The notes under the pieces: generated by a model
Database searches by the model: none
The model's input: only the letters and a program-made list of their open reading frames with translations
What the model was told of the DNA's origin: nothing
In this document: positions 1 through 64,000 of the stretch, one piece after another
How the letters are laid out: the number at the start of each line of letters is the position of its first letter
Numbering within the stretch: position 1 is the first letter of the stretch
Origin: Adineta ricciae
Lineage: Eukaryota; Rotifera; Eurotatoria; Adinetida; Adinetidae
Direction: 5' to 3'
Assembly: GCA_905250025.1 (NCBI GenBank)
Contig: CAJNOJ010000012.1
Location: forward strand, 248,001 to 312,000
DNA length: 64,000 bases
Translations under genes and position numbers: made by a program

Positions 1-1035
1 AGGAAAGAGCGAGTGAACGAGCAAAAGAGAAAAAAATTGGACGTTATTCTCGTGCGCATTACTGAGTTACTCATTTTTTTTTTCATTTTTATTTGCCTAT
101 TCTTAAAACAATCCTATCTCGTTTACTCAACTCTATGTTGTTATTTTTGTTGTTGTTAGTCTTGATTGACGTCACAGAATCTCGTACTGATGATGTGTGA
201 TTAAAATGAGAACGACGCTGGGATATACATGCGGATTAAAGTTTGCATGAGACTATTGTGGACTTCGACAGGAAAATAAATTTGACTAATTTAAATAAAA
301 AGGAATCCGCGTAAATAAGTTCATTGCTCCGAACAGCGTTTCTCTCCATGTCATATTACCGTCAAGAAAGCTAAGCTATTATCCTCATTATCGGCGAGAA
401 GATAAACATTTTTATAACATTTCAAAGATAATATCGACGGACATACCTGTGCAAAGATAGTGAGGACGAGAGGTAGACAGAATGCTCTCGTTTGAATTTG
501 GAATTGTGTTGTGTCTATGATGACGACGAGCGTGAAACGTCTTTAAGAGAAAAAGTGAGAATGAAAAACGGAGAGGGAAAGAGAAAGAGAGAGAGGGAGG
601 GGAAAAGGAAGGAAAAGGCAAAGAACCTAATCACTTCAGAAACACACACACATATATATACTCTCAAAAATCGATTTTCAATTCTTCATCTTTTTATATT
701 ATTTCTCGAACAGAAGAAAGAGTCTTTTGTATGGAAAATCAAAAATTATTATTAGATTTCTTTCGGCTCTAATTTTTGTTCATGAAATCATTAAGAAAAA
801 CTTTTCACAACATGTCGTGTATAGTTATTTAGCAGAAGAATCAATAACCCACGAGCGCCATCTATCGACTAGTGCATATACATGCCGGCAAGTCCATATT
901 GTACCGGTGATCATCAGGTCTTATTTTCTTTTTTTTTAAATGTTGTTTATTTCGAGACGAACTATTGCTGATGCAAGGTTATTGGCTTTTATTCTTCTAG
1001 ATATTTTCGACTTAGAATCATTATTTAATACATAA
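1..1035. other. Intergenic region with no supported gene
   Basis: The short open frames here are built from purine-rich low-complexity sequence (GA-rich near 550-620, then a CA/TA dinucleotide tract near 640-660). They show no domain-like composition, no partner exons and no conserved motif. The last stretch before 1036 probably holds the promoter and 5' leader of the GrpE gene. A pyrimidine-poor AG just upstream of the ATG (around 1013-1014) could be a leader acceptor, but it is weak. Confidence 0.5.
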
Positions 1036-1860
1036 ATGAGTCTTCTTTCTAATTGTCTATTCGTACGGCAAATTATTTGTCGTACTGGTGCTTTTTCGCC
1101 ATCAGTATGGATGAATGCCTCGCGTTTATCACCGGTGTTCAGGTAGTTGATTCATTTTTTGTTGAGATTGCATTCATTTTTCTAATTGGATCATGTTAGT
1201 TTAGACATTCGTCTACAAATCCGTCTCCGCAGGAACAAAAACCAGACGAAACTACAGCAACATCTAATCCATCCGTAGAAAATACCTCTCAACCCGAACA
1301 AAAGTCCGATGTGAACGTGAAACAACTTCAGGAACAAAATGTGAAGTTAACTGAAGATGTTAATGAATTCAAGGTAAAAATTTGCTCTTTTCATTTGGAA
1401 AATTCTCACTCGATTAGTGGTATAGGATCGCTATAAACGAGCATTAGCTGAAACAGAAAATACTCGAATTCGTTTCACTAAACTTGTCAATGATGCGAAA
1501 ATATTTGGTATTCAAGGTTTCTGCAAAGATCTACTCGAAGTTGCTGATATTCTCAATCTCGCTTTAACCAATACTCCTCAACAGCCATCCACCGATCTAG
1601 CAACATTAACGAAAGATTTCAATAATCTCCGTCAAGGTCTAGCAATGACCGAAGAAAGAATGCAAAAGATCTTTACGAAAAACGGTCTGCTACAAATCAA
1701 ACCGAATGAAGGTGATAAGTTCGATCCTAACTTTCATGATGCCCTCTTCCAAGCTAAACTTCCTGATAAAACCAGTGGAACAATCATACAAGTAATGAAA
1801 ACCGGTTATCGTCTTCAAGATCGCGTTATACGTGCCGCCCAAGTCGGTGTCGCGCAATAG
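1036..1860 (+). CDS. GRPEL1: Mitochondrial GrpE, nucleotide-exchange factor for mtHsp70
   Basis: GrpE releases ADP from mitochondrial Hsp70 so that the chaperone can complete import and folding cycles in the matrix. Exons are 1036-1142, 1205-1373 and 1426-1860, giving 236 residues. The first exon encodes a Ser/Arg-rich, acid-free N-terminus of about 35 residues, typical of a matrix-targeting presequence. Exon 2 ends in a Gln/Lys/Glu-rich stretch that begins the long dimerisation helix. Exon 3 opens with the family-typical DRYKRALAETEN segment, followed by GIQGFCKDLLEVADIL. The C-terminal beta domain is present, ending in a GYRLQDRVIRAAQVGV-type motif. Length agrees with animal GRPEL proteins (about 215-240). 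Both introns are about 50-60 bp. An AATAAA polyadenylation signal follows the stop near 1932. Confidence 0.95.
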
Positions 1861-2371
1861 GCAAAGAAATCGAATGTTCAAGTAATCACAGATGATTTAT
1901 TGTTGTTGTTTTTTTTTGTCTGTCATTTCAAAATAAATATATAACTCGTTATGATCACCAGCCCACGAAAGAGGATTGAAAAATAATACATTCCTCTTTC
2001 GTTTTTCTAGATTCGTAAACATAGTTTCATCATAATAAAATACAACCTGACGGAGACGCGTTTCGTTGTATTCAATATAGGCAAATAAAGGACAACAACA
2101 ACAAGTGATGAATATCTCTTTCGGGTGAGTCATTTATTTACGTACACAGATATGATTTCTCTATTCATTTATCTTTTTAGCGAATATTAAACGTCGTCGA
2201 TTGTGTGCTTGCTTTGTTCTTTTCTTATGTTCCGAGGTTATGTGTCACCTGTAGAACGTCCCTAAAATCTATTCCCCGTAAGTTAAAGATTACGTTATCT
2301 TCTTTTGTGCATCTCAGTTGAGAGTATTTCAGTATCGAATACAACTAACCCGGTGATTTTCCTTTGGTTGT
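1861..2371. other. Intergenic region between GrpE and AMMECR1
   Basis: No gene is seen. The 5' part carries the GrpE 3' UTR with an AATAAA hexamer. The rest is AT-rich and presumably includes the AMMECR1 promoter. The minus-strand open frame covering 2295-2735 is a shadow of AMMECR1 codons. Confidence 0.5.
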
Positions 2372-3497
<1,126 letters not shown>

Positions 3498-3595
3498 AAA
3501 CATTTGTTCACGAGTTGTGTGGTGCTGGTATTTCCAAAATGCACTCAGGATTGTGTCGTTCATTTTTTCCTTTCTCTTTCTTCTTTCTCTCTATG

Positions 3596-3632
3596 TATAC
3601 ACACATATATATACATATATATACATATATCA
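3596..3632. repeat. CA/TA-rich simple repeat
   Basis: An alternating ACACATATATATACATATATATACATATA tract in the short gap after AMMECR1. No function is inferred. Confidence 0.8.
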
Positions 3633-3686
3633 TAACTTGTAAATCCCAATATTTCTACTCGTGACAGTTGATATTATCATTGAGTC

Positions 3687-3697
3687 TTGCTTTTTAG
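3687..3697 (+). promoter_or_regulatory. Candidate trans-splice acceptor one base before a start codon
   Basis: The sequence TTGCTTTTTAG ends one nucleotide before the ATG at 3699. A cis-intron acceptor would leave almost no 5' UTR of its own. A spliced leader joined here would explain the arrangement. Spliced-leader trans-splicing is known in bdelloid rotifers; use of this particular site is inferred. Confidence 0.45.
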
Positions 3698-3698
3698 A

Positions 3699-5150
3699 AT
3701 GTCAAATGTATTGATTGATGATGAATCAAGTCGTTTAAAACATTTCATCTGGGAAGAACTAGCCGAAAATTTCTACGTCGCAGTCATATTTCGGTGTGTG
3801 TGAGAACAACTTTCCTTTATTGAACAGAAAATCCAGCATAACTAATACATCTCTTCTGTATCTTATTAGTTCAGGTCGTCGGTACGTTGTTCAACGACAT
3901 TTTGAACAGCAATTACTCGATCTAAAATCATCTTTTCTCCAGAATAAATGGCGTCATTGTCTGTACGATGTCATTCACAAATCTCACGCACCGATTTACA
4001 TTACTTGCCATGAAGTTGAATTGATGCATGAAATTTTTTCTTGGCACTTGAATTACGCAAAAAACCATCTAAAACTTCGAGAGAATGTTGATTATATCGT
4101 TAACTTTGAAGATTTATTCGATAGTTTTCAATCATTAACTTTAAATGAAGGTTATCTCTCGACAACATCGATCATCCAGCCAGTCACAACGTTAGACGCG
4201 GCAAGGAAAAACATCGAACTATGGAAAAGCTTACAAGGAAACGTATCGCAAACTGAATCGAATGAAGATGTATATAAATCATTGAACGGCAAACAACCAG
4301 GTAAGATCTAGCATCAGCGTTGCATTGCTAATATGCAACTATACGATAATCTATTCCAGTTTTAACATCGTCTTCAACCGGTTGGCTACAACTAGATTCC
4401 AAAATTATGCCCTTTATTAAAAAACAATGTGATCATTTACTTCTCGTTGATTGTCTTCTCAAGGAGCATGTCATTAGTTCTTCTGAAGATGTGTTTCTAC
4501 GTCCTCTCTATATTCCAATTCAATCTGAAGATATCGATCTATTTCATACTTTGATTCGTCGATCGTCATTGACTGACCGTTCCTTACTAATTACCCTTGA
4601 TCATTTGGCCTTTCGTTTAAAGCGTTTGTTTTTCATCAGATTTCTTCCCACAGAAAATCCGAAACAATCCATTGATCATCAAAAGATAATGTCAAACCAT
4701 GGTGGATTGGTCACACTGAATAATCGTTCGCAACAGCGTCTACCATTCATTTACATCAATCAAATGAAATACATTCCACAACTAAACCATTTGAATTTCA
4801 CATCAATGTCAACATTTTGTATGGCCAACCCATATGAATTAGAATATTTACGGTTAATCTCTCTCTACGATTATATCTCATCGGATGAAAATAAAGAAAC
4901 TTTAGAAAGTTTATCTTCCACAAACTATTTAACATTAATACCTATCAAACCAGCGGATGAATATCAAATTCAACTGAGTATATCGTTACAAGATTTCCAT
5001 TGTCATGAATATGAAAGACGAACTCAACAAGAGAAAAATCTCAAGTTTTACGATAATGATGGATGGTGGCAGCCTCCACTTTCGTCATCAACAACGCGAC
5101 AAAAACGAACTTTCTCCCATTTCAAATTGCAGCGGCCGATCTTTTTTTAA
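3699..5150 (+). CDS. Uncharacterised protein, 440 residues
   Basis: Exons are 3699-3799, 3870-4300 and 4360-5150, and the phases add up to 440 residues. The first intron has an alternative reading (donor two or four bases earlier with the acceptor at 3873/3874) that would change one or two residues at the junction. The protein has no signal peptide and no clear membrane span. The N-terminal 150 residues look helical, with many Leu, His, Glu and Trp. The middle has HLLLVDCLLKEHVI and a basic amphipathic FRLKRLFFIRF. The C-terminus is Gln/Glu/Lys-rich, with NDGWWQPPL followed by a basic tail. I do not recognise the family. Even codon usage, three consistent exons and a candidate leader acceptor directly before the ATG argue that it is a real gene. 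Confidence 0.75.
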
Positions 5151-5471
5151 ATCTTCTATTGTTTCACATCTTTTCCTTTCAGTCGGATACGTGTTTGAGT
5201 GATACCTTTTCTAGTGCAATTGTGCTTGTATATGTGTATACATGTGATTTGTATGTAATTTGAAATAAAACAGACAAGTCAATGGTGAAATGTTTCCTTC
5301 GTGAATTTGCAAAAGAAAATACAATTGTAAATTTAAAAAAAAATAGCTTTTTTCTTTTTGTGTATGTTGTTGTTGATGATGATGATGATGATAAACGAAA
5401 ATAAAACACTATTTGACACAAAAAAAAACAGAAAAGAACTAGATTTTGCTCGGTGCAAGTTTGTTTCTTTA
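5151..5471. other. Convergent 3' gap
   Basis: This gap separates the stop of the uncharacterised + gene from the stop of the muscarinic receptor on the minus strand. AATAAA-type hexamers occur on the + strand near 5264 and 5401. A GATGATGATG triplet run lies near 5375-5392. No gene is seen. Confidence 0.5.
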
Positions 5472-8400
5472 TTATAATCGACGTAAATCTAATTTTAATA
5501 TTCGTGTAAAGGTTTTCTTAAATTGCTGATTCGCTAATGCATAACAAAATGGATTGATCGGTGAGTTAAGGTAGCAAAGGAAATAGACGCAGTGAAACAT
5601 TGGATTCGAAAAGATCCAGTTGTTTTTACAGGATTCGCATAATGAATGTACCGCTGAATAGATGTGCCTAAACGACAACGAGAATAGCGAATGGAAAAGT
5701 TTAACAGTATGTCTTTACCATGGCGTCCAACAGACAACAAAAGCGCCTAGAGTAAAAGAAGAGAAGGTGGACATAGAGAGAAAAAACCTGGAGGAATTAC
5801 ACGCACCAAGAATGAATGTTATCGTTCGGAGAGCTTTTCTCGCTCGATTTTGTGATTTAGATTTCCTTCGAGTAGTGGACTTCTGACCTTGCAGTAATTC
5901 TCTTACACTTGATTTGGTTGAACCCGAACTTGTTATACACACTGCTGTTACTTCATTTGTTGTGGGTGTAAGTACGTTTTTTGGCTCGACTTCATTTTGA
6001 ATAGGCTCCGGTGTCACAGGTGGCTCTTTTAAATCAAATTGTGTCATTACACTCTGATCTCGTGTCTTCGGTGAGGATGAAATCGATGTTTGAGTGACGA
6101 AACTTTCAAATGTTACTTTCGATGCATTCCGATTGTGAATATGAGCTAGTTCATTATCAGGAAGATACGTTTCCGAATGATGTTTCTTTAAGATTGGACA
6201 GATTTCTGATGTTTGTAATTCTTCGCTAATCTGTCGTTTGTCCATTCTGAAAACAAATGAATGCATATCGCGCAGTATGGAATCTAACGAAATCTTACCC
6301 TCCGTAGACGGTACTAGTGGTCAGCGTTGTTGTTGTCGTAGTAATTGCATCAGAATCCGATGATGTGTTACGTTTTTTATCGATAGCAGCAAGAAAATGT
6401 TGAGGAATCTGTCGATCTTGTGATGACGACGATGATGATGGTGAACTAATCCAGCTAGTTCGAGATAATTCTTCATTCAAACTCGGTGCTTGAAAGATCT
6501 TATCTATTGAACAATCTTGACTGTATGTATTTAAACTGATACTATTTGTTAACGTTTGTTCGTCACTTGTGGTATCGATACTAGTTTTATTTAGAATCAT
6601 CATTTTCATGAGATTGTTATCACATTGGTAACTGTAGTCATCGTCGATGAATGCGGATGAATATTGCTCGTTCAAACGTAATAGGGAGGAGGTATCTTGA
6701 CTTGTTTCTTTGTAATTCGATAAGATATCACTTCCGCTGTTGGTTAAACTATCGTCGATGTCATTGATCTCACTACATTGATAGAATTCAATCAACGCAC
6801 GTTCAATATTCGCATTTCGATGCGGCGATGGTGATGTAGTCAACGGTGTGGATGTTTGTGATAGCGGTCGTTTCGCTTTGGACACAAAGATGATTGATGA
6901 TGTCGTTGTCCCTGCTACGGCTGTGGCTGTTTGAATATCATTTGATGATAGGGGTAATGATGCACATTGTTTCGTTCTCTTTAGCAACATTTCACGTGGA
7001 ACATGACGCAAACTACAATGTCGAATGGGAAATTTTTCCAAGGACGGATTTGAATTTGTACAAGGATAAGTGATTAGTTCGACACTATCGAAGACGGGAG
7101 ATTGGTAGATTGCCTGATGAGCATCTTGGATATTACCATGAATTTCAATAGCATCAGACTGGCAGTTCTTAGAAAATGACGATGTGGAAGATTTCGAACG
7201 AAGTTTATGTTTCATGTACAGCGGAGATTTATAAACGATCGTTTCTTCATGTACCGGCTCATTCGAGTTACTGATGGGAACACATCGCCGGTGTAAAATA
7301 TAACCTAAAAAGAAAATCATGCTTCTTAAGTATACTCTTTATCTCCTCACACATGTCAAGTCAGATACGCAGAAGGATTATCAGGGATTGGGTTCTACAA
7401 ATAGTAACATGCATTTTGACGTTGTCGAGCATGAATTAAAGGATTTCTAGAGAAAAAAACCTACCGAGGTCTTCGAAATCTGTTTCATCGATGTATGGTA
7501 TATCCAGACTGCTATTACTATTGAGTAATCGCCAACTTTCATCGGAAGAATCTTCGATATGATTAACAGTCATTGGTTCAACGAGTGTATCAGATGGTAA
7601 CGAAGTGAGTGGTGATGGAGGTTGTGATGATGCATTGATTTCAATACGATTTTCTTTAGGTAGAACCTCCTCGATAGGAGGTACATCTTCGACTAGATCA
7701 GGTTTGTTCACGAGAGATGATCTCGACGAGAAATTTGTTGTTGAAGGTTCATCGGTATTCAGTGCTACTTGTTGCGATGGTTCCGAAGTGAAAAGTAAAG
7801 GTGATTGTCGAGCTTTTAATCGTTCGTGAAACAATTCATCGGACATGATCGCTAATGTTTCAGGTCGTGGTTGAGGTGGAGGATGCATTCGAGCTGGTGA
7901 GAGTTCCGATTCCGACGGTATCGGTGTAAGATTTGTTGTCAATACGGAAGGACTATTCGATTGTTTCGATTTCATTTTCCCTGTTGCTGATATCCCAGTG
8001 ATACGCATTGGACTACGATAGAGTGAGTGTGCAAACGATTTCATATTTGATGGACTCTTTTGAATAATCTGAATATCATGATTAGGACTCTTCCCCATCG
8101 TTGTCGTTGCTGTCGTTTTTACGTGAACAGCCGCTGACGAATTATTACTCCAATTCACATTGAGACCACGACGGTTGTGACGCGGTAGATGATCATCGAA
8201 GAGATTAGTTTTTTTATCATGCATATTATTGGCTTCGAGGTCGGAATGCGACTCGAATGAATTCGAGTTCTCATCATCACCGCCGTCGTTAGTACCGCGT
8301 TGTTCAGAAGAATTCATACTAAGTTGCGTTTGAATTTTCTTTCGAGGAGCTTCGTTTTGCGAATCATTATTAATACTTTTGATTGAATCAGCTTTACGGT

Positions 8401-9590
8401 TTGTTCGATGTGGTATGCTCTTAGTCGGAGACTTATTTACTCCAATTCCTACACCGATTTGTGTCATGGCACTTCCTAATGAGCAAGAAATGTCGTATGA
8501 CTTGCCGAAATTTCTTTCCTAGGTCGATTTCTTCTTACCTGCCATACCAACGAGTGATGACATTTTCCGCGCATTTTCCTGCGACTTTTTCTCTAGCTTA
8601 CTTGCAACATCTACGAAATAAACATTCGTAAATTTGAACAAGAATGAAATCAATCAATACCGTATATAAAAATGTATAGAACAATCATGACAAGTAATGT
8701 TGTCCAGAAATAACCAATCGTTAGACATAAATTAAAGACATGACTTTTATTCCATTGAACATCGCCTTGAAAACAAAAAAGAATAAATGAGAAGTTTGTG
8801 AGAAAAGAAAATCGATTTTTTTCCGAGAATATTTACAGACACCGTTTTGAAGATTGAAAACTCCTTTTAGACGTGGATAGAACATCGTTGCTGTGAAAAA
8901 TATCAGCGTAGGAACTAGAGAATTGAGGAGAAAACAAAAGAAGTCATCAGATTTCGTAAAGCATCCTATCTCTTTGTTTTTCTCTCTACCTGCCCATGTG
9001 ACTGTGATCATTAGATTAATCTTCCGCTTTGTTCGCCATTTTCGATATTTTGCTGGCATTTTAACTGAACAAAATCGATCGATTGTGATGAACAGCACCG
9101 TATAAATCGAAGTCAAACAGACAGTATAATCTAGCGAAAGCCATATGTCACAAATAATAGCGTTGAATGGCCAGTCATGTGCATAGATGTATGTTGTTAG
9201 TAAAGGCATGGAAAGAAGACCGATGAGAAAGTCACTGACAGAAAGTGAAAGTATAAAATAATTCGTCGGCTGACGAATTTGTCGATCGAGAAAGAATGCA
9301 AGCATAACAAGAATATTTCCTAACACAGTTAGTACGGATGTAACACTACCGAATATGGCTATTATAAGTAATATCCAGAATGGATAATAATCATGGTTGC
9401 TAGGTGAAGGAGTTGTTGTTGACGTTAAAGACAGTGGAGGTGAACCGGGTATGTATAAAATGCTCCAATTAGAGCGACGAGTAGCTGTGTAGTAAGGTCG
9501 ATTGAGATTGACTTGACTGATGTTCGATAGTAACGCATGCGCGATGGCAGCGCTATTGTAATTGTCGTTTAGATCGACAGGAGTTGACAT
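5472..9590 (-). CDS. mAChR: Muscarinic acetylcholine receptor (invertebrate B/GAR-2-like)
   Basis: A seven-helix G-protein-coupled receptor for acetylcholine at the plasma membrane. Nine exons on the minus strand: 8990-9590, 8837-8914, 8661-8765, 8539-8610, 7465-8475, 6299-7304, 5807-6246, 5719-5746 and 5472-5667, about 1178 residues. TM1 starts near residue 70. TM3 holds the orthosteric Asp in SLDYTV (D154), and the motif after it is DRF rather than DRY. TM4 runs across the first intron. The second-loop Cys (C227) codon is split by an intron. TM5 reads IGYFWTTLLVMIVLY and is followed by the conserved VASKLEKKSQENARKMSSL. TM6 is AFVVCWTPWHI and TM7 is NSPINPFCYALANQQFKK, both diagnostic for muscarinic receptors. 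The third cytoplasmic loop is about 800 residues of Ser/Thr/Pro/Asn-rich low complexity, far longer than the usual 100-450. The ninth exon supplies TM7 and the tail. Confidence 0.93.
5719..5746 (-). other. 28-nt microexon inside TM6 of the muscarinic receptor
   Basis: This is exon 8 of the receptor gene. It encodes AFVVCWTP, and the flanking Gly and Trp codons are split at its two ends. Both neighbouring introns are about 50-60 bp with GT/AG ends. Without it TM6 would be destroyed and the frame lost. Reading phase and family alignment both require it. Confidence 0.85.
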
Positions 9591-11157
9591 GAGAACAGAG
9601 ATTTGAATAAATGTCGAAGAAGATTGATGAGAATGACCATTTGTAAGTCACCTTGAAGATGGTGACAACGACGATCGATCATCGTCGTCTAGATGAAACA
9701 AAACAAAAAACAAAATCTAAGAAGAAGAAAAAACAACGAACTTCGAAATCCCTCTGTGCTTTTTTAATCTTCATTAGATAAATGACGTTGTCAAAAAAAA
9801 AGGGGGAATACCTTCGTACCGATAGACATCTGAAGTTCTTCTTTCTCCTCACCTTGCTCCAGTCTAAAACACCATAATCTCCTAATTCCAATTGTTTTCT
9901 ATTTCTTAAAAAAAAAAGTCAAAGAAAAAATTCTTATCTCGGAACAAATATTCTATTCATAGAAGGAGTTTTCTTATTGACAAGAAAACTTCTTTCTTTT
10001 ACACATTCATACGTTGACTGTTGACATACTAAAAAGTTTTCTTTTTCAAAAGATTACTACAAACGTGTCTGTTCTCTAGATAAGTAAATATTTTTAGTTG
10101 ATGAATGAAGAAGATCTTTGATCTAAAAGCTAAGGAAATTACTTTTCTTTTCGCTTTTCAACCTCTCTTTCTCAACTAATTTGATCGTGCGATGATGCAT
10201 CCTGTATATAGTTAAGACGGCTTGTTATTTTGTCAGTTTTTGCGTTCTCAAGCCTATTATGAAAAGTACTTGTAGCATTATTTAATTGAAATACTGACGG
10301 TCATACATATTGTGTGAAAAGTTTTAACAAATGAAAAGAAAAACAACTAGAAGAAAAGAAAAAAATAGACTAAGACCGGCTTCCTTTGCCATTCAAGTTA
10401 GAAATGATCTGTCAAATGCATGTGTTTAACTCTTGTGACAGAAAACAGAAACGCGAAGTGATATGAGATATTTACTTTGTCCCAACCATCTTCATTTGGT
10501 TTCGCGATCATTTATTGGGTATGTTTAATAAAAGAATGATGTCGAACACACTTGTCTTTGAATAGTCATTGACAACATCTAGTCATGTATATGTCAAGCC
10601 GAGTTACTTGGTACATCTGATATAAACTATAGAACTGCTAAGTGATGTTGTTAAAAGAAAAGGAAATTTCTAAACTTAATTTTGTCCAAATGTGTGATAT
10701 AATACGCGAGTAAATCGAACGATTAACAAGTGCTAGAAAAAAGAAAGAGATAGAAGACGAAGACGATGAAAAATTGTCGACAACGATCGTAATCAATTTC
10801 TCGTCAGAGTCAAACGGACGTTCTCGAGAAAAGAAAGAGCAAATTTCTATACATCTATATTCAATGAGAAGAATAGGGGAGGGGGGGGGGGAAGGACTGA
10901 GATAAGATCTTGCTTATGAAACAGACGATTATGAATCATGAAATAAGATTCAAACAAGAAAGAGAAAAGCGCACTTGTCTTCTTCTTCTTTTTTTTTCAT
11001 GAAGGTCGCTTCTCAACCATGTATCTCACTCGTAGTACTTCCCTACTTTTGATTAATCAGACGAGATAGATAATGATTTCCTGTTTTTTTGTTCTTAAGC
11101 CTTTTTTTAGTTAATTGTTTCTGATAGTTCCATTTTGATTCCTTTTTCGAATAGTCA

Positions 11158-11173
11158 CATATATATATATATA
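11158..11173. repeat. (TA)n dinucleotide repeat
   Basis: A short TA microsatellite within the gene-free region. Confidence 0.85.
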
Positions 11174-13206
11174 ATTTCTATTGAAATGTTGACATGATTT
11201 TTGTCTATATTTATCTGGATCTTTTTCAATTAGAATCTCATATTTTTACCTGATTATTTACTTGAGAAATGTTATAATGAAGAGGAAATCGAAGTACATG
11301 CTATATTGATCTCAATATGACATTTGATTTAATCAGTAGAAAAAAGGAAAAATTCTCTAAGGATTTGATTGCATATTGATCTATTCATTGCAATAAATCG
11401 AACAGATCATTAATGTGTAAATGAAGGGAAAGCCCGAAAAGTATTCTCATGTTAACTTTAACTCATTTGTTCGTATAAGTTGCTCAAGTTGATCAACGAT
11501 AAAAAAAGCAACTGCTCACTTGATCCATTTTTCTCTCTTTGACTGTTAAAAGAATGATGTCTGTGTTTTCCTTCTTTTTTTTTCTTCTTCGCCTTCTTTT
11601 CTTCTTAACGCATATATTTTCTTCTACTTAGTTTTCTTTTTGTCAAAAATCTAATTCAATAGATGAACTTAAAGAATTACACTAGACATTTTTTTTTTCT
11701 TCTTCGCTAATTTACTTCTCGTTCTCGTTCACTTATTGTTCGAACACAAAAAAAGATTAGAAATCATCATCGCAGATGAGATCCACTCTCTCTCCTTTTT
11801 TTCTCGAGATCGACGAACGCGTATCTATACGCGTCGTTGCATTTTTTTTTGCTAAACTCAATTAGATCATTCATCGTTCCTAGCATCACTTTCCATTAAT
11901 ACTCAAAAGTCTCATGCAAATTCAACTCAACAATATCTTCGGATTAAAGAATAACAGATACAATCGTCTGATTATACATCATATTAATATTTAATCAATC
12001 AGATAAAAAAACAAGCCTTTGTATCTGATGAATATCAAATTGATCTCAATTTTCTTCGATTACCCATGTCACACGTGCATGTATCGTGAAATTGAATAAA
12101 CTAGTCGTTCGACTCGCTAATCACAGACAATTTTGTTCACTGACAGAATGTTCATTCGGTAAAATTAACGCTTCTCGCATCGAGCACTTGCATTTCTAAA
12201 CATCGAGATTGAGATGGATGAACAAATGTTTGACGAGTTGTTCATTCATGCTATTGTTGATAAAAGCGAACGAGCGTGTTTCCTTTTCTAGTACTGATCC
12301 ATCGATGAGAGAACCGAAGAAAAAGCCCTTAACTAACTCGTAATTTCATTTTCAGAATCACATAATTCCGCTTGACAATTTCCTTTGCGTACTAACCAAC
12401 GTAAAAAAAAAGAGAGAAAAAAAATCAATTCTTCATTTCCTAACTCAGTCAAGTGCTTGTCGTCGACTGATACGCAAGATGTATATGTACTCAAGCGCAT
12501 CATTCTTCATTTTCTATGATAATTCAAGTGTTAATTCAAAAAAGAAGAACAAGAAAAAGGAAATAAAGACGGCGGTTGGAAAATGCTCGTTGTCGTTTTT
12601 CTTCTAGGCGACATCGATTTTTTAAGACTTGTCTTTCATCATTAAATACTAATATAATTAACTAATAGGACCAAACATACGAATAAACCTTTCCACACAT
12701 CAACTATTAGCAGACGGAAAACATCTTACCGACTTCGTCTGGAGATTTCTGTTTTCAAACTTGTCATACAATGATGAATATTGACATCTTGTAATTAAAC
12801 GATAATATCATATTAGATTTACTCGACATATGTAAAAATCAGTTTGATTTTGCTGTTCTTTATCTAATTATGAGTGAAGAGGATGTCATCATATTGCTTT
12901 GGCAAGCATCTGCATCGTGTCAATGACTTGGAGGTAGTTCTATGCCTTGACTCTCATGTTTGGAAGATATAAACGAATGAGATGATTAGAAAAGTCGATA
13001 ACAAAAACATGCAAGCTTTCCTAATTGCCAACAGATCATAATCAATCTGAGCAATTCTTCGTTGGATATCAAGCCTAGAAGACTTGTTTTTGTCGTCGAG
13101 ATTGATCGAATATGTTAATACTTTCTTTAAAACGATCGAATGATATCTTAGAAAAATATGAGGAATTGTTTACACAGAAAAAAGGTTTTTTTTTATATTG
13201 AGATTT

Positions 13207-13230
13207 GTTGTTGTTGTTGTTGTTGTTGTT
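13207..13230. repeat. (GTT)n trinucleotide repeat
   Basis: Eight tandem GTT units followed by further T. A simple microsatellite. Confidence 0.9.
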
Positions 13231-13561
13231 TTATATGTCCTGGATTCGAAGAAAGATCGTAATTATCATCAAATGATCGTTTGAGTTCGTGGAACGAATC
13301 TACTTAACGATTGATTACTAATCGAATGCATATTTTTTATTCGTAATTCAATCAGAAGATTAAAAGCTTGAATGAGTTCATTTCCATTTACAATCGAGCT
13401 GGAGATGCAATAATTCTTAACGCGTACTGATGAAGTATCACGTTTTCATTTCTTTTTCTTGGATATCAATTGAGCCGATTAAATATCCTCCGTAAATACA
13501 ACGAGATTTTTACTATAATTTTACTTTTCAAATAGAAACCAAATATCAACTAGTTGAAAGT

Positions 13562-14566
13562 TTAATGTCGTTCGGTTTGAGAAGGTAGACATGTTTGATC
13601 ACGTTTGTACTCTGATCGATTCGGATGTTCTTTTTCATAGTTTCGCAAAAATAACCATAAACGCTCAGCAGCTTGTTGTTCACCTTTGTGAATTAACTCA
13701 ATCAATTGATGAATAATTGGTAACCAGGAAAGATCGTATCGATCCCAAGCAAACCCAAAAGTGATTGCCCGTCGTAAATATGCAAATGAAAACTGACGAA
13801 ACGACATGTCAAGTTTTTCTAGATGCGAATGGAAAAGTTCTTGGAATGAGGTTAATGTCACATTGAGAATAACTTCGGTTAAAAATCCGACGTAAGCATC
13901 GTCAGAAAGACGTTGTTTAATGCAATTATGTGGGAAAATTGTTTTCGAGACATATGGTCGAAGTCTTGCCAATAATGAACGAGAAAAACAAACGCCAGCT
14001 CCGTACGTTGCAAATGTAAATGTCTGGCTATGATTTCTAGTCTTCAATCGATGGTTTAGACTTGTTCGACCGATATAGTATGGAGAGAATGGATCGAATT
14101 GAGGTAAAAATTTATATAGATTTTCTAAATTCACGTATTGATCATCGTCAAATCGGCACATCCATTCAATATCCGGATTCGTTCGTGATAAATGGTAATA
14201 GAAGTCAAATTCATGGGCGGTTTTACAACATAAATCAAATCTACCATGTGTTTCCGAACAGTTCGTTTCAATGATAGTTTTAAACGATTTCAAAACTCTC
14301 TTGTCTGTGTATTTTTTTATACGATCTGTGAATAGATAAATTTTCGATTGCTGAGCCAGGCTCGACGATAGCCAACTTTGAAGGAGATAAGTTAAACGTG
14401 TTTGACAACGATTCGAAGTACGAATGAGAATGATTGTTTGTGAAATAATATTTGGTGTTAAGGAATGTTCTTTTCGGTTCATAACGGATGTTAACGCCAA
14501 AAGAATACTAACTAATAAGAAGATAGAAATCAGAAGTCGATTGCGATGATTTCTTTGGCGGAGCAT
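13562..14566 (-). CDS. fng: Fringe-like beta-1,3-N-acetylglucosaminyltransferase
   Basis: Fringe is a Golgi type II membrane enzyme that extends O-fucose on Notch EGF repeats with GlcNAc, changing Notch ligand preference. The open frame extends a few codons further upstream to a TTG at 14581, but the first ATG is at 14566, giving 334 residues. A basic N-terminus is followed by a signal anchor (RLLISIFLLVSILLALTSV). The glycosyltransferase-31-type catalytic core follows, with the metal-binding DDD in CRFDDDQYVN, YIGRTSLN, the ATYGAGVCFSRSLL acceptor-site segment, LSDDAYVGF and LFHSHLEKL. These match Fringe rather than other beta-3-glycosyltransferases. The gene is a single exon in a neighbourhood of intron-rich genes. 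No signal that the enzyme is broken is seen. Confidence 0.9.
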   Translation of the reverse strand: MLRQRNHRNRLLISIFLLVSILLALTSVMNRKEHSLTPNIISQTIILIRTSNRCQTRLTYLLQSWLSSSLAQQSKIYLFTDRIKKYTDKRVLKSFKTIIETNCSETHGRFDLCCKTAHEFDFYYHLSRTNPDIEWMCRFDDDQYVNLENLYKFLPQFDPFSPYYIGRTSLNHRLKTRNHSQTFTFATYGAGVCFSRSLLARLRPYVSKTIFPHNCIKQRLSDDAYVGFLTEVILNVTLTSFQELFHSHLEKLDMSFRQFSFAYLRRAITFGFAWDRYDLSWLPIIHQLIELIHKGEQQAAERLWLFLRNYEKEHPNRSEYKRDQTCLPSQTERH

Positions 14567-15041
14567 TGATAAATGAATCAATCAATAGAAGTATGAGAAC
14601 GATGAAACTCCATATGTGAGGACAGATAATCAATGATTTGCTCTAAAACGTTTCGTGTTGATTGCTTTTTCTTTGGATAAGCAAACTGAAATATTGAAAC
14701 TTCCTCTTTTTTAAAATTAAGTACTTATATCATAATTTGCACACGATTGTTTGTCAGATATCAAATGTTGCTCGGCGGGAATATTGAATTCCTTCTCACT
14801 TGTACGAGCGATTTAAAAATACAAATCCTATGGGTTACCTATTCATTTCCCTTTGTACAGTCTGACTTAGACTTATGTCGAAGTTAGTATCTTTAGTGAT
14901 TAAGCGCATGCATATTTCAAGTAACAGCATGAGTCGAACTTCAAACAACAATTTCTACTATGTTTTTTTTTGTTCTGAGTATTATGACATGTCGAATAAA
15001 CTTTTTCTTCTTCGTATGCAGTGAAAATTTCTTTCTTCAAA
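14567..15041. other. Divergent promoter region
   Basis: The Fringe and B-box gene starts face away from each other here. The 3' end carries a pyrimidine tract and CAG (15019-15021) about 20 bases before the B-box ATG, which could be a cis or trans splice acceptor. No gene is seen. Confidence 0.5.
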
Positions 15042-16337
15042 ATGTCGCAACCATGTGCTATTAAAAATTGCAAACGTGCATCCCGAACTTTGTGCCATTG
15101 TTGTAATCAAAATCTTTGTCGAGATCATTTTAATGAGCACGACGATCTTCTCAATTCGAAATTGGTTCCTCTAGCTGATGAAGTCAACACATTAAATGAT
15201 CGAATATCAGCGATCAATCTTGACGACATGATGGATGAATGTCGGCAAGAACTAGACCAGTGGCGTCGTAATTGTTATAAAACTATTGATGATCTATATC
15301 AACAAAAATGTCGAGAACTCCAGGAATATGTTAGTACTAAGATCGATAGTCAACAACAAAGTGTCACTGCTCTACGCACACGAGTGGCTGAACTGATCGA
15401 TAAACAGGAGACAACAAAGAAAGATATTGCTGACGTAACATCGACAATTCATAATCTTGCGCAAAGTATCGAATCAATTGAACAAAACATTGCACAAGTT
15501 GATACCACATCATTAAAATTAGATGATACGATGATACGAATTGGAGAGGTAAAGACACAAAGTTGTGTTTTGTTAAAACTTTCCACTCCAAGCCATACGA
15601 TTGGACGCAGTGGAGCAGCATGGAACGCAGTTGCCGCTAATGACCAATTTTTATTGCTGCACATGAATTCCAAACTATGTTTAGTTGATGATACTTACTC
15701 TATTGTGAAATGTGCAAATTGGGAGTATGGCTTAATACTAGGTATGTGCTGGTCGTCATCAGTTAATTGTTTTATCGTGCTCACTAAGCAAAAAATATTT
15801 CTTTTCAATGAAAACACAGCGGCCATTAACGAAATTCATAACATACAAAACGGCAACTGGCATGCATGTGGCTGTTCTGATCATTCGTTGTATTTATCAC
15901 AATCTGACTCGAATTCATCTGTTTTCCAATTTTCCTTACCCTCAACTCATTTGGCAAGGCGCTTGGTGACAAATCAAAATGAAAATCGCGAACAAATAGA
16001 TAGCATTACATGCAACCGAGGAACAATTCTTTTGGCGTTGAATAACATTAGTATAAAAGCGAAAACAATTCAACTCCGATCAGACAATACCTTTAACATA
16101 TTATGGTCGTTTCAGCTAGACGTTACTTATAACAGCAATCGTACTCGCTGCTGTTCATTGAGTCAAAATCAGTGGCTCGTTACTGATTGGTATACATCAC
16201 GTATTTTCCATTTAACACAGAATGGACTACTAAAAGCAACATGTACTTACAGCTCGAGAACGTATGACATCATTTTGTTCCACTCGAACATTCTAACCAT
16301 TCTTACAGATGGTCGTATTGACTTTCACAGAATATAA
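15042..16337 (+). CDS. B-box zinc finger, coiled-coil protein with a possible C-terminal propeller
   Basis: 431 residues in one exon. I chose the ATG at 15042 (MSQPCAIKNC) because the extension upstream begins with GTG and crosses a likely splice acceptor. Residues 4-36 form a B-box-like zinc site: Cys/Cys spacing in CAIKNC, then CHCCNQNLC and DHFNEHDD. A coiled coil follows at about residues 45-165 (Gln, Glu and Leu heptads). The C-terminal ~250 residues lack Lys-rich disorder and show repeated hydrophobic strand plus Trp/Asn/Ser patterns, such as GMCWSSSVNCFIVLT and NQWLVTDWYTS, consistent with an NHL/beta-propeller-type fold. No RING finger is present, so E3 ligase activity cannot be claimed. 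Proteins of this layout are numerous in bdelloids. Function unknown. Confidence 0.8.
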   Translation: MSQPCAIKNCKRASRTLCHCCNQNLCRDHFNEHDDLLNSKLVPLADEVNTLNDRISAINLDDMMDECRQELDQWRRNCYKTIDDLYQQKCRELQEYVSTKIDSQQQSVTALRTRVAELIDKQETTKKDIADVTSTIHNLAQSIESIEQNIAQVDTTSLKLDDTMIRIGEVKTQSCVLLKLSTPSHTIGRSGAAWNAVAANDQFLLLHMNSKLCLVDDTYSIVKCANWEYGLILGMCWSSSVNCFIVLTKQKIFLFNENTAAINEIHNIQNGNWHACGCSDHSLYLSQSDSNSSVFQFSLPSTHLARRLVTNQNENREQIDSITCNRGTILLALNNISIKAKTIQLRSDNTFNILWSFQLDVTYNSNRTRCCSLSQNQWLVTDWYTSRIFHLTQNGLLKATCTYSSRTYDIILFHSNILTILTDGRIDFHRI

Positions 16338-16502
16338 ATGCACACGTCAATTATCATCGAATAAATCTTTGACTTTTACATGAATTTCTATTTTACTTCT
16401 TTTGTCTCGATTAAGAAATAACAACATACAAAGATATCACAAATATACAAATTATCTAAAAGTAAATATTGCGAGAAATCACAATTAACTAGGAACGTTT
16501 CT

Positions 16503-18850
16503 TCAGTTCATTTCCATTGGTTCTACACTGTCGTTTTGTTTACAAAGTAAATTATTAATCACGGTTGCTACATCGCTCTGTTGAAATTCATTTTGTAATG
16601 CTTGTAACCGTTCATCAAACGATGCTGCTGAGCCAGTCGATAGTAAACCCAAAAGATTATCGATTTTAGTCAGATCTGGACGAGTTCCGTTGAATTTGAA
16701 CTAAAAGAAAGCGAGATTATATACTGAATATTATCGTTTGTTCTTTAAACTTACTTGAATCACGTCGGGTACTTTTTCGATTTCGAACTTCTGGTACATT
16801 TCTCCTTTATCATGTTGATGACGAAGGAATGAAATAAAGACTAATTTAGCGGGATAGATTTCTTCGCGATATCTCATAAATAGTTTGAAGAATCGCGTCA
16901 ATGTGCCATCCGCTAACACTGCATTGCTATTCTCTTCTTCGTCTGTAACCATAATGAAGGTTTTGATAATTTCTTTGCTATCAAAATATGGTACGAGACC
17001 GGCAGCATTAGCTGTGGCCCCGGTCGCACGTGTTTCGAGAGCTAAATTTAGAACATCTTCGATCGTTTTTGGAGTGAATGCGGGTAGAAACATTTTCGTA
17101 TTGAAGAAATTTAATTTCGCAGAACAAACTGCGGTTAAAAATGACGACAGAATAGTTGCTGTTCGAATGGCCACCTCCATCGAACTTGATGCATCACCGA
17201 GAACAACAACGGGTGATTCCAATGGCAATTTAATGTTTTGCAGTTGAGCTTCAGCAACCGATAAAAGATTTGAATAGAGCGCTGTTTTGTTTGCTTTAGC
17301 AGATTGTGTGAGTCGAGTGGTATCTCGTAATGTTTGAAGTAGTAATAGACGCTCCATAAGTTTTCCATACGGTAAATGAATTTGTTCTCCATGTTGAAAA
17401 CGTTCACTAACGATTTTGTCAACTTCTTCACATTGTAAATCTTCATAATACCATAATATGGTATCTAATGTTTCTTCATAGGATGCAATTCGAGCTTTCG
17501 AAGAATCATTAAGTTGATCCTTGAATTGTTTCAAATGTGAATAAGGAATCTTGAACTCTTTCAATAAGATATTGATATTATCAGGAGTGAGATCTCGACA
17601 ACGTGCTACCATCGTGTCTGCAGGTGCTGGTGTGCCAAAACAGAAAGGTAAGAACCATGGTAAAGCCGGAAAGTCTTTTGTTGGATTAAAATGAACAATA
17701 TCTGCTAGTTTTCTCCATGGTTCTGTTGGCATGTGCAATGCAAAGTACTCTAATTCTTGCGTAGTTAACGTTCGAGTCCAACGTCGAATGTGACGAGCAA
17801 CCGCACCACTTGCTGAACCAGTTGCCGGTTTAAGTTTATTCAAATTATCGACGTTATTTTTAATTTTACCTAATTTACTCGCTTTAGGTTTTGTATTGCT
17901 CAGTTCGAGTCGTTTTAATTGCTTTTCGTGGGCACGACTTTGTCGGCCTGCATCTAACATGGTTACTGCCTTCAGTACTTCAGTTAGAGTGAATAACTTC
18001 TGATGTCGCAGAAGATTTTTTGCTAACTGATGATCGTGTCGACACCATGCCGCAGCTAAAACACACGCTTTCGCCTTTTGTCCAATTTCAACATTGTTTT
18101 CACGAAGTGTGAACAAAGCAGCTAAATATCGAGAAAGATTCGTGCTTTGCGCTTGAATATGTTGATCAATTGTAACATTGGCATTGATAAAGAACGGTTT
18201 AGGATCAAAATTAATATCTAAATCGACTACAGTGTTGTTTGGAACCACTAGTTGATCAGTATCAATTGATCGAGGACGCGAATGCCGAAAAGTTCCTCGC
18301 ATTCTACCACGCACAGCAACTCGGCCGCGACTTGTTCCACGACCACGACTTGCTCCAAGTCCACGACCACGACTTGCTCCAAGTCCACGACCACGACTTG
18401 CTCCAAGTCCACGACCACGACTTGCTCCAAGTCCACGACCACGACTTGCTCCACGTCCACGACCACGACTTGCTCCACTACCACCCCCACGACTTGCTCC
18501 CANCGACCACGACTTGCTCCAAGTCCACGACCACGACTTGCTCCAAGTCCACGACCACGACTTGCTCCAAGTCCACGACCACGACTTGCTCCAAGTCCAC
18601 GACCACGACTTGCTCCAAGTCCACGACCACGACTTGCTCCAAGTCCACGACCACGACTTGCTCCAAGTCCACGACCACGACTTGCTCCAAGTCCACGACC
18701 ACGACTTGCTCCAAGTCCACGACCACGACTTGCTCCAAGTCCACGACCACGACTTGCTCCAAGTCCACGACCCCGACCACGTCCGCGATACACTGAAATA
18801 CATCCAAAACTTAGATTCCTACATATAGCGTATTCTGATTTTAACTTACT
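16503..18850 (-). CDS. von Willebrand A domain protein with RG-repeat N-terminus
   Basis: Exons 16503-16700, 16755-18792 and a leader exon ending at 18850. The start codon is apparently split: the A at 18850 joins TG at 18792-18791 across a 57-bp intron. The N-terminal ~150 residues are tandem GLGASRGR octapeptides plus RGRG variants, likely RNA-binding. They are followed by ~400 mostly helical residues including a WRKLADIVHF segment and FPALPWFLPFCFG. A vWA domain follows with the MIDAS motif DASSS (VVLGDASSSM), a TGATANAAG Thr and a TDEE Asp. The last exon adds 65 residues. Helical repeats followed by a vWA domain recall Ro60/TROVE proteins, but I cannot confirm that. An undetermined base at 18503 in the repeat shifts the frame, so the repeat number and exact N-terminus are uncertain. 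Confidence 0.72.
18337..18783. repeat. 24-bp minisatellite encoding SRGRGLGA
   Basis: About 18 tandem copies of a 24-bp unit (plus strand CCACGACCACGACTTGCTCC plus AAGT). Copies distal to the N are nearly identical, and a few variants lie on the 3' coding side (CCACGT, CCACTACCACCC). Because 24 is divisible by 3 and the unit has no stop in any frame, all six frames remain open through it. The minus-strand frame giving SRGRGLGA is the coding one, as it continues into the vWA protein. Confidence 0.92.
18503..18503. other. Assembly gap (single N) in the minisatellite
   Basis: One undetermined base sits inside the tandem repeat. The RG-repeat frame on its 5' coding side and the RG-repeat frame on its 3' coding side differ. 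The true array length is therefore probably not represented, and the apparent frame break is an assembly artefact. Confidence 0.85.
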
Positions 18851-20367
18851 TTTTATTTTAATAATGACAATAAATCGAATAGAGATGGCTGAGATGAAAC
18901 TATTGATAGAAAACCGAGTATCAAAGAAGTACTGTGTTAATGATGCTAGAGAAAATGAATGTTTTCAAACATAATATGTAACTTTTTATATAGTGAATAT
19001 CATTGCACAACGTTTTCGTAATTGGAAAGGACAAACAATGAAATGAAGTGCAAATCGAATCTTATCGTTGCACTACCTTTGATTTCAAACAGTAACATCG
19101 AGTCAGTATTTCATCAGCAATGTTGAAACTATGTGTCACTTCCTTGCTTTGTTCGTTCTTCAATCGAATTTCGTCATGTTTATCTTTCATAGATATCGAT
19201 ACAGTTAACTTGACGGTGAACTTTTCAAAACAAAAATTACAAATTACTGTTTGAAACATTGTTAGTTGACATTGATGCACTTTCTTTACCAGATGATATT
19301 AGATTTTGGAGATTACGTGTTTTCACTCGTACCACTATATACACAAAAATTTTGTAAGAATCAAATAAGTTAAATAGAAATCACTACTGAAAACTTATGA
19401 CGGAAAGATTGTTTATGTTTTTCCAAGTTGAATATACAGCGATATTCATCATTCAAGTATGTCTTCGTCTTTTTCTCCGTATTAAATGATGATATCTCCC
19501 TTGTGGTACACAACACACTGATATTTTGATGTCGAGCAATACACTAAGTAGTTTGTACATGGATTCCATGACGATCTTCGGTCAATTTAAAAGACTATCA
19601 TTACAGAATGATTCATACGAATCAGAGATGATTTCTCTTTGAAATCCAGCTGACAGTGTTTGCCGATGATGCTTATGTTTCAGAAGAGCAAATCGTTGAA
19701 AGGTTGATAAGAAGAATTCTGCTAACCTCAACTTAACGTACATAAGTTACAAGAACCTATGTTTTCCCGATAGACGTCACTCGTTATTCTGTTCAGTCGA
19801 TGAAACTATAAATAGATTCTCGAAACACGATCAATATTTTGTAGATTATTGACGTCAATCGAAGGACAATTCCCAGGTTTTCTTTGACATTCTTCTCAAA
19901 TTCATTAATCAATGAAAAGTACATTTTTCATCTGTTTTTCTCGAAAACAATCATCGATTCACGTATGACATGTACATATAAGGTTCTTACGAGATATTTT
20001 CGTGACTGATCTTAATATTATTTTTAATTTCCAGATAGATTTATTGTTTTTGTCCAACAATTTCCCAAAACGCTTGCCGTCAACCGGTAACAAAAGATGT
20101 AAAATGAAAAATATTCATTTACTTGCACCTTCCTGTTAGTCAATGACGTCGTTTCATCGTCAAAATGGGATTTCTCTGTAGACATTCGATATCCATAGTT
20201 AATTGTGAAATGATTAAAACAAGTCGAACAATTCTCACGAGAACAGAAAAAAGCGAGAGAGACAGAGAAAGAGAAATCGTATTGAACTACCTTTCCCTAT
20301 ATTATTCAGTCGTTTCAAACTACATATCGACGACAGTTATACACGAGGCACAACTAACGTCGGTATC
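18851..20367. other. Intergenic region upstream of the polycystin gene
   Basis: No supported gene. Short open frames (for example minus 19062-19280) have no start context, partner exon or domain character. The 3' end lies before the polycystin ATG at 20368. Divergent transcription from the vWA gene and the polycystin gene means promoters should lie here. Confidence 0.5.
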
Positions 20368-23300
20368 ATGAAGATCCCGGTGTTCTTTGTTTCATTCATA
20401 ATTACCATCTCATTCACTGGTTCTCTTCAAAGCGAAGGTATGTTTCTGATTTCATTAAACGAATTTTACTTTGAAACTTGTCTTTCATCAGATGGAATAG
20501 TTCTCCTTGATCGCTCGCGAGACAAACCTGAAGCAGATGGATTCTATCATTTATCAAACTACGAATTCAATTGTTTTCGACAATTATCTGAATGTTCCCA
20601 ACACGGTTGGTCATTACGATTCAAATTATACCTCAATCCATTTCAAATCGTCGATCGAGAACGAAAATTGTTAGTATTTAGTAGTGGTGCACATGAACCC
20701 CACGGTGATGGCATGTCTATTTATCTTTATCAATCTAAGAATACATCCTATTTGGAATTTGGCTTGAAAGAATTTCGAAATGATCAGTTTGCGTATTTCT
20801 GGCAAGTAGACGCTGATTTAGAAGTTAGCAAATGGATCGATGTTGTGACGATTGTTGATCAACGCGTCACAGCATTTGGAAAACATCATCAGATGAGCAT
20901 ATTCTTTGACGGACACTTCTATAAAGAAACACAGATGGAAAATTATACGGAAGTTTTTGCATTTAAGTATGCTGAATTGCATCCAAAAGTGGTGACAGTC
21001 TATGGCAATGATACAGGATTGATGAAATTCGATGAATTTGTTTATTATGAACGTGCTCTCTCAGAAGAAGAAATTACTAATGGTTTGTTTTTCACAGAGA
21101 AAGAAGAAAAAAGAAACATGTAATGTTCGTGTTTGATTTTAGTATCGTTGGATCGTGTGGCGATGGGTTGTTTAAAAGAAGTTGGCATGATTCATCAATA
21201 TGTTATTCCTGAAAAATACGATCGATGGCAGCAATGCCGCGCGGATTGTTATGGACGAAAGATGAATGTTTGTTTGAAAAGAAGCTTTGAATTGCTAATA
21301 CTTTATTCTTTTGAATAGATTGCTTTGTATTCGCCCTCGAATGGTCACTGTGCGTGTATTCAAAATTCGTATGAATTGGACGCCTCATTTAAGTATGATA
21401 TGACCAATTGTCAGTGTTCATTGGAAAAATCAAGTAAACCGTGTCGTAAGGATGACCAATGGCATGTATTAGCAGTTTCCAATGTAATTGATTTAATCGA
21501 CAGTGAAGTTGGTATGTATCGTCTGATCTGTTGAAAGTTGAGTATAGTCAAAAGTTCAAAAGTCGAATCTCGATGGAATTAGAACGTAGTCACTACTGTT
21601 GCGATAAAGAAGAGAATTGTTATACTTTGGAGTAGTATAATATGTAATTGAGAAACATTTCGAGGTTTCTTATTTGTTGCATAAATTTGTTTAGGCCTCG
21701 AGATCCATATGGCTGATTCCAGTTTTCTTACTCATGGTCGAACGCGAGTTCAAATAAATGAAGGCGTCGAAATCGTTGTTTTGATAAAAAATGAACGAAA
21801 TCTCGCTTCGTTGACTGTCTACGGTGACATCGAAGGACAGGAAACAATGAGTTCCAATAGTTCGAATGAAATATACATTACCCCTGGCGTTGTAAGTTTT
21901 CTTCTGTATTAAAAATTTCGATTTAATAATTTCTTCGGAAATCTCAAGGTGAACCTCTCATGGAAAAGTGAAGGTGCAAAGAAAGTACAATTTCGTGCTG
22001 ATTATCGTCGCGTGGTCAACAATGAGATGGCTGAATATCGTACTGTTTATGCCGACGTTGTTTACGTCAAAACAGATTTGCCGTTACAATTCGTCCACTT
22101 CACATCGGATAGTCGTGATGGTCAAAAATATCAAAATTTCACTGTACAAACATTCGGTAGGATATATCCTTACATAGCGCATCGAACTTCTCGGTTTTGT
22201 CATTTCTAGGAAGTGTACCAATCAATTGTACAGTTGATTATGGTGATGGACATCGTCAAACAAATGGTACAAGTCGTCATCAATACTACACAGCTTATTT
22301 CGCAAGAAATTATACGCGTTATGGACAATACAATGTCACCGCTCGTTGTTACAATGATCGTAGTGATAATAGCACACAGATAACACGTACAATTCGACGA
22401 GAGAAAATGAATGTGAAGATGATTGTTCATGAAAATCTCATGGAGACAGACAGTGTTAGCCGATTCAATTTAATATCACGAGAAGACTACTCATTCCGGC
22501 ATGCCAGTTGTTTACATTTAAGAAACATGGTCACAAATGATAAGATGAAATTGATCTGGCGACGAAAAACTCTAGAAGTTATTCCAAATGATGTATGTAG
22601 ATCTTTCACAATCTAGTTTCCTAATAAATTCACAATTGTGTATCTAGGTCTTATCCGTTGGCAAACACATGTATCAACTACAATGTGATGATACGCCATT
22701 ACAAGCTTATTATCTTTATGTTCAACCAGCTGTTCGATCATTGGATATCGAAGCATCACAAACAATCATCAAAAGTGGACAGTCAGTACAATTCTCCATC
22801 ATACTCGAGCCTACGATTGATCTTACTGTTGTTTTCGATTGTAATGCACCTGGAACTCCATTACAGATCATTTACATTCAAAATGTAACGGATATGTCAC
22901 CGATCGTCGTAGCTAATTGTACCTATTCTAAAACGGGTCAATACCATCCATTAGTTAGTGCCAACAATCGTATTAACTTAGTCAATCAGTCGATTCGAAT
23001 CGATGTTGAAGAGCCATTATCACAATTCAAAGTCGAAATCGAAGATCGTCATGATGTTAATCAATTAACATCAGTTACCATACGAGCACTAGAGCGCATT
23101 CCATTTGAAGGGGTCTTTACCTTAACCATTGTCGATAGCACGAGTATCAATGAGAAAAATCAAACACGAACTGAACGTATACAATTGTTATCATCGAATG
23201 ACTTCACCGAACAGTTCTATATGAATATAACCACATACGGCCGACAAACAGTACATGTTCGTGGTGGTGAATTTCCTAACATACGTGAAGCGCAAACAAC

Positions 23301-26300
23301 CTTTACAATTGGAACAGACATCACCGTGAAACCTCAAGTGCATATGGTTAATCAAGTGGCTCTTGTTAATGAAGATTTTGTTTGGGTGGATATTCAATGG
23401 ATTAACGGAATCGGTTTTGACATTCAGGTTGATTACGGAAATGTAAAGAAAGTTTTGATTCGTTACGGACAAATCATGGCCAGTCAAATGAATCGTATCA
23501 TAAAGAAGAATGATGGTGAACATCAAATACAATGGAAGCGTCTTACTCGACAACGATTTCAAGTTGGATACAAGTAGGTCTAATTCGCGTTTCCCAAAAT
23601 TCTGACGCAAAACAAACTCTATCATGTTCTATAGATTCATGAAAGCTGGCACATATAAAATCGATGTTACTTTCACTCAACCATCATCCAAACTTCTATC
23701 TGTCGAAATCAAATGTCCAACAGTCACTATCGTCGATGGTATCACTGAACCTGAACGAACATGCTTCCCCGAACAACAGTTTTCTCTTGTTTCTTCCAAT
23801 GCATTCAATAATGTTACATCTTATTCACCTGTTTTGCTTCTTCCTTACACTCTTCAACATAATCTTGAACCAGTCATTATAAGCAACTGTTCAGAACATG
23901 ACTTTGTCTATTCATTCTATCTGCTATCCATTGATGCATCACACTGGAAATATTCTCGTACACAACGATATTCTCACTCGATGCATCAATCATTTCAAGA
24001 AACATTTCTCTCGAAAGATTGCTCTGAACTTGGTCCAAAATCAACGTTAACAATCGAACCGAAATCGCTTTCCCATGGATATTACATGGCGTCTTTTACT
24101 GTGACGACCAGTTCGAATCCGTTCGATTTTCGACAATTTTTTCAACCAATTGAAATCATCCGTTCGGATTTGGAAACAACCTTTGGTGGAAATGATACTT
24201 TGACAAATGATCACGATACACTCGAATTAGATTTCTACACAGCAACGATCGATCCCGATACAAAAGAATTCGATCGGCGAAAAGTTAACTTCACTTTGCT
24301 CTGTTATCCAGAAGTGTTGCAACCATCGATTTTCATTCCCGATACAATTCAACTTGGTTCGACACGACCTACAGAAGCAAATCCACAAAATCATAACAAT
24401 TGGTTTATTCAGTGGAACAACTTCTCATTGGTAACTCGTCGTTCAGAATTGAATATTCAAATCTATGAAAATCATTGCATATTACCCAATCCGAAACGAG
24501 CGAACAACAAACCGGTGATTCAATTTGATCCTAAGACGAAAACGTTCAATATCAGCGAACAAGATCTCGATTTCAGTAATGGTACACTCTACTTCTTATT
24601 GATTATTCGGCATTTAATTGATGGACGACAACTGATTGCACGTTTGGAAGTTGACAGACAAATGAAAATTGTGTTTGAAACTGAAGATTTGAGTGCATTG
24701 GAGGACGCCTTGGGCAATTTGGATGATTTAGCTTTGAGTAATCCGAAAAAGGCTGTCGAATTGATTTCAAGTCTGGCTGACAAACTCAACGAGATGAGTG
24801 ATAATTCTGTAAGTTGAGCGTACAAGTTCTACAGGTATATCGACTATTTCATTCTCATAGACTACCGGAGAAATAAGTGATGCAGATCGAGATGCGATGA
24901 ACGAACGTATGGCATCTGTAAGTATATCGAGCTTTGGATTGCAACTATGAAGATATTTGTTGGGAACTTAGATGCGATCAAAGATGTTATCATCAATGGA
25001 TACGGTGATTGATTCATCAAGCGATCCAAATATGGTCGACAAAGTGCTCAAAGCTAGTGCGACAGTCACAGCAAATAGCAATCAGATGCCATTGAATAAC
25101 CAAGTTTGTGCATCATTCTATTCGGTTGACTTTAATCAAAAAGGTACTATTTGTAGGAAAAAGGCGCTGGTATTATTGAAAAAGTCGGTAATAAAGTGAA
25201 AGAAATGGAAACAGCTGATGAAAGTACTGTTACTGGTTTAGCGACCTGTATGTATTTTCCCTTTATTAATTCTTTGATTTGGAAGTATTGAATGAATTGT
25301 AGCGTTGATGGATGTTGGCGGTAATGTTCTTCAAGCGGCATCGAAAACAGTCAAGAAGGATAAGGACAACGATCCTGCTGCTGTCATTGAAGTATGAATA
25401 AGCACCAGTATTTTTGTTTCAGATGACAAAATTTTTTCTTTCGGTCATGTAGAATCTCGAAGCGGAAATGAAAGAACCTGAGGAGGAAGAAGAAATCGAA
25501 ACGAAAGTTTTGTATGCCCCAACACAATTCTATGATGATTGTGACGAGTGTGATACTTTACCGGAAGAACGATGGGAAGCATATCGATTAAAACTTGAGG
25601 AAGAAAAGAAGGCAATCGTTAAAGGACGACAACGGGTATAAATGTTTACTTTTGTTTTGTGTCTGATTGTTCTGAAAATGTTTGCTTTCCTCAAGGCTTC
25701 GAGTATTGCTAAACGTAGTGCTTCTGGCTTATTCACAGTTGGCGATGCTCTAACAAATCGTTCGTCAGGTGATGAACCTAAAACAATCGAAAGCAAATCC
25801 ATGGCAATGACTTTCACAAAAGCGTCTCCAGATGGTATGAGTATTCTAGTTTCGAAGAAATGTAAACTGTGTGTTTGTATTTCAAGGCCAATCAAGTTTA
25901 TCTGCTGGTGATACGAATATTCGATTGCCTAGTTTCAACGATCTCAATTCCGAATCCGGTGGTTCAAATGTATTCACTAAAGTGCTCGAATCTAAAGAGA
26001 ATCCATACGCAAGTGCAAATGGTAATACCGGTGTTCAAGGAAGTGTAGTCACGATTATTCTCTCACGTCCCGATGGATCTGAAATGCCTGTCACAAATAC
26101 TACCAAACCAATCTCGATTCGACTATCGAGACCAGTCGATAAACAACCTAAATATCAAATTCATGAATCGCACGGCACCACATTTCGTTATCATAAAGTG
26201 AATCTTCCCGAAAAGAATATGACCCTATCGATTTATGTTGCTCCGAATTTTTCACCGATGGATAATTATGCTGTTTATGTTTCATTTGGAGAAAATGAAA

Positions 26301-29300
26301 CTTTACTAGAACCACCGACAGAATCGAAATTTGATATGTTATTTGTTTTGCCAAACCGAACAGCGTTGGGTGATGTTAGTTTGGAAGACGAACATGAAAT
26401 TCGACATACAATCTTCATGCCGCCGAACGTTCACAAGGGTAATGGTACATATATAGTTGGTGTCAAATTACTGAGTATGTATCCTTAGATATACGAAAAA
26501 AAAACGGTCTCTGAACAGACTAATGATTTGGTTTTAGATGCGAGTACATCAATGAATCTGACAGAATATAATTCGAGTTATACAGTAAATATGTATGTTT
26601 CAAAATGTCAATATTGGGATGAGAAACGATTCATATGGAGTTCAGATGGTTGTCAAGTAAGATCGTTTTTTCGAATTAAATTTTCATTCGTATTTCACTT
26701 TGTAGGTTGGACCATTAACAACTCTGAAATCAACAGAATGTCTCTGCACACATTTAACAACGTTTGGTAGTGATTTCTACGTTCCACCGAACACTATTGA
26801 CTTCAAAACAGTCTTTACAAAATTTAAAACACTACATGAAAATGCTGCTGTATTTAGCACGGTCATCGTGATCTTTGGTTTATATCTTCTTGCAGCGATC
26901 TGGGCAAGACGAAAGGATAAACAAGATTTAGTTAAAGTGAGTTTAACTCAACGTGCATGAGTGAAGTTTCATCGATCTTATTCGTGATTTCAGTGGACAG
27001 CCGCACCACTTGTCGATAATCTCCCTATTGATAATTATCACTACTTAATTACGGTTCATACGGGCGTAGGAAAAGAAGCGAGCACAACATCAAATGTCAG
27101 TTTCGTTATGTCTGGTGAATCATCCGATAGTGGTGTAAGGAAACTATCAGATGGTAAAACTCAAGTAAGTTTGCGAATCATTATTTTGTACTGGGAACAG
27201 ATTGTGTTTCCATTTCGAATGCTTGCACACTGCTAGTTGTCTTCCGACGGGCTTTCATCGTATACAACTTTTTATATAAAAACTCGATCACTTCGAGAAC
27301 GCTGAGAACACTAAGACCCAACCATCTAAATGACAGAGAAAACCATGCGTCATATCTCTCTTTCGTTTCACTTACAAACCACTTTGCCCGCCAATATCAG
27401 AGATAAATGCCGACCATATATACGTTGCTTTTTCTTCGTAAACGGTTTCATAAGGACTTAAAGGTACGATCGATAGTTTCAAATAATTTCGATCTAAATA
27501 GTAACTTGCATTAGCAGAAAAATCCGATTTGACCGGTATCGTCGAATTAGATAGAATCATTCGTCGATAATAATCTTTCTCTGCATCACTCGGTCCTTTC
27601 AACGCCGATAAATCACTCGAATATTTATAAATCGTGCATTGTGATTGACAATGTGGACATCGCCGTACTTGAAGATCTGGATCATTTGCAATATGATTTC
27701 GTGCTTGAATTGTACACATGTATTCAGCTGTCCATGGTGTACATATTCGAACTCGTCGTAATTGTCCGTCAAGAATCAACTACAAACAAACATATTTAGA
27801 CATAACTCGCAACAATGATCATTTCTGACTTGATTTAAAAAGAAGTAAACAGGATAGATACATCCGCATTGTTCGTACATGAATGCTTGTTGACACAATT
27901 CTAAGCAGACCGTTTCCGAATACGCATAGTCGGTATTGTTATCAAAAAAATTATACAAGGCTTTCATGTCATCGCGAACTTCTTTCGTACATGATGAGTA
28001 AGGTGAGCCCAGATAGCTTGAAACTGACTTTTCGTAAACTAATGTATGTTCAAAGCCAGGTGAAAAACGTTTTCCGGCATACCGAATCAATGGTTGTTCA
28101 CCTGGATGATGCAGAATTCCAGTTAACCCGAGTCCGTACTCTAACGAAGGAAAATAAAGTTCGATGTTGATGTAGAAAGTCATGATGAGGCCATTGTGTA
28201 AAGTTTGCGTCTCTCCGTTTACATAGTTTATTTGGAAAAGTTTTGCTGTCTTATCGATTGTTTGCCGATTGAATGTATAGCAGTTGCCTAAAATAGGTGA
28301 AATACTTTCCACCCACATTGACCGACAATCGTAACCATTATATGTACAGTCAAGTAGAATATCTTTTAATTGAAATCCGTACGATAGAACTTGTTTCGTT
28401 TGGTTGTTATTCATTAGGTCAACTATGTAATTAAATGCGCCGCGGTTGACATCGTCTGAAGTTATAGTTGGTGGGGATGCAGAGAGATTTTTTGCACGAA
28501 TATAGGCAATCACTGGCATGAAGAATTTATCGAAGCGAACTGGATTTCCACTGCAGATCGTCACAGCCGGAAATAACTGCGAACGATTTAATTGTATCGA
28601 TACTCGTGTTTGAGTCGGATACGCTAAAAAGATAAGAAGAAAACAACGGAAGTGTTCGCATTTCCAACTCAGCAGATAACTTACAGAAATACAATCGAAC
28701 GCAGGAAATTATAAAATAAGTCATAACGCCAAAAGCGATACTTCCAATGGCGTATCGAACGATGAAAGTAGCTTGTATTCGGACCATTTCAATAAATGAC
28801 GTCTTTAATTGAAAGTGAACAATTTACATATAGTTTAGAAGAGAAAATAAAGACTTTTCTTCAAGTAATGGAAAATACTATTTTTTTTCCTGTCTAGGAA
28901 TTCAAATCTGGCAGTGTCCGAAATTTCATCATGAGTGTTGAAGTTCCACTCGGCCCACTACTTTACCTTCGTGTCTGGCATGACAATTCTGGTATAAAAA
29001 CCAAAGCATCATGGTACTTGAATATGATCAACGTTTTGGATTTACAAACAGGAGAGAAGTAAGCAGATAAATCGACGTTTTTTCATTGTATTTTCTGCTC
29101 TGAAAGAAACTATTTCATATGCGACAACTGGCTCGCTGTGGAGAAAGGCGATGGACTCGTCGATCGTGTTGTTCCATTAGCAACTGCAAAAGAATTGAAA
29201 AGTTTCGCTCATTTATTCACCCAATCTGTCAAGAAGAAATTCAGCGACGGCCACTTATGGTTTTCAGTGTTTTCACGTCCAGTACGAAGTAATTTTACTC

Positions 29301-32201
29301 GTCTACAACGTATATCATGTTGTATTTCATTGCTCTTCTGTACAATGATATCAAATGCCATGTTCTATCGACAAGATACACAAGCCACTGCTAATAAAGC
29401 TGGTGTTCTGATGAAAATTGGTCCTATTGAATTTACTTTAACACAACTCTGGATCAGTTTCATCGGCACATTGATTGTTTTACCAGTGAATTTGATTATT
29501 GTAACCCTATTTCGAAAAGCGAAATATAGTCAACAGACATTGGTGAGACATCAGTTGAAAGATATCAAACGCCGAAAGAAAGCCGATGAAAAAGACGAAC
29601 AGTATCGAGAAACATCAAGGTACATACGACTTTCTCATTTATCTTTTCACAAATAAAGTATGTCTATTTAGATTCTTCTCACGGGCCAAATATCGTTTGA
29701 CACATGCGAAGAAAATAGACGAAGACTCTCTCGAACGTATTGGAGCCATACCTTCAATTGAAGATAAAACAAGAACATTCCCACACTGGACAATCTACAT
29801 CGCATGGGGATGTAAGATAAACAGAACAAAACGAACCGATTCATTTTCTTATTCTCTCTATTTGTTTAGTGGTTACATTGAGTATTTTAACATGTTCATT
29901 CTTCATCATTCTGTATTCATTGGAATGGGGAGCTAAACGAGCAAATGAATGGTTGATAACAATGATGCTTTCATTTGGTCAATCGATTCTCGTCATTGAT
30001 CCTTTGAAAGTCTTTTTGATTACGGCGATTATCAGCTTTCTTATTCGTCGACCATACGATGATGAAACGCTGGATTTTAACGATCCGTTTACTGGAGCAT
30101 TGATTTCAAACAACAGCACGGCAGAAAAAGATGGCGATGAAAACTATAATGATATGAAAGTCAAAGGTAAATTAACAAGATTTTTACTTCTTCGATAATG
30201 AATGTTTTGTTATTAATTTTAGATATCGCTCGGCAGCGTCGTGTCCGATTATTTGACTTGCGACCAATTGACGCAAAAGAAATGTCTCGTGCACGTGCAC
30301 AGCGTTTACAAGAAATCAAAATGGGCGAAATCATACGTGAAATCGTTGTCTATACATTCTTCACAATCGTTCTACTATTTCTTTCCTACCAAGCACGGGA
30401 TACAAACTCCTATGGTCTATATCGTGATACGAAGAATTTGTTCATTACCGATGAGTTTAGAGATGTTAGTTCAATTCGTACATGGTGGGAGTATTGTGAC
30501 AATGTCTTGTTGAAAGGATTGTATGCACAAACATGGTACAATGATAAACATTTAACATGGAGAGAAAAATTAACAATAGGCAGTCGAGCCTCTATGCGTG
30601 TTGGTGCACCACGAATTCGTCAGTTACGTGTCAAGGAAAACAGCTGCCGAGTACATCGTCGTGTGAAACACATTATTTCACATTGTCGAGATGATTACAA
30701 TTGGTTTGATGATGATACCAAGCACTATTCAGCAGGTTGGGGGAGAGTCTTAACCAACGATGAAGCAAGAATGAGTAATGAGAATAATAATGAAACAAAA
30801 CGTTGTCGAACACCATGGTGTTATCAGGTAAATTGACAATTCTCCAAGAATCCGTATGTCTTCGTTCGTATTTTGTAGAATAGCGCTCGTACGAAGAGTG
30901 GACCGATGAAAGCGCTTTATAAAACCTACAAGGGCGGTGGTTACGTTGTTTCATTGGGTCGAACTTACGAAAAGAGTCGAACAGTGCTCGAACAACTTCG
31001 TTCATTGAACTGGCTCGACCAATTGACTCGTGCGGTTGTCATTGATTTTTCACTTTACAATGCCAATGTGAATCTTTTTGTTGCTGTGACGCTTTCATTC
31101 GAAATGACATCCATGGGCTCTGTTATTCAAGACCATCAAATAAAAATCTTTCGATTATATGATCATATCGGTGGTTACGGTATGCTGGTATATATATTCG
31201 AACTGTTGTTTGTTATTTTTACAATCTACTCAACCGTTCATGAACTGTCGTTACTTATCAAGCAAAAACGAGCATATTTCCAAAAATTTTGGAATGACAT
31301 CTCATTTATTACCACCATATTGAGTATTTCAGCAATAGTCATGTATGGTACAAAGAAAACACTAACAAGACTAGCTATTCGATCATTGAGAAAGACCGAA
31401 ATGGGTAAATTGACATTCAATCAAACCAATATACATGCTCACTATCACTTTGTGTTTAGGCGAATTCGTCAACTTCAATGCCATCGGAAGTTTTGATGAA
31501 GTATACTCATACATCGTTGCTTTGATCACATTCTTTACTATGTTGAAATTCTTGAAACTACTTCGATTCAATAAGCGTATTGGAATGTTATCGAAATCAC
31601 TGCATTATGCTCAACAAGATTTAAGTTCATTCGGATTCGTCTTCTTGATATTTATGATTGCTTATGCAGTTATGGGTTTTGCTGTATTTGGTCGCTCACT
31701 TGAATCCTACAAGAGCTTCTTCAATGCCTTGACAACATGCTTTCGAATGCTCTTGGGTGAAATTAATGCGCCGGATATGTTCGCTGTTAGTCGACTCTAC
31801 GGTAAGCTCGGCCAACAGAATAAGGAAACGTTCTTTTAACTAATGAACTTTTGTTTCAGGTACATTCTATTTCATGTCATTTATCATTTTGGTCTTTATC
31901 GCATTACTAAGTATCTTCTTAACTATGTAAGTATCCGATTGGTTATGATTGATAACGAAGTCTGTTTTCTAGTTTGAATGATTCGTTTGCGCATGTTAAA
32001 CGAGAATTGGCTGCATCGCAACAGAAGAATGACATGATGGATTTCATGTGGTCTGCTTTCCGCAAAGTGGCTGGAGTAAACAACAAAAAAGTTGATGAAG
32101 ATGACAATGACGCAATAAAAAACGAAATTTCATCCATGTTCAGTTCAATGAGCAAAACCAATGATGCACCATTGGCGCAATTTGATGGCGATGACCTTTA
32201 A
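20368..32201 (+). CDS. Polycystin-1-like receptor-channel (LamG-like, WSC, PKD, REJ, GPS, PLAT, polycystin domains)
   Basis: A 28-exon gene of about 2848 residues, all exon phases consistent. The first exons are 20368-20437, 20492-21082, 21143-21267 and 21319-21511. The last are 30879-31404, 31460-31801, 31860-31926 and 31973-32201. Order: signal peptide; a LamG/concanavalin-like domain (about 25-220); a Cys-rich WSC-like domain (about 225-325, GHCACIQ); PKD-type repeats (CTVDYGDG near 465); a long REJ-like region with many N-glycosylation sequons; a GAIN/GPS site CLCTHLTTF (about 1768-1776), where cleavage would fall after HL. Then TM1, a PLAT domain (about 1835-1945) split by a 1.73-kb intron, and a C-terminal multi-span region with the polycystin ectodomain (WWEYCDNVLLKGLYA) and channel-like last helices (FRMLLGEINAPDMF). 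Such proteins act with polycystin-2 channels in cilia, sperm or sensory cells. The 54-bp first intron is in frame and stop-free, so retention is possible. Confidence 0.9.
27165..28897 (+). other. Long polycystin intron hosting an antisense gene
   Basis: The donor GTAAGT at 27165 and an acceptor ending TGTCTAG at 28897 interrupt the PLAT domain. At 1733 bp this intron is about 20-30 times longer than the other 26 of this gene. Nearly all of it is filled by the DEG/ENaC gene on the other strand, whose stop codon lies 16 bp from the host donor. Confidence 0.88.
27181..28787 (-). CDS. DEG/ENaC (amiloride-sensitive sodium channel) subunit
   Basis: Exons 28685-28787, 27830-28623, 27376-27779 and 27181-27325, total 481 residues. 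These are trimeric sodium-permeable channels gated by protons, peptides or force. TM1 is near residues 8-33. A large Cys-rich ectodomain begins with FPAVTICSGNP, the classic post-TM1 motif. It ends in a Cys cluster (ETVCLELCQQAFMYEQCGC and CPHCQSQC) before TM2. TM2 reads SDIGGQSGLWLGLSVLSVLEVIEF and contains the GxS selectivity-filter pattern (GLS) and the conserved Glu. The donor of exon 2 is GTCAGA, non-optimal but frame-supported. The usual N-terminal His-Gly gating motif is not visible: only eight residues precede TM1 from this ATG. The open frame continues upstream about 14 codons, so an extra 5' exon could exist antisense to the host. The gene is entirely inside a polycystin intron. Confidence 0.92.
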
Positions 32202-32304
32202 CTAACATTTGACATTTATTTAACAGAACACAAAACTTTTGATTATTTTATTCTAAGTTTCAGCTGTACTTCTGTCTACTTATTCTTTACACATATATAT
32301 CTAT

Positions 32305-33454
32305 TCAGCTAAGAAAAGTTTTCGTCAATAAAATTGGCTTACGCAACAAAATCACCAAAGTCTTTCGATTGATTTTCAAACTGATAATCTCAATCTTACT
32401 ATGTCGATTTACCATCTTTCTGCTATTGGAACTACAGTTAGCTTGATAGTTGGAATGTCTTTCGTTAAAACAGCGTGATGCTCCGGATAGATTGTTCATA
32501 TCTTCATAGCATAGGGCAATATAGAGATGATCAGATGATATATTGTGTCGGTGAAGTTCGAGTGCTCTAAGCTGCCATTTTAAGCCATCTACCAGCACGC
32601 TAGAATTTCCGAAGCAACAAGTGATCGCCATGAGATATTTCGAAGTTGTTTCGTAATCGAATAGTTTGAAATTTTCTAAAATTGACAAAACATCTTTGTA
32701 GAACTGCGATACTTGATGAGGACCGTCTGTACGTGTAAAGAGCGTGATAAAGATAGATAAGAGCAGTATCAAAATTTCCCTTGTCACTGTACGTGCTACC
32801 AATATTTCAATGATATTTGCCTTGTGTAGACTGTCATTTGGATAGTTTATCTCATCAATCTTTAATACATGTTGATAATATTCAAGTGTCTGGTCGTGGT
32901 CATCTTTTACTTTATAGATAGCACCGAAATTGTCGAGAAAATTAGCGATATGGGGATGATTTGGTGGCAATTGTGTTCGACGTATTTCATAAGCGATCTT
33001 ATAATTCTTCAGTGCCAGATTGCACTCCCGTCTGTCTCCGCGCACGATACCAAGATGGCTGTGCACAGAGACGATATCTGGATGATCTGCTGGAAGTGAT
33101 TGAGGTGACAAAACTGATCCTTCGGATAAATCTTTCGGTGACGTTTGTTTTCGAAGAGAACAGCACGGACAGACTGACTTCAAGTAACATTGTCCGAGTA
33201 AGAACATGATCATTTGACTGGTTCATATCTTGATCGAGCCAAATAAGTTGAGTAACTTCTTTGATGTCGGGAACTTCAGGTAGAAAAAGATCGTGTCGTT
33301 TTGTGTCAACCATAATAGATCTGAGAAGTGAACTTTTCATAAGTACATAATATCTGTCTTCCTTGATGAAATAACTTTCATGAATCCATAAGTCAATTCT
33401 GAAAGCAACATGTAGATGTCTCGTATTCATCGTGCTGACGTAGTATAGAAACAA
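32305..33454 (-). pseudogene. Decayed kinesin-light-chain-type TPR gene fragment
   Basis: The 32305-33213 frame contains two or three recognisable TPR units of the type common in bdelloid TPR proteins (SLPADHPDIVSVHSHLG, QLPPNHPHIANFLDNFGAIY, YYQHVLKIDEINYPND). The upstream half (33454 to about 33190, with DIKEVTQLIWLDQDM) lies in a different frame. No convincing splice pair joins the two. Repeats further on are degenerate and the C-terminus is hydrophobic/basic with no domain. This looks like the remnant of a larger gene, perhaps one with an N-terminal enzymatic domain now lost. It is convergent with polycystin, 103 bp from its stop. Confidence 0.6.
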
Positions 33455-33700
33455 TCTAACGTCTCATTTGTTCATGTTCGAGAAACAGAAACTTGAGAGT
33501 ACCTTTATAAAAGTGTGAATTCGTAGAGAGCCATCTACTTGTAGATAGTGTATGAATTATACCAAAGATTTATCCCAAGCTAAAGGTAGTTCGTGTGATT
33601 CACAACGACCTCTTTCTTTTCCGTTTGAATAGGATCTATGAAATGACCATTAAGCATAAGAATAGATCATATTAGTAAATTGTACAAGTCAAACTATCTC

Positions 33701-33705
33701 CATAG
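33701..33705 (+). promoter_or_regulatory. Candidate leader acceptor before HEMK1
   Basis: CATAG preceded by a CT-rich stretch lies six bases before the HEMK1 ATG at 33712. This suits a trans-splice acceptor, but a 5' UTR intron would look the same. Confidence 0.35.
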
Positions 33706-33711
33706 GAAAAA

Positions 33712-34582
33712 ATGCGTTCATTGAGATATATTCTTCGTCATCGTAAAATTGACGAATTTAGTACGTATGCATATCGCTGGTTATACTCTCGTGCTCAATA
33801 TTTACATCACCGTTCTCAATCGCATATCATATCCAAATCATTATTTGGAATATTTCGCTCATTAGTCGAACGGTATCATTGTCATGTTCCAATGGAATAT
33901 CTCTGTGGTTCAGCAATGTTTTGTAATCGATTATTCATTGTCAATCAACATGTACTTATTCCACGTCGTGATTCCGAAACCCTTATTCATCATGTTCAAG
34001 AACTATATCGACATAATCATGATAGTAATGTATTTAGCTAAGATATTCATACAACTCTATTTCTTTTTAGTTCAATCTATGCTCGAGATTGGTACTGGAA
34101 GTGGATGTTTATCGATCACTCTCTCTCGTCTTTTTCCTCATTGGAAGATTAATACATGTGATATTAGTCCATCGGCTCTAAGAGTTGCTCGTAGCAATGC
34201 CCACCTTTATCATTGTCATAACATTCAATTTCATCGTGGTAATCTTTTCGATACTCATTTTCTAGAAAATACTTCCTACAATTTGATTATATCCAATCCA
34301 CCGTATGTTTCTCAAGATCAATTATCGGCTTGTAATTATGGGATCTTTCACGAACCATCAATTGCTCTTTTCGCCAATCCACCATTGAAGTTCTACGCAG
34401 AAATCATTCGTCGTGCGATAAATGGCTGGCTGAAAGATCAAGGATATCTTGTTTTTGAATGTTCTCCGTTTAACGTCATTCCAATTCAAGAATTACTCAA
34501 GTCTCACTTCGAACAGATAGAAATTCGATACGATGAGACTCACTTAGCGCGTGTGATTTCTGCAAAACGAAAACAAGAATAA
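33712..34582 (+). CDS. HEMK1: HemK/PrmC release-factor glutamine methyltransferase
   Basis: Transfers methyl from S-adenosylmethionine to the Gln of the GGQ motif in peptide-chain release factors; the animal HEMK1 branch acts in mitochondria. Exons 33712-34024 and 34071-34582 join in phase 1 for 274 residues. The N-terminus is basic with no acidic run, fitting a mitochondrial presequence. PMEYLCGSAMFCNRLFIVN and LIPRRDSETL match the PrmC N-terminal helical domain and linker. The SAM-binding loop is LEIGTGSGCLSI (about 109-120), and the catalytic NPPY is at about 180-183. The length is somewhat shorter than human HEMK1 (about 338). Its stop is only six bases from the stop of the convergent SLC35A4 gene. 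Confidence 0.93.
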
Positions 34583-34588
34583 CCTTTA

Positions 34589-35742
34589 TTATGAATAATA
34601 AAGTGAAAGAGCACAAGTCATGGTTACAAATGAAATAAAGAAATAAATATTAAAATTAATATGAAAGATAAAATATGAAAGAACAGCTGTAACGATCAAT
34701 GAAAACGAAATAACAAAGAGTCGAATAATGTTCGATGAATGTTTAATAACTACAGACATAAACAGTCCGTTCAAAGCTTGCGTGACCACAATTAACCAGG
34801 TATAAAATGAAAAGCCACGAAGTGGATTAAATGATCGGGTTGTATGTAAAGCTACGATTGCTGAACCCATCGCCGGAATGAAATTTAGTATTGTACCATA
34901 CGAATAAAGAAAAAGATTTTGTAAGTGTAATGACTCGCTATAATGTTTTTTAAGAATATATTCATTATAAACACCAGCTAAGCCACTCAATGTACAATAG
35001 ATAGCTATCATTGGAATACCAAATGGATGTATATACATTTCACGCATCTGTGTCGATGATGTCGTCGATCTTTTGGATGTAAGCGATGAATTTTTAATTG
35101 TTCCTAAATAAATCAAAAGTATGCAGGACAAATTCAAATCGTTTCTAACGTACCAATACTATACGCAAGTCCACCGAAGAATAATAATGATAATGCAAAC
35201 CATTGTTGTCTGCTTAACTTATGCTTAATCAATAATCGATAGAGAATTGCAGTTGTAAAGATTTTAAAATTGGCCAAAATTTGATAGGACGCCGGATCCA
35301 TATAGAGTTGCATATGAACAGCAAGGTTGTTATTGATAAAATATAGAATAGCCGGCATTGAATACGGTAATGATTGTCGAAACCATGCGACGTATTGCGG
35401 TAAATCCGGTGAGAATTTTATTGTTGTTGATGAGTAAATAACTCCGATGAATGAAAAACATAATTTCACAAATTCCAGAATGAAATTCATTGCTGTGGAC
35501 GAGAATGCTATTGCGTGATTTTCTTCGCAAAGATGAACTAAGATCGAATACGATCCGTAGGCAATAATTTGGAAAAAAATCATAGCCCGAAAAGCAATCG
35601 ATTGCAAGACTTCTTCAGATTTTTGCTTTAAATTTATAACATCCTCTTTAATCGATAAGATCAATGTTTTACCCGCATCATCGTGATGCGGAGAATCAGC
35701 CATAGCTAAACCAAGATTGGTAGTACTACCAGCAAGTTGCAT
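34589..35742 (-). CDS. SLC35A4: SLC35A4-type nucleotide-sugar transporter family protein
   Basis: Exons 35154-35742 and 34589-35103 give 367 residues. About ten hydrophobic spans make a drug/metabolite-transporter fold of Golgi/ER nucleotide-sugar carriers. Segments that single out the SLC35A4 branch are LQLYMDPASYQILANFKI-like sequence in the middle and the C-terminal ALNGLFMSVVIKHSSN followed by IIRLFVISFSLIVTAVLS. The substrate of this branch is uncertain (CDP-ribitol has been proposed for the mammalian protein). The first ~45 residues are cytosolic and hydrophilic. An AG immediately before the ATG (35743-35744), preceded by a CT-rich stretch, could accept a spliced leader. It is convergent with HEMK1. 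Confidence 0.9.
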
Positions 35743-36453
35743 CTTTCGATGAGATGAGAGAAAGAAAAGAAAGAAATGATTTTCTGGTACAGAACTGAAT
35801 AGGATAAGTCGATGTTGACCGATGCGATGATAGGAAATGCTCTTTCTGTTCTGTTACGAAGAGGAAGTATATATAGTCTACATTGCAGTAAAGACTATGT
35901 GGGTGGCCAGCTGTTTTGTTTGGATAGTTATGTTTCAAACAAATAACATCTGATACCAATGATAATGATAGAAATTAAATAATAATCATTGTTTTCCGAG
36001 TATCCGTAAAGAATGTATGTGAACGAGTGCATCACAAAATTCCATATACTTTTGTTTAAAGGATATTCGATATTACAGGCAGACTGTTACAATAAATCTA
36101 TTGGCAACGGCATGTTTCTAGAGTTAATACAAACTACGTAAAGAAAAAGATATATGTGGTCTCTTACGAAAGACGCCATTCCGATCATTCGGTCCATCTG
36201 CTACACAATTTATGTCAATTAGGTCGACTTCATTTGGGTATGAATCGTTGTGCTGTAAGAATGAAATTGACACACCTCACTTTGTAGCATCTTTCAAATG
36301 ATTTTTAACAAGAAGAAACTTTATTAAGCAAATATATCTAAAAATTCATATGTACCAAAGAAGAAAACGAATAGCAATTCACTTCTATTTAGAAACTGAC
36401 GTACAAAAATTAAGCAAGAATATGCTATCAATACAAGTACAAGAATTGTCAAA
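35743..36453. other. Intergenic region between SLC35A4 and FAM161
   Basis: No gene seen. The region holds the SLC35A4 promoter/leader (pyrimidine-rich on the minus strand near 35750-35780) and the FAM161 3' UTR. One short minus open frame at 35726-35959 overlaps the SLC35A4 start and has no domain character. Confidence 0.5.
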
Positions 36454-38573
36454 TTATGAGGATAAATTTGTGTTTACTAATCTCAAGTCATCTTCGGTTA
36501 CATTGGCAATATTCATTGCTTGTTGAATTTTTCTTTCTAATTCTCGAACCGCTTTCTTCCGCGAATCTTGTTCGAGCAATAAGGGACGTTGTTGGACACG
36601 TTCTTTCATTTCATCTAGTCTTTTTGCATAATCATCTTCACTTCGCCGTATCGATTGTCGAAGTCGACGGGTCTGAAAGAAAAGGAGGAAATGTTTCAGA
36701 AGACAATAACAACGATTTGAATTTTACGTTTTCATCGCGTTTTGCTTTAGCAAGAACGGTTTTATTTTGTAATTCACCTCGTTGACGGATGGTTTCTCTC
36801 ACACGTCGATCTTTGGCTGATTTTGATCGTTGATGTACTTCCGCTATACTATTTCGTACTTCTTCTTCTCGTCGTTTTTTCTTTCCGACTGCTTCTCGCA
36901 ATCGTTGTGCTTCAGTTGTTTTCGTTGGAATCGGTTCTGATTGTTGAAGACTAACGGATAGATTGGCAATGGATGCTGATCTCGTTGGCATTTGTTTGCC
37001 TTTGATTTGAAATGTTCGTGCGTGTCGCATATGTGCATCATTTCGAATATCATCGAGGATTTTATCCTTTTTCGATGGAATCATATTCGTATACAATAGA
37101 AATGGTTTACACTTCGTCGGCGATCGTGTACGTTTTCGTTCTTCCATTGAGCGCAGGAATTTCTCATAATTTTTATCATAATTAGGTACGTAATAACCAT
37201 TGGTTTTAGGTTTGAATGCATGTTCTTGATAACGAAATCTTGCAGCATCATTGGCACTCTTCGAACGACGAACAAATTTAGGTTTTGTACTGCTAAAAGG
37301 TAAACGAGATTGACGAAGTAATTCCTTAGCACGAATATCTTTTGTAAATGAGCGTTGCAATTCTCTCTCTTGTGATCTACAATAACAGAACAAGGATCGA
37401 AATTATAGGAAAGGAATTCACATGTCATTTTACAATTCGTTTTGTTCTCTTTGTTGATAATAAAAATCTGGCAGAGGTTTGGCTTTAAACTGTGGTTCGG
37501 ATCGAAGTAGATCACCGTCTGCAAATGAATGTCGCCGTATGATCGTTTTTGCTTTTTCACGCGATTCGAAAGCAAACGGTTTGGATATGGATGCCAGATA
37601 TTCTTTGGTCATTTGTCGAGTGTTTTCACTTCGAAGGCGTTGATCTTCTTGCATCTGTTCGTAGAGTGGTAGATGGACATGAGCGGGAACAGTATTTGCT
37701 ATACAACGTTACAAACGACAGTAGTTTTCAAGGTCATAGACAAGAAGGTTTACCTTTGAATGAATAGCTAAGATGTACTTCGTCATCCACTTCTTTTTGT
37801 AGTTTTGCAGCTTCAATTTCATACATACACTTTCTTCGATGTACACTGTCCATATTCATACTGTTCGTGAGAGAAAATGGTTCCGGAACGGTTATGCGAC
37901 CAGCCCAACTAGCTGCAGTATCCGAATGACGATTTCTATGACATAGAGTTTTAATGAATGTGCGCAATTACAAATGAAAAGTTTACTTTTTTTGATCCAA
38001 ATAATCTTCTAATTCAAATTCATTCCACATACTTTTGATTTGATTTCGAACATGGTCTGTTGTTAGATCGTGTACAGTTGTTGTGGTGTTTCCGATCGAT
38101 GTTCGGTGTGGGCAAAAGGCGATTTCTTCATCATGTCTTCGAACAATATTTACAGATGTGGGACGATGGTGAATACGATGTTGTGCGCGTTGTTCAGTCA
38201 AGAAAACAGGTGCAGCAGATGAACGAGATGCTTTGGGTAAAGGTGGTTTTGATGTGACTAATTTCTCTTGTTTTCTCGAAATGTGTTCATCACGCGAATC
38301 ACTTGGGAGATCAAGTGTTGCCGATGTTGCCAGTTGGTTGTAATAATCATGTTCAGCTTGTACTAGTCGAACACGTTGCTCCCGACGGAGACCTTCGATC
38401 GTGTCCAGAAACGATCCATTATCATTACGATTGTCATGCTCAACTTTGTTACGTAGTTTTTGTTCATATTCATTGTAGTCGGATGCGCTCTTGGCAAGCG
38501 AAGGATAGGACTGGCTGAGTTTATCGAAGTTATTATGAGAATTATAATGATCAATCAAAGTAGCACTCGTCAT
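36454..38573 (-). CDS. FAM161: FAM161-family ciliary/centrosomal protein
   Basis: Five exons: 37987-38573, 37754-37935, 37434-37698, 36728-37376 and 36454-36672, giving 633 residues. FAM161 proteins sit at the connecting cilium, basal body and centriole wall and bind microtubules; human FAM161A loss causes retinal degeneration. Recognisable elements: KPFAFESREKAK followed by PQFKAKPLPDFYYQQ, basic helical stretches (EAVGKKKRREEEV and RETIRQRG), a second FKPKTNGYYVPNYDKNYEKF block, and a C-terminal RVQQRPLLLEQDSRKKAVRELE that matches the family C-terminus. The N-terminal 200 residues are Ser/Thr/His/Arg-rich and less conserved. It was identified by motif recall; whether it is nearer FAM161A or B cannot be said. 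Confidence 0.85.
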
Positions 38574-39751
38574 CGTATTAATTTCAAAGTTTGTAATGAG
38601 GAAATAGAACCCAAGACGACATTATTTGCTTCGTTACTCAGGATATTGTCGATAGCAACCTCTAGACTTTTACTGAACCATGTAACATAGCGACCTCTAA
38701 TGATAAGCATCTTTTGTTCTTATTAAAAAAAGAAACTTTTATAAAAGATAGATGATCTTAATCCAATGAGTCGGATTTGAAGACATTCTGACTGATAGAT
38801 GGCTTTTGCTTAATTACGTATAGTGACAGTATGTGTGAATAAAACAAAAATTATCGAACGAGCAAAATAGTCATGCCACTTGAACAAATACTCATAATCT
38901 AATAACAAAGACTCTATAGAAACATTTTTTTTCTACTGACACATCATGTCTACAAAAGATTCTTTCTTTCATATCTTCTATAGTCCACAAAAGACAAACA
39001 AGAAATAATGATGCTTAACATGTGACTGAAACATTTGATAAACTTTTTGACTGAGTTAATTACGAATGTAATAGAAGGAATGTGTGATTGTGTCATCATC
39101 GCTTCGATGAAAAGGACTGAAATCCTTGGAGAAATAAACAAACTATCGACAAAATGCTTGTTTTGTTTTTCTTTTGCTGTTTTTTTTTATTGCCGGCCAC
39201 GAGAAAGAATAAACGAGAGACAAATAAACAATATGGATGATATATGTAAATAGAAAAAAAAAGAAACTAGAACGATCAATAATAGATAAAACGAAAAAAG
39301 AGACAAAAGTAATATATGTATATATTCATCATCATCATCATCATCAACATATTCAGAAATAGACAGTACGAACGAAGTAAAGGGACAGAGAGAAAGCAGA
39401 GAACATCTTTTTTAGCTGCAGTTACATATTTTCATAGTTTAGTTTTGTTTTCCGAATTAAAAATAAACAATCAAATGAAAAGAAAAGAAAAGGAGAAAAA
39501 AAAATGGAATTTCTATGTGCGCTGATGCACGGCCGATAGCTGATCTTTCACGTTTATATGCATGTTGTTTAGTTTATTCTGTAACGACATCGAACAAGAA
39601 AGAAAACGGAACGAAAATCAAAGAGTAGAAGAAATCGCAAGAAAGAAAAAAAAGAAGAAATATAGAAGATAGATTTAGTTTTGTGTGCATAAATATCAGC
39701 CGGCATATTTCATAAAAATTCTTCTGGTATTCATAGTTTTTTTTTCTCTTT
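38574..39751. other. Intergenic region, simple-repeat and purine rich
   Basis: No gene supported. Contains an ATC/TCA triplet run at 39326-39346, poly-A and GA-rich tracts near 39480-39510 and 39600-39660. The 39.6-39.75 kb part is the 3' UTR side of Rab1. Confidence 0.5.
39326..39346. repeat. (TCA)n trinucleotide repeat
   Basis: About seven tandem TCA/ATC units between FAM161 and Rab1. Confidence 0.85.
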
Positions 39752-40707
<956 letters not shown>

Positions 40708-41275
40708 TGTGATCGTTAATTATTTAAATTTGTTAGACGTTTTCTTCAATGATGGAGATCTCCGTTTGATCTGAAGATAAACTTATACGAAAGATATGAA
40801 AACTGATTATCAACTGGCGTTGAATAGACAGGTGAGAATAGAAGGGTGATGATGATGGTGATGATGATGACTCGTAGGCTGTCTACGTTTGATGTCAACC
40901 TTTCCAAGACAAGTTTAGCCACCATGAAGGTCGATTTTTTTTATTATCAACAAAGTATTCATCAAAATTTATAAAAACTTACTATTTCAAAGTTAACTAT
41001 TCAAAGACGATCATAAAACATGTTCTAAAATCAAATGCATAATTAATTTGCAAATATTTACATCAATGACTATTCTATTGGTCCATTGAACAACCAATCA
41101 TATATAATGGATCATCCGAGTACGTACTATTGAGCTGAACGATAAATTGTCGTATGATTTCTATTTCGCACAATTTATTATTCATGAAAAAATACATACA
41201 TCGATAGAACTAGATTCAATCCAGTAAAAAAATATATACAACACACAATCTGATTTGAAAACATCTGCATAAAGT
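40708..41275. other. Intergenic region between Rab1 and SMC2
   Basis: No gene is seen. A short GATGATGATG run lies near 40848-40871. It must hold the Rab1 promoter and the SMC2 3' end. Confidence 0.5.
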
Positions 41276-44200
41276 TTATTTTTCTTTTGTTTTCTTATTT
41301 GGAACATTTTCTGCCCGAGACACTGTCGAGATTCCATTGACGAATTTCGTTGTAAATAACACATTGGCATTGGAAAACATTCCATCTTTTAATGAAACAA
41401 TAATAAATTGTGCATTGCGAAAACTTTTTCGTATAACTAAACCAATGTTTTGCGTATGAGACATATCTAAAGCAGCATCAACTTCATCGAGAATGTACAA
41501 TGGAGCTGGACTATATTGAAGTAAAGCGAGAACTAGTGAGAGACCAGCTAATGAACGTTGACCACCACTTAACTCATCTAATGTTTCCTTCCACAATGAG
41601 CCGAATTGAACTTTGATTTCTAAACCAGTTAATACCAAATCCTTGGGAGCTCGGTCGGCATCATAGTGGCCATTAAGAGATGTTAATTTTGCATTGGCAT
41701 TATGAAGTAATGTGGAAAATATTTCACCGAAGGATTTATTTACACGCTGCCAAGCAATTCGTAGAGCTTCTTGCTTCTTCTTGTCCCATTCAGCAACGAC
41801 ACGTTCAATATTCGCTTTATCCTTCAATACTTTCTTTTGCTTAGTTAATAGCTAAAACGACAATACGCATATTTGCGATCGATCGGGAAGAACGTCAAAG
41901 TACACAAACCTGTTTGTACATTGCTCGTTTTTGTTCTAATAAGGTCATTGCTCGTTCGTCGACATGTTTACTCATCTTCGTGACTTTTTCTTTGTCGTCC
42001 TTGGCATCCTTTTGCATTCTGGCGATGTTCATTGAAGCGAAATCGTATTGTCCGCCAGGTACACCAAACTTCTCTTTTTCTTCTTCAATCCATCGACCGT
42101 GCTTTTCGATAATTAGTTGTCGTCGTCGAACCGATTCTTTGACGATATTTTGTAAATCAACAATGGAATGTTTATTCTTTTCTAATTGTAATTCGATTTC
42201 ACGACGTTCCTTGATTAATTGTTGTTCTTTCTGATGCAAAGAATGAATACGATTGTTGTATTCAGTTAAACGCGAACGTTTCATTTGCAAATTCGATAAT
42301 AACTTATCGACTTCACTTTGCTTCTCTGCCAATGCATTGGTCGACTCATTCGACGACTGTGTACACGTTTCTATCGTTCCTCGCAGAGTATTCATGTCCG
42401 AAGTCAATGTTTCAAGTTCAGTTCGTTGAGTATCCAATTGCATTTCCAAATCTAAAGGCAAAGATTGCAGAAATCAGTGTGAACCAAGGATTCGATTTAC
42501 CTTTGATTTGCGTCTGCATATCTCTCGAACGTTTTCGACTTGACTCGACCTGTTTTTCAGCTTTTTTCATCAATTGTTCGATTTCTGCTAACTCCTTTTT
42601 CTTGGCTTCGCCTTCATTCTTGAATAATCTTTCCAATTCATTGATTTTTTCTGTAAGATTCTTCTCTTCTTGCCGTTGTTCTTCCAATTCTTTCTTGTTA
42701 CTGATTTCTTGTTGTTCTAACGTATTGATATCTGTTTGTAATCGATGCTCATCGTTTTGTGCCAACTTCAATTCCAATAACTGCAGTTCGTTGGTCAACG
42801 AGTCAATTTGTTGTTGAAAATTCTGATACTGCACATAGTCACGTTCGAGTTTCGTTAACTCTTGTCGATTATTCGTATTGTACTGCCGAATATGTTCTTC
42901 CAATTGGTTCATTTCCGCGACAATCTCAAGTAATGTTGGTCCACGATTCGCTCCGCCGCGATCACCGCCGGACAGAATACCAGCTGGATTGTAAACATCA
43001 CCATCAAGTGTGATTGCCATGGCATTTAAACCTAGTTTCTCGTCGAACGCCACTCGTTGAGCTATAGTTGAGTTCGCACAAATAACCGTCGAACCAAATA
43101 CGTAATTCATCAAGGTTTCATATTTCGAATGATTGTAATTGACGAGATCCTTTGCTAAAAAGATCGCATTTGGATCGCCAAGTTCGCGTCGTGCTGCTTC
43201 GATTTTATTCTTTGGAATTAAATTTGATGTTATTCGATTCAATGGAACGAATGTAATACGCTTTTTTAGATCACCATATTTAAACAAAAGTTTACCTGAA
43301 TAAATAAAAAAAAAGCCAGCTATGGTTCCATGCTCACAAAATTTTTCTTTTACTTGTTTCATCAGTGTCAACAACAACGTTGAACAGTTTACCACCGGCT
43401 GTTAATTCTAATGCCTGAGCATACTTTTTGTCATTTATGTTGAATAATGTTGCTACTAAACCATGAACATGTTTGACTCGATCGAAATTTGGTGTTGGAT
43501 TTGTGTATTGAAAGTCTAATTGATGATTTTGACGTTTCATTTGTTGCAGACGATTTTGATCGCGTGCCATATTTTCATCATCGGCTCGAACATCGGCGCG
43601 AATTTGTTTCAGGCGTTCAACATCAAATTGTAACTTAGCTAGATCTTTTTCACATTGAGTTAAAATGCCTTTCTTCTTATCAAATTCACTACGCATCGAA
43701 GAATAGGTGCCTTGTTTTGATGTCACTGATTTCTGTTCGGTGCGTAGTTTTTTTAATTCACCAGCGGAATGATCAATCTAAACGAAGAAAAAAAGAACAA
43801 TGAATGTACAAGAAGGAAAACGACTCACTCGTTGTTGTAATTGTTTGATTTTTGTTGCAATCTCTCCACGTTGTTCTTTGTATTTGTCCAATTTTTCTTT
43901 ATTTGTCAAACGACTATCATCATTGGGTCCAACAACTGCTTGTGAACTACTTTCAACCACAGCTGTACCCGTGCTAACAGCTTCATGACGCCGTTGTAGT
44001 TGTTTTACATGTTCGGCATCTGTAAGAACTTTTTTATCTGACTCAGCTAGTTGTTCACGACTGGAATCGATATCTTTCTCTAATTGTTCAATCGAGTTTG
44101 TCAATTGTTTGTGTTGTTGTTCTGAATCCGACAACTGTTGTTTGTACTGAGTCAATTGTTTCGACAGTCGATCGTTTTCATTCGTTGCATTGCGAAGTTC

Positions 44201-45227
44201 GACCAGTTCTTTATCATAAACTGTTTGTAATTCTGATACTTCATTGCCAACATCTACAAAAAACAGATCTCTATAAAAGAAATTTGTCGTGCCACTAATT
44301 ATTTACTTTCGTTTCTCTCTTTCTCAATACTTTTCACTTCAGCATGAATTTGTTGAATCTCTTCTGTTATATCACCATTTCGTTCTTGATATTCACTAGT
44401 TTGTAATTCCATATTTTCTACATCGATTTCTGTTTGTTTAACCGATGTTATCAATTGCCAGTATTCGTAAGCAATCAATTGATCGTTAACTAATTTATAA
44501 CGTTTTTTCAACTCAGTATACATTTTATAGTTTTGTTCATCTTGTTGCAATTTATTAATCGTTGGTGTAATATCAGTATCGATCGTTGTACGAATTTCTT
44601 TTAATTTATCATCTTTTTTAGCGATCGTTTTCAAAGCTTCAGCTTTCTTTTGATCGTACATACGTGTACCAGCAGCTTCTTCGATGAGACCAAGAATTTC
44701 TTGCGGCTTGGATTTGGACACTTTCGTCACTTGACCTTGTAAGATGAGAAAGCGTGGATTGTTCACATTCAACGAAACCGATTTGAATAGATCATGTATC
44801 GCTGATTGCGTAGCATTTTTTCCGTTTAACAAATATTTCGACTTGTTTGATTCAACAATACGTGTAACAGTCAATTCATCAACTGAAATGAAAACAAAAA
44901 TTTTATGTTGATATCAAAAAGTCAAATGAACATACACATTTTGTAACCATCAGGGGCTTGCTCTTTATTTCGGTTATCGAACATGATGGAAACACTCGCT
45001 CGTGTAACACCAGCAGTACCTTGTTTATAGATGAAATCCGATAACGCTTGAGCACGAACTTGAGAGAGCGATGTAATGCCCATGACAAAACATATTGAGT
45101 CAAGGATATTGGATTTTCCACTGCCATTTAAACCTGTTATAGCATTGAAATATTCATCAAAGGGGCCTACGGTTGTTCGAGTGGCATAGGATTTGAAACC
45201 TTCAAGAACAATTTCACGGATGTGCAT
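41276..45227 (-). CDS. SMC2: SMC2, condensin core ATPase subunit
   Basis: Pairs with SMC4 in condensin I/II to compact mitotic chromosomes. Seven exons: 44936-45227, 44307-44882, 43829-44253, 43354-43777, 42501-43295, 41910-42451 and 41276-41851, 1209 residues in all (human SMC2 is 1197). Walker A is GLNGSGKS at about 32-39. The head continues through [18 protein letters not shown] and [12 protein letters not shown], both SMC2-typical. Two long coiled coils flank a hinge (about 515-690). The C-terminal head has the ABC signature LSGGQ (about 1112-1116) and Walker [13 protein letters not shown], then the HTQN and SLKDGMF segments. The first donor was set at 44935 (GTATGT) because it alone keeps frame. 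No damage is visible. Confidence 0.97.
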
Positions 45228-47689
45228 CGTGAACGTTTAGAAACAAGTTATCAAATGAACTTCAGCTCTTATTGATTGAATTCAACGGTTTTCTTTCTTT
45301 CAATTCATAAAAAAGAAGATCGGAAACGACAAATCAATAGTTAGCGTAGATGGCGTTGTATTATCCTTTGAATCGCACATGTTACTTTCTTCTTACTGGA
45401 TTGTTCGACCCCGGATGGGATGTGTATTCCATATAATCTGTCGAGGAAACAAGATGACACCATAAAACATCGACCTAAATCATCCTGCAGTACATACTTT
45501 ATGTCTTATATGACCAATACAGCTATCCTTTGTATCTCAAAGGTAAATCGTTTCCCCGTGGTGCCTATGATGCCTGGCCGTCAATTTTACGTCATGATCT
45601 TAAAGTGCATAAAGAACAAAACTCTATGAAATGTTCATGTACCTACGTAAGATATGTGGCTGTACATTAACGGGAAGTATCATCGGTAGAACTCAATTAA
45701 CTTCTTCCATATTAAAACTGCTTGATGGATTTGTAAGCTTCACATAGTTTTTCTTTCAAAGGCGGGAATAGAAATGGATTTCCTTCATTTTTAGAAACCA
45801 GCTGGATACTGTCGCCTAGTCATTTGTCTGTAGTTATTTTTTTCTATCTGTTAATGTCAAAATATTCTTTTCTCTTTACATAGAGGAATTTTAGAATTAT
45901 AAACAAATAAATTAAGATTCCCTTAAAAACAAAAAAGAAGACAGAAAGCTTTGATGAATTATTGGAATTATTTTTCGTATGATTGATAACGATGGAATCT
46001 TCTTGTCAAGAGTTCTATTGTTTTTCAGTGGAACATTCAAAGATTTCACGTGTTGATCCCGCGTGTTTCTTCTCAAGTCGTTCAATCTTGTTTTTTTCTT
46101 CTCGCTATGAAAGTCCTGCACAAGAATATTCTCCACTTTAAAGAAGTATATTTTTCCGAATCAATTAAACCGATAAGATATTTACGAAATCATAGGATAT
46201 ATTCTCCTAATGTTCTTCTATTATCAATATTTAGAAAAGCAGCGCATACACGCCAGTATTGAACTTTTTCACGCTGCAAACAACAAGAAAAAATTGAACA
46301 AATATACATGAAACATTTGCATGAAGATATTCTGACGTAATGTGACCAATTAGTAGAATAAGTGAATAGACAGTCAAAATATAGACATGGGTATAGTATG
46401 CGTGTTGATTGAGCAATATTTCAAAAATTTCAGTCGATATGTGGAGAATGACAGTAGAAAGAGAAAATTTATTTAGAAAACTCGATATCATGCATGGATT
46501 GGCTAATTAGCATCCTCACAGTGGTAAAATAAACGAAGCATATCAAAGAATATTCTAAGTAGAAATTGAATGAACTTTTTTTCGCACGTTTCAAAGTAAG
46601 AGATCGAAGGAGAAAGTAGATCCAACACTTATCTCCTGACATTGTAGAATGAAAAAGAGGGTATCAATCGATGTCTTACTTTGTTATGTTTCAGAAAGCA
46701 ATTTTTCACAAGGCACATATGAGCTTATCGATTTTTAACTCTACAGGTAATCTTCATCCTCAAGATGTGATTCATACCTGTAATTCTTTATCCAATGGAA
46801 GTAAATATGAAAACGAATAACTATTTATTGATACTCAAAATTCATCTTTTTTAAATTTTAACTATGCGTGAATTACAGCGTGATACTTGATTGACTGTTA
46901 TTATGATTTTCATTTTAATTTTCAACTTCATCATCTTTGCACTGTTCAGCCACCTAGTACTATCACGTCGAACAGAAATACTACTTGTCAACAAAATGCC
47001 TGAGATATACAATTACTCAATTGTATACGTTGCATGTTTACGGTATTTGTCACTGTATGAACTCTTGTCAGTGCTTTGAGCGTCGCTGATCTATATCAGG
47101 TTATCTGGTGTACTTTCCCTCGGTTTAACCTCCGTCAAATGTAATTAATCAATCGATTGATTTATTCATCTATAATTGTGAAATTCATCAATATTTAACA
47201 AAACGAATATATCGTCTTTTACACGATTACGTAATCACATTTCGTTGTCTTCCTCGCAAGGCGGTATTGAACTGTAGGAAGTTCAAACGACTCTTTTCGT
47301 TCGAATTCTTTTGCGTTTAAATACAACCCATCTTTGATTCTGTCTACTACTGTCATCATCTAAACAGCTCGTCTTTAAATCTGTTCACTACACTGAGCAG
47401 GTAAACTTGATTAATTGAAGCATTCCATTCGCAAAAAGACTTCAAAGACAATATACTCCAGCGGTGAAACATAAAAGAATACTAAATAGATATGAATAAA
47501 ATCAAGTCTCGAATGCGGAAAAAAGTTCCGTACGATGTAAAGAATCATCAAGTGTGTTGATGAAGAATAAATTTGAAGAATGATGGATACTTATTATATG
47601 CGTTTCAATTCTTTCTTGATGAGTATATTATCATCAACTTTCACTTTATTCAGTAAACATTCTTTTCCATTTATGAACAAGCAAAACTG
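45228..47689. other. 2.5-kb region without a supported gene
   Basis: Several short hydrophobic open frames occur on both strands (minus 46231-46491, plus 46891-47079). They have no start context, splice partners or domain. They could be chance frames in AT-rich DNA or very old GPCR debris, and I cannot decide. The end holds the promoter of the orphan GPCR; the SMC2 promoter is at the start. Confidence 0.45.
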
Positions 47690-48612
47690 ATGGATACGGC
47701 AGCCTTCTCTGTCACCCTTATCACTATTATTGTTCTATTGATTGTTATTATTTCATCTTTCATCTATGTAATCCCAATAATTTTCGTGCGTCGTTTTCAT
47801 ACAGGAGCTAATGTTCTTCTTGTTGGTCTCAGTGTAAATGGTATTATCTGTTCGATCTTGTGGGTTGTATGGAATTCAATTTCTATTATTAATCCAACAC
47901 TTTTGGTTAAATCGAAAGAGATCTGCATTGCGATGAACTATTTGTCAACATTAGTCAATAGTTTAATAATTTATTGTCTAGTAGTCATAACGATCAACCA
48001 GTTTTTCGCAGTTATTTATCCTAAAAAGAAATTATTTCATACCGTAAAGTGTGCCATCTTTTCAATAACGGTCCAATGGATTGTTTCGATTATTGTATCA
48101 ATACCTGACGTGGTTATTTCAGTTCCAGTAAATCTCAACAATTTATAAAATACATCATTTGTCTTTCTTCTAATAAATTTTAGGTTTGTGTAAACGGTGT
48201 TGACGCACCTCGATGGCTCTACATCTATAGATTTGTCACTATTCTCGTATTTCCATCGATTCTAAAGATCGTTCTCAATGCTTCGATATTTTGTTTTGTT
48301 CGATCATCTACTCGACGAGTTAAGCCTAAAGAAAACGCGAAGGGATTATCGAATGCTAGCCCCAAATGGAAAAAAACACGAGATACACAATTACTCAAGC
48401 ATATGATTTTTCTCTATGTGGTATTCATTTTTGGGTGGGGACCAATTTATCTCCTCCCAATAGCTGCTTCGTTTACAACTGTATCACCACTGGTCCTTGC
48501 GATTTTTCAATTATTACCCGTGGTTAGTTCGTTTACTATTGTATTGGATTTATTCTACTACAATCGCGATCTCATAAGATATTTTAAAGAACAATGTTTA
48601 AAATGCTTCTGA
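47690..48612 (+). CDS. Orphan rhodopsin-like G-protein-coupled receptor
   Basis: Exons 47690-48127 and 48184-48612 give 288 residues with seven hydrophobic spans. TM1 is at the N-terminus with almost no ectodomain. TM2 is ANVLLVGLSVNGIICSILW, TM3 runs LVNSLIIYCLVVITINQFFAVIYP, and TM7 is LPVVSSFTIVLDLFYYNRDLI. Departures from the class A consensus are clear: DRY is replaced by NQFFAVIYP and NPxxY by LDLFYY. A TM3-ECL2 disulfide is plausible (EICIAMNYL and VCVNGVDA). The sequence resembles fast-diverging invertebrate chemosensory or peptide receptors, and the ligand is unknown. It lies 1.7 kb upstream of a neuropeptide precursor in the same orientation. Confidence 0.8.
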
Positions 48613-50354
48613 ATCAATCAAAATAATTTTTCAAAGAACGTATCATTTTAATAAATAGTTAGAAGCAAATAAATCGTTGACAGTTTCATTCAAAGTGATG
48701 GTTTATAAAACATTCTGATGCATTATCCCACGTAATTTGTGTTAAACGTGAACTAATGGAAGTGCAAAAGACTAGGGATTAAGGAAATTTGCATTTATTC
48801 CATTAATAAAGATCAAAAGTTCGGATGAATGTCATAGATTGCTTAGTTCATCGAGTTTTAATAACAGAAGTGCAGATCGCGCGTGTTTTGGGAATTCATC
48901 TCACAAGATTAGCACTAAATTATCATTTTTATCACTATAAATAGTTGCCATTAGAAAAGATGAGTTGATTTGTTTTTATTTGTTTATATTTATACCGATT
49001 ATATTACAACGTAATAGAACATGTGCACTCGATGCTCGCGCTAAAGTCAATAGGAAATAATCAGATTGATTTCCACCTTGTTTGATGTGCGGCATCTGTA
49101 AATTTCGGCGAAACTAGGTTTCTAATAAATTATTTACACTTTCTCGACTGAAAGATCGTTTTCGCGAAAATAACGCTTTATATACGTCTCTCCTTACTAA
49201 AAACAATGATTTAACGGACATTTCCAATGTAAATAAACTTTGTTTCCGCGAGCACATACTTAAAATGTTTGACTTTTTCTTTTTCCACGACTTCATTTGT
49301 GAGTAGAACTTCTATCGCACTGGAGCATAGCATTTTCAGCAGTCTTTGGCGAACATCAACAAATGATAGAGAAGTAGTCACGAAACACTTGGAATTACAA
49401 GAAGATTATTCGCTCATAAGTAACTCTCCTCGTAGAAATGCAGGATAATAAAGATATGTTTTGTTTCATTACCTCAGCGCTTTCTAACAGATGAATACAT
49501 TTGTTTTTCTGAGTTTAGATCGAAATATCACTATCCAGATTAGCAGAAAGTTTTCTAGAATAGTATTACTAGTTTTAACTGTGTGCGTGAGATCAGAACA
49601 TTTCTACGAACGTAGGCGCTGAAAAATCGTCGCTTCGAGTTTTGTAAGAATTATCCTGAGAAAACAAGTACATGACTAAAATAAATCGTCAGTCAATCCT
49701 TCGAAGATAATTTCATGTAAATCGATTACAGATAGACATTTCTGTATTTTTATCCGACTCTGCTTGTCGTCACATCTAACAACACTATATATCAGTGCTA
49801 TTGAACATGGAATTCTTTCCTTTATGAAGTAGACAAGTCACACACACTCGTATAGATTTTTTTCTCAGTGAATTAATCAGAAGAAATATGACTTCGAATA
49901 AATTATGTGTGTCTTTATTCTTTGTACTATTTCCACTGACTAGTGACAAAGAAAGAACTCAACGACTTTGTATTCGATAAAGACACATTGGAAACAAATG
50001 GGAGATAAAATATGCACACACATCTCTTTATTCAATTAACGGCGATAAGTTCGGTCGAAAATGAGTGGGTGTTGTTCGATTTGATTGAGTGAGACAATCA
50101 GAGAATCGTCCAGGAGAACAGAGATATGTGTGAATGACGATTCCTGATGAGTTTGTTAACTGAATCTAATTCTAAGAGTCAGCATTAGTTGTCGGAAAGG
50201 AATCATATAGACTTTTCATACTGGTAGGCTCTGCTTTTGACACATTAATGTAAAAATATATTAGAGAGAGTGAGACGGAGAGAGCAAAGGTAACAGTACG
50301 ACTTTATATCACGGACATTCTTCAGTTTTTATTCTATTTTTTTAGCATAAAACA
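48613..50354. other. Upstream region of neuropeptide gene A
   Basis: No gene is seen. From 48909 onward this region is repeated at 60556-62007 with roughly 4-6% mismatches and a few short indels by eye. Close conservation just before the ATG (a shared ACTTTATATCACGGAC block and pyrimidine tract) marks a likely core promoter and splice acceptor. Confidence 0.55.
50334..50345 (+). promoter_or_regulatory. Splice/leader acceptor before neuropeptide gene A
   Basis: A T-rich tract ending TTTTTAG lies nine bases before the ATG at 50355. The same element stands before copy B (ending 61998). It is either a trans-splice acceptor or the end of a 5' UTR intron. Confidence 0.5.
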
Positions 50355-50648
50355 ATGTTGAAATATTTTCATACTCAACTGTTTGTGTTGACAATCGTGT
50401 CCATTTTTCTTCTATTATTTACGACTGTCAATTGTAGTTACAAGCAAAGTTACAATAACGATGTAAAGGCTGCGGTCTTATATGGACGACAATTGCCGTT
50501 CTTCAACGTAAAAACGTATAATTCTAATGAACAAGACAAGTCAAGCGATGAAGATGTGAACTTGATGATCCGAGATTCATTCAAACCTTATCCAAATCGT
50601 CGATCATTTTATGCTATGCGAGGGAAGCGACGGGCTATTTTGCCATAG
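50355..50648 (+). CDS. Amidated neuropeptide precursor, copy A (predicted SFYAMR-amide)
   Basis: A 97-residue single-exon precursor. Residues 1-27 form a signal peptide (TIVSIFLLLFTTVNC). The body is hydrophilic and acidic (DKSSDEDVN). Near the C-terminus, Arg82-Arg83 precedes SFYAMR, which is followed by Gly90 and Lys91-Arg92-Arg93. Prohormone convertase cleavage at both basic sites, carboxypeptidase trimming and conversion of the Gly would give SFYAMR-amide, leaving a short AILP tail. Copy A also has a single-basic LYGRQ at 42-46. There are no paired cysteines in the mature part. I do not recognise the peptide as a named family. The peptide reading rests on the cleavage grammar; receptor and function are unknown. 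It is convergent with a secreted S9 peptidase 361 bp away. Confidence 0.75.
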   Translation: MLKYFHTQLFVLTIVSIFLLLFTTVNCSYKQSYNNDVKAAVLYGRQLPFFNVKTYNSNEQDKSSDEDVNLMIRDSFKPYPNRRSFYAMRGKRRAILP

Positions 50649-51009
50649 TTTTTAAACAACATTTGCTTATATAAAAGAAATGTCATTTCATTGATTAAAA
50701 ATAAAATTTTTCCATTCAAAGTATTCTACATCCAGAATTTCAATAGAATGTCCATATTTCAGTACCACATTAAAATATTTGCATTAAAGAAAGGAAATGC
50801 GCATTATCTATCTATTAGTGCCTTGATAACAGAAACTCAAGAGATTTTAATGTTAAAATAGAGGAAGGAAAGTGTGCGTGAATCACTAAATTGAAGGGAA
50901 TGCTTGGTCGTAATAATCTGACACATGCAATTCTCAGCAAGAGTGAGCATGTTTAGATTAGACCAGGTGAAAGTCAGGTTTTTCTTTATTGAAAAAGTAC
51001 TATGACATT
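50649..51009. other. Convergent 3' gap between neuropeptide A and S9 peptidase A
   Basis: No gene is seen. AATAAA lies near 50700, just after the neuropeptide stop. The whole gap is conserved in copy B (62302-62662), with a similar hexamer. Confidence 0.6.
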
Positions 51010-53073
51010 CTACAAAAATGATTGATGTCCGTATTGTTTTAACCATTTTATTTCTTCGCGAGCTTTGATTTTTCCATGCCAAGGATTATCGGATAGTTCG
51101 TGTCCTTCTCTTGGAAAAACAAACAACTTAACTGGTACTCCTCGATAGTATAGTGCACGTTCCATAATGTAACTTTGACTTGCTGGCACTCGTATATCAG
51201 CTTCACCAGTTGTTATTAATGTTGGTGTTCGTATTCGATCTACTTGATAGATGGGAGACTGGCTCTGATAGATATGAGGCGTTTCCCATGGATAACCACC
51301 GAATAAATGTGTAAGGAGTGTCGGTATATCCATCGTACCCCAAGATGATGTATGATCAAAGGAACCTGCGCCAGACAAGGCAGCATTGAATTGCTTTGTT
51401 TGAGTGATTAACCAGTTCGTTAGAAATCCACCGTAACTGTAACCACCAACTGTAAGTCGATGTGGATCAGCAATTCCATCGCGAATTAATTGGTCAACGC
51501 CATGCAATATGTCTTGCCCAGCTATTTGCAAAGGTCGATAACGTAGTTCTTGAAGAAAAGCATCGCCATAACCTGTTGATCCTCGATAGTTTGGCTCTAG
51601 GACGAGCCATCCCTCGGAAGCAGCTAACGCTGACCACGTGTACCAATTTGGCGAAAAATGATTAATACTTGCTGCATAAGGTCCACCATGGATAAGAACG
51701 AGAAGTGGCAGATTTTTCGAGAGATATTTACCTGGCGGGTAGTGTAGCATTCCTTCGATCGTTCGGTGATCATCTTTATTCTGCCATCGATAAGGCAAAG
51801 CTCGTGGTAGATCACGTTCAGTGAATAATTGATTTTCACTAGTAATCGGTTGTGCATTTTGGAGTTGATCAATATCATTGATAAAATAAATCTCTTGAGG
51901 TGTATCTGTCGAAGAATAGACCATTGCCATTGAGTGCTGGTCCGTAACGGTGAGCATCTCATAACTACCGTTCCATCCAACATGTTCGATTACATCAGAT
52001 GACAATGATTTTAATGAATATAAATGAATTTCTGTTCCTAATTGTCCAAGAATATAAATAATTCCATCCGATGTCGGCATATAATTATTTATATTGCCAT
52101 GAAAATCTTGTGCTAAACGTGTAACTTGTCCATCAAGTAAATTTAATGCAGAAAGACTTATTTGTGTATTATTCAATTTCCTATTATTAGAATTGATAGT
52201 GTTCGTCTGGAATAGAAGATGTTGACAGTCCGGTGATAGTTTTAAATTACTTTCGAAATCTTCATTGTGTGTCAACCGAACAGGTGGTGAAGATGTATTC
52301 CGGAGATCAATTGAATAGATTTCAAAAAGATTCAAATCTTCCATTAAGAGTGATGCAGATATGACAAAAAGTTTTTGTTCTGTGGGAGCAAATATCAATT
52401 CACTAATAAAAAACGATAGATTGCTAACAACGGTCGTTTGCACAGATAAAGACTCTTTTGGTGAAATGATATCAACTTGAATAATCGAACTGTGTTCATA
52501 ACTTTTACTTTTCCGGTATTCAATAACATCTTTCCATTCGTCGTCCGTCGACGGCAGTGGTTTGTTAGTTGCAGCAACATAAAGTGAAAGATCAGTATCG
52601 GACCAAGTAAATTCTAAGGGAAGAGCGTCTCCTAGTTCAACAGATAGTAATTCATTCGATTCAATGGAATATAGATGAATACATTGTTGTGTTTGGGAAT
52701 GAGTTGAAGTAGATTGCCCATGAAGATCCGAATGTGTGGCATTGGCTGATGTTTGGTCGAGTAGTAATGCAATCCAAAGGCCATTCGGTGACCATTTTGG
52801 TTGAATTGTTTTGTGATGATTTCGTGTGATAAGTTTTGTTGTTTGTTTCTGAATTTCATAAATCCAAAGAGCGCTTTCAAATGAACTTGTGTTCCACGAT
52901 GCACGACGTGTTCCGAAGAACAAGTGTTCATTTGTTGGCGAGAGACTCAATGTTGAAAAGGCAGTAGCATCAAAGAACTCATCGAATGTCAATCGCTGTT
53001 TTGTTGGGTGTGAGTAACTGAATACAACGATCAGAATAAATAGAAAACAGAATCTTGTATTGATCTTCAACAT
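51010..53073 (-). CDS. Secreted S9-family serine peptidase (acylaminoacyl/dipeptidyl peptidase-like), copy A
   Basis: 687 residues, single exon. The open frame reaches a GTG at 53106, but the first ATG is 53073 and directly precedes a signal peptide (NTRFCFLFILIVVFSYS). The N-terminal ~400 residues have repeated SPTNEHLFF / WSPNGLW / SPDCQHLLF strands of the S9 beta-propeller that gates substrate access. The C-terminal alpha/beta hydrolase domain has the nucleophile Ser546 in GGYSYGG, Asp626 in GEADIRV and His658 in EGHE, a complete triad. These enzymes cut short peptides, often at or near proline or a blocked N-terminus. Many N-glycosylation sequons fit secretion. It is intronless among intron-rich neighbours, so horizontal acquisition or retroposition is possible. 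Confidence 0.9.
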   Translation of the reverse strand: MLKINTRFCFLFILIVVFSYSHPTKQRLTFDEFFDATAFSTLSLSPTNEHLFFGTRRASWNTSSFESALWIYEIQKQTTKLITRNHHKTIQPKWSPNGLWIALLLDQTSANATHSDLHGQSTSTHSQTQQCIHLYSIESNELLSVELGDALPLEFTWSDTDLSLYVAATNKPLPSTDDEWKDVIEYRKSKSYEHSSIIQVDIISPKESLSVQTTVVSNLSFFISELIFAPTEQKLFVISASLLMEDLNLFEIYSIDLRNTSSPPVRLTHNEDFESNLKLSPDCQHLLFQTNTINSNNRKLNNTQISLSALNLLDGQVTRLAQDFHGNINNYMPTSDGIIYILGQLGTEIHLYSLKSLSSDVIEHVGWNGSYEMLTVTDQHSMAMVYSSTDTPQEIYFINDIDQLQNAQPITSENQLFTERDLPRALPYRWQNKDDHRTIEGMLHYPPGKYLSKNLPLLVLIHGGPYAASINHFSPNWYTWSALAASEGWLVLEPNYRGSTGYGDAFLQELRYRPLQIAGQDILHGVDQLIRDGIADPHRLTVGGYSYGGFLTNWLITQTKQFNAALSGAGSFDHTSSWGTMDIPTLLTHLFGGYPWETPHIYQSQSPIYQVDRIRTPTLITTGEADIRVPASQSYIMERALYYRGVPVKLFVFPREGHELSDNPWHGKIKAREEIKWLKQYGHQSFL

Positions 53074-54021
53074 GGGATACGCCAGAAAAATGTTACAATA
53101 TGACACCTCGAAAAAGAAAAAGCGTTAAGCTTTATATATCTCAATAGACACTACTGATAAACTTTAGAATGGATTATGAAAGAAAATATGAGATTGAGTT
53201 TTGTGATATTTTATTTTCGATAGAGATTAACATTGCATACAACAGAAAGTAGAACAGATAATTTTTTCCTTGGTATAAACATTTTGGTTGCTAAGATCTC
53301 TAAGTTTATAGCTTGGAAATCTGGATTCATGACATCTGCCAATCGAGGATAGTTATCATCAGAACAAAATGCATTCTCGCAGGTGTTCATAACGATGTAC
53401 TTCGAATAGTATCATCGGTCTCGATGGAAACAGAATGTAATGCTAGGACAAGAAGCTGATGAATAGTAATCACGCATTATATTCATTAAGTAGTTATGCG
53501 ATCAAATGACAAACAACGAGACGTATATTACATCTAAATATGTGCATGTGTGTGTTTTATGATCGTTCTCTTGGTAACGTCAACTCGACGAGAAGAGATG
53601 TGAACAGGTGTGTGCAAGCTTAAATTCGCGGAGAAATGCAATAGAACAGAAAAGAAAATGATTAAACGAGAATAACAAGGAATGAGTTTTTCTTTCGGAA
53701 AAAAACCTGTCATGAGAAAGGAAACATAGTCATTATCTTTAAAAATGTGCTGTGCTTGTACCGAAAGATATCTGTAGGTATATTGCGTACACAAACATCG
53801 ATGCTTTATATGAGAGTTGGTTAGATTATCTTTCGATCTACTTGTTGCAGGATGATCGCTGAATCTCCAAAAGCGGTTTTGATCATTTTCATTCTTATCA
53901 TAAAACTTACTCTGCAATCACTTCAGAAAAACATACCGGTTCATTCTCGATGCCAATATTATGTTTCCTTTCAATTATAGAATATTTACATAAATTATTC
54001 ACGTCAAACATTTATACAATA
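53074..54021. other. Divergent promoter region, S9 peptidase A / PhoD-like
   Basis: No supported gene. The two flanking genes are transcribed away from it. A TTTCAATTATAG at about 53970-53981 could be the acceptor of a 5' intron or leader for the PhoD-like gene. The minus open frame 53534-53917 has no domain character. Confidence 0.45.
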
Positions 54022-56040
54022 ATGGCAGACAATGAACACGGTGAATATGAAATGGCAACTCCGACTGAGAAATATCGTAATTTGAATGCAAATGATCCAA
54101 ATCCTGTCAATCCAAATCCTCAAAGTAATACAGACTGCCCTCCACCTAGACAACACACAACAAAAATCAAAGCCATGCCACCACCATCGAACACGAATGC
54201 AAAAACACCCTCGATTAGTCGTCCACCGAGAAAACCAGGTCCAGCACTGGGACCGTATTATCATTTTATTAGTACTGATTTAAATCGAATGTTATGGCTT
54301 GGAAGTGCATTGATCTTCCGTGAAATTTCCTATGATCGTCCGCAAATTGAATTCACATCTGAAGCAAAATTAGATTTCAATTGGGAAGTTTTATATGATA
54401 ATATCTTTAACATGCGCGCATACCGTGTTAACATATCGATCGAATTACGCAATGGTGACGGTGATGATAGAATCGGATGGAAAATCGATTGGAGTGATCG
54501 AATAACTGAAGGCGCATTCCACATTGCTCGTTATAACCAGAAATGGCGTGGTGGTTTCTTTTCATGTAATGGTTTTGATGCAACTGTATCCGAACAAGCG
54601 AAATCTCACCTAATCTTCGAAAATGTCTGGGAACATTTAAATTCTGTTCATGCTCAAGTCTCATTACATCTGTTAATTTGGGGCGGTGATCAAACGTATA
54701 TTGACTTTATTTTTGAAGATGTTCCGTTTCTAAAAGATTGGGTGGATATGGAATGGGATGCAAAGTGGACATGTGACTTTCGTGATGACTTACGCGAGCA
54801 GGTCGAAGAATATCATTTCAACACCTATATCGAAAACTGGGAACGACCGGAAGTGAAAAACGCTTTAGCGTCGATTCCAAGTTTAATGATGTGGGATGAT
54901 CACGACATATTCGATGGAGCCGGCTCGTATCCGCCATTACTTCATGACAGCCCGATGATGACAGGTTTATTTAAAACAGCACAAAGAATGCGTCTATTAT
55001 TTCAACATCATACGACAGTCGAAAAAGCACGTGATCATGGTTTATTCGGATACCAAGGTTATAATTTTTTGACGTTTTGTGGTCCTAACTTAGCTATTCT
55101 TGGCGCTGATGCTCGTACGGAGCGTACAGCTGAAGTAGTTCAAGACGAACGATCATGGGATATGATATTTGATAGACTTGATAAACAAATTCAGAATATT
55201 TCGCATTTAATTATTTTATTTCCTGTGCCATTTTCATTCCTACGACTTAAAGTAGCAGAAACATGCTTTGAACATATAAAAAATCTCCCAAATAAATGCC
55301 GGCAATTACCACTTGTTAAACAGACGAATTCTATATTTGGTTTACCCGAACTCTACGATGATTTACTAGATGAATGGACACATGATGCACACATTGACGA
55401 ACGCAACCGTGCATTACGACATTTCCAAGAACTAGCCCAGAAAAAGCGTGTTCGAATTACGTTTTTCAGCGGTGACGTACATTGTTGTGGAATAAGCCGC
55501 TTTAAAACACATTCGAAAACCAATCCACTATCGATCTATGATCCGAAACTAATGTATCAAGTTATATCGTCTGCCATTGTTAATCTTCCACCGCCGCGAA
55601 CAGCCATTCATATCGCACATCTAGTTAAAACCACTTGGTATCCAATCGAAAATACGAAAGAAGAACTCGTCGATTTTTTTCAGCGTCAACCTGAAACTGG
55701 TAAAAGAATTCTACATAAGAAAATTCTTCCAAATCGTAATTGGTGCTACTTCGAGCAATGCGACGACATAGATCCAGCAATTTATACAACGACTGAAACC
55801 GGTTGTTTCGGACGATGTTTCACATCCAAAAACAGAACTACGCCTGAAACAGGTCCACTATCTAGGTCAGCAGAGTCACTTGCTCGTCAACATACGAATG
55901 GACCTGCACGTGCAGATACTGGGCAAGTTTATTCGACAACGCATACATTAAAAGTTCGATTGTGGATCGAAAGTGGACGAAAGCACCGTCCCGGAAGAGA
56001 ATTTGTTCATTATGATCTACTGATTCCAAATTTAATCTAA
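54022..56040 (+). CDS. PhoD-like metallophosphatase domain protein
   Basis: 672 residues in one exon. I chose the ATG at 54022 (MADNEHGEY) rather than the extension to 53950, which crosses a likely splice acceptor. Residues 1-85 are Asn/Pro-rich and disordered, with no signal peptide, so the protein is probably cytosolic. The PhoD-like core carries metal-binding motifs in order: GGDQ (221-224), WDDHD (291-295) and FFSGDVHCCG (about 481-490). Together these define the two-metal site of PhoD-type phosphatases and phosphodiesterases. A PTAQRMRLLFQHH-like helical stretch and GADARTER fit the family. Versions with this layout occur in fungi and some protists; animal copies are uncommon, so transfer is possible. 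The substrate is unknown. Confidence 0.85.
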   Translation: MADNEHGEYEMATPTEKYRNLNANDPNPVNPNPQSNTDCPPPRQHTTKIKAMPPPSNTNAKTPSISRPPRKPGPALGPYYHFISTDLNRMLWLGSALIFREISYDRPQIEFTSEAKLDFNWEVLYDNIFNMRAYRVNISIELRNGDGDDRIGWKIDWSDRITEGAFHIARYNQKWRGGFFSCNGFDATVSEQAKSHLIFENVWEHLNSVHAQVSLHLLIWGGDQTYIDFIFEDVPFLKDWVDMEWDAKWTCDFRDDLREQVEEYHFNTYIENWERPEVKNALASIPSLMMWDDHDIFDGAGSYPPLLHDSPMMTGLFKTAQRMRLLFQHHTTVEKARDHGLFGYQGYNFLTFCGPNLAILGADARTERTAEVVQDERSWDMIFDRLDKQIQNISHLIILFPVPFSFLRLKVAETCFEHIKNLPNKCRQLPLVKQTNSIFGLPELYDDLLDEWTHDAHIDERNRALRHFQELAQKKRVRITFFSGDVHCCGISRFKTHSKTNPLSIYDPKLMYQVISSAIVNLPPPRTAIHIAHLVKTTWYPIENTKEELVDFFQRQPETGKRILHKKILPNRNWCYFEQCDDIDPAIYTTTETGCFGRCFTSKNRTTPETGPLSRSAESLARQHTNGPARADTGQVYSTTHTLKVRLWIESGRKHRPGREFVHYDLLIPNLI

Positions 56041-56282
56041 CTCTATTTACAAACTTTTCTATTTTTATTGTTACATTTTTTTATTTCGAAATATTTTGCG
56101 CACATACTCGACAACTTTTCACTTAAGTAACATGATTGATAACGCCATCTATCCAGACATGTTTTCAACGGTCCTCTCAGATTAACCTAAAGACCAGTGA
56201 ATAGTTTTTTTTTCTATTTTATGCATTCATTTCATCGATTGATATGATATACGTACTAGAATTATGAAAATTGTTTCGGTTT

Positions 56283-56293
56283 CATTTTTTTAG
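56283..56293 (+). promoter_or_regulatory. Candidate leader acceptor before GNL2
   Basis: A T-rich tract ending TTTTTTTAG lies 12 bases before the GNL2 ATG at 56306. It suits a trans-splice acceptor or a 5' UTR intron end. Confidence 0.4.
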
Positions 56294-56305
56294 ACAAATT
56301 TCATC

Positions 56306-57934
56306 ATGTCGAAAAACAAGAATCGAAAAAAGAAAGGAGCAGCAGCTTCCTCAACCAAAAAAGCACCTTCGACATCACATTCACTTTCATTGAAGAATCG
56401 TTCATCATCAAAGGCAGCTACAGGATCTGTTAATGGTGCTAAGGTTCGTTCACAATCCACTGTCAAACGATTACAAATGTATCGTGGTGGAAAACCCAAA
56501 CGAGACCCATCAGGACGAATAACACAGGCAGCAGCGTTTCAAGAACGACTTCCATCCGGTACTCAAGCACGTGTCGCACCAAATCGTCAATGGTTTAATA
56601 ATAGCCGAGTAGTAACTCAAAATTCTCTACAAAAATTTCAATCAGCTTTGTCAACTACACTTGCTGATCCGTACCAAGTGGTAATGAAACAAACACAATT
56701 ACCGGTGACATTGTTAAATGAAAAGGGCAAGCAAAAACGTGCTCATATTCTCGATGTCGAATCGTATGGAACAACATTTGGACCAAAAGCACAACGAAAA
56801 CGACCAGCAAATGTCACCGGCGGTGATGATATGGAGGCATTGATGGCTCATGTTGAACGAACGCAAAGTGAATACAATCAGGATAAAGATCTTGATCTAA
56901 TGCGTGAAGATGACGGTGTAAAACAAGAAACAATGAATCCGTTGTTCAGAGCTGGACAAAGTAAACGTATTTGGAATGAACTTTACAAAGTACGAAGAGT
57001 TTCGGAGTAAATTCGCAATCTTCTTGCCTTTTTTCAGGTTATCGACTCATCCGATGTTGTCATTCAAGTTCTCGATGCACGAAATCCTGAGGGTACTCGC
57101 TGTCGACAAGTTGAATCTTATTTGAAAAAAGAAAAAGCGTATAAACATTTGATATTCATTCTAAACAAATGTGATTTGGTACCTGTTTGGGTGACACAAA
57201 GATGGGTAGCTATACTCTCTCGTTCACATCCAACACTTGCCTTTCATGCTAACATGAGAAAATCATTTGGTAAACAAGCATTAATCCAATTACTGAGACA
57301 ATTTTCTCGATTACATCAAGACAAAAAACAAATTTCAGTGGGCTTTATCGGGTAGGAACATCTCATAGAAAAGGAGAAAGAAAATCAATTTTCGTTTTTA
57401 CTTCAGATATCCAAATGTGGGTAAATCATCTGTTATCAATACCTTACGTTCGCAAAAGGTAACCTAAAACTTGAATTCTCCTATGTCCAAGACTTCAACT
57501 TGATTCACTAGGTATGTAATGTTGCTCCAATTGCTGGTGAAACGAAAGTTTGGCAATACATAACCTTGATGAAACGCATTTTTCTTATCGATTGTCCCGG
57601 AATTGTCTATCCAGCCGAAGATTCCGAAACCGATATCGTCCTAAAAGGGGTTGTCCGAGTTGAAAATGTACCGCATCCGGAACAATACATTGATGAATTA
57701 TTACAACGTGTTAAACGCGAATATATCTTGAAAACTTATTCAATTGATGATTATTCCACAACTGAAGATTTTCTAGAAAAATTAGCAAGAAAAACCGGCA
57801 AATTGTTGAAAGGAGCTGAGCCCGATCTCCAAACAGTGGCCAAGATGGTTCTGAACGATTTTCAACGTGGAAAATTGCCGCATTATGTTTCACCACCAGA
57901 AGATCCTGAGAAACAAGAAACCGAAGAAAAATAA
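56306..57934 (+). CDS. GNL2: Nucleolar GTPase 2 (NOG2/GNL2)
   Basis: A circularly permuted GTPase that drives late nucleolar steps of 60S ribosomal subunit maturation and export. Exons 56306-56989, 57038-57351, 57407-57458 and 57512-57934 give 490 residues. The basic N-terminus is Lys/Arg/Ser-rich and nucleolar-type. The NOG2 N-terminal domain includes [16 protein letters not shown] and [10 protein letters not shown] motifs are in permuted order: NKCD (G4, about 271-274), GYPNVGKSS (G1, about 333-341), a switch-I Thr in AGETKVWQY and DCPG (G3, about 377-380). A 52-nt exon encodes most of G1. The protein is shorter than human GNL2 (731) because it lacks the long charged C-terminal tail. Confidence 0.95.
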
Positions 57935-58079
57935 CGTTACTCTCTTGTTAATGTTTGTTTTCAGTTTATAAATAAAAACGATTCATAGATCGGTTGATCA
58001 TCATCGATCGCTCACACATCAAAATATCAATGATTCTACTGTTCGAATGAAACAAAAACGCGTGTTTTGCTGTACGAAT

Positions 58080-58574
58080 TTAATTCGTCTTATCAATTAG
58101 AGCAGTCATTCGAATAAATGTACCATAGTGAAAAATATTTTCATTTCTCGCTTCGAATTTCATTGAACATTGATGATATTGGTCGGAATAGAGTGTGATG
58201 GAACCGGTCGAACGATCATGATAAATAATTTGCTCGTCAATTGTTCGATTATTGATCAAGTGATAAACATGTTTAATTAAGTTGTTCGATAATAAAGATG
58301 TTCTTGATAAGCGTAATAAAAATGATTGCTTCTGTTCGGATTGAAGAGTTAATGTCATATTACCGAATGGAAAATGCCAGAAGAATGTCATTTCTCTATC
58401 TGAACATTGATCAATCGGTGACAAAATCGATACATGTGGACAATGGAACGAGGCCGGTGAAATGATAAATGAACAAGGATAATACGTCCACAAGGTTGCA
58501 TTCGATTCACATTGCGATGAAATTTTTTGAATATGGAATAGAACGATGAACAAGAACGATCTTAGTGACAACAT
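58080..58574 (-). CDS. Small secreted glycoprotein of unknown family
   Basis: 164 residues, single exon. A clear signal peptide (SLRSFLFIVLFHIQKISSQ) is followed by a mature part with five cysteines (C22, C34, C45, C58 and one near 136) and three N-glycosylation sequons (NAT, NMT, NRT). There is no transmembrane segment after the signal. I recognise no family. It is convergent with GNL2, 145 bp apart. An odd cysteine count in the mature part leaves one free Cys or implies dimerisation. Confidence 0.6.
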   Translation of the reverse strand: MLSLRSFLFIVLFHIQKISSQCESNATLWTYYPCSFIISPASFHCPHVSILSPIDQCSDREMTFFWHFPFGNMTLTLQSEQKQSFLLRLSRTSLLSNNLIKHVYHLINNRTIDEQIIYHDRSTGSITLYSDQYHQCSMKFEARNENIFHYGTFIRMTALIDKTN

Positions 58575-60554
58575 TGCATCATATCATATGTGTTATAAAG
58601 CATCATTTTGATAATAGAATTGACTAAATGAACGTGAATACTTACATGAACGCTGTCCGCTCGCAGGTGAGCCGATGGTAAATAGACGTCCACACACGTA
58701 GGGGAAATGTGTCATCACGCATTCGATCAATACGAGACTACATGTTTGTCTCTGGCGGGTAGGATAGATACCAATTATCATCGATTTAGCGATTACTCCC
58801 AACCATTATCTTTTGTTGATTATTCATTCAAACAAAAAAGCATCAGTAGACAAACTTGCACAAAAATAGTATTAGTAAACTGTTTACATTCGAGATTTTC
58901 GAAAACGACATCATCGTAGTAATTGTACTCGATTGGAGGCTTTATGGCACGTTGTTTGAATGGAAGTTTATGATTGAGATATAGCGTTTTTTTGTAGATT
59001 ACTCATTCGGAATTCATTGAAACCGAATGCTGGAGTTTGCAGCATGGATATGTTTTTGTTTGTTTTTAGTAGGATAATAGTAATTCTCGGAAAGAATCTA
59101 GACCTAGCGACGTGGAAGAAAAAGCTAAATCGATCGGATATTGATCGGAAATGATTACCAAATTAAGTTATTGCGTAGAGAAGACTGATTAATATCAAAT
59201 ACATGAACAGAAAATAATGATCCGTATTCGGCAATAGAAAGCTTTTTTTCCTTTTTCTTACAAAACTTTTCTATTTGAATATAATTTGCTATCGTCAAAG
59301 AGAGAAGAAACAGTAAAGCGTATTTAAACGCAAGGCTTTATTTGTTTATCAATGGCAATTCTCGCAATACGCAAAAAGTCTAATATGTAACTACTTCGAA
59401 CATATTCTTTGTTATAGTGAATGTCGAATGTTCATTTACACCTGACTATTGTAACTTTTCCATTTAATTGTTGTCTCGATTTTCTTGCAAGACTTTCTTC
59501 TTTCTTAAACATTACGTACCATTGTAAACATCGTCCATAATTAAGTAGTTTCTCTCTATCCTCTTATGTTTCTCTCGTTTTTTTTCCGTATGTCATTTCA
59601 GAGGTGATAGTGTATCGCAATAAAAAAAAGAAAGAAATGAACGAGAGGCGAGTCAAATATTAGCCGGCAAAGAGCGAGAGAATGAACTATTTTATGCGTT
59701 ATTCATACTATCATCTTTTACGTCTTTTTTCTTCAGTGAGGTGTATGCCTCTAAGGCATCGTTTCTTTTTTTGTTGTATTGAACACCTATCCTCTCTACT
59801 CGAGATTATACGCTGAATATACATACACGTAAATTTATATCCATCTTCATCCATCTTTCATGATCGTCTACCATCTGCTAACACCTGCGATAGACAGCAT
59901 ACTCTTTCTACCTTGTTCGCTCGACTAATTGTCGATACATTTTTCCAGAATCAACATTGCCTAGAGGGCAAATCCCGGAATATCGTTCACGTATGTGACA
60001 AAGGATTGACAATATATATATATATATATATTACATACGAAGAAAAGTTTTCTCTTTTATATATACACAGTGCACTTCTTCTTTTGTTTAAACTGGTTTT
60101 GTTAGGCGCGTATAGAGTGTAATGTAAAAAAGAGCCGATAGTGTTACTATTTGCTGCTCGGATGAAAGTTTGTCGATAGAAAAAAAGGAGAGAAACGAAG
60201 AAAAAATCTTTCAATATCCATATATTTCTTGCTCATGCATCGCTTTCTTATTGATAGTATTGGTAGACTGCAGCATCGTGCGTACATTGATTTGAAACTG
60301 TTTGCTATAGAGACTGACTATCGAAGCAAACAGTAATGAAGAAACGAGAGTTTCGTTTTACTATTTTTTTATTACAATCTGACATGTGCAATGCATATAC
60401 AAACAGCAAGTGTATTACTGCGATCAAGTTGAATACTGTGCATACATACAATTAATTAGAGAACGAAAAAAAAGGTAAACTTCGTGCGCCATCAGTTACA
60501 AATGTGGACAGAAGTGAAGAGACGAATACATCTTCATATATATATATGCACGTA
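58575..60554. other. 2-kb region without a supported gene
   Basis: AT-rich with poly-T tracts. An AT run lies at 60011-60031 and another TA run at 60538-60547 next to the gap. No coding or RNA gene was recognised. Confidence 0.5.
60011..60031. repeat. (AT)n dinucleotide repeat
   Basis: About ten AT units in the region before the assembly gap. Confidence 0.85.
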
Positions 60555-60555
60555 N
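60555..60555. other. Assembly gap (single N) at a duplication boundary
   Basis: The undetermined base lies exactly where sequence homologous to 48909 begins. To its left, the sequence bears no relation to the DNA preceding 48909. This marks a contig join. Confidence 0.9.
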
Positions 60556-61987
60556 TTAGCACTAAATTATCATTTTTATCACTATAAATAGTTGCCATTA
60601 GAAAAGATGAGTTGATTTGTTTTTATTTGTTTATATTTATACCGATTATATTACAACGTAATAGAACATGTGCACTTGATGCTCGCGCTAAAGTCAATAG
60701 CAAATAATCAGATTGATTTCCACCTTGTTTGATGTGTGGCATCTGTAAATTTCAGCGAAAGGACGTTTCTAATGAATTATTTACACATTCTCGACTGAAA
60801 GATCGTTTTCACGAAAAGCCGCTCTATATATGTCTCTCCTTACTAAAAACAATGATTTGACAAACATTTCCAGTGTAAGTAAACTTTATTTCCGTGAGCA
60901 CACACTTAAAATATTTGACTTCTTCTTTTTCCGCGACTTCATTTATGAGTAGAACTTCTATCGCACTGGAGCATAGTATTTTCAGCAGCCTTTGGTGAAC
61001 ATTAACAAATGATAGAGAAGTAGTCACGAAACACTTGGAATTACAAGAAGATTATTCGCTCATAAGTAACTCACTTCGTAGAAATGCAGGATAATAAAGA
61101 CATGTTTTGTTTTATTATCTCATCGCTTTCTAACAGATGAATGCGTTTGTTTTTCTGAGTTTAGATTGAAGTATCACCATCAAGATTAGCAGAAAGTTTT
61201 CTAGAATAATATTACTAATTTCAGCTGTGTGCGTGAGATCAGACCATTTCTATAAACGTAGGCGCTGACAAAATCGTCGCTTCGAGTTTTGTAAGAATTA
61301 TCCTGAGAAAACGAGTACATGACTAAAATAAATCGTCAGTCAATCCTTCGAAGATAATTTAATGTAAATCGATTACAAATAGAAATTTCTGTATTTCTAT
61401 CCGACTCTGCTTTTCGTCACATCTAAGAACACTATATATCAGTGCCATTGAACATGCGATTCTATCCTTTATGAAGTAGACAAGTCACACACACTCTTAT
61501 AGTTTTTTTCTCAGTGAATTAATCAGAAGAAATATGACTTCGAATGAATTATGTGCGTCTTTATTCTTTGTACTATTTTCACTGACTAGTGACAAAGAAA
61601 GAACTCAACGACTTTGTATTCGATAAAGACACATTGGAAACAAATGGGAGATAAAATATGCACATACATCTCTTTATTCAATTAATAACGATAAGTTCGG
61701 TCGAAAATAAGTGGGTGTTGTTCGATTTGATTGAGTGAGACAATCAGAGAATCGTCCACGAGAACAGAGATATGTGTGAATGACGACTCCTGATGAGTTT
61801 GTTAACTGAATCTAATTCTAAGAGTGGGTATTAGTTACCGGAAAGGAATCATATAGATTTTTCATACTGGTAGACTCTGCTTTTGACACATTAATGTAAA
61901 AGATATATTAGACAGAGCGAAAGAGAGAGAGAGAGAGCAAAGGTAACAGTATGACTTTATATCACGGACATTCTTCAGTTTTTATTC

Positions 61988-61998
61988 TTTTTTTTTAG
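61988..61998 (+). promoter_or_regulatory. Splice/leader acceptor before neuropeptide gene B
   Basis: A T-rich tract ending TTTTTTTTAG lies nine bases before the ATG at 62008, equivalent to the element in copy A. Confidence 0.5.
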
Positions 61999-62007
61999 CA
62001 TAAAACT

Positions 62008-62301
62008 ATGTTGAAATATTTTCATACTCAACTGTTTGTGTTGACAATTGTGTCCATTTTTCTTCTATTATTTACGACAGTCAACTGTAGTTACAAGCAA
62101 AGTTACAATAACGATGTAAAAGCTGCGGTCTTATATGGACGACGATTGCCGTTCTTCAACGTAGAAACGTATGATTCTAATGAACAAGACAAGTCAAGCG
62201 ATGAAGACGTGAACTTGATGATCCGAGATGCATTCAAACCTTATCCAAATCGTCGATCATTTTATGCTATGCGAGGGAAACGACGGGCTATTCTGCCATA
62301 A
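62008..62301 (+). CDS. Amidated neuropeptide precursor, copy B (SFYAMR-amide, plus a gained GRR site)
   Basis: 97 residues, same layout as copy A: signal peptide, acidic spacer, then RR-SFYAMR-G-KRR and the AILP tail. Four residues differ from copy A: Q46R, K53E, N56D and S75A. Residues 76-97, which contain the predicted mature peptide and both cleavage sites, are identical. Q46R (codon CAA to CGA) turns LYGRQ into LYGRR, an amidation-type Gly-Arg-Arg. That could release a second peptide ending in AVLY-amide from the N-terminal part. Whether B is an allele or a paralogue of A is unresolved because an assembly gap bounds the block. Confidence 0.75.
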   Translation: MLKYFHTQLFVLTIVSIFLLLFTTVNCSYKQSYNNDVKAAVLYGRRLPFFNVETYDSNEQDKSSDEDVNLMIRDAFKPYPNRRSFYAMRGKRRAILP

Positions 62302-62662
62302 TTTTTAAACAACATTTGCTTATAAAAAAGAAATGTCTTTTCATTGATTAAAAATAAACTTTTTCCATTCAAAGTATTCTATATCCAGAATTTCAATAGA
62401 ATGTCCATATTTCAATACTACATTAAAACATTTGCATTAAAGAAAGGAAATGCGCATTATCTATCTATTAGTGCCTTGATAACAGAAACTCAAGAAGTTT
62501 TAATGTAAAAATAGAGGAAGGAAAGTGTGCGTGAATCACTAAATCGAAGGGAATGTTTGGTCGTAATAATCTGACGCATGCAACTCTCAGCAAGAGTGAG
62601 CATGTTTAGATTAGACCAGATGAAAGCCAAGTTTTTCTTTATTGCAAAAGTACTATGACATT
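62302..62662. other. Convergent 3' gap in copy B
   Basis: Same length and layout as the gap at 50649-51009. An AATAAA hexamer near 62353 probably ends the neuropeptide transcript. Confidence 0.6.
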
Positions 62663-64000
62663 CTACAAAAGTGATTGATGTCCGTATTGTTTCAACCATT
62701 TTATTTCTTCGCGAACTTTGATTTTTCCGTGCCAAGGATTATCGGATAACTCGTGTCCTTCTCTTGGAAAACTAAACAATTTAACTGGTACTCCTCGATA
62801 GTATAGTGCACGTTCCAGAATGTAACTTTGACTTGCTGGCACTCGTATATCAGCTTCACCAGTTGTTATTAATGTTGGTGTTCGTATTCGATCTATTTGA
62901 TAGATGGGAGACTGACTCTGATAGATATGAGACGTTTCCCATGGATAGCCACCGAATAAATGTGTAAGAAATGTTGGCATATCCATCGTACCCCAAGATG
63001 ACGTATGATCAATGGAACCTGCGCCAGACAAAGCAGCATTGAATTGTTTTGTTTGAGTGATTAACCAGTTTGTTAGAAATCCACCGTAACTGTAACCACC
63101 AACTGTAAGTCGATGTGGATCAGCAATTCCATCGCGAATTAATTGGTCAACACCATGCAATATGTCTTGCCCAGCTATTTGCAAAGGTCGATAACGTATT
63201 TCTTGAAGGAAAGCATCGCCATAACCTGTTGATCCTCGATAGTTTGGCTCTAGTACGAGCCATCCTTCGGAAGCAGCTAACGCTGCCCATGTGTACCAAT
63301 TTGGCGAAAAATGATTAATACTTGCTGCATAAGGTCCACCATGGATAAGAACGAGAAGTGGCAGGTTTTTCGAAAGATATTTACCTGGCGGGTAGTGTAG
63401 CATTCCTTCGACAGTTCGGTGATCATCTTTATTCTCCCATCGATAAGGCAAAGCTTGTGGTAGATCACGCTCAGTGAATAAATGGTTTTCACTAGTAATC
63501 GGTCGTGCATTTTGGAGTTGATCAATATCATTGATGAAATAAATTTCTTGAGGTGTATCTGTCGAAGAATATACCGTTGCCATTGAGTGCTGATCCGTAA
63601 CAGTGAGCGTCTCATAACTACCGTTCCATCCAACATGTTCTGTTAAACCAGATGACAATGATTCCAATGAATATAAATGAATTTCTGTTCCCAATTGTCC
63701 AAGAATATAAATAATACCATCCGATGTCGGCATATAATTATGTATACTGCCATGAAAATCTTGTGCTAAACGTGTAAATTGTCCATCAAGTAAATTTAGT
63801 GCATAAAGGCTTATTTGCGTATTGTTCAATATCCTATCATTAGAATTAATAGTGATCGTCTGGAATAAAAGATGTTGACAGTCCGGTGATAGTTTTAAAT
63901 TACTTTCGAAATCTTCATTGTGTGTTAACCGAACAGGTGGTGAAGATGTATTCCGAAGATCAATTGAATAGATTTCAAAAAGATTCAAATCTTCCAATAA
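62663..64000 (-). CDS. Secreted S9-family serine peptidase, copy B (partial at window edge)
   Basis: The C-terminal ~445 residues are present and the N-terminus lies beyond the window. The frame is open throughout and differs from copy A by scattered conservative changes. The triad motifs GGYSYGG, GEADIRV and EGHE are all intact. No stop or frameshift suggests decay, so if this is a paralogue it is probably still functional. It is convergent with neuropeptide copy B, as in copy A. Confidence 0.88.
   Translation of the reverse strand, partial: LLEDLNLFEIYSIDLRNTSSPPVRLTHNEDFESNLKLSPDCQHLLFQTITINSNDRILNNTQISLYALNLLDGQFTRLAQDFHGSIHNYMPTSDGIIYILGQLGTEIHLYSLESLSSGLTEHVGWNGSYETLTVTDQHSMATVYSSTDTPQEIYFINDIDQLQNARPITSENHLFTERDLPQALPYRWENKDDHRTVEGMLHYPPGKYLSKNLPLLVLIHGGPYAASINHFSPNWYTWAALAASEGWLVLEPNYRGSTGYGDAFLQEIRYRPLQIAGQDILHGVDQLIRDGIADPHRLTVGGYSYGGFLTNWLITQTKQFNAALSGAGSIDHTSSWGTMDMPTFLTHLFGGYPWETSHIYQSQSPIYQIDRIRTPTLITTGEADIRVPASQSYILERALYYRGVPVKLFSFPREGHELSDNPWHGKIKVREEIKWLKQYGHQSLL

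Follow-up and report, generated by a model that had tools for sequence, protein, structure and literature searches.

The direct repeat in the right-hand part of the 64,000-nucleotide stretch that was analysed (the window) is almost certainly an assembly artefact, a heterotype false duplication in which two haplotypes of one locus, copies A and B, have been laid end to end. We favour this reading because B stands between gaps and exactly overlaps the contig that follows it, the copies differ by as much as an apparent allelic pair on two other scaffolds, the block and GNL2 exon 1 were each found in two copies only in the searches made, a second pair of the same layout (A′/B′) lies nearby, and other joins with 221-bp overlaps have likewise been left unmerged. 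The geometry of the joins, the copy number in searches and the divergence are all read directly from the assembly, which comprises 130.46 Mb in 1033 contigs. The window corresponds to C12:248001–312000, where C12 is a 914-kb scaffold; together with 100 kb on each side it makes up the 264 kb of C12 that we examined (GC content 36.0%, against 35.5% given for ARIC003 in PMC7943196). Positions without a scaffold prefix are those of the window.

The initial annotation had the sequence from 48909 reappear at 60556 in the same orientation, about 11.65 kb away, and self-BLAST of the window bears this out (60556–64000 against 48909–52347, direct, 94.3% over 3447 aligned columns, E = 0), with a measured spacing of 11,647 bp. 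Its observation that B begins at an N and has no left flank holds as well, and the mirroring that it envisaged beyond 64000, through PhoD and GNL2, does continue as far as a 50-N gap. The parts of the repeat that fall in the window are as follows:

48909..60554, + strand: copy A (probable haplotype 1), from self-BLAST; joined to the left flank without an N and ending at a single N
60555..60555, no strand: contig join between A and B, a single N, from self-BLAST and the survey of N-runs
60556..64000, + strand: visible part of copy B (probable haplotype 2); runs on to C12:320075 (window-equivalent 72075) and then meets the 50-N gap

With 100 kb added on each side of the window, the full repeat extends over C12:296909–308554 (A) and C12:308556–320075 (B); B is thus larger than the window shows, at 11.5 kb. 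The first base of B is homologous to 48909, and 121 bp are identical before the first mismatch. All of B aligns to A, and B stops 80 bp before A's end at the N. The copies differ by 603 substitutions in 11,473 aligned bases (5.26%; 420 transitions and 183 transversions), or by 591 in 11,471 (5.15%) with other alignment settings. Divergence per 500 bp ranges from 0.2 to 9.8%, and the BLAST alignment falls into two pieces of 92.9 and 95.1% identity.

The joins around the block are particularly informative. Copy A runs unbroken from unique sequence on its left (no N between C12:266504 and 308554). Copy B has a single N to its left (C12:308555) and 50 Ns to its right (C12:320076–320125; window-equivalent 72076–72125, just outside the window), beyond which lies a contig that we call contig C. 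The final 171 bp of B are, exactly, the first 171 bp of contig C; the 50-N gap is therefore false, the real gap being −171 rather than +50. A's final 251 bp also match contig C's first 250 bp (247 of 252 columns, 98%), so that A and B both lead into contig C. Differences between A and contig C persist until some 18 bp before the end of A, leaving no clean shared tail of k-mer length, unlike an ideal graph bubble. At the homoeologous locus on scaffold C49, an N-free sequence (C49:177766–182132) leads from the end of the block straight into the homologue of contig C.

That one chromosome carries a true tandem duplication of 11.6 kb, whose junction happens to fall where the assembler left a gap, is in our judgement very unlikely. 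Direct orientation and adjacency suit such a tandem, and A's end meets B's start at the N just as a tandem junction would, which counts against the haplotype reading. However, a true tandem would be expected to show gap-free sequence across its junction, and the point where A meets B is the N at 60555 itself. Also against a real tandem is the false gap to the right of B, where the exact overlap with contig C lies. The word "duplication" in the heading of the initial annotation is not supported as a biological event.

The 264 kb hold nine N-runs. At four of the nine, the contig ends on either side have an overlap of 171 or 221 bp that was left unmerged (three exact, one at 97.3%):

C12:320076: 171-bp exact overlap of the flanks
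C12:354358 and C12:355517: single N each; 221-bp exact overlaps of the flanks
C12:322810: single N; 221-bp overlap at 97.3%, with 6 mismatches
C12:266503: within a minisatellite of 24-bp period
C12:231555: left side recurs 1.8 kb to the right at 90.8%
C12:239671: flanks without similarity to each other
C12:308555 and C12:381004: single N between A and B and between A′ and B′

With nine N-runs in 264 kb, a randomly placed boundary would fall within one base of an N-run with a probability of about 1e-4; under a real tandem, the junction must coincide with an assembly gap at these odds twice in one scaffold. The minisatellite occupies 18325–18777, with its N at 18503. SSPACE-like scaffolders may record a negative gap as a single N. 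No printed statement of such a convention appeared in passages of two papers (PMC5368935, PMC8110574) or among the listings of a literature search. Three single-N joins share the overlap length of 221 bp, which together with the lengths of 121 and 171 at other places hints at a fixed setting of the assembler. Reading the assembler's k-mer from the run lengths 121/171/221, whose step of 50 is suggestive, led to no conclusion, as A′/B′ starts without such a run.

The only direct duplications of at least 3 kb in the 264 kb are A/B and a second pair outside the window, A′ (C12:355518–381003) and B′ (C12:381005–406245), which are 25 kb long, differ by 5.29% and are each preceded by a single N (355517 and 381004). 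When part of A′ (C12:356000–361500) was used as a query, it matched B′ at 83 to 95% in three pieces and otherwise sequences at 65 to 76% on scaffolds C49 and C181. A′/B′ is a second false-tandem block of the A/B kind. The alternative, that homologous haplotypes truly stand in tandem on one chromosome as linked homologues, and do so twice within 110 kb (blocks of 11.6 and 25 kb), strikes us as scarcely credible; linked homologues were described in the Adineta vaga assembly of 2013 and regarded as a sign of ameiotic evolution, as a later paper recounts (PMC5916493).

A control for the divergence is available at the homoeologous locus. Relatives at 65 to 78% of the left flank, of 20000–24000 and of the block itself sit on scaffolds C49 and C378, which is what a degenerate tetraploid should show for a homoeologous pair. 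Between C49 and C378 the identity is 93.8% over 4 kb, and two overlapping stretches give substitution levels of 5.40% (4,035 bp) and 5.14% (3,092 bp); from sequence comparison they are apparently alleles at the homoeologous locus, assembled on separate scaffolds. Over a further 397 bp at the C378 end the identity is 98%, so divergence between alleles varies along the sequence. The initial annotation had judged the A/B divergence to resemble that of alleles, and the 5.15 to 5.26% measured here indeed agrees with the 5.14 to 5.40% of the C49/C378 pair. The median homologous divergence in Adineta ricciae is given as 4.55% by Nowell et al. 2018 (PMC5916493). If A and B were instead a real tandem, its age would have to equal the apparent allelic divergence, and would have to do so twice. 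On C49, the PhoD gene lies on the + strand (C49:167877–169577) and the end of the block, with the homologue of contig C, on the − strand (C49:179266–181556); given these opposite strands, an inversion seems to separate the homoeologues C12 and C49. GNL2 exon 1 was not found on C49 in the assembly search.

To count copies, we searched the assembly with DNA queries; only the best candidates were scored, and all counts are among the matches listed. The query 60556–62000 returned two matches, B itself and A. For 53000–60500, 15 matches were listed: A, B (94%), a 99% piece of contig C that represents the A/C end overlap, and 12 at 68 to 74%. GNL2 exon 1 returned two matches, A and B (98%); that only two copies were found argues against a real tandem. 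The S9 peptidase returned 33: A, B (92%) and a further 31, of which the long matches stand at 42 to 52% and short pieces reach 65%. PhoD-like relatives at 68 to 71% occur in pairs 11 to 30 kb apart on C482, C352, C357 and C208; these pairs are either old tandem paralogues or further artefacts.

Assembly searches gave no second copy at about 94% for three neighbouring stretches, 45500–47500 in the left flank, C12:320376–322000 in contig C, and 20000–24000; 38000–48000 likewise gave no second copy at 94%, a weak result as the listing omitted the self match, which was present for 45500–47500. The second haplotype of the three stretches is therefore collapsed or missing in the assembly. It follows that copy number fits both the tandem and the haplotype readings and is, alone, no bar to a real tandem: a tandem pair with its own alleles collapsed or purged would give the same count, a point against the haplotype reading. 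A tandem carried by one homologue only (a heterozygous copy-number variant), the other homologue being represented by A or B as well, is likewise compatible with the counts in a partly collapsed assembly. It shares the coincidences of gaps and divergence that burden a real tandem, and for the two parts of the block that were searched no third copy at about 94% appeared among the matches listed; we consider it exceedingly improbable. What decides between the readings is not copy number but the joins, the level of divergence and the second case. The initial annotation had treated a stitched second haplotype as a serious reading, and the joins, divergence, copy number and second case together support it strongly.

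Both copies carry the same genes:

50355..50648, + strand: secreted-peptide precursor, copy A; 294 bp with stop, ending ...SFYAMRGKRRAILP; signal peptide, amidation and dibasic site recognized by eye
62008..62301, + strand: probable allelic precursor in B; 12 mismatches against A, no gaps, dN/dS 0.15
51010..53073, − strand: S9 prolyl-oligopeptidase-family peptidase, copy A (Pfam PF00326, E 9.3e-41)
62663..64000, − strand: probable S9 peptidase allele in B, truncated where the window ends; frame to C12:312726
54022..56040, + strand: PhoD-like phosphatase, copy A (Pfam PF19050, E 4.3e-68)
C12:313653–315647, outside the window: probable PhoD allele in B; 24 bp shorter, in frame
56306..57934, + strand: GNL2/NGP1-type GTPase, copy A; three open stretches, the first only matching PF08153 (NGP1NT, E 4.3e-44)
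From C12:315908, outside the window: probable GNL2 allele in B

Our recount of the precursor alignment returned the 12 mismatches in 294 bp of the initial annotation; one of the 12 falls within the stop codon. The precursor has no Pfam match and may be tachykinin-like; the two later GNL2 stretches also have no Pfam match. A rhodopsin-type G protein-coupled receptor (GPCR) gene at 47657–48612 adjoins copy A on the left, about 1.7 kb from the precursor; two of its stretches match PF00001, one of them under the curated cut-off. Open frames are kept in both A and B for the precursor, the S9 peptidase, PhoD and the three GNL2 stretches. Between the copies, dS is 0.09 to 0.18 and dN/dS 0.05 to 0.22 in five of these six stretches; the sixth lacks nonsynonymous changes. 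Both copies are thus apparently under purifying selection, judging from these substitution ratios, which with the intact frames fits what would be expected of two working alleles; the same frames and ratios would also suit a real tandem.

How two haplotypes might come to stand in succession can be sketched as follows. The genome would be highly heterozygous and degenerate-tetraploid, as in bdelloids, with A and B as homologous haplotypes (alleles). Differing by about 5%, they would have been assembled as separate contigs for that reason, and the scaffolder, following links that led both to one neighbourhood, would have placed them one after the other without merging them. We infer that read links caused this placement and that each copy would have half the depth of collapsed regions. 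The scaffold order (left flank with A, a single N, B, 50 Ns, contig C) would then stand for a true order, on one chromosome, of left flank, block and contig C, with the other version of the block on the homologous chromosome.

False duplication from two haplotypes is an artefact of an already known kind (PMC2864568, PMC9516828). The Vertebrate Genomes Project uses the term heterotype false duplication for both alleles of a heterozygous region in one scaffold with an assembly gap between them, as set out by Ko et al. 2022 (PMC9516828), and A and B lie on one scaffold on either side of the single N at 60555, with 50 Ns after B. To this we add two features, divergence at the allelic level (5.15–5.26% against 5.14–5.40%) and overlapping contig ends (171 bp exact for B/C, 98% for A's end), which are both present. 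Half-depth coverage, read-pair discordance and 1-copy k-mers are among the signs named there (PMC9516828). A/B works like a duplicated contained contig (DCC; Kelley and Salzberg 2010, PMC2864568), in which a contig aligns wholly to an adjoining one within 50 kb, although it lies outside the numerical definition. All of B aligns to A, where that definition asks for more than 93% of the contig, but its cut-off of more than 95% identity slightly exceeds the 94.7 to 94.9% of A/B by substitutions; the diagnosis described there includes a mate-pair test (PMC2864568). Scaffolds on which homologous blocks stand in direct tandem have been described in Adineta ricciae itself: Nowell et al. 2018 (PMC5916493) report two such blocks (ARIC00305 and ARIC00659) in a 174.5-Mb assembly and add that collinearity breaks often fall at scaffold gaps and that such architectures may be assembly artefacts.

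The two blocks amount to about 37 kb of redundant sequence within the 264 kb of C12 examined, and with two false blocks in that span, claims of tandem duplication from this assembly need checking against Ns first. Placed in succession, alleles raise the apparent number of genes and look like a recent tandem expansion, which here would involve a peptide precursor, a peptidase, PhoD and GNL2. In bdelloids such alleles can also be mistaken for linked homologues, which have been used to argue about asexuality, as recounted by Nowell et al. (PMC5916493).
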